From the NCBI GenBank assembly GCA_963971425.1, contig OZ020525.1, positions 16,684,187-16,748,186 on the forward strand: a DNA stretch of 64,000 bases, in the 5' to 3' direction. This document shows, piece after piece, positions 1 through 64,000 of the stretch. A program made the translations under genes and the position numbers. The stretch is from Bryoerythrophyllum caledonicum. Its lineage: Eukaryota > Streptophyta > Bryopsida > Pottiales > Pottiaceae. Below the pieces are notes generated by a model. It saw only the letters and a list, made by a program, of their open reading frames with translations. It had not been told where the DNA came from and ran no database searches. Positions within the stretch are counted from its first letter, which is position 1; each line of letters begins with the position of its first letter.

Positions 1-230
1 GGTCCAGGGTCTACGGTCTAGGGTCTACAGTCTAGGGTCTACGGTCTAGGGTCTAGGGTCTAGGGTCTAGGTTTAGGGTTTACGGTTTAAAGTTCCGGGT
101 TCACTATTTACAATTTAGGGTTTAGGGTTTAGGGTTTCTACTTCACGGTTTGGGGTTGAAGGTTAAGGGTTCACGGTTTACGGTTTATGGTTCACCGTGG
201 AAGGTTCTGGGTTCATGAAGGTCGAGGGCT
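1..230. repeat. degenerate telomere-type repeat tract
   Basis: The stretch consists of variants of a 7-bp unit. GGGTCTA/GGTCTAC variants dominate the first 75 bases and the canonical plant unit TTTAGGG appears in short uninterrupted runs around 112-146. Variants such as GGTTCAC and GGTTTAC continue to about 220. This is the pattern of an old interstitial or subtelomeric telomeric tract; it is too degenerate to be an active telomere end. Because it sits at the window edge I cannot tell whether more telomeric DNA lies to the left. Confidence 0.8.
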
Positions 231-449
231 TATATCACCTTTAAATCTATAAATTAAAAATTTATTGATACTATGAACTATAACCTTAAATTTATCAGTA
301 ACTATAACTTAAAAAAAAACTCGATTCAATAGCGTGTAAGAAAATTTAGCGATAATTGAACTTTAACTATTTAAGACTTTGATACATTATAATTAGTTAG
401 AGGGAGAATAAAGAAGAGAGGGAGGATAATGGATATAATTTTAGAGTAG

Positions 450-705
450 ACTAGCTGTTGGCGCTTGCTTTGCAATGCATTAACCCAACCATTTTTATGT
501 ATTTTTAATATTTAAAAATACTAAAAAATGAAAGGTGGAATGATTCACTGTATAGTTGACACCGCGGTTCAAGTAGTGTTTTTGTAGTTCACAGCATGGT
601 TGACTACGCGATAGTTCACTTTGTGGTTTATTGCGCAAATTATGATTTTAGTACTATGGCTAGGAGTTGGGGCTTGCTTTGCAACGCATTAGTTCAACCA
701 TTAAT
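450..705. repeat. diverged direct repeat in AT-rich DNA
   Basis: A motif of about 38 bases around GGCTTGCTTTGCAACGCATT occurs near 457 and again near 666 in the same orientation, about 209 bp apart, each followed by TTTTAATAT-type sequence. It marks an old tandem dimer. I see no gene between 231 and 880; that DNA is AT-rich and non-coding in all frames. Confidence 0.5.
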
Positions 706-879
706 GTAGTTTTAATATCACAAAATAATTAAGAAGAAAGGTAACAACAAAGTATATATCTCTTTGAAACCTATGCATGATTTAATAATGCAATAGAATA
801 GAATAGAAAAAATAATTTTACTATTTCAATAGTACAATATTAATAACCAAGGATGGATATTGAGTAGGAGGGGTAATTA

Positions 880-2270
880 AAAGTAAAATAAATTAAAATC
901 AAGGAAGAGGGAGAGTAAGGGAAGGACAGTAATTGAGAAGGAGAGTAAGAGAGTGAGAGGAAGGGAGGGATTTATTTTAAAGTAGTTTATATTTTTAGAA
1001 TATGCCACTAGGGGAATTTAGGGAATAAAAAAAAAAGTCAAAATTAGAAAAGAGATGGAGAGGGAGAATAAGGAAGTGAGGGAGAATAAGGGGTAGGGAG
1101 GGAGAATAAGGGATAGGGAGGGAGAGTAAGCAAGGAAGAGTGCGGGATTGTTTTTGAGAGTAGTTATTTAATTTTAGAATGTGAATTTATTGAAAGAAGG
1201 AAAATCCAAAAAAGTAAACTTCAAAAGGAAAATAGAGATGGAGATGGAGAAGGAGAGGAGAGTAAGAGTATAATAAATTAAAAACAAGTAGGGGGGAGAG
1301 TAAGCGAGGGAGAATAAGGCAGAGAGGGAGAGTAAGAGAGGGAGAGTAAGAGAGGGAGAGTAAGGGAGGGATTTATTTGAAAGTAGTTTATATTTTTAGA
1401 ATATGCCACTAGGGGAATTTAGGGAATTAAAAAAAAAGTCAAAATTAGAAAAGAGATGGAGAGGGAGAGTAAGGAAGTGAGGGAGAATAAGGGGTAGGGA
1501 GGGAGAATAAGGGATAGGGAGGGAGAGTAAGCGAGGAAGAGTGCGGGATTGTTTTTGAGAGTAGTTATTTAATTTTAGAATGTGAATTTATTGAAAGAAG
1601 GAAAATCCAAAAAAGTAAACTTCAAAAGGAAAATAGAGATGGAGATGGAGAAGGAGAGGAGAGTAAGAGAGGAAGAGTGCGGGGTTGTTTTTGAGAGTAG
1701 TTATTTAATTTTAGAATGTGAACTTATTGAAAGAAGGAAAATCCAAAAAAGTAAACTTCAAAAGGAAAATAGAGATGGAGATGGAGAAAGAGAGGAGAGT
1801 AAGAGTATAATAAATTAAAAACAAGTAGGAGGGAGAGTAAGCGAGGGAGAATAAGGCAGAGAGGGAGAGTAAGAGAAGGAGAGTAAGAGAAGGAGAGTAA
1901 GAGAGGGAGAGTAAGGGAGGGATTTATTTTAAAGTAATTTATATTTTTAGAATATGCCACTAGGGGAATTTAGGGAATTAAAAAAAAAGTCAAAATTAGA
2001 AAAGAGATGGAGAGGGAGAGTAAAGAAGTGAGGGAGAATAAGGGGTAGGGAGGGAGAGTAAGCAAGGAAGAGTGCGGGATTTATTTTTAGAGTAGTAGGT
2101 TAATTTAAGAATGTGTAATTATTGAAATCACGGGGAGCCTAAAAATTACTAGAATCAAGATTAAAAATGAGATGGAGATGGAGAAGGAGGGGAGAGCAAA
2201 ACATAAATAAGAAAAACAAGTGAGGGAAAGAAGGGAGGGAGTGTAACGGAGAGGGAGATTAAGCTTATTC
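880..2270. repeat. purine-rich nested tandem repeats (GGGAGAGTAAG type)
   Basis: The plus strand is almost entirely purine, built from GGGAGAGTAAG / GGGAGAATAAG units of about 10-12 bp. Over this lies a longer-period repeat. A block beginning with GATTTATTT(T/G)AAAGTAG recurs near 968, 1370 and 1920. A second block with AGTGCGGGATTGTTTTTGAG recurs near 1138, 1538 and 1675, with a partial copy near 2070. The blocks have expanded and shrunk independently. Open frames here (for example 1582-1818) are by-products of stop-poor purine repeats, not genes. Confidence 0.85.
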
Positions 2271-2309
2271 ACTTAAGACGTTTTAAATTCAAGTATGATG
2301 ATTACTCTA

Positions 2310-2368
2310 ATACCCGGTGAACCCGAGTATCTACTGTAGCCATATGTAATACCCAGGAATCCGGGTAT
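2310..2368. other. pair of short hairpins at left side of the palindrome-bearing unit
   Basis: Two inverted repeats lie side by side. At 2310-2330, ATACCCGG pairs imperfectly with CCCGAGTAT. At 2349-2368, ATACCC pairs with GGGTAT around an 8-base loop. They stand where the purine repeat ends and unique sequence begins, so they could mark an old junction. I found no partner near 11 kb, and a terminal-repeat role is only a guess. Confidence 0.35.
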
Positions 2369-2372
2369 CAAT

Positions 2373-3983
2373 ACGTCTTGTCACGCATGCTCACGACATT
2401 GACAATTCATGATTGTGAAATGTACACGTTGTATATGTACGTGATTAGAGCTGATTTTTAAGTTCACCCACTGTCATCATGAGCCGTCACAGCCCTTGAG
2501 CTGTCCAGCTTGTCCCTATCGGGTTAGGGGAACTCCAAGCATCAAACCTTTCTTGCTTTTTATGGGTGTTGTCTTTGTAATGTCGTAGGTAGTGAGCGGA
2601 AGTGGCAGGAGGGGTTTTTTTCGTGGTTTGCGCAGTAGGCGTAAACGCATTAGGTTAGGGCGGTGTGCGCTGTGAGAGGCTGTCGATGTGCGAGGTGAGT
2701 GTTGATAAAAGTGAGGGACATTGAGCATATCGTCCAGAGGTTGTTTCTGGATATGGACTGAAGGTCAGAGAGCAGGACTGGAATAGAGATACTGAAATAG
2801 GATTTTAAATTTAGCGAGGGCCTCGGTTCACGAGCGAAGCTGAAACGACGTTGCGGTTGAGGGTGGCGTCTTCACGAACGACCACGAGGAACGGGTGCGC
2901 CGAATCGGTCAGTGAAGAGGTATGTACTGTCTCACAGATTAAAATTCAGTGTCATCAAATATCGAAGTTTCCCAGGACTGCTTAGAATCAGCACTGGGGC
3001 AGGTGTAGGGTTCGGTAAGCGCCATTAGGGTTCAAGAGAGTCGAGTAATTCTGATGTTGTTAGACGTTGAAGCGGAATTGTAGGGCTTAGGGTATAGGGT
3101 ATTGGTATTCAGTGCATTCAGTATAGAAGGTCCGTAAATGAGCATGTTATGCATGTTATGCGTGTAAATGAGCATGTTATCCGTAAATGAGCAGTGTTGA
3201 AATTTATTTCGCGGAAATCTTGTCAATCAGATGTGGACCTGAAATTCTAGGGCATCTGAAAAATTGTAGAGTTTGTGAGGCTGAGTTGTTGAACGTTGAT
3301 GTCATCCAGAGCTGTGAATTCGCTTCGATCCCGAGGAGTTCCTCGAGGAGGTTGGGAAATGGCGACTGGAGGTGGAACGTCGAGTGAGACATCATGGAAA
3401 GGAGACCGATAAGTCCACAACATTGAACTGTTTTCACTGTGTCCGAGCGACTCTGTGTGGATTCTTTATTTAATTGTGATTCAAGTTTGTTCATTTGATT
3501 CCTAGCGGGTGTATGACAACAAAGTACACTTAAATAATGAAGAGAAACCTCAGAGGATGAGTACTAGAATTCAGATATCTGTTAGGCTATAGTCTATTTT
3601 ATTTTTGATGTCCCATGAACAGAAGTGTATTTCGAATCATGAATTTGTGAGTGATTATGGTATTGTACGAACGTCAGAATGTGCTTGTCCATACTGAGTC
3701 CTTCGAGTCCGGTCCGATTTAATGACAAGAGTAATCCATGTGCAAACGTCACATTTGGCGTTCCATCGGAACATTTGCAGATTCAATTTCCTGTGTGTAA
3801 GGTCGGTTATTGAAAGCATTGTGTAAGCATTTGATTCGTCTCAGTGTGTTTTGTAACTTGAAACATGAATTTTGAGTATGTAAAACTTCCAGTGTAGTAT
3901 GTCAAAGTTCTCTGTGAATGAATGTGAATATACGCGTGATGGTAAGTTGCGATTAGTGCAATGTTAATCCATACTTGCATCAG
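2373..3983. other. stretch without a supported gene
   Basis: The short ORFs on both strands (up to 96 aa at 3204-3494 minus) show no motif I recognise and no convincing splice pattern. A small tandem repeat of AAATGAGCATGTTAT-type units lies at about 3130-3192. The composition resembles the following gene-bearing unit more than the preceding repeats, so part of it may be the 5' flank or an undetected first exon of that gene. Confidence 0.4.
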
Positions 3984-4446
3984 CCGGAGATCTCCGGTTG
4001 CATCCCGAACGGAATACGGAGTTCCAATAATCAACCGGAGATCTCCGGATAATGTCGAGGTATGATGAATCTTGATATATTTTCCCACGATTTAGTAACT
4101 CTCAGAAATATCCGGAGATCTCCGGACGTTACGAAGTAGTGCATATACGTGCGTAGGAAGATGTGAATATCGTGAAACTCGACAATCAGGTCATCATCCG
4201 GAGATCTCCGGTTCAGGACAGAAGTGGCTTCGACTGATACGTATCGAATCGTTCCTGGACGGACGCACACGACACCCGCAAATCAGCCGGAGATCTCCGG
4301 ATACGTTCGCAATGGAATTAAACAAAAACGAACGCCATTGCTGCTCACAATCCGACATAGAGCTGTAGATCTCGGGACTTTTCAAGCATGTTTCGATACC
4401 CCTCACGCCGACTACAGATCGTTCCTGACGAACCGGAGATCTCCGG
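3984..4446. promoter_or_regulatory. array of six identical 14-bp palindromes (candidate protein-binding sites)
   Basis: The exact palindrome CCGGAGATCTCCGG occurs at 3984, 4035, 4112, 4198, 4287 and 4433. Start-to-start spacings are 51, 77, 86, 89 and 146 bp. The copy at 4112 extends to 16 bp (4111-4126, T...A). Flanking bases differ at every copy, so only the 14-bp core is conserved. That argues against simple tandem duplication and for selection on a binding site or repeated insertion of a tiny unit. The array lies immediately upstream of, and overlapping, the first exon of the gene with a ParB-like domain. By analogy with bacterial parS clusters it could be the binding region of that protein; this is inference. 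Confidence 0.65.
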
Positions 4447-6082
4447 CTGAGGTCATGCAAGATACTTCAAGCGATTTAACATCAGTCAGGTGTATGTAGA
4501 TCTGATAATTGTGCGAAGACCTCCCCTAGCTTGGGCAGTAATAAAATAATTTAGAAGCTTGATTTCTATCATCCATCCCTAGGAATGCAGCCGGTTTTGA
4601 GTGACGGACTCTCCATAGGTTATCGGTCAATTGCAGTGATTTCTAACTGCGTTTGTGCTCTTTCGAACTCATCTTGCAGGGATTCGTGGACAACTACACT
4701 TCCGACAGAAAGTCGTCCCGGAAAGCTTGGGGCGTTTGTAGAGTTCTGGCTCCCTAAGTTTGTCTACAGAGGAATTCACAATGTTGGCTACGTCTACAAA
4801 TGCCGAGAGAGCATTACCCAGTGGGGAATGAAGCTCTTGAAAACCCCTGAAGAACCCTGGACATACGTCCCCCAACTTCGGATTGGAAAACGGGGACACC
4901 CCGACATTGGACTCGAGGTTCTAGAGATGCAGGGTCTTGACGACGATGTCTGCCTCCTTGTCGTCTAGGAGAACCTGGACTCATCCACCGAGCCTCTCAT
5001 ATACGGCTTGATTCTGGAGACATCTAAGATTTCGGATGAGATAGCGGAGACATGTCAAAATGAGAACTTCTTATTCAGCCCTCCCACGAGTGATACATGG
5101 AGCCCGGCGTACGTTAATGAGCAGTGGAAGTGGATGGCAGAAGCACAAGAGAAGTCCCGAAAGCCCGTTCCAGACCCGACACCCATTCTGTCCCTGACAC
5201 CAGAATCAACCCCGGGAAGAAAATGCAAGACAACCTCGAAAACTTTGACCCCAGGTTCCTCGTCGCGGGCAGAGAAGGGAAAGAAAGCGAAGGCCGATGA
5301 GCCTGGCCTGGCGATCGAAAAGTGCCTAAACTTCACACAGGTTGACCTCGCCAAAATGAAGAGGACTGAAGTTGAAGCAATTGGCAAGGTTCTGGACGAG
5401 GCGTTCAAGAACATATACATACTCAAGAATAAGCCTTTGACAGTAGAAGACCCTGTCACGAAGAAGGATGTCGTGAAGCTCGTTCATTTCAATAATCTAC
5501 ATAGGGCCCCCCCTGGAGGATTAGTGTACAGGGGCATCCAGAAAGAACGGCTCGAAGGAATCATCAACGCAGTTCGTGCGTCGTCGAAGGCCACGGCCCC
5601 AGAGATTCACATTCGATTCTTGCCACTGAAGAATAAACCTGACGAAACTAAGGTGGAGTTCTTCGCGACCAAACCGACGAAGGAGGACTGCCTTAGGGAC
5701 ACGACACACTTTTACATTATTGGTGGTCAGCATACTGTGGAGGCGCACAAGATCTTGTCACACGAACTGCCATCAACGTGGACGCTCGAAGAAATATCGC
5801 ACTTCTCCATCATCCCGGTTTGGACCAAACCAAACCCCAAAGATATGACCCTGCTACAACTCTCGCGCGCTCTAAACCAAGATCTGACGGGTCTGCGGAA
5901 GGAGCAAAGTTTTACCGAGCAGCTGCAAACGTGCAGAGTGAAGTGGTTTGAGTTCGGGAAACCCGCCCCCCAACTCTATGGTCGTCCACAATCTGACGAA
6001 TTCTCGGTAAGCTTACATCCTCCACCTGAATATATTTCAATTTCATCAATGAGCTCATTCTTCAAGCAACAAATCCAATATA

Positions 6083-6096
6083 CCGGAGATCTCCGG
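6083..6096. promoter_or_regulatory. 14-bp palindrome CCGGAGATCTCCGG in an intron
   Basis: Exact copy, located inside the 122-bp intron (6007-6128) of the ParB-domain gene, 32 bp before the 3' splice site. Its flanks are unrelated to those of the upstream array. Confidence 0.7.
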
Positions 6097-7838
6097 GTGC
6101 TCACACACTAAGTTATATGTTATTGCAGACGTTCCAACGGCAAGTGGTGCCGACGGTTTTCACTCACCTCGGCAAAACTGACCCAAAAGATGCGAAGGTC
6201 CCTCTTCTATTCGAGATGGATGACGCGGTGGTCCAGAAGTGGATCCTAATCGATAGGATGTTCGTCGCTGGACTCCTACCAGACTCGAACGGGAAGACTG
6301 GCGACCCAGCTAAGCTGAAGCGGAAGCCTTTGGTGCAGAACGACTTCAAGCCACTCTATAAAATGCGCGCTGAAGACCTTGACTACCTCGCGGAGTTAGT
6401 GCTCGCGAAGAAGGTCTGTGTGAAGTCCTCCAAAGCGGCAAACCAAGGTACTATGAAAGGGCAGGCCGAGACACTCGAAAACGCGGCGAATAGGGAGAAG
6501 AGAATCTGGGCTATGAAGAATGAACTGATGTTAAATTACAAGCCGCACTCCCTTCCCTCGAAGGCTGCTGACTTCGTCCCTTACACGAAGGAGCAGTGGG
6601 ACGCCTTTGCGGCAGAGTGGGATATTGGACGGGTTCAGCTCGAGTCCTGGGTGAACGCCGCTAATCACTCTGCCAAGGGTAAAGCTTGGCTTGAGGGTCG
6701 ACTGAAGGCGATCAACAAGGAGACCGACCCCACCCCGGACGTCCTTGTGTCCATCTGGAGTCAACACATCGTTGAGGATGCTGCCGAGGCCACACCCACG
6801 GATGACAAGTCCCTGTTCGACTCCAAATACACCTGCAGGGTTATGCCAGAGAGAGGGGGCGAGATCGCCAAAGTACTTATCATGCCGGACATTCAGGAGT
6901 GGCGTAACGTCAATGACCCTCACTTTTACTTCTTTTTCCTCTATCGCGTGAAAGACGACATGCCGTGCACAGGTCCTGGATGCGTTGGACTTCAGAACCA
7001 TTTTCGACCATCTGCAAGTGGACACAAAGGACGGGAGGATGAGGGTTAGATCACCGTCCGTCCTTATCACCGATGTCGCGGGATTCGTTGAATTGAAGAG
7101 GTACATCAGTCTTCAGCAAAGAGAGTCCAGGGGCAAGGTAAAATTGTGGGCGACGCATGTGGTCTACTACTTCCCCCACCCAGGTGATTGGTTTCCGACC
7201 CCAGTAATCGGGGTCGAGGAGGCAGTGTATTGTGTATTCCTATATGAATACGACTCGAGCGAGACGCCAACTCAGTCATTCAAGAGGCTCTACAAAGTCC
7301 ACGCAGACAAAATGCAGGCCTTCTATTCAGCTGCTCAACATCCAGAAACCATCTAGCGCTGGAAGCAAACCGGTGTCCCACAGCTGAGGATCTCGGTCCT
7401 TGATTTGCTGTTCACGGGGTTCATTAGAGAGGATATGGTGGTCGTCAATGTCCATGGTGGACCACATTTAACATACCTCGGATTGGTAAGCAGAACATCC
7501 TTTCCAAGCACTTCAACGTCATAGATTTCTGGTCCGTCTTCAGTTATATGTTTTGAATGTTGCCTTACGCAGGTTTTATCTTGCAGACTCACGACGCGCG
7601 GGTCCTCGAGATTGTGAGCAGCGAAGATGCCAAACTCAAGGCAGAATCCTGCGCAGAAGAAATATTCAAGTACCACTTGAATCTCTTAGCCGACGTACCC
7701 GACGTACCCGACGCCGCTGCAGAGGAGTCAGAGGAGACTGCCATCATTGGGTCAAGCCCAGGCGCTGGTGTTCTAATACGGGCAATGTCGAGGATGAACT
7801 ACAGCGGCGAGGTAAAACAGCTAATAAAACTTCATGAC

Positions 7839-7964
7839 CCGGAGATCTCCGGCTGTTCATATGTTTAGGATGCCCTACATATTTTAGGACTCATATTTCT
7901 CATCGCCTTGCTCAGATATAGTTCACCCGGTAGACATGGACCACTTTGAACCGGAGATCTCCGG
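7839..7964. promoter_or_regulatory. two 14-bp palindromes in intron 4 of the ParB-domain gene
   Basis: Exact copies of CCGGAGATCTCCGG at 7839-7852 and 7951-7964, both within the proposed intron 7812-8034. Finding them in introns as well as upstream shows that they are not coding repeats. Confidence 0.7.
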
Positions 7965-8368
7965 GTGTATTATACCGTTCTCATTTGAATTGCATCCTAA
8001 TGTTCTTCACACTGACTTCGTCAATGTGACGTAGACGCCTGATGCCACGATGATTGAAGTTGATGTGCCGTATGAACCGAGTTCATCAGCGGCACCCAAC
8101 ATTGGGCTCCAGTCCTTGGCCATTGCCGCACGGATCGTCGGTGCGGGCACCCCATCCCACCCCATACAGGTAGACGTTGATGAACCACCTCTTCCAATCA
8201 GGCAAGCCTCGCCTAGTTCGAGAAGCAACTCTACTCCAGCAGCTAGACTCGGTACTTCTGAAAAGGAAACTAGTTGGCATTCCGGCATGCCACGTTCTCC
8301 TTCGCCTGGTCGGGACCATGACACGGCAATGTCCGATCGCCTGGACTTTGACGATTCCCAAAGAGCAC

Positions 8369-8382
8369 CCGGAGATCTCCCG
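8369..8382. promoter_or_regulatory. decayed 14-bp palindrome in exon 5
   Basis: CCGGAGATCTCCCG differs from the consensus at one base. It lies in the coding sequence of the proline/serine-rich region, where it encodes PGDLP. Confidence 0.5.
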
Positions 8383-8965
8383 TTGGCCGACCTTTCGAGG
8401 ACGCGTCCATTAGTGGAGGTTGTGTGCAAGAGTGCCGAAGACTTGACGTTGCGTGACACCGATCAAACGATGGATGAGGCGTCGGCGCAGTAGACATTGC
8501 GTGAATTACATGCTATGAGCCCTCTACGCAGCCCTCCGCGGAGCTACGGGCAACTGGCTCAAAAAGAGAAGAAAAAAGCAATCGCGAAGAATCCTACGGC
8601 GAAAGCTCCTCCACCTCCACCTACAATTCGGACAAGGGCCCAAAAAGATAAGGTGAATAGTTACTTGTGCATTAAACCTTCTTCATTGTTCTAAGGACAG
8701 ATCACTCGATGCAGACCTTATTGTTACCACTTCGTTACTCGTATTCAGGGGTCCGCAGGATCAACACAGTCGAAGGATGTCGGTGACAGAAACCCCGCAC
8801 AGACTGCTCAAGTTTCTGGTGTAGCTCAGACTTCTAGGGATACTCCACCTACTGTCCCAGGTGCCTAATATGTACATTCATACTTATGTGCCATCATCTA
8901 TATTGTGCTCATTTTTCCATGGAGAAATTCTGGATTGTGAGTGCAGAACACTTCTATATGTATAA

Positions 8966-9703
8966 TTGAAATTTCACTTTGCTGAACAACTTCCTCATCT
9001 CAGTCTACGTACTCGTATTTTGGGTTCAGGTTCGACGAAGCCTACTACGATCGTCCGAGAGCCTCCAACCGAGGATCAGGTAACATCCAATCGGATTTAT
9101 CATGTCGTGTTTGACTTAAATGGAGTTCTTGTGCACAGGGGGGAATTCAAACAGGGACAACCGAGAGACATCAAAGTAAGGCCTGGTTCCACTGAACTCC
9201 TGAACTTCGTGGGAGAGAAGGCTACTGTCTCATTCTGGAGCATTGTGTTGGAAAAGAATATTGTGGATATTATCAAGGAGTTGCGTAAGAAAGGTGCTGT
9301 CATTCCGGAAAGCGTCACAATCCTGACGCAGGCCCATTGCACAAAAGCATCATATACGCTCCCATCCCATCCATCGAAGCCAATTTTCCTTAAGGACCTG
9401 ATAATTTATAACGCCAAGACGTGGCCCAGGTCTTCCAAGGATGTCTTGCTTGTGGACGATACTCCACTAAAGAACGTCTTTAACGATACATTCAGCGCAG
9501 TTCATCGGCCATCATGGACTGGGAATTCGAAAGATACCTGGTTGTCCACCATTTTTCTCCCATGGCTCTCTGGACTGCTAGCGTCAAATGAGGATGTTCC
9601 TGACTTTGTTAGACGTCATCCATTGATGTTTGCCAGTGATCCAGTAGACAAAAATTCCAAAGAGGCCCGGTCCGTGGTGAAGGGCATAATTTCGGCTCCT
9701 TAG
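8966..9703 (+). CDS. FCP1/NIF-type HAD phosphatase-like protein or C-terminal exon
   Basis: The 245-aa ORF contains a HAD domain of the FCP1/NLI-interacting-factor class. Motif I reads FDLNGVL at about residues 49-55, a serine in FWS follows, and the acid pair LLVDDTP sits at about residue 161. Active FCP1/SCP phosphatases have DxDx(T/V) in motif I; here the second Asp is Asn, so ordinary phosphatase catalysis is doubtful and a binding or regulatory role is possible. Plant relatives with a DLNG motif are known to me only as a general class. A 3' splice site TTGGGTTCAG at 9020-9029 gives an exon 9030-9703 that joins the preceding gene in phase, so this may be the C-terminus of the ParB-domain protein. 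The ORF itself is uninterrupted and ends with TAG. Confidence 0.65.
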   Translation: MKFHFAEQLPHLSLRTRILGSGSTKPTTIVREPPTEDQVTSNRIYHVVFDLNGVLVHRGEFKQGQPRDIKVRPGSTELLNFVGEKATVSFWSIVLEKNIVDIIKELRKKGAVIPESVTILTQAHCTKASYTLPSHPSKPIFLKDLIIYNAKTWPRSSKDVLLVDDTPLKNVFNDTFSAVHRPSWTGNSKDTWLSTIFLPWLSGLLASNEDVPDFVRRHPLMFASDPVDKNSKEARSVVKGIISAP

Positions 9704-9951
9704 AACAATGAATTATACTAGTTATTTTAAACTCTATGCTTTGTAAATGTTACGTCAAGGATGTCTGTGGGATTTCGACCATTCAATTTTGAAGATAAAT
9801 GTTGTTGTCAGTAACGTTATTTGTTGAGGTCCTTCTTTTTATTTGTTATTGTTAGTGTCTCGCCCCCAAGCTTCACCTTCCAATATCTGTGATCACTTCT
9901 GAGTATTCTCCTGACCATTTCGACTACCGAACGTTGGTCTGAGAGGGTCAC

Positions 9952-9965
9952 CCGGAGATCTCCGG
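9952..9965. promoter_or_regulatory. 14-bp palindrome between the FCP1-like ORF and the next ORF
   Basis: Exact CCGGAGATCTCCGG, about 250 bp after the FCP1-like stop and about 93 bp before the proposed exon at 10059. The rest of 9704-10058 shows no gene. Confidence 0.7.
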
Positions 9966-10058
9966 TCGAATTCGTGTCACTTGAACTCCTCCTACCGTAT
10001 TTTCTCCTCATTCCAATGCTCTATTTCTAATTCGATGGTCTTGCCTTCTTATTTGCAG

Positions 10059-10508
10059 GTCATAATCATATCACTCCGCGGTCCTCTCTGCTCGGACGAG
10101 GTCCTTGACTCGGCCAAATCCCGCTCCACGCAGCTGCCTTCCTTTGATGACACGGCAGATGTTATTCGAATACTACTGCGGTATTTCAATGTCGGGATCT
10201 GGTCTCCTATGCGTCCAGATAGGCTCATGGAGGCGGCCCAATTGTTATTGCCCCCAGACATCTTATCAGATATTCTTTTTTGCTATGCCAGCAAACAGAC
10301 TCGAAGGCCCACCTATGTTAGGTTTCTCCACATCTTCAAGAAGGCTTCATTTAATCCTCGAACAAGACATTATTTGTGGCCCAAATGTGTTGTTGCAGAT
10401 CTAGATCCATTCAAGAATCCTAGAAAGGCTATAGTTCATTATCTAACTTATGGGAGACACCATACAGGATGGGTAGAGGGCATCTGTAAAGCACTTAAAT
10501 TAGAATAG
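10059..10508 (+). CDS. orphan ORF or terminal exon of about 150 codons, unknown function
   Basis: A polypyrimidine tract ending CTTATTTGCAG (acceptor at 10057-10058) precedes an open frame that runs to TAG at 10506-10508. The continuous frame also extends upstream to 9981. The product is rich in Arg, Leu and aromatic residues, with no transmembrane segment or signal peptide. I recognise no domain. It lies inside the palindrome-bearing unit, on the same strand as the two preceding coding regions. It may be a second gene whose first exon I cannot place, or a read-on exon of the same transcription unit. Confidence 0.4.
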   Translation, partial: VIIISLRGPLCSDEVLDSAKSRSTQLPSFDDTADVIRILLRYFNVGIWSPMRPDRLMEAAQLLLPPDILSDILFCYASKQTRRPTYVRFLHIFKKASFNPRTRHYLWPKCVVADLDPFKNPRKAIVHYLTYGRHHTGWVEGICKALKLE

Positions 10509-10624
10509 TTGAATCGATTTTCCATAGATTACACGCGCCTCTTAGCAACGGCCACCCCTCATTTATTGTATGACACTTTTTTATAATGAAATAGTTTAGT
10601 ATTGGACTCTTACTCTCATTTCAT

Positions 10625-10810
10625 CCGGAGATATCTGGTTGCATGTTCTATCAATTGTGAGTGTTTTCTGTCCGTAGCTCTGTCCCAGTTTTCCCTACCA
10701 CATTTTTCCTAACCACACATTTGTGATGTACAGTATGTCCATCAATTTCTGTTCTCAGGACTCGGTTCTTCTTCTGAATTCCACCTTGATATTTACCCGG
10801 AGATATCCGA
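10625..10810. promoter_or_regulatory. two decayed palindromes at the right side of the unit
   Basis: CCGGAGATATCTGG (10625-10638) and CCGGAGATATCCGA (10797-10810) are variants of the 14-bp palindrome with ATAT in place of ATCT plus one or two further changes. A half-site-like ATCTCCGGAT follows near 10961. No gene is supported between 10509 and 11026. Confidence 0.5.
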
Positions 10811-11026
10811 CTGCATGCTGCGGACTCACGTATTGTCTAAATTCAAATTTGGTCGCTCTAGCCATTTCTTCCTTCATAAGTGTCATTGGTGATGCATTTA
10901 ATGCTTGAATAGTACTCTAAACTCCTCGACTTTTATGCTTCACTATCTTTTATGAGGCACATCTCCGGATCTATCTTTTAGTCCTTAGTCCAAAATTCAC
11001 CTCATAGTCCAGAAATAGTTAAATAT

Positions 11027-12950
11027 GGCATCCTTGACTCCCAACCGATTCCAAGACAACACCTGCTCTCCAACAACCCTAAATCTAGGTCTCTACAACA
11101 AGAAATAAAATTGTGAGGACCTTTATAAGAGAAAAGTGCATAAAGGAAAAGTCCTTAAAAAGAAAGTATGTAAAAAAAAGTGTATAATGGAAAAGTGCAT
11201 AACGAAAAGGAAAAGAATAGCAGACGAATTTTCCAAACACAACAACCTCACGCAAAGTCTAAATCAAAAGCCTGAACTAAAATATCAATAACTAAATAGG
11301 CAGGATTCAAACTCAATTTAAACATGCAAATGCCAAGTTATTGTAGCAACATTAACAGAAGTTAAAAACAACTTAAAGAAAAATAACTCACGCATTCTAA
11401 ACAACACAGAATTGAGACCACAATTTTACAAAAACATTCAAGCATACACATGCTCAAACAGTCTAGAAGCAAGAACAATAAATGAAATGAAGTTGAACAA
11501 GATGACCTTCAACTGCAGCACTAGAATTGAGACAAAAAAGAAAACACCCTAAATCAAACTAGAAAGAAAAGACAATAAGGTAGAGGCACCCAATTCCAAT
11601 TGGCCACCCAATTACAATTAGTAGAGTATGCATAAAATGGTACGTGAAGCGACCCAAAACCGATAAGTCAAAATCTGAAAACCCTAGCCATTATCGGCAT
11701 TGGATCATGAAGTGTGCAATTTTGGGTTGCTACACCTCAATGGAGCTTTCATCAATGCCTTGCCTCGAAAGTCCAACAAGGCCAATCGACATTGGGTACC
11801 TCCATGAGTTGGTTATCCATGGCATGTCTTCTCTCTTTTACTAACTATCACCTCTTGGCATTGGGCAAAGGAAGGCACCAAATCTCACTTACCCTATGGT
11901 TTGATTATGGACTCCGGTGGTTTTTGGGCTTTTAAATTCTATATCAATTCCAAATCTTTGAGGTTAAATTTGAATTTTTTTTTGTCGAGTTTCATTCCTA
12001 ACTCCGCATCTTTCTAGATAAATGTTTTTGACATACAATGTCATTCGAGTCCCCAACTGACTAAACCCTTTACCGCCCAGGGATGTTGAATATGGAAAAA
12101 CCATGATTTCTGCTGATTTTTTTTCTTTGAACCGGATTTGATGGAAATACAATGTGTAGTGTTAATATCTAACCTTACAAAAATGAACTTTATCCATAAC
12201 CTGAACTTTGGGAAAATTTTGCACAACATCCAATGGTTGATGGAATAGATTATAGTGTTTTAAGTTACCATATATTGGTATTAAAAACTCTAGAATTTAG
12301 AAAGTGTACTACTTTAACCATCAATAGATTCTTGCAAGAATTTTTGTACTTTGAATTAGAGTGGTTTACATGTGCACTAGGTTGATAGCTTTGCACTGAC
12401 ATCTCATATGTGAAGAAAATATTTATACCTAATTATTGGTGATTTTTGTGCTTCTTTCTACTTGATTGTATACAAAAATGTTCCAACCTTATACGAATCA
12501 AAACAGAAGTTTTGTATGTGAGGAGAGAGATCAACAATCACATATCAGTGAAGAATGTCTTAAAGATGAAGTTCAATCAAAATTAAGATCAAAATCAATG
12601 TGCATGTGTGAGAAATACATTATAGTATGTGACATGATATTCACTGTATTCACTATATCTGTTTATGATATATTGTGTTGTATTCCTTGCTTTTCCAAGA
12701 GTTCAATAAATCCAAATCATGATCTGATTGTTGGAGAGTGTTCATGTAATGTGTGCGCAAATATGGTGCCTCCACCTTAGAAGAAGTGAAACTGCCTCAA
12801 CTGAATCCGAGAGAGCAATACCAATCACTTCCAAGAACAGAGTTACTTGATCGCACCAGCACAATGCAAATCGTTGCAAACGCGCACGAGAACCAGGTCA
12901 AAGAAGTCTGTAAACTAGGATGGAGAGAACAACCTTCACCGCAACCACCA
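11027..12950. other. AT-rich non-genic DNA at the start of duplication copy 1
   Basis: Only short ORFs occur (for example 11644-11844), and their frames are not preserved in the partner near 46470-46650, so I do not call genes. The AT-rich segment 12060-12770 is absent from copy 2 and contains a dispersed repeat (see 12600-12775). Confidence 0.6.
12600..12775. repeat. dispersed repeat, member 1
   Basis: A segment ending with GTGTGCGCAAATATG matches segments near 19790-19925 and 54070-54215. Shared signatures include CATGATCTG and GAGTGTTC(A/T)TGTAATRTG. The member here is more diverged and marks the right end of the sequence that only copy 1 carries. Confidence 0.6.
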
Positions 12951-14560
12951 ACTCTAGAATCGTAAACCTCGGAGTCCACAGCTACGCAAGCACCAACCAA
13001 AGCTCTCGCTCGCCGTCAACCTCCGCACGGCACAAACAAAGAAGCATATCCCGGACCAACTGCACACCCAATCAAAGAAAGAAACGTCGAATCCAGATCC
13101 CATGAAACCCTAAGTATCGCAAGAACTCAAACTCCATCACTTTCCCTCATTCTGGCTCAACAAAGTGAAGATTTCTTGAGCTAATGCACACGCAATCGAC
13201 GAATCCAGACCATCCCTAGAGCGCATGAAACCCTAATCATCGCAAAAAAATATTACATCGGCGTCTCCTGGTTTCGATCGAGTTTACAGAAAATGAAGCG
13301 CTCCGGTTCCAGCCTGCGTGGCTGTTTTTCACTTAACTTACCTCCTTGGGTATACGCCATAGCTGCGGCTGGTCGATCGATCGGCACTCCTCCGCAATGG
13401 ATCACAATGCTCGAAGATCAGACGAGGATCACGTCAATCACTGTATTGCAATGTACGTAAACCACGACCACAAGAACAAGCAGCGCCGCAAGAAAACCAA
13501 GACGCTGCATCGAGAGCACTCCGCAAACTCATCCGGATGGCGCGAACGAACAAATGTAAAAAGAACCACGGAGAGTGCTGATCAAACCTCGATTTCAACT
13601 TCAGAACCTCCCGAACAGGTAATTAGCAATTAACCTCTGTTGTTTCAAAGAGCGAAACAAATCCGAGCAGAGTGCAGAACAGATCTCTCGAATCTGCCTC
13701 CGTTGTTTCCTGAAACCCTAAGACCTTGTAACTTAGTCCTCACACGCTGCGAATTGTATATTTTCCAGAGATCTGAGCGACAATCAAGCTTTCCCTACCA
13801 AAATTGAGAATCTCTGAGGTATTTCAACGGCAGCGTAGCTATTGAGAATTTCGACAACGTGACGGAGCTGATATTCATGTAGATTACAGTCGAGATGACT
13901 TACGGCTGAGTGCATTTGACGGAGGTTGATGAAGGGACCTCTCGTCTAACTATTTCAATGAACTGCTACCGCACGAACGATATGTGATGCGTCCATCAAA
14001 CCCGTCATCAAACGAATATTGTCCATCTGTTCAACGAAATGCGTTGCGGACACCGAGACCGTCGTTGGACGAATACCGTCCATATATGAAACGAACTTCG
14101 TTGGTTTTGCGCCTTCTTACCCAAGAAAACTCCGACGAGAGAGAGACAACAGAGGTTTTCGCGAGGTTTTGGGAGGATACGATATTGCGTGCCTGGAAAT
14201 CGTTGTTTTCTCGAGTTTTCAAGGAGATTCTGAACTTTCAGCTGCAGCCGATCGCAACAATGCTGAGCTCGACTTCGAAGGTCCAAATTCTGGGGAGTGA
14301 TGGCGACGTTGTTGCAGTGTTCGTGGCCATGGATCGCCGCTCCCAAAGACGGCGACACAGCGACTCCTGCGTCGCGCCCGCGCCGGCAGCGGCCTCCTCG
14401 CGTCGACCTTCGTAGACTTCTGGACCGCGCTGCAGTGGCCAATTCCGACTCTTCCTCTTCTGCAGGTAGTGTGCTTGTTGTCAGGGTTTAAGGGTAGAAG
14501 CTGTTGTGGAAATGTAATCGTTAAACGAGGCAAGGACTCCATGAGTTTTGACATCTTTTC
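12950..14560. other. GC-richer conserved segment of duplication copy 1 without a firm gene
   Basis: The segment is well conserved in copy 2 (about 47080-48830). It contains several AAACCCTAA telo-box motifs and plausible splice donors on both strands, for example CAAGGAG|GTAAGT on the minus strand near 13350. The longer ORFs (13346-13633 plus, 13984-14415 plus, 14008-14442 minus) are not kept intact in the other copy: the plus-strand ORF at 13984 is interrupted by a deletion there. It may be an old promoter or first-exon region; I cannot name a product. Confidence 0.4.
13418..13510 (-). CDS. possible 30-aa hydrophobic micro-ORF (duplication copy 1)
   Basis: On the minus strand an ATG opens a 30-codon frame starting MQRLGF, followed by a run of about 13 Ala/Leu/Val residues and a Cys, and ending in TGA. 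It resembles a secretory signal peptide. The same frame is unchanged at 47686-47778. It could be a real small secreted-peptide precursor with further exons, or a chance frame opposite basic-residue codons. No downstream exon was established. Confidence 0.15.
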   Translation of the reverse strand: MQRLGFLAALLVLVVVVYVHCNTVIDVILV

Positions 14561-15209
14561 GCACTTCTAAGTATTAGAATTCAGCCCCCTCAATAATTCA
14601 CAAATCATCTACAATTGAAGGTCCTGGCTTGTTGTTAGGGTTTAAGAGATGGAGATGTTTGGAGCTGGTTCTGAAATTGTAATTGACTTGGGGTTATTTG
14701 TAAAGTGTGGTTGTGATTGCTTCATGCACCACCTGAAGATCAGGCAGGGGCCTCTCCCCCGAGGGAGGGAGCCTGGATAGCATCAGAAATATACAATACC
14801 ACCAAACGGAGCGATTATGCCCGCGCCACGAGTGCAATCAAGCTCATGCGAGACAACGTCAGTCCCTGAACCACTGCGTCCCCGAATCACGAGACAATAC
14901 GTGAGCATTGAAAAGGAGCATCGGGATTCATGCACCACTATCGGTGACATGAATAATATCTAAGGATTCAGCCGACAACTTAGTGCGTGACCACCTCATT
15001 GGTCTACAGATTCTTTCATCTACTTTGGCACGTGAACTAGCGGGCTGAACCTACATGGCATAACCACTAGTAAGTTCTGATCTTCAATAGCCACCTTCAT
15101 TTACACCACGGGCATCTAGACACATTTCATCAAACAACATGGTACTCAAGAGGCTGTTGTGAAGCAAATCTGTGAACAAGTTTCGTCGTGTTCAAAAAAT
15201 AATATACAA
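14561..15209. other. downstream flank of PAL copy 1
   Basis: No gene is supported. The segment is collinear with about 48820-49465 of copy 2 with scattered substitutions, in contrast to the almost identical DNA that begins at 15210. Confidence 0.5.
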
Positions 15210-15382
15210 TGCAGAATGAGCTTGCCCAATGCGGGAAGAATCCGTCATCTCGCAACCAGAAGTAGATCTCCGAGATGTACCATGCTAAGATGAGATCAGC
15301 TGAGATGGATTATTTACAGGACTGCCTGCCTCAAAGAATAGTTTCTACTTGTACTGGAATCAAAATTGGGGAAGTGAAATTC

Positions 15383-17515
15383 TCACTGTCGTTGAGCTGG
15401 AAAAGGTCCGGGGGCGCCGTTCCATCCCTGCACGCATCGGAGAAGAGGGCGGATGAGCTTGCCCTCGGACATGGCCTCGAACACCTTCTGGATCTCGGTT
15501 CCGGGCGACACGGTCCGCAGCCCAGACAGGAGCTGCGTCCCGAGCTCGCCCCGCACGAATTCATACAATGGATACGTTCTGCAGCTGTGGATCCTGTTGG
15601 CGACGGAAGACAATCCCTTGTTGTCGTACGCTTCTCGGACGATCGGCACCACGATGCGCAGCCGCTCCTGCACCTCAGCTTCGAAGGCGGGGATCTGGGC
15701 GAACACAGAGCTGGAGGCGTCCTTGTTGACTAGCTTGAGCGCGTGGGAGATGAGCGCCGCGCGCAGCTTCTCCATCAAGGGGTAGGATTCGCTGGCGGCG
15801 TCGTCGATGTACGAGAAGACGGGCTGGCGCTCGACGACGAGCAGGAGGTCCTTCTCGCAGAAGCGCGAGGGGAGGAGCGTGCCGTCCTTGCTCATGAACA
15901 GCGTCTTCTTGGCTGCTTGCGAGACGACCTGCTTCACGGCCGCCTGCATGGTTTCCTCCACATGGCGGAGGTCGATGGCCTGGCAGAGCGCCACCAGGAA
16001 CGACGAGCTCATGAGCTTGAGAATCTCCACGGCCTCCTCGGTTTTGCGCGCGGACACGAGCCCCAGGGAGTTCACGTCCTGGTTGTGCTGCTCGGCGCTC
16101 TGGACGTGCGTGGTGACCGGGTTGGCGAGGTAGTTGAGCTCGGAGAGATACGACGCCATCGCGATCTCGGCGCCCTTCATGCCGTAGTCGAGGCTGGGGT
16201 TGGGGCCCCCGGAGAGGTTGGAGGGCAAGCCGTTGTTGTAGTAGTCGTTCACGAGCTCGCTGAACTGCGCGAACATGAGCTTGCCGATGGCCGCCACCGC
16301 GAGCCGCAGGTTGTCCATGGAGACCCCGATGGGTGTCCCTTGGAAGTTGCCGCCGTGGAGCGCAATGCCTCGCGCGGCGTCGATGATGGGGTTGTCGTTC
16401 ACGGAGTTGATCTCGCGCTCGATGGCGTGGGTCGCAGCGCGCACCACTTCGACCTGCGGCCCGAGCCACTGCGGGGACGTGCGCAGCGCGTACCGGTCCT
16501 GCTTCGGCTTCTTCAAAGGATCGGTCTCGTTCACCTTGGCGGCGGCCTTCATGAAATCGCTCCCATCCAAGAGCCACTCCATCACGGCCGCGGCCTCCAT
16601 CTGCCCGGGGTGATGCTTCAGCTTGTGCGTCAACGGATCAGCGAACTCCGGCTTCCCCTGCATCACCTCGCAGAAGAGCGCGGACAGAACCTCGGCGAGG
16701 AGCGCGAGCAGATTCGCGTCGAAGCAGACGGTGGACGCCAGCGCAGACCCCACCGCGGTGCCGTTCACGAGCGCCAGCCCTTCCTTGGGCTGCAGCTCGA
16801 ACGGCTTCTCGACGCCGGCGATGCGCAAGCCCTCCAGGGCGGACACCTCACGTCCGTCCTCCGTGATGGCGACGGAGTTCGGGCGCGCGGTGAGCAGCCC
16901 GGCGATGTACGACAAGGGCACCAAGTCGCCGGACGCCGTCACGGTCCCGCGCAGCGGCAGCTTGGGCGTGACGTGCGCGTTCAGGAGCTTCTCCATGGCC
17001 GCGAGAATCTCCCACCGGATGCCCGAGTAGCCCTGCATCAGCGTGTTGGTGCGCACCAGCATTGCGGCGCGGGCGGTCTCGGCCGGCAGCGAGTGGCCCT
17101 TCACGAGCACGCCCGCGTTCAGGAAGCGGATGAGCTCGCGCTGGAGCTCCACGCCCTGCTGCGTGCGGCGGTGCGACGTGGCGCCGAACCCCGTGGTGAC
17201 GCCGTAGATGTCCCCGCCGCTCATGATCTTGCTGAGCACCCAGTTGGACGACTCGTCCACCCTCGCCTTCGCATTGGCCGCGTCCAGCACGACCTGGACC
17301 TCCGGCCTGCGCGCTATGGCGGTCACTTGGCCCACGGTCAGGTTCACGCCCTCGATCGCGACCTCGTCGGAGTCGAAGTATGTCGCCACCATGCGCTTGA
17401 TCTCGTCCAAATGGTTGCCTTCCATGGCCGCCGCTGTCTTGGCCCAGTTGAGGGGATCCGCGCCGACTGATCCATTGCAGAAAGCCGCCTCATCGAGCTT
17501 CATCTGTGGAGCCAT
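15383..17515 (-). CDS. PAL: phenylalanine ammonia-lyase, copy 1
   Basis: An intronless 710-codon gene encoding a full-length PAL, the usual plant length. The enzyme deaminates L-Phe to trans-cinnamate, the entry step of phenylpropanoid (phenolic, lignin-like, flavonoid) metabolism, in the cytosol as a tetramer. The Ala-Ser-Gly triad that cyclises to the MIO prosthetic group is at residues 194-196 within [11 protein letters not shown]. The catalytic-loop Tyr is about residue 104 ([13 protein letters not shown]), and Phe131-Leu132 (RFLNAG) is the Phe-selective rather than Tyr-selective pair. NDNPIID and the C-terminal shielding region are present. The start is the first ATG, in the context GAGCCAT read on the plus strand. 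The coding sequence is much richer in GC than its surroundings. The only protein difference from copy 2 is one Ile/Leu exchange near the C-terminal third. Confidence 0.97.
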
Positions 17516-17768
17516 AGAGCTCAGTGTGCTGCACTTTGTCCAATTAGAAACCTCTCAGCCTGTGATGTCCCAGGATGCTGAATATTTATCTCTGGCTAAA
17601 GAGTTGATCTTAGAAATCTCTACAGAAACGAACGATTGAAGCACCTCGACTGAGATCGATGAGGAGCTGGAATGTGAGACCAAGGACATATATGAGAATG
17701 AATGATCGAAGCGCCTCGACTGAGATGAGGTGTTGGAGTGTGAAGCCAAGGATTTACATGAGAATGGA
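17516..17768 (-). promoter_or_regulatory. PAL copy 1 promoter with tandem repeat
   Basis: On the minus strand a TATA-like GATAAATATT (17581-17590) lies about 66-75 bp upstream of the ATG, giving an expected short leader of about 35-40 nt. Further upstream two direct repeats of about 65 bp (17634-17699 and 17704-17765) share GAAGC(A/G)CCTCGACTGAGAT and CCAAGGA and are spaced 70 bp apart. A sequence with an ACGTGAC core follows near 17782. No transcription start is proven. Confidence 0.5.
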
Positions 17769-18009
17769 CACGGAGAGAAACGACGTGACTTTGAATTCCA
17801 AGGCGACTGTGGGGTCGAATGGGGCTTGCATGACGACGTCCGCGATTCCTTTCGTAATCTCGGGGCACACTTTTTGACCTCTCAATGAGAAAGTTCAGAA
17901 AAAGGGGGGCCGTCAACGTGGTGACGTCCGTAAAATTGTAGTAAACAGTTGAGGGCTTGAACCGCCAGTGCGTTGTTGGATGAGTTATTGACCTGGAGTC
18001 GTCTTCATT

Positions 18010-19093
18010 ATGGGAGCCCAGTTGAAAATACAGGGTGACCTTTTCCGAGCTCGACTTTCAGATTCTCTGACTGTTCATGCTATTGGGGTGAAGAATGATT
18101 TGTGGTTTCCTTTCCTCGGCGCTGTTCATGGACGCGCTCTGCCGCGACGACAAATCACGGAGCTCGCTGAGAGAATATTCGCCTGACCAGGCTACCAATA
18201 CAGCTCTCACCATCTCTGGAAAAGGATGAGACTCCACAGTTTCGCACCCTTTTCGTGGATCATATTGGACAAGACACCGATGGTGCGTGAAGTTTTCTGG
18301 GGTGATGCACTGATGTACAAGTGTGAAGTATTCCTGGCGTTCGGCATCGCTTTGGTATCCCTCATGCTAGGTGGACGTACTGCGAGGCTGGGATGGGTGA
18401 GGGTATGCTGGTGAGGATGTGGGAGTCTGGTTGTGAGTTTGATTTGGAGCCTGATGGAAAGAGTGTACAAATCTAGTGAACATCGGAAGTAGTTTCGGTG
18501 GTCCTTCAATAGTAAACTCCATTTAGTATATTTTGCAACTCATTACCAAACTCCCGGTTCTTACCGCCTGACTCCTACCCTTGAGTGATACCTCTAGTGT
18601 TTGTCCTTCGTGGTCAACCATGGCAAGTCAAGTTTCGTCTGCTGGTGTCGTCTGGCCACGTCACCAAAACCGCTCCTCCATCCTAGAGTTTCAGTGACTT
18701 ATCAGCACGTTGAGTGCACTGGAAGTTCAGGCTCTAAAACGTGATTTTCGTGAACTCTGTGAATTTTATGAATTTCGTAAATTTACCGCTTTTGTCATGG
18801 GGGCCATTATCATCCAATGCATCTTCTACCTCGTCTGCAAGTCGTATCACCAGGAAATCATCGACTAGGCCGCGTTGGCGGAAGTATTGGATGGCTACCT
18901 GAGAGATTACTTGCCCGTCACTGGACCTGCAAACTCACTCGGCGCTCTAGATGCCGAGCTAGAAGAGATTTGATGCAAATATGGAGTGAAGAATTTAATC
19001 GTGGTAAGGTCTGATCAGTTCTAGAACTTTCCTAGTATCCCATTCACGGAGATTCTAACTGAAGAGGACACCTACTGTGTCGTCGTTTACTGA
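18010..19093 (+). pseudogene. decayed protein-coding remnant upstream of PAL copy 1
   Basis: Fragments of protein-like reading frame follow one another on the plus strand: a 58-aa frame starting MGAQLKIQ (18010-18186), a frame around GSSFGGPS, one starting MASQVSSAG, and one containing DYLPV. All are disrupted. Compared with the partner at 52273-53360, an in-frame TGA (after AELEEI) is shared, while copy 1 has extra lesions such as TAG in place of a Trp codon near 18867. The gene was therefore already dead before duplication and has decayed further. I do not recognise the family. Confidence 0.45.
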
Positions 19094-19209
19094 GGACGCC
19101 GCACAAGTCTACTCACCTCGACGTTTCCTTCCTCATCTTTATATTAGACTGAAACGAAGGCTTGGCGCTCCTACAGCATGATTGGCAATGTTTGGCAAAC
19201 AGACGGTCG

Positions 19210-19671
19210 CTATGTTATTTTGTTCATGCATCGATAACTGGGTGTGTTCCAAGTTGGCAGGGGTGAGACGAGATTTGCGATCCAGGTTGATCTGTTTGGG
19301 TTGATTGATCGTGGGATAGCTGGCAAGGAGACTTGACCCAGGCTCATGGTGTTAGGGCACTGGTTGTTGTTGTTGCAGCATGATAATCTCCCGCGCGTGC
19401 TGAAAGGTTGTTGTGCCTGCTCTGAATAGAAACCTCTTCCACGTGCCTTCTCCACCATTGTCGCGAACTTGGACAGATCCTCCAAGAGGCACTGAACTAC
19501 TGCAACTTTTGACAAGTTTTGACAGAGGGAAAGTGATACAGAGTTCGTACACACGTCGACAATGGTAAAGGCATTCTTCAACACGTCTTGGAAGCCATTC
19601 ACCAAAGACCAATGACAAATCAATGAAGGTACGTGTAACTTCAGCTCAAGCGATGTTTCGATGACAACCAC
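19210..19671 (-). pseudogene. conserved minus-strand reading-frame remnant
   Basis: A 153-codon frame on the minus strand includes helical-looking sequence such as SVSLSLCQNLSKVAVVQCLL, followed by a Gln-rich stretch. The partner near 53520-53889 keeps much of this peptide but changes frame in several places (different N-terminus and C-terminus). A former coding exon is likely; a functional gene is unlikely. No family was recognised. Confidence 0.3.
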
Positions 19672-19789
19672 TTCAAGCGCAACGACATTGAACTAACCTG
19701 CATTGAATGGAACAAATCCAGATGCCACAACAACTGGTAAAGACTCATTGAGAGAAGGCTCACTACTCCAGTTTTCTCTTCAACATAGT

Positions 19790-19925
19790 ATGTGGCATGG
19801 TATTCATTGTATTTTTGTGTATTTTATGTACTTTGCATTGTATTCCTAGCTTTTCCATGAGTTCTATTCCTCCAACTCATGATCTGGATTTAGTAGAGTG
19901 TTCTTGTAATATGTGCGCAAATATG
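19790..19925. repeat. dispersed repeat, member 2
   Basis: Matches 12600-12775 and 54070-54215. The relation to 54070 is explained by the segmental duplication; the relation to 12600 is an independent copy. Confidence 0.6.
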
Positions 19926-20959
19926 AACTTCAAATTTCACAACCTAGTTAATTCCTCATGGATTCCATGCAAATTGAGATTTAACATCTCTAGAGTCCAC
20001 ATTTGCGACTTGTGGGCTCCAAAGGGTTAAAAACGCAATATTCGGGAAAACATCACACGGCATATGAAAACGTCACAAATGACGTTTTCCAGAATACTAA
20101 TGACACCAACCAGAAAGACCTACAAGGAAAAGTTCATGAAGAATTTGTAAACTCTAATTTGCAAGCCTTGAGGTTAGTTATGAAAATTGCATAAAATCAT
20201 AAATCCGTGGAATCATCATTTCTTTTGAAAAATAGTGATCCTTGAAATCGGGTTTTGGATTTGAAACCCATTTACAAGGGTCACTGTTTTTCAAAACAAA
20301 ATAGCAAAGCCATTTCCTGCGGTTTAGAATCATTGTCCTGCCCAAGAACTTTTTTGTCATGTTTTGGTGGTTGCTTGGGGTACATGGGGTTGGTGGGGAG
20401 TATATTGGGGTGGAGACAAAGAGTAAGGAGAGAGCTTGAGTGTTGGGGAGGGGTTGGAACAAGGGAGCTGAGGGTGGTATAAGCGTTGGAGAGGGATTTT
20501 TATATTGTAAGGGATGGAGTATTAGATAATGGTTGATAAAACAGGTGGAATGGATTGATGAAAGTGGAGGAATGGGTTGATGAAACTAGAGGCAGGGATT
20601 ACGGTGTTACCACCATATTCATTCAATTGGTAGATTTCTTGGACTTTAGAAGGTGTGAATGGTTTTCCCAATAGTAATTGTGTGCCCACTTTGAAGACGA
20701 CTCAAGTTGAATATGAACTCCAATATGTACCCCAATTGTAGATACTTGGCAAATTGCATTGAATAAATTCACTAAACATTTGCATGCAGTATAGGTTAAG
20801 TTCTTAAGCTTCAAATATTATTTTGGCAGGCTTCCAATCTCCCAATTTAATGAATATGGTGTTGGTTGATGAAGGGGTTAATAAAACTTGGGGAATGGGT
20901 TGATGAAACTGGGGGAATGCATTGAATTTGATTCCCACAAATTCAGCTATTGTGATGTT

Positions 20960-21135
20960 ATTTTCAAAACAATAATCCTTGAAAATGGATTTTGGATCCG
21001 AAATCCATTTTTGGACGTCATTGTTTCTCAAAAATTTGCAGAGCCACTCGTTGCAGTTTGAGATTTGTGTCATGCCCAAGAATTTCTTTGTCATGCCGTG
21101 GTGGCTGCTTAAGGTGCATGTGGTTGCATTTGGGA
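20960..21135. repeat. diverged local repeat of the duplication edge
   Basis: Sequence with GTCATGCCCAAGAA, TTTGTCATG and GTGGTGGCTGCTT resembles 20230-20410 at the end of duplication copy 1 and 54530-54710 in copy 2. The edge of the duplication therefore lies in a locally repeated sequence. Confidence 0.6.
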
Positions 21136-21139
21136 TGAC

Positions 21140-22465
21140 CTCTTAGTAGGAAGTGTGAGTTGTGATTGCTTTCTTCATGAGAGGTGCTTGGAGGAGGTAG
21201 TGGGGGGATAAATGCCATTAGATGCTTTGTTTATGGTTGTTGGAGGTTTAATTGCGCTTCTAATAATTTGTTCTCTTTTGCAGATGACGAGCGTAGAACA
21301 ACAATCCATTTTGACGGTGGAGGACTTGGATATTACAACATAGAGGATGGAACAAGAAGTCATTGATCTTGTGGTTGAGCTATGACATCAACAGAGTATG
21401 TGAGCTTGACTCACATGCAACAAAATCACTTCAACAGAAGTGAGCTTAATTTGTTTAAGATCAGGTCATAGCTAACAGTGAGTATATGTGTGAATATGAG
21501 ATTTGTTCAAAGGGCAATACTATGTGTGATTGCAGTTTCAACAATGGTTATATGAGCTTAGTTTAAAGGCGGTGGATGAATAAATAAGCAACAAGAGATG
21601 GTTCATAAAACAAGCTGATAACTACTGCACTAACAAGTATTGTCTATGAAAGTATAGATATTGTTGGAGTTAACCGAAGAAAAATAGGTTATGACAAACA
21701 CACTTTCTAAAAGTCTGAAAATGAACACCCTCCTCACTTCAATGTCATTCTAAATCTGAAAAAGTCACATAGAAGAACAATAGTAAGCAATAGCCATTCA
21801 TACATTGTACTTGGCAAGTTGTGGAGAAAAGAAAAAAGCAATGAAGCTACGTAACATGAAAACTAGTTTTGCTCATTTCATTTGCATCTTGGAAATTGTG
21901 GAGGTTGAAGATCATACTGAGGCATAGCATGAATGCTGGGAGGTGATAATACAGAACCTAGATGGTCCTCCAAGACATTTTGGAGGAAGTGTAATTGCAT
22001 TTTGAAACAAAGCTTTACATCTTGAAAGATTTATCATTTGAGGGTGGATAACCATTAGATCTTGTGTCATTCGAAGTGGATTTCCTTGTATGCTGGCAGA
22101 CAATTAAAAAAAAGGCGTGTCGAATAGGGCCCGTACGCAGGAATGCTATATTCTGAGCGGTGAGCATTATATTTCTGACAGTTTTTTGCATGGTTTTTAT
22201 TATGGAGTTAAAAAGAATGCCTATTTCCGTGGCTACAGGCAAACTATTTATACAAATTTACAAAAAACATTGTAGAAGGACAAGAAAATGTGGACCTCGA
22301 GTTGCATTATATTTTTTAAATATATAAGTGGCGCCTATGACCATCGTTTACATTTAGACTATTTGGACAAATCAACGACGACGAGAACCGTCTACATACA
22401 ATTATGATTAGAGATGCAACTTGGTAGAATTCAAAAAATAGAAATGAATTTAAGAGGAAGAGAAC
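21140..22465. other. AT-rich stretch without a supported gene
   Basis: A possible exon begins after TCTCTTTTGCAG near 21283 with a short frame starting MTSVEQQ that soon meets TAG. The other ORFs are under 80 codons and unremarkable. Nothing else is supported. Confidence 0.4.
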
Positions 22466-23890
22466 TTACTTACAAGTTTTTTTTGGCGCAATCTTGATCT
22501 CAAGCTCGGCATCGCCATTTTCCAACGGTCGTTTGCAAGAAGGCTCCTCCACAACCTTTGCATTTGCGGACTCCACCTCTACCGTGACAGGGATTAGAGG
22601 TCGGAGCACCTTGTCAACCAAATCCTTCTCTGCCTCCAAGGCAAGGATATGGCGCTTGAAGGCCTTGCAAGCCCTTACGGATGCGCCTAGAAAAAGTGTG
22701 GAAAACATCAGTGGTTACAGTTAGAATTATAAAACCATAAAAATTAATCAGATAAAGTGAGATATCAACCCGTAGAAATAGTAAGGTCCATTACAATCTC
22801 ATCCTCTTTCGTACAAAGATTGATGACAGCCTCCATGAGATTCTGGGACTTCTCTCTTGCACCTCGCCATGGTGTCTCGGTGGAAGCTCTCAACGTGAGT
22901 GACTCATGGGTAATGAAGTTGGTCAAATGACCGTTAGTCTATAACTCAATCCCATCTGCCAAAAGCTCCATTCTGTCATGGAAGACAAATGGAACTAGCG
23001 TTTGACTATGAAGGTCTTGTGCATGCGGCGTGGGCGTGCGTCGGTGAAGAGGGGAAGTTCGTTGATGGCAAACCACTTTGCTTCCTCTCGGAAATCTGCC
23101 CACGAAGCCCAAGAAACCAATTGATTTGAAATGAACTTGGAATCTGGATAAAGCAAAATGATTGCCCTTCTATCTCAAAGGAATTCCATCGCAAGCTCAA
23201 AGCACTTCGGAATCCACGGGGATTTCTTCCTGCCTATTGTGGTCGGCACAGTGGGAAGCATGTTCCACACCGGGACCACAATACCACCCTCAATACTCGG
23301 GATGGGCAAGTCCTTTGGGACGTCAAATACAAATAAGTCTACCAACCCGTCGTCGGACACATCGGCCCGTTCAAGTACCGCGTCCTCAATCAGGCATGGG
23401 CCTTCAACCACTACGCTATGTCCCTCCAAATGGGTGGAACATCCTCCAAGGATGTAACACTATCAAACTCAGCAAAGATGGAAAGGGCGTTCTGGCACAG
23501 TACCTCAACGTTGACGTTGGACTCAACATGCTCCACCACGGGAATAGAGTAGATTGTCTGCAAAGGCTTTGCGACGTAAGCTCTAGGTCAACTTCTAGCA
23601 TATGGAGAAATGCCAACCGTGGTCAACATGGGTGGCCGTTGTGAAAACGTTCCCAGATCAACCAAAGAAAGCAACTTTTTGGGCCCCTCCTTTGTGACCA
23701 TCGCTGCAAGCTCCTTGTTCTCGAGGATCGTATCCTTCCGTTCCTTCTTTGCAGTCTCCTTCTCCAACTGTGCGACCGCTCGCTTTGCCGCTTGAGCTGC
23801 AATCTTTATTGCCCGCTCTGTTGCCCTTACCTTGGCCTTCTCAGATAGCTCGGGCTCTTCCAACATTGGAACAAACAGGGTTGTCTACAT
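22466..23890 (-). pseudogene. C-terminal part of a decayed gene with DNA-methylase-like domain
   Basis: Read on the minus strand, a Lys/Glu/Ala-rich coiled-coil start (MLEEPELSEKAK, 23866) follows a 3' splice-like TCTATGTAG. Next come segments around PPIWRDIA, VVPVWNMLP, IILLYPDSK and, after a further exon, DEIVMDLT|ISTGASVRACK, where an acceptor TTTTTCTAG at about 22689 fits. The GxG-like DLTISTGAS with a following EAEKD acidic segment resembles the SAM-binding part of beta-class N-methylases. A canonical DPPY or NPPY motif is absent. In-frame TAGs (near 23447 and 22938) and frame changes show decay. Host gene or transposon-borne origin is undecided. Confidence 0.4.
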
Positions 23891-26800
23891 AGACGGACAA
23901 GGGTCCAAAGATAGCCGACCGACGGACAGGACGGACATCACTTTTTTGCGGACAGTTGCGTGTAAAAAAATTTACAAACCCTAAATCAAATTTACAACTT
24001 ACCCCCTAGTAAAACACGTGTGCCGTCACGTCAGACCGCTTTCCACTTCACATCATAGAGCCGGGCGCACACCTTTGGGCCGTGCGCGTACCAAAATGGG
24101 TCGGGTGCGTACCCAAACGGGCGGAGCGAGTACCTAAAGGGCCGAGCGCGTACCTAAAAGGGTTGGACGCGTACCTAGAAGGGTCGGGCGCGTACTCAAA
24201 AGGGTTGGGCGCGTACGCCCAAAAATAAATAAATAAATTTTAGTACGCATCGAGCCCTTGTAGGCATGCGCCCAACCTTTTGGATCGGGCGCGTACGTAC
24301 AAGGACTGGGTGCATACAATCAAGGGTTGGGCGTGTACGTACTAGGACTGGGCGCGTACGAACAAGGGCTCGGCATGAACAATCAAGGGTTGGGCGCCTA
24401 CGAACAAGGGCTCGGCGCGTGGGCTAGAAAAATAATTTTAAAAAATTTTAATTATTTTTGGAGGCGCCCAGCCCTTGTTTGCATGCGTTGACCTTTTGGA
24501 TCGGGCGCATGCAAAGAAGGGTTGGGCGCTTACGCCAAAAAAAAATGTACGCGCTCAGCCCTTCTAAGCATGCGCCCGACCTTTGGGATTGGGTGCATAC
24601 TTACAAGGGCTTGCCGCATACGAACAAGGGATGAGCGCGTACGTCCAACAAAAAAATAATAATAATAAAAAAATTGGGTGTATACCCCAAGCCCTTATAC
24701 GTACGCGCCCGGCTCCTTGAGGTACGCGCCCGACCCCTTTAGGAACGCGCCCGACTCTTTTAGAAAGGCGCCCAACCCCTTTAAGTATGCGCCCGATCCC
24801 TTTAGGTACCCGCCCGACCCCTTTGAGTATGCGCCCGACCCTCATATAGCAAACGCGCGCGCGTGACCCAATGGGTACGCGCCCGAGATTATGGCGCAAG
24901 CAATCGAAAGAGGATCGCACATTAAAGGGTCGAGCCTACAACTTGGAGGGTCACGCGTGTGCGCTCTTGAGGGCCGCACACTCTTTTAAATTTATTAATT
25001 TAATTGTTTATAATATTTGGGCATAAGCGCCTCTACCGCACGCGCGATCCTCCAACTTGCGAACTCGACTTTCATGTGTGCGATCCTCTTTGAATCGCTT
25101 GCCCCATAATCCCCCCCTCTTTTCCCCCTCCCTTTTCACTGACTTGTCCTCACTCCTTGTCTACCCGCCCGCTCTTCTTTTGTAGTGATCCGCCCCTCTT
25201 ATATAGTCCCATGCCTCCTTGCACACTTATCAATCTCGTTTGCATACATATCCATGCTCAAAACGAATACAACTCGTCCTCTACTATTTTGAATTTTTTT
25301 AATTCCTTAATCTCGTTGAATTCTTGCTACTGGCATAATGAAGATGTGGACCATGTATAAGCCTCATTCCTCCTTGTGCCCACCTTTCCTAAGCTCTTGT
25401 CCACCCCTTATATGTATAATGTTGATTCTTTTTCACCAATTTCATCTATTGTCTTTCTTTGATTAACAGTGTCGTCATTAACTATTATTGATTTAAAAGA
25501 TTGCCGAGGTGTGTGTATTTTTTAATTTACTTTTGGCAATCATGTACACAAAATCATTTATATGGCCTTCTTAATTCACAAGGATTGCAACAATTGTTCA
25601 TGTAATAATTGAATCAAATATTGTAAATGAAATAATAGACTCTAATTACTTTTTAACCATAGAATGTATCTTGTGTTCTTGCTTTTTTATTTAAGCAATT
25701 GACACAAAATTAATTGTAATGATACTAAGAAGAAGTTGATGCATTCAAATGTAAATGTAAATGTTGTATATGCATCTTCATACCTTATACAACTTGCTAA
25801 GGTTCATTAATATATCCAATTACATATCTCAATCATAATTTCTAATTCAAGCATAATAAGCATAGTTTAAATAATTTGTTTAAGAATTTCAAGTATTCAA
25901 AGTAAGGACATTTAAGTTAGGACATTTAAAGTAAGAACATTTAAAGTAAGGACATTTAAGTAAAGACATTTAAAATAAGGACATTTAAGTAAGGACATTT
26001 AAAGTAAGAACATTTAAAGTAAGGACATTTAAGTAAAAACATTTAAAGTAAGGACATTTAAGTAAGGACATCTAAAGTAAGAACATTAAAGTAAGGACAT
26101 TTAAATACTTGAAGTAAGGACATTTAAATACATTAAAGTAAGGAGGTAGGGCGTATATTCCAAAAGGTCAGGTACGAACTTAAAAGGGTTGGGCGTGTGT
26201 CTAAAGGGGTCGGGCGCGTCCCTAAAAGGGTCAGGCGCGCACCCAACGGGCCGGACGCGTACGTACAAGGGTTGCGCGCAAACGCCTCGAAATTTTAAAT
26301 TTTTTAAACTTTTTTTTTGGCGTACGCGCTGAATCCATGTTTCTACGCGCCCGATTCAAAAGGTCGGGCGCATGCTTACGAGGGCTGGACGCGTACCAAA
26401 TATATATATATATATATAATTTTTTATTTTATTTTATTTTTAAAAATTTTTTAAAATTAATTTTTTTTCCCCGTATGCGTCCAATCCAAAAGGTCGGGTG
26501 ACAGACGCATGCTTATAAGGGCCGGGCGCATCCTAAAAAAAATTTATATATATATATATTTTTTTTTTTTTAATTTTTTTTTGGCGTACGTGCCCGGCCC
26601 TCGTACGTACGCGCCCGATCCAGAAGATCAAGCGCATGCTTAGAACTTTAGAAGGGTTGAGCGCATCCCTAGAACAAAAAAAATTGCACGCGCCCATTCT
26701 TTGTACGTACGCGCCCGATTAAAAAGCTAAGGCGCATGCTTACAAGGGTTTGGCCCGCACTTCAAAGCGTTGGGCGTGTATCTAAAGAGGTTCTACGGGT

Positions 26801-27170
26801 ACCTAAGGAGGTAGGGCGCATACTCCAAAAGGTCGGGTGCGAACTTACAAGGGTTGGACGTGTGCCTAAGGGGTTGGGCCCGTACCTAAAGGGATCGCGC
26901 ACGTTCCTAAAGGGATTGGGCGTGTGCCTAAAGAGGTCAGGCGCACCCAAGGGGCTGGGCGCGTACGTACAAGGGCTGGGCGCATATGCCTCAAATTTTT
27001 TATTTATTTTTTAAATTTTTTGGCGTACGCGCCTGGCCCTTGTTTGTACACTTCCGATCCAAAAGGTGGGGCACATGCGTACAAGGGCTAGGCGCGTCTC
27101 AAACAATAAAAGATTAAAAAATGGGGTGTACGCGCCCAGCCCTTATTTATACGCGCGCGACTTTGAAGTC
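23890..27170. repeat. GC-rich ~20-bp minisatellite with AT-rich interruptions
   Basis: Units of the type GGGTCGGGCGCGTACCTAAA and GGGCGCGTACGTACAAGG recur dozens of times, in both orientations, at 24060-24960 and 26150-27160. AT-rich spacers lie between them, including TA dinucleotide runs near 26400 and 26545. It separates two coding parts of the same minus-strand pseudogene, so it may fill an expanded intron. The ORFs inside (for example 24564-24920 minus) are repeat artefacts. Confidence 0.85.
25880..26135. repeat. AGTAAGGACATTTAA tandem repeat
   Basis: About 15 imperfect copies of a 13-18-bp unit AAAGTAAGGACATTTAA with small variations (AAGAACATT, AAAGACATT). Confidence 0.9.
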
Positions 27171-27176
27171 GATGTG

Positions 27177-28776
27177 TCAGCCACGCATTTGCATTTGTGG
27201 CAATGGGTGAATTGATTTATCTCTAGTCATGGTCGAACCAGGGTTGACCCTTATCGGACGGACAACAACCTCTATTGGACAGACAGCGGGACGGATGGAC
27301 ACTACCGGACGGACGGACGCCGGAACAACCCTGGGAACAGAAGAGCTGACCGCGGCGCCTGCTCCAGATTGCAAAGCCAAGGCATCACTAGACTCCCGGT
27401 GTTCCACCTCATTCTCTGGAGTTGGAGCAGTGTCACGGAGCTCCAAGTATCAAGGACATTGACCTATGTGATGGCGAGTGAAGCGCTTCAACTGCGAGTC
27501 GATGAAGATGCAATCCTTGTGGAGAGTAGTATCAATCCACTTCTTGAACTGAATGGACAACTCTCGCGGCTGCAATGCACCATTGTCAACAAGTTTCCTC
27601 CAAAAATACCTTAGAACCACCCTTTTCAAGGTTTGCAACATCTCAGGCTACTTCAGGAATTCTTCAGACTTCACCTACCCAAGCTTCACTCCCAAGTGAT
27701 TCTTGTACGCCATTTTCCAGAAAGTCAAGGAATGAAACACAATCCATGAACCAATGTCGAGGATTGGGTTTGGAAGGCCTTTTGTCTTTATGACAACGTT
27801 ATCTTCTTTCACAATCTTTGCAAACAACTTCTCCGCCTCCTCCTCCAACTAATCAATGCAAAATTGTTGTCAGAAATAAATCCATTTTTGCAAACTTTGA
27901 AGTTAAATAAACATACTCATCTTGAACACATACCCTTGCCCAGAAAGAAGCCACGTCAAGCCAGGGGGGAAGATTGGTGTCCGAGCACGGAGCCTCTGAG
28001 AAGTTGTACTCATCTTTGCTTTCTTTATATATGCTCGACCACCGCATCCACCGGCATTTGAACCTGGCAACAATCTAGGTGGTAGAGATCAAGTGGAGCT
28101 TCTCCGGCATAATCTCCGGCTTCTTCTAGTATATGTCAGAATGGTGGAAAGTCTGAATAAAAAAGAAACATATAAGGAGTAAACATAAATCTAGGCTGCA
28201 TAAATAGACCACCACCAACCTCCACAAATTGTCAGATTTATACGAATAGACATTCACATAAAATTGGGAGGTACACATACCTTGTAGAAGAACTCTTCAC
28301 CATTACCCAGGTTTGCGATCGCAATCAGGCGGGTGAACCAGGTACTGCACTAAGTCTTCTTTGCCACCGCTTCAAAGCATTTTGTAATCAATTCCGCCAA
28401 CTTCCAATGCGATCAGCTCCAACACTAGTGACAAGAGAATCCCAATATGAGCAAATGGAATCCTCCTGTGGGGCAATCAACTTCTGCTACACAGATAATC
28501 AACGATAAAGAGTTTAACAAAGTCTTCCATGAACTGATACAATAAGAAATCCATGATAAACAGAGTCCATTCGTTGTGAACGTACCTCGTGTAGTAACTT
28601 GAGGAATGCATCAAAGGTCATATGGTACCATATCTTTGTTCTTTTCCGCCCCCACTCCGCCATACTAGCCTGATTGTTCGCCTCACTGATCAATCCCTTC
28701 AAAGGATCAAAGTCCAATAAACCAAAATGTTGAATTTGCTTTAGCTTGTACGTTAGCTGCTGAGTCACGTAATCAA
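27177..28776 (-). pseudogene. N-terminal and middle part of the methylase-like gene, decayed
   Basis: Minus-strand exons can be followed from a segment containing DFDYVTQQLTYKLKQ (28776 downward). Next come segments with WDSLVTSVGADRIGSW, CRWMRWSSIYKESKDEY (ending at a donor GTATGTG near 27930), KGLPNPILDIGSWIVFHSL and the 27641-27177 frame ending in QMQMRG. Most interruptions are in-frame TAG. The first exon continues to the right of the CACTA insertion at 32150-32160, where the reading frame resumes precisely. I know no function for this N-terminal part. Confidence 0.45.
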
Positions 28777-28779
28777 AAT

Positions 28780-31700
28780 CACTATAAGAAAACCATGTTT
28801 TGGGTGTCGTCAAGGCTGCTACGTGTTGTATTTTCTGTGATGTCACACGTTAGTCAAAAAATTGCTACAGTACCTCAAATTTAGTTTAAAGTTGCATCAA
28901 ACGTGTTCATGTTAAAGACAAAACGCGTTGATGTCACCGTAGACATGCACGTTTTTGGTGACGTAAAAAGAAACGTGACCACTTCAGACTGTGACGTCAT
29001 AGAAAACACAGGATGTCCACGTCAGCCACAGTTGCATTTAATTTTACTGTAGAATGACTGCAGCCCGCTGCCCAAAAACAAAATCTGAGGAAATTGGCAG
29101 CTATCATCCGTAGTGGATGAAATATGTGGCAAGGAAGGAAGAGCCGATAGGCGACTTACACAAAAGCAACCTCCACAGCATCTACACTTTATTTTTGGAA
29201 GTGTGGGTGAAAGCAAATTGAACTAAGGTGATAGAAGTAGGAGGTGGGGAGCGGCAAAGCTCACTACAACGCTAAGAGGAGGGAGATTAGGAGAACAACA
29301 AGGAGTAGAAAGAGGCAACTTGAAGGTGATGGAGCAAAGCAACGACAACTATGGCGGTGGCTATGGCGATGGCTATGGCGGCAGCTGTGGGGGGAGCCAT
29401 GGAGCGGTGATGACGGAGCTAGGTGGGAGCAAGGAAAGCGATCTACGGCAAATCAAGACGGCAAGGGGAGAGCTCAAAGGGAAGAACGCAGAGGGAGCTT
29501 TGGCCATAGCCGACTAATCCTAGCCATAGCCGACCTCAGCCATGGCTAGGAAACCCTAGCCATAGCCAAGTTTAGTATTCGCCACCGTGGAGAGGCGCTG
29601 CAGTAGCAAGGCCGGTACGTCCTCCACTTACTTAGAACTCGTGAAGCACGTCGTGAGGTCTTCGCATCGAGCTGTAGGTACGTGGTTCTAACACAAATTT
29701 GCACGGAGCTCCACTTCGCAATCATCTTTGCGCTGAATTCCTCCTCGTGGCACAGGTCGCGCCAAGCTGCAAACCGTAGCTCTCCCATCCACACAGCCCC
29801 GAATTCCAGCTCTGTAGATCTTCTTGAGCGCCGAAGCTGTGACATAGGTCGTCGCACACCCATGACGTAGTCTGAAGAACAATTTTTAGGCACCCTAAAT
29901 CCTTCTCGAATGCCCATGCTCATTCATCAATTGCCCCAGCAAGCGCCAAATCACGCACAATAGGGTTTCTATAATTTTCAAAAACATTTTGGAAAAACGT
30001 TCGCAAGAACATGCTAGATGTTCAAGTGAACATGAACTCCAGCATGAAAAAGGTCAATGACAACATATAGGCAGAACGCGCCAACGTTGTCGTGATGCGA
30101 TACGGTTCATGATATAAAAAATAAGATTGAGAAGAAAAATGGGAAATTTAGCTGGTTAAGGTAATTGTGGAGAATAAACGGCTTTTTCCTCAATTACCCT
30201 ACCGGGCCAGAAGCTTATCTTAGAGGATCTTTACTGCATCTTCTCACTAGCTCAGGGCTTAGGAGCGTCCACCAGCTGCATTTGCTCTTGATTCCAGTAG
30301 TCCCCTGACCACGCGAGCGCCAGCCGCTCTGACAAGCCAAGGAATCAAACCCGAACCGGCGAGGAGCAACAAAAAGCTAAGCCAGCCGAACTAAGCCGCG
30401 GTCGATGGCAGTACATGGGCTCTAATGATATTTAAGCTATTCTTTAACTCTTCTGAGATCAAAAAACTTAAACAGAGTGCTATGGTATTATAGTTTGTAG
30501 TAGAAATAAGAAATGTTTAGTTTGGGGGTTAGTTTAGGGGGAGAAATATAGTGCCAACTTGTAGTAGAGTTATAGCTTAGGAAATAAAAGTCAAGCTAGG
30601 CTTATGTGGGAAGATATGGATTAGATTTGGAGGTAAATGGACTTTGGTGTCCAAGGGTGAGTAAAAAGAAAGGCTAGAGAAGCATGGGCTGATTTAGGCC
30701 CTTGACTTTCCTTCCCTCCTCCCTTGGCCAAAGCCTCCTCCATTTAGTATAAAAAGACGTTCGGGTTTTCTAGTGGGACAGGTAGAGTTTTGTGAGTTTT
30801 GATGTCAATTTTTAGAGTGTTGTAGAACTTGTTAATAGCTTTTCAACAAGCTATCACACAATCCAATCAGAGTTATGTAGAAGCTGTGGTGTGGATTTGA
30901 ATAAAAGAGGGTACTGCTGCCATGAATTTTCGATAGCAGTAACTTTGATTCCATGTAGAAACTTGTACACAAAGAGTGAGATGGTGAAACTTTGAATGTG
31001 TATACGCGATTGTATTAGCTTTTCAATGAGTTATCATAAGCTCAAATCCGAGTTGTTATGGAGTCGTGGCACTTGATCTATTGAAGGAGTGTTATCGGAG
31101 GAGCGGGTTTTATTCCACAAGTTTCAAGTAGTGACTTTGAGCAACTATAGTTCATTGCATATAGAATCAGTAGGATTGAGAATTTTGTCACTTGTTAATC
31201 TTGTTGTTAGCTTTTCAAAAAGATATTACATGTTTATTTTCAAGCTATAGTGCAAGAGTTATGCTAGTTTGAGTGGGAAGGGGTCGGCTGCCTTCATTAA
31301 TTTAGAGCAGTGACTTTGATTCTTCATAGAAATAGTTGAAAAGATCTTTTTGTGTTGAAACTTTCGATATAGAAACCTTACTGTATTAGCTTTTCAAAAA
31401 GCTATTGCATGCGTTTATATAGTTAGTTTTAAAGTAGAAGAGCCCGATTTAGTGGGAAGGTGTTCAGCTGCCCATGCTTATACAATTTTACGTTTGACTA
31501 CTTGTAAGGATTTGTCAAGATGAACCAAAAATTCGATTTTCTATGTAAATCAAGACTTCGGCCATCATTGTAGATTGATGGAATACATATTTGTGGCATC
31601 TTCCTTTTCTTTTTACTGAAATTGGTAGTAGCCAAGAACCCAACGTTTTCCCAAGGCAAATTCTCTCTCCACGACAATGTCAAGATCGATGTCATTAAGA

Positions 31701-32149
31701 ACACGAACATGTCATAACAAACGTCAAAAGTAACAGCCCTGTGTGGACAAAATATGCCCTAAAACCATGATGTTAGGTGACGTAGACTGTCCACGTCAGA
31801 AATTAAGAGGTCTAAGTCAGCAAATTGAAAATTCCACGTCACTGCCACTGTGAAAATGGAGTTGGATGAAAAAAATCCTACGTGGCATTGCCTGGTTGAA
31901 GGAATTGCTTATGTGGACGTGGGGCCCCCTCCACGTGGAGCGTTTTTCAAAGTTTTTTAGACCATGTTCGTTTGGACGTCAAGATGTTGACAACCCCAAA
32001 TCAACCATGTCAGCCAAAATTTAGGACGTTTTTTGCCTGTCAAGGTAGACGGATTTTAGATGACATCAACGTTGATGTCATAGCATGTTCATTTTGATGT
32101 TCAGGCATGTTTTTCAACGCGTTACAAAAAACACGGGTTTCCTATAGTG
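28780..32149. mobile_element. non-autonomous CACTA (En/Spm) transposon
   Basis: The left end reads CACTATAAGAAAACC and the right end, on the other strand, CACTATAGGAAACCC. Both are followed by (A/C)(T/G)TGTTTT, matching typical plant CACTA termini. The 3-bp target duplication AAT is present at 28777-28779 and 32150-32152, as expected for this superfamily. Subterminal regions (28830-29040 and 31770-32100) are rich in ACGTCA/TGACGT and CCACGTCAG repeats in inverted arrangement. No transposase frame is visible in 3.37 kb, so it would need an element in trans. Internal DNA includes a GC-richer part (29240-29930) that could be captured sequence. Confidence 0.88.
30780..31490. repeat. ~185-bp tandem repeat inside the CACTA element
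   Basis: AGCTTTTCAA followed by AAGCTAT-type sequence recurs near 30838, 31017, 31208 and 31389. A companion motif GCAGTGACTTTGATTC recurs near 30942, 31127 and 31308. About 3.5 copies, moderately diverged. Confidence 0.7.
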
Positions 32150-32152
32150 AAT

Positions 32153-34335
32153 CCTTCCACCTGGAAGTCAATGCACATAATCTCAATAATATTGCATTTC
32201 TTTAATAACAATAATTCATCATAATTTACCTCGTAGGAGCAATGCAAGAAGTTATGGAATTAGTGAATTAAGTAACTCACTTATTCTAGTCGGTCATAGC
32301 GTTCAGGGGAATATGTCGGTTGCCCAACGTTGGCTCCAGCAATACTACCTGTACTAGAATGTGGAACGCTATTGGGTAGAGAGGAGTGCGCTTTGAGAAT
32401 ATGCGAGGTATCTTACTGCGACTTGAAATACCGGTTAGGAATAACAATAAAAAGACAACAAGCCTCCAAAACCGACTGGGAATAATAAAGCCACAAGCCA
32501 CAACACAAGAGTCTTCTATCTTCAATCTTCAATCTTCAATCTTCATATCTTCATGTCTTTATATCTTCAAGTCTTCAAGTCTTCAAAGTCTTCAAAGTCT
32601 TCAATAATTGAGAAGAAATCCAACTCCACACTATCCTAATTACATTCTTCATGAAATAAAAAGGCAGTAGACCTTTTGTGCTTCTCAACTTACAATATTT
32701 GCAAAAAAAATCCAAATTAAGAATTTGATAGCTTTCTGAAAAGCTAACAAAATTTCCTATCTTCTTTAATAATTTAACTTCCAAAAAATTCTCCAAAAAA
32801 TACTGATAGCTCTACAAAGCCACAGGTTTCAAAATAAAGATGCCGTAGACCTACCTCTAATCCAAAATCCATAACTTTTTCTATACAAACATAATTCATT
32901 TGTATAATAAATTTTTTAAAAGCTAAGAAATAATTTTATAATGCCTGAATTTTTTTTTAAAAACAAAAACTACAAACTTTGGTGGTCGTCCAAATCTCTG
33001 TTGTTCTTTGTTGAGTGGCAGCAGACCCTTGTCCACTCACACGCTTATGACTTTTTCTTCTCAACTTTAAATCAAACAAAAGATATTTCTATGAAAATGC
33101 ATCATAAATTGAAAGAAATCTTCAAAATTTTATTTTAAAGTATTTCTTACAATAAAAGTTATGGCTGATTAAACTTACGGCTTCTTATACGCACACACAC
33201 TTCACTCCGAAAACACACTAACTTCTTTTCTACTCAAAAGTTTGTCTAGGGTGGAGGGAGAAGATTCCTACCTATCCTTTAGATCCCTAAAATGGATGGA
33301 AACAGTCCATGTGCACTCCACATGGATCTCAAAACAACCATTGGCCAAAGGAAACACCAAAAGGTTTGTTCCTCTTTATCTTTTAAGGCCAACAAACCTC
33401 TAGAGTTCTAATTATGAGGTAAACTACCCTCTATGTGCCATCTTTTGATTTCTTACATTCAAATGGAAACAAAAAATACTTATGTTAAGTACAAAGCTTC
33501 AATGAAAATCAAGTAGAGGTAAAAACTAAACTCAAAGAAGAGTGCTACTCCTTCTGTAAGAACTTGAGGATGCAGTTGATAGTGATTTCGATGTAATCTA
33601 CATGTTGAGTGTGTGTCAAAGGATTTATTCACCCTTGTAGTCAATGATGATGGCCAATGCTCACCTCAATTACCATACCAACGCCGCTCAACACGAGATT
33701 GTTTCAGCGAGCGAGAAGATCCTGCTTCATCTCATGGGGGGAATGGCAAAGGTGTAGAAACCGCCGGCTGAGATGGTTGAATTGGCAACTGAGACAAAGA
33801 AAGCTCTAATTCTACCTCCAATTTAAAGTCTAGATCTTGTCACTCCACAAAAACCCTCCAGTTAAACATTTTACAGTCCGAACTTCAAATTAAAACACAA
33901 ATTCTAAGAACTCAAAAGGAATACTTCAAATTGATGAATATTGTTTATGGCTTTTGCCTTTTAAACAATTCCATGAGAAACAAGCGTCACCTTGAAGCTA
34001 CTCAAAGCGTCACCAATAAATTTTGTCCTCATAATCAAAGATCTTTTCAAAATGTAAAAAAGTATATGTTTTATACATTGTAGATATTTATATCAGGACA
34101 TCGTTACGACATTCTTGTGTATGATGGAGATGACCTCCATCCATGCAAGGTGACGGTGATTTCTATCCCATACATTAAATACTGGTTTGAAAGTGCCTAT
34201 AATTCTGACCTCCCCTAAATCATTGCATGAAACAAGTTTATGTCTTCCTTCCGCCAAAGCTCTGATCAACTTGTACAGTCTTCGGGAAGAACCTTCCTCT
34301 CCTCTATAGAGAAATTCTTTAGAGCGTTGTAGATA
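32153..34335. other. intron-like flank of the methylase-like gene, mostly non-coding
   Basis: Just right of the CACTA element a minus-strand acceptor (TTGACTTCCAG) borders the interrupted exon. A short minus-strand frame near 32340-32285 (ending YSPERYDRLE) may be another exon of the same decayed gene. From 32620 to 34330 the sequence is AT-rich with no supported gene. Confidence 0.35.
32508..32610. repeat. CTTCAAT / CTTCAAGT microsatellite
   Basis: Short tandem units TCTTCAA(T/G) with minor variants run without interruption for about 100 bp. Confidence 0.9.
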
Positions 34336-34572
34336 CTAGAAACATGATGAACCCGGGCGGTATCCTTTCATAAACTCACCCTTCAGCTTCTCAATGTCGA
34401 GCTTCATTGGAACACGGACCTCCGTCATGGGCAACATCCAGCACAAAGAGATGTGAAGCTCCGGCGTGTGAGAGAAGATTGACCTCTGTAGAACATCATA
34501 GAATGATCCACAGATGGACTTCTTCAATGCTTGCTCCGTAGGCTCCAAGCCTGAATCCACCACCATCTCCAT
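34336..34572 (-). pseudogene. possible upstream exon of the decayed minus-strand gene family
   Basis: A 78-codon minus-strand frame with ordinary protein composition (VPMKLDIEKLKGEFMKGYRP) ends at a stop after GSSCF. Its strand and spacing fit an early exon of the methylase-like gene downstream, but no splice link was proved. No domain was recognised. Confidence 0.3.
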
Positions 34573-34839
34573 AGTCTGGATTATTGGATCCCCACCTGTA
34601 GCTCTATGCCCAATTCTTCAGCTAGCAATCGCATGCTCTCAAAGAGCGTGCTCATATCTCCACCACCAAGGCTGAAGTCCTGAGCCGCCATGTCAATGTC
34701 ATGTGCTGTTGTGCCCATATCCGAAGATGGCGTGCTCAAATCCTCTCATATTGGGGTAGGATCTAAAATGAAGTCCCTCATATGGATCATCAAAGAAACC
34801 ACGACATCACGACCATCAAATAAGCACAAGCATAAACTC

Positions 34840-35640
34840 GACCTGGAGCATGACCAGAACAACCATGCAATGATGCATTCCACATGCAGACGTACATCAC
34901 AACGTGAACAAGCATGGAAAATATTGAATGAAAATGGACATCTCACCCCTCCAGGTCTGCCTTAGATCCAAGGGCCTCTCACAAGGGTCTCAAGTGATAA
35001 AAAAATTATCAACTTCTACAATGCATCTGGAGGATCATCAGTTCATGCAAACGCACATGAAGACTTGAACATGCATGGAATGTGAAGCATGAAATATTTC
35101 TAGTTACCCTTCCAGATGTGACTCGGCTCCGAGAGCCTATCACGGAGTCTTAAGTGTAGTGATATTTTCAACACCCAGAGTGCAACTTGGGCAACCTAAG
35201 CTCATGCAAGCGCACATCACAACGGGAACATGCATTTAATTTAAAGATGAGAATGCTCAAGTCACCCTTCGAGGTGTGCCTCAAATCCAAGGGCCTCTCA
35301 TTGGGGTCACAGGTATTATAAAAATTTTACATGGTCAATGCAGCTCGAAAAACTATAGCTCATATAAGCGCACATCACAATGAGAACATGCATTAAATGT
35401 GAAGAATGAGAATGCAAAAGTCACCCTTCAAGGTGTGCCTCGGATCCGAGGGCCTCTCATTGGGATCATAGATATTACAAAAAGTCTAAATATTCAATGC
35501 AACTCAACCAACTTAAGCTCATGCAAGCGTACATCACGACAAGAACATGCATTGAATGTGAAGAATAAGAACGCTCAAGTCACCCCTCAAGGTGTGCCTT
35601 GGATCCAAGGGCCTCTCATTGGGGTCTCAAGTGATTATTC
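34840..35640. repeat. ~160-bp tandem repeat, five copies
   Basis: Each copy contains CATGCAAGCGCACATCACAA and a later GATCCAAGGGCCTCTCAT or close variant. Copies start near 34872, 35040, 35200, 35358 and 35518. The last copies are the most alike. ORFs within (34690-34965, 35399-35653) come from the repeat. Confidence 0.85.
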
Positions 35641-36149
35641 AATTTCAACTTGAAGAGGGTCTCTCGGACAACGACAATTCTTGCAAACATAAATTCAACT
35701 TCACGACGAGCACATGGATACTAACCTTGGATTGCACTTGCTCTTGGACTTGATCTGCCTTAGATCCCTCACGTCTGGCCACGTATTGGTTTGAGTCTTT
35801 CCTACCTTCAATCACTTGTTTGTGGTCAAACACAAATTTTGAACATCATGACGAGAATTGAGAAAATATTCTGAAACTCTAAATTGAAGGAAAGTATAAT
35901 TAGTCGATGTTGAATCTATCCAAATTTTGGTCATGGCTCATCCAAACACAAATCAATTTCAGGTATATATATGAACTGCAGCAAAGAAGAGAAAATGTTC
36001 AAAGCGAAATTGAATAAAATTTAATAAACGTCCGGAAGATTCACCTTTTTTCAATAGCCTCGTTCAATCAATTTACTTGTCTTTTTCTGCCGTTGCGCAG
36101 TGCAACCTTGTCATTTTGAGAGTGACCAGTACCTTTGCAAGCAGGAATG

Positions 36150-38045
36150 CTGGAATGTGAGTAGCGAGTAGTGAGCAATGAGCAGTGAGCGGTGAGCAGT
36201 GAGTCGTAAGCAATTTAATTTTTTCAGTTGGGCACCCTATAACCACAGATTTGGGATGATTTACAAAAAACAATTTTACATTGTGACCTATTTTCGTGGT
36301 ATGAAAAAAGTACGAAATGGGAGAAAATTGGATTAAAAAACCCGGAATTGAATTGTTTGGAGGATATTTGGATGAATGTAGATAGATGAATCATTGCTCA
36401 ACTTATAGTTTTAAAAAATATAGCAACTTCTAAAATATTAGTAAAAAATAGAATAAAAAGAATAAAAAAACCAGCCGAGGAGCTCCTCGGTACCAAGGAG
36501 CGCCTTGAGGGCAAAATAAAACAAAATTAAAAAAAGAAAACAAAAAACAAAAAACCAGCCAAGGGGTTCCTCAGTATCGAGGAACACCCTGAGTGCAAAA
36601 TAAAACAAAATAAAATAAAAAACAAAAAAACAAAAAACCAGCTGAGGGCTCCTCGGTACTAAGGAGCGCCTTGAGGGCAAAACCAAAAAAAAAACCACCA
36701 CCTGCTGAGGGGCACCTCGGTACCAACGAGCGCCCTGACCCCTGAGGGCGAAACGAAGGGAAACCAAAAAAATAATACAAAAATACAAAAAAAAATTAAA
36801 AAATTAAAAAATTAAATTTTATATTAAAAATTTGTCGCCCATTAAGAAAAATTCTCCCTAAGGGGTTATCCAAATTGCCCATTTGGCACTCCAAACGTTT
36901 ATATAATTTTGAACACTAAAATTCTTGCTTCCACTATATTTTTACATATTTTGAGTGAGGGGAAAATGGCAGCTCGGTACCAAAGTGTCCATTTGGCACT
37001 CCAAAATTTTACGTAATTTTGAACACTAAAATTCTTGCTTCCACTATAATCTTCATCGCAGTGGAGCATTAGGCAAACGCAAAGCGTGGGTGAATTGCAA
37101 ATACTTGAATTATGTATGCAGATTCTTGTGCAAGGCAAACTTGGAGGACGACAAGTATATACATGCACCAAGTCTTAGTTTCAATGAAGTGCAGCTCCTA
37201 CTCCGCAATAGTAATCTCTAAGTTTTTTTTGTTTTGGTCATAGTAATTATGGCAAGTTATTGCCTCTTTTATAGTTTAACTTTGAAACTACACAAAACTT
37301 TAGAGGGCCAAAATGGCTCCTTTGGTACCGGGAAACCTTTTGGGCTTCACAAAAAACTTGTGAAGTTCAACGATTTTCACTTGTAGAAATAGTAGAATTT
37401 GTTGAAGAAAAAAATTTTGAAACATGTTTTACCCGTTGTTGGGAACAAGAAAAAAATCAAAAGAATTAGACAAAAATAAAAAAAATAAATGGGCCTAGTA
37501 GGCTCTTTGGTACAAAAGAACCTCTTTTGACTTTTTTAAAATCTTGTAGTTCAGTGATTCATCTTTACTCTTGAAAGGTATATTTTTTTATGCGGCATGA
37601 ATTATGAAGCACTGTAAACTAACATAGTTTTTGTTTCCCATTAAATTTCATGTCGCTTATAGAGAAATTTTTGTAAAACTAGATGAGATTTTGAATGGAT
37701 GCCCTAAACTTCATTCATCCATAAACTCTGTCCATCCATAAAATATATCATCCAAACTTAGTCATCCATTTAATGACGAGAAATAGTCAACTCTATATTA
37801 AAGTTTGGTTAGGTTTGTCCCTAAGATTCAACATTTATTTTCATGTGAAGCAATTTCATAGCCCATTTGTAAGTGAAAAATCACTGAAGTCATTTGTAAA
37901 CCACAGTAGTAGGTTGCAAAAACTACTTTTCATAGAAAATTCCAAAAATCATTTATAGAAAATTCCTATAATTAGAATATTCCTGTCCATTTTTATCGTC
38001 CATTCTCACTGCTCACCGCTCACGACTCACTGCTCACATTGTAGC
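36150..38045. mobile_element. element bounded by inverted GTGAGC minisatellites
   Basis: The left boundary (36156-36212) has GTGAGCAGTGAGCGGTGAGC-type repeats and the right boundary (38010-38039) carries the same repeats in reverse orientation. Between them the DNA is AT-rich, contains a CTCGGTACC tandem array and has no transposase-like frame. The arrangement suggests a non-autonomous element of about 1.9 kb. No target duplication could be defined, so the class is open. Related termini occur near 44970 and 54770. Confidence 0.4.
36468..36751. repeat. four tandem units with CTCGGTACC core
   Basis: Units of about 85 bp begin AAACCAGC and carry a GAGG-CTCCTCGGTACCAAGGAGC core (interrupted here for brevity) and GAGGGCAAA. 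They are separated by A-rich linkers. Diverged relatives of the core recur near 36970, 37313 and 37501. Confidence 0.8.
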
Positions 38046-39719
38046 GTCGTTGCCTTTGCAAGTATCCCCTCCCAATGGCTGCAAGATATAGCATATCACT
38101 TAGGATGATTCCGGAGCTGTAGTGTTTGGAAACCCTAGAATTTTTCAAATTTCTGTAGTCATGACGAAGAATCCGTAGCATCAGTCGCATATAATTGAAT
38201 GCATGAGTTCCTAAACTCGAAATCCTCATGAAGCTGTAATGGCGACGCGGTAACCCATCAAATCACGATCACGAGAAAGCACATCCTCAAACGAAGAAGA
38301 TGACTTAAAACAAGGCAACTACAACTTTATTGGAGATTTGGATCAGCTAGGTAAGCAAACACGAGCACGAGAATGACCAAGTCATGCGGAAGCACCACTA
38401 GCTGAACCATGAGGAGGTACTTGATATTCTAAAGTTCATAGAAGTTCAAAATATAGAACAAAACAAAGTGCTCTGAACATATTGCTTTCCGCATGTGAGT
38501 AATGAGTCCCACGAATGAATATCAAAGTTTTATCAAAAAGTGTTTAATGGAAAAAAATTATGGAACTTGAATTGGTGGGGCCCGTGGCAGTTCCAACCTC
38601 GCCAGCCCTTGTTTCCCCGCGCTTCCACGGTTGATTCTTGTTGGAGAAATGGGTGTCGTAGAAGAAGATACATTTCTAAACCTCAAGGATTGTGATGGAT
38701 TACTTTGGCTGTCGGGTGCCATACTACTGTCGTTGCTTTGGCATTTGAAGTCTTTTACAATGACATCTGCAGCGTTACCCCCTTGCATTGAGCTTTCCAA
38801 CGTATATGGTCTCAGGAAATCACGGTCTCATCATTAATACTTGAATGGACTCCTCTTTCCCTCCCTCCTCACAAGAATGCCCAAAAATGTTCGTCACCTG
38901 GAGATGATGAAAGAAAGTTATTGTGAATGAGATAATTGATGACTCGGAGTGGCCCATCATCCTTACAGATATGACACATATCTGTCCCGAGCGTTGCTCC
39001 GTTTGCGCTGCCTCTACGATACTTGACAAATCTTGGAGTCGCACACCTTGCTCTGGCATCCGATCTTCATGGTTCCTGTTCAGCTAATAGGGCCTTCTAT
39101 TGTCGTCGTTGCATCAGTGCCTTCTCCTGCTTTGGATTAGAGTAATGCATACTTTGTCTCTTTCGTCCACCCTTGCTAGTCATCCTCAGTAGTTAGTCCA
39201 TTTGATAATGATTGATCACCATTTTTCATTCACCTTGGCAACTCGCAAATAAGACCATAGAAAGACTTGACAATACCTCAATGTCGCATATTTGGAGTCA
39301 TTATCCTATTCTGAGCACCAGCAATCGGAATGGCCCATGCAATCTTACTATTTTAACTAATGTTATCAGCCTTTACTTGAATTTAAAATGCGTCGCTAAA
39401 CCCATGGTCCACCATCTCTATTGTTTGCCTCCGCCATCACAAGCATCGTAATCCTGGATTTGTTTTGTGTATTATCGAAGTAACAACAAAATGCATAAAA
39501 TATTACTAAAGGGCTATCCTCTCGACTTAGGAGGCACCATTGGTAGTGTACCCGATTTTTGTATTTCTTACTTTGCTTTGGTTTAAAATTTTGTTGTTTT
39601 CATTCTAGAGCCGTCAGAAAGGATGCAAGTGGATCTGGCAAACTATGAATACATAATCTTGCCGTAGTTGGATAATTCGTACTTCCTCACTTAAGCGATA
39701 AGGCAACGAGTACATTGGC
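38046..39719. other. stretch without a firmly supported gene
   Basis: Short ORFs (38558-38800 minus, 38820-39059 minus, 39212-39451 plus) show protein-like composition in places and may be leader exons or remnants related to the transposase gene that follows. I see no recognisable domain. Confidence 0.35.
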
Positions 39720-42700
39720 TTACGTTATGAGTAGTCGTTCTAATTCCTTCGCCGTTGAGAGTCCCTGCCCATGGCCTTGCTCACATCTCACCATGGAGGT
39801 GTTCCGCTTGTCATGTCCGTTAGTAAGGATGGCATTGTTAATGCTCCCAAGGCACTGCTTTGTATTTGCTTTGGGTTTAAGACAGGAACCGTTCATGTCG
39901 AACATGAGGTATTTGATAGTTTGGGAGCTCTAGAACATTCTATCTACCAAGTGAAAGACTGGGACGAAACCTAATTTTTGTGGTACTTGTGTCGTGGTTC
40001 TTTCAAGGTTTATGGCGTTACGGATGCTCAAATGTCTGCTTGTGCATCGAGGGCTGTTATGACTCCTAATTCAAAATTTGGTGATACAATGCTAGTGCCT
40101 GGTTTGGGAACACGGTCTAGCCCAACCATTTAGCTTCTTAGTAACATCGAGGATGAGAATGTCTCTGATCTAAACCTGGGGGAGTCATCGCATACCTTCA
40201 AGTCAAAAGACCTACTTCATCCCCATGAGTCAATTTAGACACCCATGGTATCTCTAATGTCTCCATCACGTTCCTCCAGAAAGCCTTCTGTCCATCCTAA
40301 GTCTAAGAGTATCCGTAGTGTCATTCCGTATGTCTGCAAGACTTGTTCTAGGAAGGGGTCCCACTCTGAGTTGACTCGCATTGATTTCAATAGTTTAGAG
40401 ATTTCACGTGTCAAGTATCTGCCTACAAAGTACAATGGAGACATGATGTTTGAAGTGCCTCCACTCTTAAAAGGCATCGCAACTCAGTTCGGAGGCGGGC
40501 TAGATGGGATGAGTAAACAATACGATGGTCACATATGGTGCAGGACAATGGCTACAAACATCATGAAGGACTTCGGTCTCACATACCGCAAGTCATCATG
40601 CACTAGACATCTTCAATGCCCAAACCTCGATTGTGACTACAGATGCAGGAATGAAGGTCGCACTAATCAAGCCGAGTGGAGTGGTCTTGCAATATCCCAG
40701 TCTCTTGTTAACCCCTAAAGGACCACGACCACTTTCGCTCTAAAACCAGTCCAAAACTGTCACTGCCAAAAAGAGACATGAAAATCACATTTTAAAGTGA
40801 ATTTCGGATTTTCAACTGTAAGATCTTTGAAAAGACTTCATTATGAACATGCCATAAAATTTTGGTTGCAATCCACCGCAAGGATTGATAGATTTTAGTG
40901 TATATAGTCAAAACAATGGTTCATTTTCTTCCCTGCGTTGAGTAGATCAGCAGACTTTGACTTCACTTTGTATCAAATTTTTGCATTGTACAAGGCCTAA
41001 ATCTTTTACCATTGTCTTAAGCATGATGTTGTTACCCAACACACCAATTTTTAGAGGTAAAAAAGGGGGGTACCATATTCAAAACAAGTGTGCAAAGAGT
41101 GGAGGTTCAAAAATTGTCATTTCACGTTTTATATTTTTTTGAACTACGTATGTATTTAAATGATAATCCAAACGGTCAATAAGAAGGTTTTCACCACATA
41201 TTGTTGTTGAAAAAATTAAAAGTGAATAATATGAAGATCTCTAGGTTTTATGTAGAAAAGATGAATTTTTTTCCCCCCGTTGCTCGAAAATGTGTGAAAA
41301 TGTTTGACTTGGAATAAAATGCCTTTTTACACTAAAGACAAGAATTTTTTTGTGAAAATTTCCAGAAAAGGAAATATTTTTTATATGTGTGAAAAATCTC
41401 AATGTCAATAGAAACTTTTGTAAAAAATTTTGGAGATGCCCGGAGTTCCCACTTTTGGCTTTAAGTGGTACTAACTTTCAAACCACAAATCCAAAAAAAA
41501 TTAAAAAATATATCCACGAAGCTCTTATCAAATCCTATCTTGAAAAAGAAATTCAATTAAAAAGGATTTTTTTTCGAATTGTACGTACATGCCCAAAATC
41601 CAAAATGACCCCGGGGGAACGTTTGGTCCCTTAGGGGTTAATGGCGCTCCATCAGGGAAATCAACCTTGTTATGTAAGGTTTATCAATCCCCGCCAATTT
41701 TCCTTAACCTTTGTGATGCCCTTATTTATTATGTGACGTCTACCGATCCTGAACGCACCCGTCTTGCCATTTATCTCGGATATCACCATCATTCCATCTC
41801 GAAAGAGGTTGACCAAACCGCGATGGACGTGATGCATAAGTGCGTTGCCAAGGAAGTCCAACGCACACCAAAATCTACTAATTCCGCAATCATCATGGTT
41901 GCAAGAAAGAATTACCTTTCAGACTACCTCATCTATCCCGGGTCTGTATCTTCAAACCTTGAAGGAGCATCGATGGATGCTGTTCTAGATTAATTCGAGA
42001 CTCTATCATCGCCAAACATACATAATTTGGTGTCAATATGCAAGCGCTTCTACAGTGGAGGGAAGGGGGTAATGGACAACCATATGGAGCTAAAAGAGTC
42101 GTCGAAGTTTGTATTCATCCACAAGAACAAGTTCCCGGGCCTATCTAAAGGTAATATTTTTGTTTTTAAAATGTCTGTCGATTGGCCTGGTAGTGGTGTT
42201 GACCTTGTTAGGCGGATGCAGCCTAGTGGAGACCTCCAAGATTGTTGGTTGATGTTTGATCATGTCAAGCGGGTCAAAGACTGGACTACAATGGCATGTT
42301 GTATGTACGACAGTAAGTTTTGTAGAGTCATGACAATAGCCATGTGCGATATGCAATCGATTTTGCCAAGTACAATAGTTGTTTTGGGAGAACCTCAACG
42401 ATACCATGATGAAGCACGGAGTGGAAGACACGAACTTCAAAGGATTCATGGTTGACAGTGCCGGCGCAAATTGGCACGTTGTTCGGCAATATATGGCAAC
42501 GGCAACAAGGATGTGCCCATGGAAAACAAAGAACGGACATGCTTGTTCCATTGGACAAAGTGCCTTAAACAAGCAACCACTAGGAGCATTCTCCCTGGCT
42601 TCCAAGATCAACATATTTCCCTTTGCAAAGTATGGAAGAACGTTAAATCTCAAGAGGAGGCTGAAGCACAATACAACGTCATTCGAGGGTGGTGGGTATC

Positions 42701-44263
42701 ATTTGGAGCTACTACTGAGAGCGGGTGTTGTGCCCTTGAAGATTGGATGGTTTTTTTGGCACTTTCGATATCGACAATGGGGTGGCACAATGCAGCTTGT
42801 AAGTTCTTCCCATGCCTTTTCTAGTCTATCTTGTTTGTTATAATGACTTATTAGTGAACCCACTAATGAGAGTGGGTGTGTCTTATCAGGACTTCACACT
42901 CAACAAACAAGCTGACATGCCATCCTGCAACCTTGCGGAGACAGTCCACAACCATTGGCTCCAACAATCTCAAAATACCATGATGTGTTTATACGCGGCT
43001 ATAGTGGATGACCTCATCCGGGCTTTTGTGCAGATCACTTCGTATTGAACATGGTTGAAGGTGGCACCTCCAAAAAAGGTTCAAACAAAGGTACGATTTG
43101 TCTAAGATTTTTCCAACGTTATGGTGATTTCAAACTCATAGCAGAAGCCTTCAGGAGTTTTCCAGGGGCGGAGGATCTTTTCGCAAAGACGGGCAGGCTT
43201 GAAGGCGTGGAGATTTTTGGATCTACCAAACTCAAGCTTGACATTCCACCCGAATTGAGTTATGACTTCCACTGGTCCAATACGGTGAACTACTCAATTT
43301 CACGGGATTGAGGCACAAGGGTGACTCAAGTACGGATCAAAGAGGCCCTAAGTGGACAAGACTTTGAAGTCCGACACACAACTTCAGTGTTGGAATCTGA
43401 CTGTGATTTGTCAAAGTGGCACATTGCCCGCCTCTTGAAGACCTCTCACCAAAAATGCCAGGCATTGCAAGCTCACACTCGTGAGAAGTGTGAAGCTAAA
43501 GTTGGGCATGGTAGCCATGGTACACCAGCCCCAACATTTGTTGGCAGAAAGAAAGAATTCAAATCACCTCGGAATACTTCCATTGAGTTTTGGTTTTCTG
43601 CTGATGATATTGGCCGCTGCGTGAAGGGCTCAAAGAAACCATTTGTGGTAGATTGGTCATTGGTTCCAATGACGTGGACAGTGAAGCTTGGCACTAATTT
43701 AACAATGCAAGAGGTTTTATCGTTGGAAGAAGCAGGTATTCAGTTAAAGCAATGTGGAGCGCTATTACCTCGAAGACAATTTTAGGTGTCTTCGAACATG
43801 CCTCTCCCGCGGTTCCACTTCCCTATTCCAGAGAATCTGGGTTCATACCATACCTTCCACAACCGCTACCAAATTCGTAGAACCTTGGATGTGCCGTTGG
43901 TTGAGCATTGGAACAAGTGGTCAAGCGCTGCGCTTACGAATAATTGTTATGTCTCCAATCTCTATGCCATACCGTATCCAGGATAAGGATGCGTTATCAC
44001 TCTTGACACCGGGAAGGAGCAACCGTATAATTTGCATCACCTTCACGAACTTTCCGGGATGTTCATGTCATGATTTTTTGAAGATGCAGTTGGAGGCATT
44101 GGGGAACAAGGGGCAATTGAAATATTTAAGCATGTGTATTACATCTTACGTTACTTATATAAGATGGGCCACAAAGAGGATTTATTCATGCATGCCCCAA
44201 ATTACAGCTATAACAAAGTTATGCGCATATTGGAGCTTGTTAATATTGCGGAGAAAGCATGAC
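39720..44263 (+). pseudogene. broken MULE-like transposase gene
   Basis: Successive plus-strand frames follow the expected domain order. An N-terminal region with Cys/His pairs (SSCTRHLQCPNLDCDYRC, about 40588-40650) looks like a DNA-binding zinc finger of transposase type. A core has FMVDSAGANWHVV and CLFHWTKCL (42540-42566), as in DDE transposases of the Mutator group. A C-terminal SWIM-like finger has CxC at 44060-44068 and CKH-type residues at 44128-44133, where one base appears lost. Frame changes and stops (TAA at 41991, TGA near 43048 and 43309, TAG at 43785) make it inactive. It is interrupted by a TTAA-flanked element at 40712-41637; removing the element and one TTAA rejoins the frame exactly. 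MULE assignment rests on the domain order. Confidence 0.55.
40712..41637. mobile_element. 926-bp TTAA-inserting element (piggyBac-like, non-autonomous)
   Basis: The left end CCCCTAAAGGACCA and the inverted right end CCCCTAAGGGACCA match except for one base. Both are flanked by TTAA (40708-40711 and 41638-41641). TTAA target sites and CCC-starting termini are typical of piggyBac; Kolobok elements also use TTAA and are the alternative. The inside is AT-rich with no transposase. The flanking transposase reading frame becomes continuous (LVNGAP) when the element and one TTAA are removed, which confirms both boundaries. Confidence 0.85.
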
Positions 44264-44957
44264 AATTGCAAGGAAGTCTTATTCTTTATCACTATTTCTA
44301 TTCTAGACAGCTTGTATTGAAACATGTTGAATTGGTATTGCATCATGTGATGTGGCTAGTAGTCGTTGTATTAGTGTTTTTCTCATTGCTATTTTTTCTA
44401 CATTTTTTCCCTAGTATTATTTTTTTTCTGTTCTGTTGTGCACGGGGTGCTATGTTGGCAATTGGCAACACTTCTGTCAAGTAAGACAACATATCCTAGC
44501 CAAGATTTGAACGCGCAACCACTCCATTTGGAGAATTTGGGTATCTCGTACCATCACCCGATAGTTTAGAATCATCTCGGACCATTGATACATTAGTAGA
44601 AACATCTTGTCATATTGCTTTGAAAAATAAAATATCTTGCTCCACATCTGCCACTTTGGCACTTCGTTTGCATTCTAAGTTTTGACATTTTGATTCTGTG
44701 TATATGAGGCCCCTGTAATGTTATTTTTTAGGAGAAATAAATTTTAAAAATTCATAATTATAATTCAAGTCCAAGAGTAACGAAAGAAAATAAATTGTCA
44801 ATGGTTAATGTATCCACGACTATACAATACTTTTTTAATTTAGAAAATTTTCCAATTATTTTTGTCAAAATTTATAATTATACCAATAATTTCTTTCAAA
44901 ATCCATTAATTTTTTTGAAATGCGTTTTTTCCCCGTTTTCAAGCTTTTTTCTATTCA

Positions 44958-44995
44958 CCGCACACCGCTCACCACTCACCGCTCACAAGATAGGG
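44958..44995 (-). repeat. GTGAGCGGTGAG minisatellite terminus (left of copy 2)
   Basis: Read on the minus strand, CTATCTT is followed by GTGAGCGGTGAGTGGTGAGC and further units. A matching CTATCTTGTGAGCGGTGAGT stands at 54762 on the plus strand. The two face away from the segment that holds duplication copy 2. Confidence 0.6.
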
Positions 44996-45929
44996 TCGCT
45001 TGGCCCGTATCTTGGGCCGCAAATTCTCACCTTTAATAGATGTCTGTTGACATATGCCTGAAGAGAAGCCACATTCATGTCTTGCTTCAAAACAATTATG
45101 TATTGAACAATTTCTTTCCATATATTGAAGGCGTGCATGGTTTCATCAACCAATTCCAAAACATAATCCTTGGACTTTAGGTCTTCAATGTACCCTATTA
45201 CTGAGTTGTACAATCAAAACTTGATCCAATCCTTCCCTTAGCATCCACCATCCATCTATTAATCTTCTCTTTTCAAATACGATGCCAAATTAACATGGCA
45301 TGTGACACTTAGTCAACACTATGTTCAAATGGGGGCCACATCACGGTCACTTGGTTAGACTACTTGTGCAAAAAGTAAGTCAGTCGTAACTATATGCTCT
45401 CCAAAACGTCGCTGGCAACAAGAAGCTTAGGATGGGATTGTTGATAAGTTGTCCAATCTCCGTAAGAATCCCTTCAAAAAGCCTTCACCTCCAAATTTGA
45501 CGATGATGCTAGTTCCTCATCATTCTTGGCCTGCATAATCTCCAATTAAACACAAAACTCCTCAATGTACACATACCACTTTCTAACCAAGATATAAATC
45601 ACAACCCAATGTAGATTATCATATGATTTTACAAAAAAAAACCTTATCAAGAAAGACCTTATTAAATAAGCTCTAGGTGTTTCTGCTCAACCTTTAATGC
45701 CATTTGTCCCATGCCCATGTTTCTTCATACAAACAATTGTACTCTCAGTGTCCCTGGCAATAGCAAGGTCTCCTAACTCCAACAGAGATTTCTGTAACAT
45801 GAACATGGCATTGTCTTGGCAAATTCCCTCCGCAAAAAACTCATAATTCAACTTTTCTAGACAATCATCAAACTTCAAATACTGTCCATTATCCAAGACG
45901 ATAGATCCTTGACTCCCAACCGATTTCAA
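44996..45929 (-). pseudogene. unidentified decayed reading frame ending at duplication boundary
   Basis: On the minus strand an 80-codon frame (45929-45687, KSVGSQGSIVLDNGQYLKF) and a 76-codon frame (45213-44983, IGYIEDLKSKDYVLELVDE) look protein-like. They are separated by stop-rich DNA. The first frame crosses the duplication boundary at 45903. I do not recognise the family; an hAT- or MULE-type accessory origin would be a guess. Confidence 0.3.
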
Positions 45930-47079
45930 GGCAACACCTGCTCCCCAACAACCCTAAATCTAGGTCTCTACAACAACAAATAAAATTGTGAGGACCTTAA
46001 TAAGAGAAAAGTACATAAAGAAAAATCCATAAAGAACAATGAAAAGAATAGTAGAGAAATTTCTCAAACACATCACCCTCACGCAAAGTCTATTCTAGAA
46101 GCCTAAACTGAAATATCAATAGTTTTATAAGCAGGATTCAATTTAAACATTCGAATGTCAAGTTATTGTAGCAGCATTAATAAAAATTGAAAACAAGATA
46201 AAGAAGACTAACTCACACAATTCTTAATTGCAACAATACAAAATTGAGACCACAAAATTTACAAAAATATTCAAGCACACAAATGCTGAAACAGTCTAGA
46301 AGCGGGAACAACAAATGAAATGAAGTTGAACAAGATGACCCTCAACTACAGCACTCGAATTGAGATAAAAAAAATACAACCTAAATCAAACTAGAAAGAA
46401 AAGACAATAAGGTAATGGCATTCAATTCTGATCAAAATAGTACGCATGGCATGGTACATGAAGTGACCCAATACCAATAACTCAAACTCTCAAAACCCCA
46501 GCCATTATCGGCAGTGGGTCATGAAGTGTGCAATTTCGGGATGCTCCACCTCAATTGAGCTCTCATTGGTGGCCTTGCCTTAAAAGTTGAACAAGGCCGA
46601 TCGGCATTAGATACCTCCATGAGTTGGCAATCCATGTCATGTCTTCTCTCTTTTACTCACTATCACTCACTGGAGTTGGGCAAAGAAGTGCACCAAATCT
46701 CACTTACTCTGCCATTTGATTATGGGCTACGGTGATTTCTAGGCTTTTAAATTCTATATCAATTTCAAGTCTGAGATTAAATTTGAAAAAATATTTGTTG
46801 AGCTTCATTCCTAATTCCGCATCATTCTGCATGAATGAATTTGACATACAATGTCAATAGAGTCCCCAACTGGCTTAAGTGATTGGAATTCGGTGCCTCC
46901 ACCTAAGAAGAAGTGACTTCCTCAACTGAATCCGAGAGAGCAATACCAATCACTTCCAAGAACAGAGTTACTTGATCGCACCAGCACAATGCAAATCGTT
47001 GCAAACGCGCACGAGAACCAGGTCAATGAAGTCTGCAAACTAGGATGGAGAGAACAACCTTCACCGCAACCACCAACTC

Positions 47080-48830
47080 TAGAATCGTAAACCTCGGAGT
47101 CCACAGCTACGCAAGCACCAACCAAAGCTCTCGCTCGCCGTCAACCTCCGCACGGCACAAAACAAAGAAGCATATCCCGGACCAACTGCACACCCAATCA
47201 AAGAAAGAAACGTCGAATCCAGATCGCATGAAACCCTAAGTATCGCAAGAACTTAAACTCCATCACTTTCCCACATTACGGCACAACAAAGTGAAGATTT
47301 CTTGAGCTACTGCGCATGAAATCGACGAATCCAGACGATCCCCAGAGCGCATGAAACCCTAATTGTTGCAACAATTGAAACTCCATCACTTTCCCTCACT
47401 CCAGACCATAAATCTCCACACCACACTACAATGTGAAGCATTTTGAAGCTAATGCACACGCAATCGACGAATCCAGACCATCCCTAGAGCGCATGAAACC
47501 CTAATCATCGCAAAAAAATATTACATCGGCGTCTCCTGGTTTCGATCGAGTTTACAGAAAATGAAGCGCTCCGGTTCCAGCCTGCGTGGCTGTTTTTCAC
47601 TTAACTTACCTCCTTGGGTATACGCCATAGCTGCGGCTGGTCGATCGATCGGCACTCCTCCGCAATGGATCACAATGCTCGAAGATCAGACGAGGATCAC
47701 GTCAATCACTGTATTGCAATGTACGTAAACCACGACCACAAGAACAAGCAGCGCCGCAAGAAAACCAAGACGCTGCATCGAGAGCACTCCGCAAACTCAT
47801 CCGGATGGCGCGAACGAACAAATGTAAAAACATCCACGGAGAGAGCGGATCAAACCTCGATTTCAACTTCAGAACCTCCCGAACAAGTAATAGCAATTAA
47901 CCTCTGTTGTTTCAAAGAGCGAAACAAATCCGAGCAGAGTGCAGAACAGATCTCTCGAATCTGCCTCTGTTGTTTCCTGAAACCCTAAGACCTTGTAACT
48001 TAGTCCTCACACGCTGCGAATTGTATATTTTCCAGAGATCTGAGCGACAATCAAGCTTTCCCTACCAAAATTGAGAATCTCTGAGAGGTATTTCAACGGC
48101 AGCGTAGCTATTGAGAATTTCGACCACGTCACGGAGCTGATACTCATGTAGATTATAGTCGAGATGACTTGGGGCTGAGTGCATTTGACAAAGGTTTGAT
48201 GAAGGGACCTCTCGTGTAACTATTTCACTGAACTGCTACCGCACGAACGATATGTGATGCGTCCATCAAAACCGTCATCAAACGAATACTGTCCATCTTT
48301 CCAACGAAATGCGTTGCGGACACCGACACCGTCGTTGGACGAATACCGTCCATATATGAAACGAACTTCGTTGGTTTTGCGCCTTCTTACCCAAGAAAAC
48401 TCCGACGAGAGAGAGACAACAGAGGCTTTTGCGAGGTAGGATATTGCGTGCCTGGAAATCGTTGTTTTCTCGAGTTTTCAAGGAGATTCTGAACTTTCAG
48501 CTGCAGTCGATCGTAACAATGCTGAGCTCGACTTCGAAGGTCCAAATTCTGGGCTGCGATGGCGACGTTGTTGCAGTGTTCGTGGCCATGGATCGCCGCT
48601 CCCAAAGACGGCGACACAGCGACTCCTGCGTCGCGCCCGCGCCGGCAGCGGCCTCCTCGCGTCGACCTTCGCAGGCTCTGGACCGTGCCGCAGTGGCCAA
48701 TTCCGACTCTTCCTCTTCTGCAGGTAGTGTGCTTGTTGTCAGGGTTTAAGGGTAGACGCTGTTGTAGAAATGTAATCGTTAAACGAGGCAAGGACTCCAT
48801 GAGTTTTGACATCTTTTCGCACTTCTAATT
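47080..48830. other. GC-richer conserved segment of duplication copy 2 without a firm gene
   Basis: Counterpart of 12950-14560. The plus-strand ORF beginning at 48254 stops after 61 codons because about 18 bp are missing relative to copy 1 near 48436. That argues against a conserved plus-strand protein there. Confidence 0.4.
47686..47778 (-). CDS. possible 30-aa hydrophobic micro-ORF (duplication copy 2)
   Basis: The frame is identical to 13418-13510 of copy 1, including the hydrophobic run and stop. Identity of the whole neighbourhood is high, so conservation is weak evidence of coding. Confidence 0.15.
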   Translation of the reverse strand: MQRLGFLAALLVLVVVVYVHCNTVIDVILV

Positions 48831-49638
48831 ATTATTATCAGCCCCCTCAATAATTCACAAATCATCTACAATTGAAGGTCCTGCTTGTTGCTAGGGTTTA
48901 AGAGATGGAGATGTTTGGAGCTGGTTCTGAAATTGTAATTGACTTGGGGTTATTTGTAAAGTGTGGTTGTGATTGCTTCATGCACCACCTGAAGATCAGG
49001 CAGGGGCCTCTTCCCCGAGGGAGGGAGCCTGGATAGCATCAGAAATATACAATACCACCAAATGGAGCGATTATGCCCGCGCCACGAGTGCAATCAAGCT
49101 CATGCGAGACAACGTCGGTCCCCGAACCACTGCGTCCCCGAATCACGAGACTATACATGAGCACGTGAGAGGAGCATCGGGATTCATGCACCACTATCGG
49201 TGACATGGATAATATCTAAGGACTCAGCCGACAACTTAGTGCGTGACCACCTCATTGGTTTACAGATTCTTTCATGTACTTCGGCAAGTGAACTAGCGGC
49301 CTGAACCTACATAGCATAACCACTAGTAAGTTCTGATCTTCAATAGCCACCTACATTTACATCACGGGAATCTAGACACATTTCATCAAACAACATGGTA
49401 CTCAAGAGGCTGTTGTGAAGCAAAACTGTGAACAAGTTACGTCGTGTTCAAAAAATAATATACATTGCAGAATGAGCTTGCCCAATGCGGGAAGAATCCG
49501 TCATCTCGCAACCAGAAGTAGATCTCCGAGATGTACCATGCTAAGATGAGATCAGCTGAGATGGATTATTTACAGGACTGCCTGCCTCAAAGAATAGTTT
49601 CTACTTGTACTGGAATCAAAATTGGGGAAGTGAAATTC

Positions 49639-51771
49639 TCACTGTCGTTGAGCTGGAAAAGGTCCGGGGGCGCCGTTCCATCCCTGCACGCATCGGAGAA
49701 GAGGGCGGATGAGCTTGCCCTCGGACATGGCCTCGAACACCTTCTGGATCTCGGTTCCGGGCGACACGGTCCGCAGCCCAGACAGGAGCTGCGTCCCGAG
49801 CTCGCCCCGCACGAATTCATACAATGGATACGTTCTGCAGCTGTGGATCCTGTTGGCGACGGAAGACAATCCCTTGTTGTCGTACGCTTCTCGGACGAGC
49901 GGCACCACGATGCGCAGCCGCTCCTGCACCTCAGCTTCGAAGGCGGGGATCTGGGCGAACACAGAGCTGGAGGCGTCCTTGTTGACTAGCTTGAGCGCGT
50001 GGGAGATGAGCGCCGCGCGCAGCTTCTCCATCAAGGGGTAGGATTCGCTGGCGGCGTCGTCGATGTAGGAGAAGACGGGCTGGCGCTCGACGACGAGCAG
50101 GAGGTCCTTCTCGCAGAAGCGCGACGGGAGGAGCGTGCCGTCCTTGCTCATGAACAGCGTCTTCTTGGCTGCTTGCGAGACGACCTGCTTCACGGCCGCC
50201 TGCATGGTTTCCTCCACATGGCGGAGGTCGATGGCCTGGCAGAGCGCCACCAGGAACGACGAGCTCATGAGCTTGAGAATCTCCACGGCCTCCTCGGTTT
50301 TGCGCGCGGACACGAGCCCCAGGGAGTTCACGTCCTGGTTGTGCTGCTCGGCGCTCTGGACGTGCGTGGTGACCGGGTTGGCGAGGTAGTTGAGCTCGGA
50401 GAGATACGACGCCATCGCGATCTCGGCGCCCTTCATGCCGTAGTCGAGGCTGGGGTTGGGGCCCCCGGAGAGGTTGGAGGGCAAGCCGTTGTTGTAGTAG
50501 TCGTTCACGAGCTCGCTGAACTGCGCGAACATGAGCTTGCCGATGGCCGCCACCGCGAGCCGCAGGTTGTCCATGGAGACCCCGATGGGTGTCCCTTGGA
50601 AGTTGCCGCCGTGGAGCGCAATGCCTCGCGCGGCGTCGATGATGGGGTTGTCGTTCACGGAGTTGATCTCGCGCTCGATGGCGTGGGTCGCAGCGCGCAC
50701 CACTTCGACCTGCGGCCCGAGCCACTGCGGGGACGTGCGCAGCGCGTACCGGTCCTGCTTCGGCTTCTTCAAAGGATCGGTCTCGTTCACCTTGGCGGCG
50801 GCCTTCATGAAATCGCTCCCATCCAAGAGCCACTCCATCACGGCCGCGGCCTCCATCTGCCCGGGGTGATGCTTCAGCTTGTGCGTCAACGGATCAGCGA
50901 ACTCCGGCTTCCCCTGCATCACCTCGCAGAAGAGCGCGGACAGAACCTCGGCGAGGAGCGCGAGCAGATTCGCGTCGAAGCAGACGGTGGACGCCAGCGC
51001 AGACCCCACCGCGGTGCCGTTCACGAGCGCCAGCCCTTCCTTGGGCTGCAGCTCGAACGGCTTCTCGACGCCGGCGATGCGCAAGCCCTCCAGGGCGGAC
51101 ACCTCACGTCCGTCCTCCGTGATGGCGACGGAGTTCGGGCGCGCGGTGAGCAGCCCGGCGATGTACGACAAGGGCACCAAGTCGCCGGACGCCGTCACGG
51201 TCCCGCGCAGCGGCAGCTTGGGCGTGACGTGCGCGTTCAGGAGCTTCTCCATGGCCGCGAGAATCTCCCACCGGATGCCCGAGTAGCCCTGCATCAGCGT
51301 GTTGGTGCGCACCAGCATTGCGGCGCGGGCGGTCTCGGCCGGCAGCGAGTGGCCCTTCACGAGCACGCCCGCGTTCAGGAAGCGGATGAGCTCGCGCTGG
51401 AGCTCCACGCCCTGCTGCGTGCGGCGGTGCGACGTGGCGCCGAACCCCGTGGTGACGCCGTAGATGTCCCCGCCGCTCATGATCTTGCTGAGCACCCAGT
51501 TGGACGACTCGTCCACCCTCGCCTTCGCATTGGCCGCGTCCAGCACGACCTGGACCTCCGGCCTGCGCGCTATGGCGGTCACTTGGCCCACGGTCAGGTT
51601 CACGCCCTCGATCGCGACCTCGTCGGAGTCGAAGTATGTCGCCACCATGCGCTTGATCTCGTCCAAATGGTTGCCTTCCATGGCCGCCGCTGTCTTGGCC
51701 CAGTTGAGGGGATCCGCGCCGACTGATCCATTGCAGAAAGCCGCCTCATCGAGCTTCATCTGTGGAGCCAT
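49639..51771 (-). CDS. PAL: phenylalanine ammonia-lyase, copy 2
   Basis: An intronless 710-codon PAL with all the features of copy 1: MIO triad ASG at 194-196, loop Tyr at about 104, Phe131-Leu132 selectivity pair, and full C-terminal shielding region. By eye the coding sequence differs from copy 1 at three sites only. These correspond to 15643, 15812 and 15869 of copy 1; two are silent and one changes Ile to Leu. Both copies therefore encode practically the same enzyme and probably give a dosage increase. Expression differences would have to come from outside the shared proximal promoter, which is also identical. Confidence 0.97.
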
Positions 51772-52024
51772 AGAGCTCAGTGTGCTGCACTTTGTCCAAT
51801 TAGAAACCTCTCAGCCTGTGATGTCCCAGGATGCTGAATATTTATCTCTGGCTAAAGAGTTGATCTTAGAAATCTCTACAGAAACGAACGATTGAAGCAC
51901 CTCGACTGAGATCGATGAGGAGCTGGAATGTGAGACCAAGGACATATATGAGAATGAATGATCGAAGCGCCTCGACTGAGATGAGGTGTTGGAGTGTGAA
52001 GCCAAGGATTTACATGAGAATGGA
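51772..52024 (-). promoter_or_regulatory. PAL copy 2 promoter with tandem repeat
   Basis: TATA-like GATAAATATT at 51837-51846 on the minus strand and the same pair of ~65-bp direct repeats (51890-51955 and 51960-52021) as copy 1. I see no difference from copy 1 until 52067. Confidence 0.5.
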
Positions 52025-52272
52025 CACGGAGAGAAACGACGTGACTTTGAATTCCAAGGCGACTGTGGGGTCAAATGGGGCTTGCATGAGGACGTCCGCG
52101 TTTCCTTTCATAATCTCGGGGCACACTTTTGACCTCTCAATGAGAAAGTTCAGAAAAAGGGGGGCCGTCAACGTGGTGACGTACGTAAAATTGTAGTAAA
52201 CAGTTGAGGGCTTGAACCGCCAGTTCGTTGTTGGATGAGTTATTGACCTGGAGTCGTCTTCGGGTCTTCATT

Positions 52273-53360
52273 ATGGGAGCCCAGTTGAAAATTCAGGGTG
52301 ACCTTTTCCGAGCTCGACTTTCAGATTCTCTCACTGTTCATGCCATTGGGGTGAAGAATGATTTGTGGTTTCCTTTCCTCGGCGCTGTTCATGGACGCGC
52401 TCTGCCGCGACGACAAATCACGGAGCTCGCTGAGAGAATATTCGCCTGACCAGGCTACCAATACAGCTCTCACCATCCCTGGAAAAGGATGAGACTCCAC
52501 AGTTTCGCACCCTTTTCGTGGATCATATTCCAAGACACCGATGGTGCGTGAAGTTTTCTGGGGTGTTGCACTGATGTACAAGTGTGAAGTATTCCTGGCG
52601 TTCGGCATCGCTTTGGTATCCCTCATGCTAGGTGGACGTACTGCGAGGCTGGGATGGGTGAGGGTATGCTCCAGGTGAGGATCTGGGAGTCTGGTTGTGA
52701 GTTTGATTTGGAGCCTGATGGAAAAGAGTATACAATTCTAGTGAACATCGGAAGTAGTTTCGGTGGTCCTTCAATAGTAAACTCCATTTTGTATATTTTG
52801 CAACTCATTACCAAACTCCCGGTTCTTACCGCCTGACTCCTACCCTTGAGTGATACCTCTAGTGTTTGTCCTTCGTGGTCAACCATGGCAAGTCAAGTTT
52901 CGTCTGCTGGTGTCGTCTGGCCACGTCACCAAAACCGCTCCTCCATCCTAGAGTTTGAGCGACTTATCAGCACGTTGAGTGCACTGGAAGCCCTAGGCTC
53001 TAAAACGTGATTTTCGCGAACTTTGTGAATTTCATGAAATTCGTAAAACTACCGCCGTCACGCTGGTGGCCATTGTCATCCAATGCATCTTCTACCTCGT
53101 CTGCAAAGTCGTATCACCAGGAAATCATCGACTGGGCCGCGTTGGCGGAAGACCTCGATGGCTACCTGAGAGATTACTTGCCCCTCATTGGACCTGCAGA
53201 CTCACTCGGCGCTCTAGATGCCGAGCTAGAAGAGATTTGAAGCAAATATGGAGTGAAGAATTTAATCGTGGTAAGGTCTGATCAGTTCTACAACTTTTCC
53301 AGTATCCCATTCACGGAGTTTCTGACTGATGACGACACTTACTGTGTCGTCGTTTACTGA
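52273..53360 (+). pseudogene. decayed protein-coding remnant upstream of PAL copy 2
   Basis: This is the better preserved partner of 18010-19093. Readable parts include MGAQLKIQ (52273-52449), VRIWESGCEFDLEPDGKEY (52654-52836), MASQVSSAGVVWPRH (52886 onward) and EIIDWAALAEDLDGYLRDYL (53007-53240). After TGA at 53238-53240 the frame continues with SKYGVKNLIVVRSDQF up to TGA at 53358. The family is unknown to me; the spacing of the pieces could also reflect introns. Confidence 0.45.
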
Positions 53361-53519
53361 GGACGCCGCACAAGTCTACCCACCTCGACGTTTCCTTCCT
53401 CATCTTCATAGACCCTCCAAGAATGAAACGAGGGCTTGGCACTCCTACAGCATGATTGGCAATGTTTAGCAAGAAGACGGTCGCTGTGTTATTTTGTTCA
53501 TGCATCGATAACTGGGTGT

Positions 53520-53889
53520 GCACTGTGTTCCATGATGGCAGGGGTGTGACGAGATTTGCGATCCAGTATTATCTGTTTGGGTTGATTGATCGCGGGATAG
53601 CTGGCATGGAGATTTGACCCAGGCTCATGGTGTGTGGGCACTGGTTGTTGTTGCATCATGATGATCTCCCGCGCGTGTTGAAAGGTTGCTGTGCCTGCTC
53701 TGAATAGAAACCTCTTCCACGTGCCTTCTCCACCATTGTCGCGAACCTGGACAGATCCTCCAAGAGGCACTGAACTACTGCAACTTTTGACAAGTTTTGA
53801 CAGAGGGAAAGTGATACAGAGTTCGTATGCACGTCGTCAATGGTACAGGAGGCATAATTCTTCAAGATGTCTTGGAAGCCATCCACCAA
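53520..53889 (-). pseudogene. conserved minus-strand reading-frame remnant, copy 2
   Basis: Partner of 19210-19671. The peptide SVSLSLCQNLSKVAVVQCLL is kept, but the frame before and after is altered by small insertions, including ATTCTTCAAG-type length differences. Confidence 0.3.
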
Positions 53890-54069
53890 AGATCTGAAAT
53901 GACAAATCTATGAAAATGCATGTCATATTAGCTCAAGCGATGTTTCGAAGGACAACCACTTCAAGCGCAACGACATTGAACTAACCTGCATAACATGCAA
54001 CAAATCCAGATGCCACAACAACTGGTAAAGAGAAGGCACACTGCTCCAGTTTCTCTCTCCAACATAGTA

Positions 54070-54215
54070 TATGCCATATGGTATGGTATTCAGTGTATTT
54101 TTGTGTATTTTGTATACTTTGCATTGTATTCCTAGCTTTTTCATGAGTTCTATTCCTCCAAATCATAATCTCGATTTAGTAGAGTGTTCTTGTAATGTGT
54201 GCGCAACTATGAACT
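54070..54215. repeat. dispersed repeat, member 3
   Basis: Duplication counterpart of 19790-19925, also related to 12600-12775. Confidence 0.6.
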
Positions 54216-54751
54216 TCAAATTTCACAACAATCTAGTTAATTCCTCATGGATTCCATGCAAATTGAGATTTAACATCTCTAGAGTCCACATTTGCGTCTT
54301 GTGGACTCCAAAGGGTTAAAAAGGCAATATTCGGGAAAACATCACACAGTACATGAAAATGTCACAAATGACGTTTTCCAGATTACTAATGACACCAACC
54401 AAAAAGACCTACAAGGAAAAGTTCATGAAGAATTTGTAAACTCTATTTTGCAAGCCTTGAGTTCGATTACAAAAATTGCATAAAATTAAAAATCCAAGGA
54501 ATGTGCATTTTTTTAAAAAAAGTAGTGATCCTTAAAATTTGTTTTCAGATTTGAAACCCATTTTCAAGAGTCATGGTTTTTCAAAAAAAAATAGCAAACT
54601 TGCCATTTCCTGCGGTTTAGAATCATTGTCATGCCCAAGAACTTTTTTGTCATGTCCTGGTGGTTGCTTGGGGTGCATGGGGTTGGTGGGAGTATATTGG
54701 GTGGAGACGAAGAGTAAGGGGAGAGCCTGAGCATTGGGGAGGGGGAGCGAC

Positions 54752-54800
54752 GCTATCTTGTGAGCGGTGAGTAGCGAGCGGTGAGTGGCGACTCCGGCGA
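54752..54800 (+). repeat. GTGAGCGGTGAG minisatellite terminus (right of copy 2)
   Basis: GCTATCTTGTGAGCGGTGAG, then GTAGCGAGCGGTGAGTGGCGA, mirrors the unit at 44958-44995. The DNA to its right (to about 55300) is AT-rich and may be the body of a small element; no second end was defined. Confidence 0.5.
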
Positions 54801-55560
54801 GTAGAAAAATCTCCAAAAACTAGAAAAAAATTGCAGTAATATTTTTTTGAATCTGAAATTTCGGCACAACTACAAATTTTAGAGACAAATTTTGAAAAAG
54901 TTACTAAATTAAGAAAGTATCTCATAACTGTGAACACCTTTATTTTCCTCTTTTTCCTTGTTTTGGCCTACCTCTCTTCTCGTGCTTGGATTATAATCAT
55001 TTTAAAATATAAAAAATTTGAATTATCTACAATTTTGGGGAGGCATATTTGGAATCTAAGAAGAGTTTATGATTTGCAAATGAGAGTGTCGTGCTAATGT
55101 ATTGCACTATATTGCTTTAGGGTTGGTCAAATTAGTTCTTAAAAAATATTATTGTTATTTAGACACAATGGGTACCAATGGATATGACAAAGGTATTATG
55201 AGGGTATTACAGAGGTGTCAATCGAATATCACCATAGCATTACTTGAGTATCACATGGGCATCACATGGGTATCACCTAGGTAAATCCTTGGAAATTTCC
55301 CAAAGAGACAGGCACTCTCTATTTCGAATTAATCATGCAAAAAATTGACCATGGCGTATGGTAGTGCATGTGGAGTATGAAGATTTGTTGCTTATAATAA
55401 TATCAGTACATATATTATTTGAATTTGTGACTGTTCATCACAATCATGAAATCCAATATTGGTTAAACATATGTTCCGCGAAGCTATCTATGGGCAATCT
55501 AGATTGATACATATTTTTGAAACGTGCAAGTCCACCACCTTTCTCACGCTTCGTCAACGA
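54801..55560. other. AT-rich stretch without a supported gene
   Basis: Only ORFs of 60 codons or fewer occur. A short run of GAGTATCACATGGGCATCACATGG-like units near 55245-55280 (7-12-bp steps) is the only local repeat seen. Confidence 0.4.
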
Positions 55561-56138
55561 TGTTGGCAAGCACTAGAATGTGCATGACTTGGTTGAAGTT
55601 GAAGCTTGGAGTATGCATGATTAAGTCCTCTTGGAAGTCCAATTTACAAGAGTAACGTAAGATTTAAGAGACATGCTTGCAATACATCCATTTCCCCTTC
55701 TTCCCCATTGAACGTCTCCGATTGCATCTTCAAGAAATCAGGGCATGAACACCGTAGAAAGCCTATCAAGGTGATGCAATAGGACTTGTCTTTTCTTGTG
55801 ACTAGGTATCGCATCCTCATGCTAGGTACGGTAGGGCATTGATTTTGGAGACGTAGCTATTATTCATAAGAGCAGTGCTTGACCATTTGTTGCATTATTC
55901 AATCAAGGGAGGATCCATCGATTTTTGAATAGCGTAGCCGCAATAGAAGGTGTGGCAAGAAGTTGGGTTTGAAAGAACGGGGAAGTGCAAAAGCATAAGG
56001 GTCATCATGCATGTCCATAGACACTGGGAACTTTCTTTGCAATGAAAGAGCTCCATGTTGCTGCAACTGGAAAATGACTTCCTCCAATGCTAATACCTCT
56101 TTCATTGTTAGATTAGTGCCACGTAACCTTGCGCCCAA
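55560..56138 (-). pseudogene. second fragment of the MULE-like transposase family
   Basis: On the minus strand GTNLTMKEVLALEE matches GTNLTMQEVLSLEE of the gene at 39720-44263 (near 43693). Further along, KWMYCKHV matches its SWIM CKH region. Only the C-terminal part is present, with stops. It is a separate insertion or a rearranged remnant of the same family. Confidence 0.55.
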
Positions 56139-56901
56139 GTCAAAAAGTCACGCACCCTTGCACCCGAGTGCCCATGAGAAAGTGTATATGTATGAGGAAC
56201 TCAAAGTGAGTGCTCGTGAATTGACGTGAGTCGATAACAGTGTCTAGAAGAGGAATTCTATGTGAATGCTTGTAAGTGAATTCCTAGGAGAGTTTGAGTG
56301 TTTGACCACGTAAATGTCACTCTATCCACAACTTCCTGTTAGATAGTACTTGCTTTGATTTAGATCTAGAAAGTTGAGTACAGAGTGGTTTGAGACAATC
56401 TTTCAACTCTAAACTCGCTACGGCAAGTTGTTTGGTTATTTAGTAGAGTGGTTCACTCAAAATGCTCAATATTTGGTTGTACGTGACTCAAATTTTGAGT
56501 TGAGTGCTCAGAGCTAAGAGCCGAATAAGTTGCGTTGAAATCCGATTGGTGAGTGATGTCTGCTAAGTTGAGAAACTACATTCCGAGACTGGTAAGTGAC
56601 GCTGATCACACGCATCTCTAATTCAGGTTTTAGGATTCACTTCATCCGCACGATTCTCATCAACCTCGGGCGGCTTTTGCAAGTGGTGGTCACTCAAAAT
56701 TTTAGTGAGAGCTCTTACACCACGATGGACATTGAAGCGGGACGTGTAGAGACTCCAAGCCTTGAGGTATTGCAGGCTAATCTTGTCATACTCTATCACG
56801 AATTCTTATGCCATTTCTACAAAACTCTTCACTGTGGGGTCTTCTTTACGAGATCTCCTCCAATTCTTGGAAGGCACATTATTGGAAGACAAAGAGGAGC
56901 C
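56139..56901. other. stretch without a firmly supported gene, target site of the copia element
   Basis: The plus-strand ORF 56596-56913 runs into the LTR, so its end is artificial. Nothing diagnostic was seen. Confidence 0.35.
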
Positions 56902-56906
56902 TTGAC

Positions 56907-57009
56907 TGTATGAACTAGTCACCTTGTGTGAAGGTGAAAGAAGCTATATTGATTATGATAATAATAATACATGTAAAAGGAAGGAGAGAGCTTAAACATC
57001 TAGTGAACA
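56907..57009 (-). repeat. truncated 3' LTR
   Basis: 103 bp identical to the outer part of the 5' LTR except one base (CTTGTGTG versus CTTGTCTG). The first 70 bp of the LTR, on its inner side, are lacking. Confidence 0.85.
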
Positions 57010-60000
57010 TTTGAGAAGTGGGGGTATACTCGAGGTGGAGCAGTTTGTTGGCAACTTGGTCACGTAAAAAATGATATCGAATGTCAATATGCTTGGAGCG
57101 GTCATGAAATCTAGGATTCTTTGTAAGAGCAATACAAGACTGGTTGTCACAGAAGAGTGTACTTGGTAGTTGAACAGAGTAACCCAGTTCCGTAAGGATT
57201 GTCTGGAGCCAAAGTAATTCCTTAGTTGTTGTGGCAGTAGCAATATACTCTGCTTCTGTAGAGGAAAGAGCAACAACGGGTTGTTTTCTACTCTGCCAAG
57301 AGAGTGCACAGGAAGAGTCAAGTAGAAAGATATAACCAGATGTAGAGCGGCGAGAATCAAGATCGCTAGCCCAATCTGCATCACTCCACCCAGTTAAACA
57401 ATGATGGTTGGAGGATGTCATAAAATTAGCTCCATTGTAGGTGAGGCCAGTGAGCATTGTGCCCTTTAAGTATCGAAAGATTCGATTAACACCGAGCCAA
57501 TGAGTAGGGGCCGGGTTAGCCATGAACTGAGCCAAGTGGTTGACTGGAAAGTTGAGGTCCCACCGTGTATAGGTTACCAAATATTGCAAGCTGCCAATGG
57601 CTTGTTTACAAGGAACAACAGCCATGGTGTTGATGTCATCTTTAGTGAGATTGGAGCTTTGATCTTGTGAATAACGGATCCCAGCTTCAAGTGGGGTACT
57701 CACAGGATGGAAATTGGACATGTTGAATTTGATTAAGTGATCAGAGATGTACTTATCTTGAGAGAGAGTGAGTGTCTTAGCAACACGATCATGTCGAATT
57801 TGAATTTCCAGGATGTAGTCTATCTCATTATTATCAGTCATAGAGAAACGTTGGGAAAATACAGCTTTATTGGCTGATAAATATTGGAGGTCATTAGAGA
57901 TGAGGAGAAGATCATCAATATATAATCCGAGGTAAATGAATCTGGGACAATTTTTCTTAAAATAGACATTAGGATCTAATTTGCATTTGTGAAAGCCTTG
58001 TGAGGAGAGAAAGGTGTCAAATAATTCATACCAGACACGTGGGGCTTGCTTAAGTCCATAAAGGAATTTAAGTAATCGACAAACTTCAGTTTCGGCACCA
58101 GGTTGAGTATAGCCTTTAGGTTGTGAAATAAAGAGTTCTTCCTGTAAGACGCCATTATGAAAGGCCGTGGTGACATCCAATTGGTGGATGTGATAATCGT
58201 ATAAAGTGGCAAGGGCCAATAAGATTCGTAAAGAGGTCATTTTAATAACAGGTGAAAATGTTTCGGAATAGTCAATGCCTTCTTGTTGAGTGAAGCCACC
58301 AGCAACGAGTCGAGCTTTATTGCGTGATAAAGTGCCATTAGAGTTATATTTACGTCGAAAGAGCCATTTAGTACTGATGATTGAACAATTAGGTGGAGGG
58401 TCAACCAGTTGCCAAGTTTGATTTTGAACTAAAGAGTTGTATTCTTTGTCCATAGCAAATTTCCAGTGAGAAGAATCGGTGCCATTGAGGGCCTCTTGTA
58501 CAGAGATTGGTTGAGCTAGTTGAGTAAGAAAGGCGCAGGCATATAGATTAGAATCATGGAACTTGGTTGAAGTCCAGGTGCCTTTGGTGCGCCTCTGAGA
58601 AGTCCGGAGAGGAAAAGATAGTGCTGATTGGCGGAGATGAGATCGTAAATGAGGAGAGACATAAGGTAACTGGAAGCTGGGCTGTTGCACATGGGTATCT
58701 GGAAAGGATGGTGAGCCAGGTGGTGGGATAACTGGGCTAGGTGGCTGCGGTTGGGATTGATGCAGCTGCTGCGGTGATGGAGCCTTAAGAGAATCAAGGA
58801 CTTCATAGAAGTCATTTAAAGCCGGATCACATGGGAGTTGCGAGGATGTACTGGCAGAAGGACCAGCACTAGTAGGTAATAAGTGATCTTCAGAAAAAGT
58901 AACATCACGGCTTGAGAATATGTTGTGAGTGTCAGGGTCATAGAACCAATAGCCTTTGATGCCGGTAAGTTTTCCATAACCGATAAAAATACATTTGATT
59001 GCTTTGGAGTCCAATTTCGTGCGCTTTTCATGTGGAATATGGGCATAGGCCGGACAGCCAAAAATGCGGAGGTCACTAAGGTCGGGTTTGAAACCAGTCC
59101 ATAGCTCATAGGATGTTATACTATTTAAAGCTGTAGTATAGGAGCAGTTTTGTAAGTAACATGCAGTGGCAACAACTTCTGCCCAAAAGGAGTTGCTTCA
59201 GTGAGCAACTTGAAGCATACTACGAGCAGCTTCAACCAAAGTGCGATTCTTGCGTTCAGAAATACCGTTTTGAGACGGATTATAAGGATTGGTAAGTTGA
59301 TGTTGAATGCCATTGGCCAAGGAAAAATTGTTAAAGTTGTTGGATGTAAATTCTCCCCCGTTATCAGAACGTAGGATCAGAATGTTGTGGTTACTATGTT
59401 GATTTTCCACCAATGCTTTATAAGTTTGAAAGTGAGATAAAGCTAATGATTTCTATTGCAGGAAACAGATATGTGTGAACCTGGAGAAATCATCAATAAA
59501 TAATAGAAAATAAAGAGTACCACCAAGTGATGGTGTACTCATGGGTCCACACAAGTCGGTGTGGATCAGTGCTAAAGGAGCAGAGGCTCGGATAGCAGGA
59601 GCAGTTGGATACGGGCTTTTGGATTGTTTGCCAAAAATACAACCCTCACAAAGAGGTAAAGTAGATTTAATTGGAGGAAGGCCATGGACCAAAGTATGGT
59701 TCTGCATTAGATGGAGGGAACGAATGTTGAGATGTCCCAGGCGATAATGCCATTTGAGAGCCTCAATTGCTGATTGTGGTAAAGTTGTAGTGAGATAGTT
59801 TGAATCCAAAGGTGGGATACCAATACCCAAGGAGAATAAGTTGCCTTCTTTGGTGATGCTGAATTTCATGTATTTGTTGGAAGTTGGTGATTTAGTAGTA
59901 ATTATGCACTGAGTGTGCTTGAATAGAATAGTGGTATTGCCTCTGTTCGTTATCTGTGCCACTGAAAGCAGGTTCTTGGCAAGTCCAGGAACATATAAGA

Positions 60001-61183
60001 CATTTGGAATAAGTAAATTGGGTCCATTTGTAAGTTGTAAGAGAATAGAGCCGAAACCGAGGGCGTTGTGAGAGCTATTATCTCCAAGGAGAATAACTCG
60101 AGGAGTATCAAGGACTTGGTAATCTCGAAATAGAGTTTTGATGGGTGACATGTGTTGGCTAGCTCCGGAGTCGAGGTACCAGGATGATGAAACAACTGGA
60201 GTATGAGCGATGGCTGAAAATAAATAAAGTTGTTCATCAGCGGTAAAGTTGGTATTAATAGGATGCTTCCCGCTACTGGCTTGGTCACGCTTTTTCTTGC
60301 AACAGTCAGGTGCTTTATGCCCAAGTATGCCACAATAGTGGCAGATAATAGTTGAGGAATTAGTTGAACGATTTGATGAGTTGCGTTGTGCAGGTGGGTG
60401 TAACTGCATATAATTGGTTCTCTTATAAGGACCAGGCTGAGTGGATTTGTTTGAAGGGGGTTTCACAAACTTTCCTTTAACATAAAAACCACTTGATTTT
60501 GGAGCATCAAGTTTGGATTGATTGATGGAGTTCTGTTGCAATATGTTGGATAACAGATTTGTAAAGGTAAGGTTACTGATGCCACCTTGTGTGGTAATAA
60601 AAGCACTCCAAGAGTCGGGTAAGGCGCCAAGAAGGAGATTAACTTGTTGAGGATCTGTGAAAGTGCAGCCAGAAATAGCTGCTTCTTGAAGTATTGACTG
60701 CCACAATTCAAGAAAGGCAATGACATCATCAGATTCAGACATGGTCAGGCGACAAAGCTGTTTGTGCAAATGCACTTGAGAAGCTTTGTTGGATTTCTCA
60801 TATAATTGTTTAACACGGTCCCACACGTCCTTGGAAGTTGTAAGTGGTCGGAGGGAAATTAATTGTTTTTCTCCACAATGGAGGAGGATATCAGATCGAG
60901 CTTTAGCATCTTTCAGCTTCCAAGCTTTGAGGCCATCAGCATCACTAGATGCAGGGGGAAGTTCGCTACCATCCACAACACTCCATAACTCGGAGCGGAT
61001 GAGTAGCATTTTGAGTTTAATAGTCCAGGTAGCATAATTGCTAGCACTGAGAGGTGGAATGTAATAAGCTCTCGGAGCAGAGCTGGAAGAAGACGAGGCC
61101 ATAGTAGGATTGAAAAATCCAGGCCTACTTGTCAAGTGAGCTTTAACCAGGCCAAGATGAAGAAGGAACTCATGAGAGATCAT
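56915..61183 (-). pseudogene. copia gag-pol reading frame with two stops
   Basis: One frame of about 1,420 codons, interrupted by TAG at 59453-59455 and TGA at 59198-59200. The likely start is the Met at 61102 (MASSSSSS) rather than the upstream in-frame Met at 61183. Visible domains in order: a gag with a CCHC knuckle (CHYCGILGHKAPDC), protease WYLDSGASQHM, integrase zinc region (WHYRLGHL...CEGC) and core residues (HTDLCGP, LRSDNGGEF, NGISERKNRT), reverse transcriptase YIDDLL at about 57909-57923, and RNase H (SDADWASD, SSTEAEYIA). Both stops fall in integrase, so this copy cannot make full-length polyprotein without readthrough. Confidence 0.92.
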
Positions 61184-61203
61184 GCAAGCTTATGCAAGGG
61201 TTT

Positions 61204-61215
61204 GCTCTGATACCA
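61204..61215 (-). other. primer-binding site
   Basis: TGGTATCAGAGC on the minus strand, directly adjoining the 5' LTR, is the usual complement to the 3' end of initiator Met-tRNA in plant copia elements. Confidence 0.9.
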
Positions 61216-61388
61216 TGTATGAACTAGTCACCTTGTCTGAAGGTGAAAGAAGCTATATTGATTATGATAATAATAATACATGTAAAAGGAAGGAGAGAGC
61301 TTAAACATCTAGTGAACAGGTGTGACTATCTACATAGTCAAAGGGTGCGACTATCCATTACAGATGTGACTACTTAATTGTTCTAACA
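61216..61388 (-). repeat. complete 5' LTR
   Basis: A 173-bp terminal repeat beginning TGTTAGAACA on the minus strand and ending CATACA. Its right edge is fixed by the TTGAC target duplication. Confidence 0.85.
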
Positions 61389-61534
61389 TTGACAGGGCAA
61401 CAACGTGCCCATGTGGTCGTCTGTGTTTCTTCGTGATCATAGTCTTCATTGTCATGCCATATCTTTTAGACTTCGTCTACTCTTGTCCTACTAGACTCTT
61501 AGATTTCTCAATTTTTGTAATTTATATGAAACTT

Positions 61535-61780
61535 GATACCCACCTTTGGATCAAAAGGTGGGCTTCAAAAGGTCACAACTATTAATTTAATATAATTTTT
61601 TTAAAATAAAACTTTTTTTTTAAATTAAAAAAGTAGTTGTGACTTGGGATACCCACCTTCGGATCCAAAGGTGGGTATCAAAGGTCACAACTATTTTTTT
61701 ATTAGAAGAAGGAAAAAAATAACAGTGATCCAAGAGACCCACCTTCGGATTCTAAAGTGGGTCTCCAAGGTTACGATTAA
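61535..61780. repeat. three long hairpins related to the foldback element
   Basis: Near-palindromes of about 32 bp with the core CCTTCGGATCC(A/G)AAGG are centred near 61550, 61663 and 61749, each followed by CAAAGGTCAC or a similar sequence. The DNA around 61720-61880 matches 62100-62260 of the neighbouring foldback element, so this is probably a second, partial member. Confidence 0.75.
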
Positions 61781-61962
61781 TTTTTTAGAAATTGAGGATC
61801 TTATCAAACTACTTCAATTCAAGTCATGTTGGATGAATTTCCAAGTTTACTTCCTTGCATGCATGGGATGATCTCTTTTAATGCATGTTTTTTCTTTCAT
61901 GTAGATCATGTAGACCTCGTTTTGGTCTAGTCTCCTCCAACTAGTGTGCCGGTTTTGTGGTT

Positions 61963-62640
61963 ATTTAAAAAATATAGTGACCCTTGAAGACCCCCCTTCA
62001 GATTTGAAGGTGGGTCTGTGGGATCATGTTTTTTTTAATAATATAAATCTGTTGCAGTAATGGATGTCATGTGAGGTGAATTAAATAATGAAAAATAATC
62101 ATGACCTTTAAGACCCACCTTCGGATCCGAAGGTGGGTCTCTAACGTCACAATTCTTTTTTAAAAATTGAGGATCCTACAGAACTACTCTAGTTCAAGTC
62201 ATGTTTGATGAACTCCCAAGTTCACTTTCTTGCATGCATGGAATGATCTCTTGCAATGTACATCTTTACTTTCATGCAGATCAAAGCAAGTCATTCATGT
62301 CATGGGACTAATGTTGCATGATAACCATGTTAATCAGAGGTCACTGATTGTTATGTCTGAGTAGATGCTAGTGTTCAAATCATGGGAATTCATTAAACAT
62401 GACTTGAACTGGAGTAGTTCTATAGGATCCTCAATTTTTTTTAAATAATCGTGACTTTAGAGACCCACTTTTGGATCCGAAGGTAGGTCTCAAAGGTCAC
62501 ATTATTTTATTTTTATTTAATTCACCTCACATGACACATATCACTGCAGCACATTTGTAGTGTTACAAAAAAAACATGATCCTACAAACCCACCTTCAAA
62601 TCCAAAGGGGGGTCTTGAAGGGTCACTATATTTTTCTTAA
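61963..62640. mobile_element. foldback-type element with ~240-bp inverted arms
   Basis: The left arm (about 61963-62210) and the right arm (about 62392-62640) are inverted copies around a ~180-bp spacer. Matching landmarks include AAATATAGTGACCCTT at both ends, GAGGATCCT and CATGACTTGAACT. Each arm carries two hairpins: 61988-62017 and the perfect 30-bp palindrome 62111-62140 on the left, 62459-62491 and 62586-62616 on the right. There is no coding capacity. It is likely a MITE/foldback element; the target duplication was not found. Confidence 0.7.
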
Positions 62641-64000
62641 TACAAAAATTTGTTGCACTCGATGCAACGCTTGATGGTTAAAATCACTCTTGTATTGTGT
62701 GCGGTGTGAAAGGTTGGGAGTCTACCGCGACCGTTTAGTTTAAATCTGTAGGATGAAAGTGTTGCAAAGACAATGGCAGTGCTTGCATCTCCTCCACGTC
62801 TTCCAAGGGTAGCCAGACGGAGGTCTACTCCATGTTTTTTCATAGATTTGGAAGCAGAGGCTAGAGGTTCTGATAGTAGTGATTGATCTTTGGACAAGGG
62901 TGACTCCAATCGCTTCTCAACGTAAGAATTGTGCTTCTTCAGTAACGGATTGTTGTTTTCTCTACTCATCGGACTTTCAATTTGTTGACATCATCATTGT
63001 AGTTGTATTTCCCATTTTGTGTTGGTATGTTATTCCAACTGAATTACTAAATGTAGGCTCTAGTTTAATCTAGTGATCGATTCATTCATCAATCACCACA
63101 TCATTTTAATAAACTTACACATTATTTATTGCCGGTAAACTCTAACAACTTAAAATCATTTAGACAATTCACCCCATTTCTTAACCCCTAAATTATTTTG
63201 ACAACTTTGCACCAAGAACACTTCAAAATTGCTCGTTTCAATGCAATGAGTAAAGCAGGAAACAAAAACTGTGTGCCGTCCTTGAGCTTTAACACTTTGG
63301 ATTATCCCAATATTAGTTGGAAGAGGAATATATTGCTAAACCTTTATAAGTCGAGTCGTTCATGGAAGATTTGTAGGTGGATTCAAGGTTAGGGACACAT
63401 TCTTGTAGAGTTGCGAGTTGAGTTGTGGTTGTAGTCGTATAGGCTATCCGCAAAGGGGGGATTGCTATTTTGCGTGCCTAATTATGCGAGCTGCGAGCTG
63501 CGAGCCTAGGTTTGCGAGCGTAAAATGAGAAAAATATAAAATTTTGGAGCAAAAGTAAAAGTAACAAAGCATTTAATAAGGAGGCCAATAAGAATGTATA
63601 AAAATGTTTAGAAAAAAGTATAAAGGAGAAAGAAATTCACAGAAAAGGGTAAAAAAGGAAGCAGTTAAAAGTGAAGATAAAAAAATGAAGGGCCCTATAG
63701 CCGTGGGAATGCGCGAGCAATTGGCATCAATATGAACGAAACCTTACAATAATAAGGCGAGGGGTAAAAACAATGTAGGGCATCTTAACTACGAAAGTAC
63801 CATAAATACCCTATAGCCGTGGGGTCAGAAACGGTGATCTTGATAAACTGCAAAACATTTGGAAATACCATAGTTTTACAATGATATACCGACGTTTATA
63901 CACTTGACAAAATAGACTCGTGAAGTAGGATGAACTCTCAAGTATTTTGGGGCGCTTCAGTATGCAAAGGAGCCCAGTACACGAAAGATGATATTTAGTG
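62641..64000. other. AT-rich stretch without a supported gene
   Basis: The ORF at 62637-62969 (minus) starts in the edge of the foldback element and shows no domain. A short GCGAGCTGCGAGC repeat lies at about 63486-63515, and CCCTATAGCCGTGGG occurs twice (63694 and 63801). Confidence 0.4.

Follow-up and report, generated by a model that had tools for sequence, protein, structure and literature searches.

The 14-bp palindromes in the window (the whole 64-kb stretch of DNA that was analysed) belong to a giant DNA transposon, which is present in high copy number and has recently amplified. They appear from the comparison of copies to be under selection, and probably serve as docking sites for a protein encoded by the element rather than as a bacterial-style segregation system.

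Distribution of the palindromes

The palindrome CCGGAGATCTCCGG occurs in the window in ten exact copies, at positions 3984, 4035, 4112, 4198, 4287, 4433, 6083, 7839, 7951 and 9952, and in three near-copies with one or two mismatches, at 8369, 10625 and 10797. No further copy, exact or near, is found in the remainder of the window. In dinucleotide shuffles of the window, exact copies average 0 and copies with up to two mismatches 0.11. The original prediction of ten exact palindromes, with none elsewhere in the window, is borne out. With ten repeats, CCGGAGATCTCCGG is the most frequent of all the 14-bp palindromes in the window, the runners-up being AT runs with four. The sites are spaced 51 to 2001 bases apart, and their flanks differ from site to site.

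Six of the exact sites form a cluster (3984..4446) located 5' of the first recognised exon of an accessory gene described below; five of the six were also scored in an alignment of 35 copies of the element. The copy alignment and the splice model place one site in intron 1 (6083..6096), which is exact in 29 of the 35 aligned copies, and two in intron 3 (7839..7852 and 7951..7964). The last exact site (9952..9965) is identical in six of six copies. No strand is assigned to any of the sites, or to the termini and central repeats described below.

The three remaining sites had been taken for decayed copies. They are indeed imperfect, but they are not simply decayed: they are variants common to several copies of the element, two of them subterminal and one exonic. 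The exonic variant (8369..8382), which reads CGGGAGATCTCCGG on the other strand, is the same in five of the six copies that extend over it, with one further change in the sixth. In the copy alignment the two subterminal sites (10625..10638 and 10797..10810) fall into a class CCGGATATCTCCGG, each having one further change in the window copy; the one at 10797 has a counterpart at the matching position of copies A, B, C, Y1 and Y2. The subterminal variant differs by one base from the internal palindrome.

In the whole genome (437 Mb) there are 2718 exact copies of CCGGAGATCTCCGG, compared with 3 for a reversed control, and 663 copies of the subterminal variant CCGGATATCTCCGG, compared with 0 for its control. 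The ratio of internal to subterminal sites is 4.1, near that of young single copies of the element (14–16 against 3–4 exact sites). It had been considered that the palindrome might be common across the genome independently of the gene. It is common, but all of the 96 genomic sites that were placed lie inside copies of a single repeated element, seven in number, and the 62,511 bases of DNA flanking these copies contain no exact site. Since 96 of the 2718 sites were placed, there may be sites elsewhere that are isolated from the element. As plain letters, the palindrome was not found in the literature searched.

Organisation of the transposon

The element is 16.6–19.0 kb long among its copies. 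In all five copies for which both ends were found, the termini are inverted (ATGC..GCAT) and flanked by a target duplication of 4 bp: TAGG, ACAA, ATTG, CCAA or AAGG. The window copy is 19,010 bp long (contig C14:16676208-16695217) and was delimited by alignment with six other copies and a search for termini. Its part within the window extends over 1..11031 on the minus strand, which is the strand of its DUF7869 gene; the remaining 7,979 bp, which include that gene, extend beyond its left edge. The feature limits of 3984–10810 given in the original prediction are therefore too narrow. The terminal inverted repeat, ending in ..GGCAT (11006..11031), has the same terminus in other copies and is inverted at the far end, and the target-site duplication CCTT (AAGG on the other strand; 11032..11035) is repeated there. 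The original prediction is upheld in part: there is a selfish transposing unit, and the palindromes are tied to it.

The centre of the element is rich in repeats. The part of it in the window (1..2300) contains telomere-like TTTAGGG variants and GGGAGAGTAAG-type repeats, and the same motifs are found in the centres of copies Y2 and B. None of these three centres contains an exact palindrome. Of the internal sites, five or six lie shortly 5' of the first recognised accessory exon and three precede the main DUF7869 frame. Others are in introns and 3' regions, and in those copies that were examined each end has two CCGGATATCTCCGG-class sites within approximately 425 bp. Copy Y2 has a variant site inside an exon, and an exact one that reads through the DUF7869 frame.

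The DUF7869 domain encoded by the element is recognised with E 1.8e-39, and its gene, on the opposite strand from the accessory gene, is a putative transposase gene. No search gave DUF7869 a Sola label, no mention of it was found in the literature searched, and no relatives of the DUF7869 piece were found in viral contigs. Another kind of DUF7869 gene was seen at a single locus, whose element ends could not be located. In 7.5 kb there, these palindromes are absent and nothing clearly matches the accessory protein.

The accessory gene

The accessory gene is on the plus strand. Its first recognised exon (4681..6006) is interrupted by stops in the window copy and open in others, and contains a GGQHTVEAHK box resembling that of ParB (5722–5751, in an open frame). 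The palindromes lie around and inside a gene with this box, as had been claimed. Exon 2 (6129..7485) has a broken frame in the window copy, and is followed in the splice model by exon 3 (7587..7811), exon 4, a low-complexity linker (8035..8652), and exon 5 (8749..8860). Two weak matches of exon 2 to MutL among PDB sequences (E 0.25) were taken as chance. Further downstream on the same strand is a NIF phosphatase domain (PF03031; 9030..9703), recognised by Pfam in the window copy with E 9.7e-14, which is either the final exon or a separate gene. In copy Y2 a phase-consistent GT-AG intron could link exon 5 to it, suggesting that the accessory gene may be spliced to the phosphatase domain. The ParB-like piece has one identical score in eleven copies, nine of which have an open frame of 590 residues, a pattern as expected after recent amplification. 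No relatives of this piece were confirmed in viral contigs.

The assignment of the gene product as a ParB-type protein is not supported by profile searches. The ParB_N profile (PF02195) has no match in the genome, while matches are obtained in 10 of 14 control genomes. A Pfam search at E 10 with 932 residues of the accessory protein matches neither ParB nor a methyltransferase, and the ParB-like part has no match in Pfam, NCBIfam, PHROGs or PDB sequences. The program hhalign sets the box onto that of the YbdM family, weakly (E 0.11, probability 0.5%), and the best piece from BLASTP is the same box, with E 5.2. Pairwise scores against two canonical ParB proteins are no better than those of shuffles, and AlphaFold2 run from the single sequence gives a pLDDT of 32.7, too low for the fold to be judged. 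The ParB label, for which the motif is the sole ground, is not supported, though the protein may have a diverged ParB fold.

Conservation of the sites

Both the sites and the accessory gene are conserved beyond their surroundings. In a comparison of six to seven copies, divergence is lower in the site than in its flanks for all 24 site rows, each of which was required to include at least one exact copy, which somewhat favours low divergence. The Wilcoxon test on 22 of the 24 rows gives P 2e-5; the two rows left out, corresponding to segments missing from most copies, are also below their flanks. Between Y2 and the window copy there are 5 mismatches in 294 site bases, where the background predicts 45; if the expectation is halved to 23, to correct for sites having been picked as exact in Y2, P is 9e-6. 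With the same halving, the count of identical sites is weaker (16 of 21, P 0.0015).

In the 35-copy alignment, six of six sites are less divergent than their flanks. Among the full-length near-palindrome words of this alignment (gapped and unalignable words being left out) there are 36 changes within sites, of which 30 are transitions and 35 fall within the four outermost bases of an arm, the remaining one being at position 10. The diversity of accessory exon 1 by codon position is 0.043/0.035/0.099 in the same alignment. The lower divergence of the palindromes relative to their flanks points to selection on them.

Comparison with known transposons

Judged by its 4-bp duplication and its architecture, the transposon is Sola-like. 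Sola elements are described as having 4-bp target duplications and terminal inverted repeats, with some longer than 15 kb, and as present in the moss Physcomitrella (PMC10741241, PMC9033089, PMC4455052). The first two features are shared by the five two-ended copies here, with the difference that the putative transposase is here recognised only as DUF7869. An account of fungal DNA transposons (PMC12730594) proved to have no bearing on the element. The closest published case found is Sola1-1_Ec32 of Ectocarpus, a Sola1 transposon of 21.5 kb with a ParB-like/methyltransferase gene on the opposite strand from the transposase; its authors suggest that the protein may bind to the transposon that encodes it and modify it (PMC12477816). 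As described there, it resembles the present element in being a giant DNA transposon and, if the DUF7869 gene is the transposase gene, in having a large accessory gene opposite the transposase. A ParB-like DNA-binding domain is reported in Ectocarpus and a ParB-like box is found here, a likeness drawn from the description. The Ectocarpus protein has a methyltransferase domain, whereas here no such domain is found by profile, though a diverged one may be present, and a NIF phosphatase domain follows. The string "palindrom" does not occur in the main text of that paper.

A second comparison is with VANDAL and VANC of Arabidopsis (PMC5735166, PMC10398659). VANC21 recognises a motif of 9 bases, enriched in the non-coding regions of the element that encodes it, and brings about a loss of methylation (PMC5735166). 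In both systems the element has short motifs specific to it, mostly non-coding, alongside an accessory gene of its own. The VANC motifs are tandem and are not 14-bp palindromes, whereas the sites here are dispersed.

Possible functions of the palindromes

What we observe is a transposon with defined ends, present in many copies, whose sites and accessory gene are conserved beyond their surroundings; the identity of the binding protein and the effect of its binding are what we infer. With moderate confidence, we hypothesise that the palindromes are operator or anti-silencing sites for a protein encoded by the element, namely that the accessory protein, with its ParB-like motif, binds the internal palindromes and opens or marks the chromatin of the element or regulates its promoters, as VANC does on VANDAL. 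The subterminal variant sites more likely serve transposition.

The binder of all the sites could instead be the DUF7869 protein, which counts against assigning them to the accessory protein. The subterminal repeats would then have spread inward, being needed to assemble the transposition complex in a transposon of this size. Transposases of other plant DNA transposons bind subterminal repeats, and the two variant sites close to each end would fit. However, the majority of sites lie well away from the termini, inside introns and 5' of genes, and those at the ends belong to a separate variant that differs by one base. In addition, the DUF7869 gene of another kind lacks palindromes in its 7.5 kb, at a single locus whose ends were not found. 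We see binding of all the sites by DUF7869 as possible, if on the unlikely side. A host transcription or chromatin factor exploited by the element would suit the upstream clusters and the conservation, which look regulatory, but sites would then be expected in host genes too, and the placed sites, 96 of 2718, are confined to the element and absent from its flanks, making this quite improbable. A more elaborate version of the accessory-protein hypothesis, which we offer as speculative and doubtful, is that this protein is a diverged ParB-methyltransferase fusion whose methyltransferase half has lost its catalytic motifs (a loss judged by eye in two stretches, without tool support). It would read the GATC-centred palindrome and, by coating the whole element, hold it open. 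The subterminal variant, which through its single base change has neither the symmetry nor GATC, would set the ends apart for the transposase, giving an addressing code for self and non-self and for body and end.

The segregation system of the original prediction, a eukaryotic counterpart of ParB/parS, drew on palindromes adjoining a gene with a box of the G-x-H/R type, as in bacteria. Here the box aligns only weakly and the protein has no ParB_N or NCBIfam match; no partition context was found, with no ParA in the part of the element ORFs that was scanned, and each of the five two-ended copies sits in the genome as an insertion bordered by target duplications. We regard it as very improbable. 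Equally hard to credit is that the palindromes are neutral baggage, such as a scattered repeat from horizontally acquired DNA: a copy number of 2718 would agree with this, but the sites are consistently less divergent than their flanks in both alignments.

If the accessory protein does bind the palindromes, a concrete target would be known for the ParB-like proteins that giant transposons encode as accessories; the account of the Ectocarpus element (PMC12477816) puts forward their role as a possibility. It would also mean that plant transposons exert sequence-specific control in a second way, besides that of VANC. Because the site is exact, long and abundant, the question of binding is simple to address.

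The palindrome and the element that carries it

Within the window, the 14-bp palindrome CCGGAGATCTCCGG is confined to positions 3984-10810, where ten exact and three near copies are found, which confirms the original observation. It has the highest repeat count of all the 14-bp palindromes in the window, and shuffling of the window gave a mean of 0 exact and 0.11 near copies. The genome of 437 Mb (the window's contig being 22 Mb) contains 2718 exact palindromes, compared to 3 for the backward-read pattern used as a control. The 50 palindromes listed out of these 2718 are grouped into four clusters on contig C1, and the spacing inside the clusters is alike. Copies were collected from these clusters, from two loci found using the ParB-like exon (the first recognised exon of the accessory gene described below), and from the bases to the left of the window. 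All are copies of one repeated element. The seven copies (A, B, C, E, Y1, Y2 and the window copy), two of which lack one end, together contain 96 exact palindromes (of the 2718), including the 50 listed and the ten in the window; 62,511 bases outside them contain none.

All five two-ended copies start with ATGC and end with GCAT. They have in common an inverted terminus, roughly 25 bp long, and each sits between perfect 4-bp repeats whose sequence changes from locus to locus (TAGG, ACAA, ATTG and CCAA, with AAGG at the window copy). These features identify the element as a DNA transposon that generates target duplications. This supports the idea of a selfish element put forward from the sequence, but not that of a segregation system. 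The five copies span 16,555 to 19,010 bp; the window copy (C14:16676208-16695217) comprises 7,979 bases to the left of the window and window positions 1-11031.

The element is abundant. A 36-mer from the right end has 139 exact occurrences in the genome (77 and 62 by strand). The ParB-like exon has at least 150 matches at 86-100% identity (150 scored of 1205 first-look candidates), and a piece of exon 2 of the same gene also has at least 150 (150 scored of 432). Among the matches listed for the ParB-like piece, eleven copies have the same score, and nine of these have a 590-residue open frame, which points to a recent spread of the element.

The right terminus of all seven copies holds a further palindrome, TTTCTGGACTTTGCAAAGTCCAGAAA, with one change in copy B. 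It was not observed at the left terminus, and the two ends are therefore not equivalent. The left part of copy C is 92% identical to the window copy and 87% to Y2, while its right part is 93% identical to Y2 and 84% to the window copy. Recombination between two subfamilies would account for such a pattern. Outside the element, the window contains a 7.4 kb direct duplication (13093-20453 and 47342-54744, 95% identical), each duplicate holding an uninterrupted 710-codon aromatic amino acid lyase gene (PF00221). There is also a Copia-like retrotransposon on the minus strand (56915-61183) with RVT_2 in one open frame and, upstream, a second frame that by eye looks like gag-integrase. The lyase genes, this retrotransposon and the telomere-like TTTAGGG motifs of the window point to a plant genome but do not prove it.

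Arrangement of the sites

In each two-ended copy, 14-16 exact palindromes are accompanied by four sites of a one-base variant, CCGGATATCTCCGG. Two of the variant sites are found about 222 and 394 bases in from one end. The other two are about 375 and 140 bases in from the opposite end, the one at 140 being inverted; in some copies the variant sites carry single changes. Genome-wide there are 663 occurrences of the variant (control 0), and the ratio of 2718 palindromes to 663 variants is close to that inside a young copy. The three near copies in the window had been described as decayed palindromes. Two of them are instead slightly changed versions of the subterminal variant sites; the other lies in an exon and is present in all six copies compared, with a further change in one.

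In Y2, five palindromes precede the first recognised exon of the accessory gene, three are in the introns of that gene, and one is past the NIF frame. The other seven comprise three upstream of the start of the main DUF7869 frame (taken as in copy A), one that the frame reads through, one near its end and two past the gene. The repeat-rich centre is free of palindromes in Y2, B and the window copy. In the window (1-200 and 880-2260) this centre contains variants of the telomere-like TTTAGGG motif together with a purine-rich GGGAGAGTAAG minisatellite, motifs that recur in the centres of Y2 and B.

Genes of the element

A DUF7869 domain is identified in two element copies (E 1.8e-39 and 3.6e-35), and D..D..E-like residues can be discerned by eye; we take this gene to be the putative transposase. 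Across the genome at least 150 DUF7869 matches exceed the cut-off (150 of 150 scored, from 3612 first-look candidates), many of those scored having open frames of about 1066-1087 residues. This abundance is a large expansion of other elements.

The accessory gene, the one picked out in the original observation, lies on the opposite strand. In the window copy it is broken by one or more stops and by a change of frame; intact copies are present elsewhere in the genome. In Y2, splice sites predicted from the sequence give four in-phase GT-AG introns of 96-223 bases and 1210 open codons from the first recognised exon; neither the true first exon nor the start was located. A fifth, phase-consistent candidate intron would link the gene to a NIF-type phosphatase domain, giving 1434 codons in total. 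Among 35 copies, the diversity of the ParB-like exon at codon positions 1, 2 and 3 is 0.043, 0.035 and 0.099. The lower values at positions 1 and 2 indicate that selection acted on the accessory protein as the element spread.

Read by eye, the series YIIGGQHTVEAHK ... IIPVWTKP ... LNQDLTGLRKEQ in this protein resembles the order of ParB blocks. The ParB identity originally proposed found no support in database searches: the ParB_N profile has no match in this genome (10 of 14 control genomes do match), searches of Pfam, PHROGs, NCBIfam and PDB sequences gave nothing relevant, and pairwise comparison with two canonical ParBs scores no better than shuffles. Profile comparison with the YbdM family weakly aligns just the ParB-like box, and a single-sequence structure model was of unusable quality. 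ParB identity is a lead at the level of a motif. Some weight is added by a published giant Sola1 transposon from Ectocarpus, in which an opposite-strand gene is described as encoding a methyltransferase as well as a ParB-like domain; similar proteins are mentioned for green and red algae (PMC12477816). Sola elements are described as having 4-bp duplications, sometimes exceeding 15 kb, and including moss among their hosts (PMC10741241, PMC9033089); for all of these, the likeness to the present element is one of description.

Conservation and possible function of the sites

In alignments of 6-7 copies, all 24 site rows are less diverged than the 80 flanking bases (0.00-0.10 vs 0.05-0.27), although the sites were picked for having at least one exact copy, a choice that favours low divergence. 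When the window copy is compared with Y2 at the sites that are exact in Y2, 5 of 294 bases differ. The background (including coding DNA) leads one to expect 45, or 23 on the assumption that the way the sites were picked leaves one branch free of changes (P 9e-6). Identical sites number 16 of 21, against 17.5% expected (P 7e-9), or 42% when that assumption is made here too (P 0.0015). Among the 35 copies, diversity is lower than in the flanks at all six sites covered (0.013-0.061 vs 0.084-0.136). Of 36 changes counted in sites, 30 are transitions and 35 lie within the outer CCGG arms, as would be expected from later decay at methylated cytosines. No other evidence speaks as strongly as this conservation for some use of the palindromes to the element.

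The main rival explanation for their role is that they are binding sites for the putative transposase. At a single locus with a DUF7869 gene of another kind, the palindrome array is absent in 7.5 kb, and no accessory-protein match is better than E 2.9. The arrangement of conserved sites through the mostly non-coding parts of the element, adjoining a large accessory gene, recalls VANC21, which is reported to bind a 9-base motif enriched in non-coding DNA of the VANDAL element that it belongs to, and to cause loss of methylation (PMC5735166; PMC10398659). Because of this likeness, we favour the hypothesis that the palindromes are the sites of a regulator or anti-silencing protein encoded by the element itself. 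The internal palindromes would probably be bound by the accessory protein, and the subterminal variant would serve transposition.
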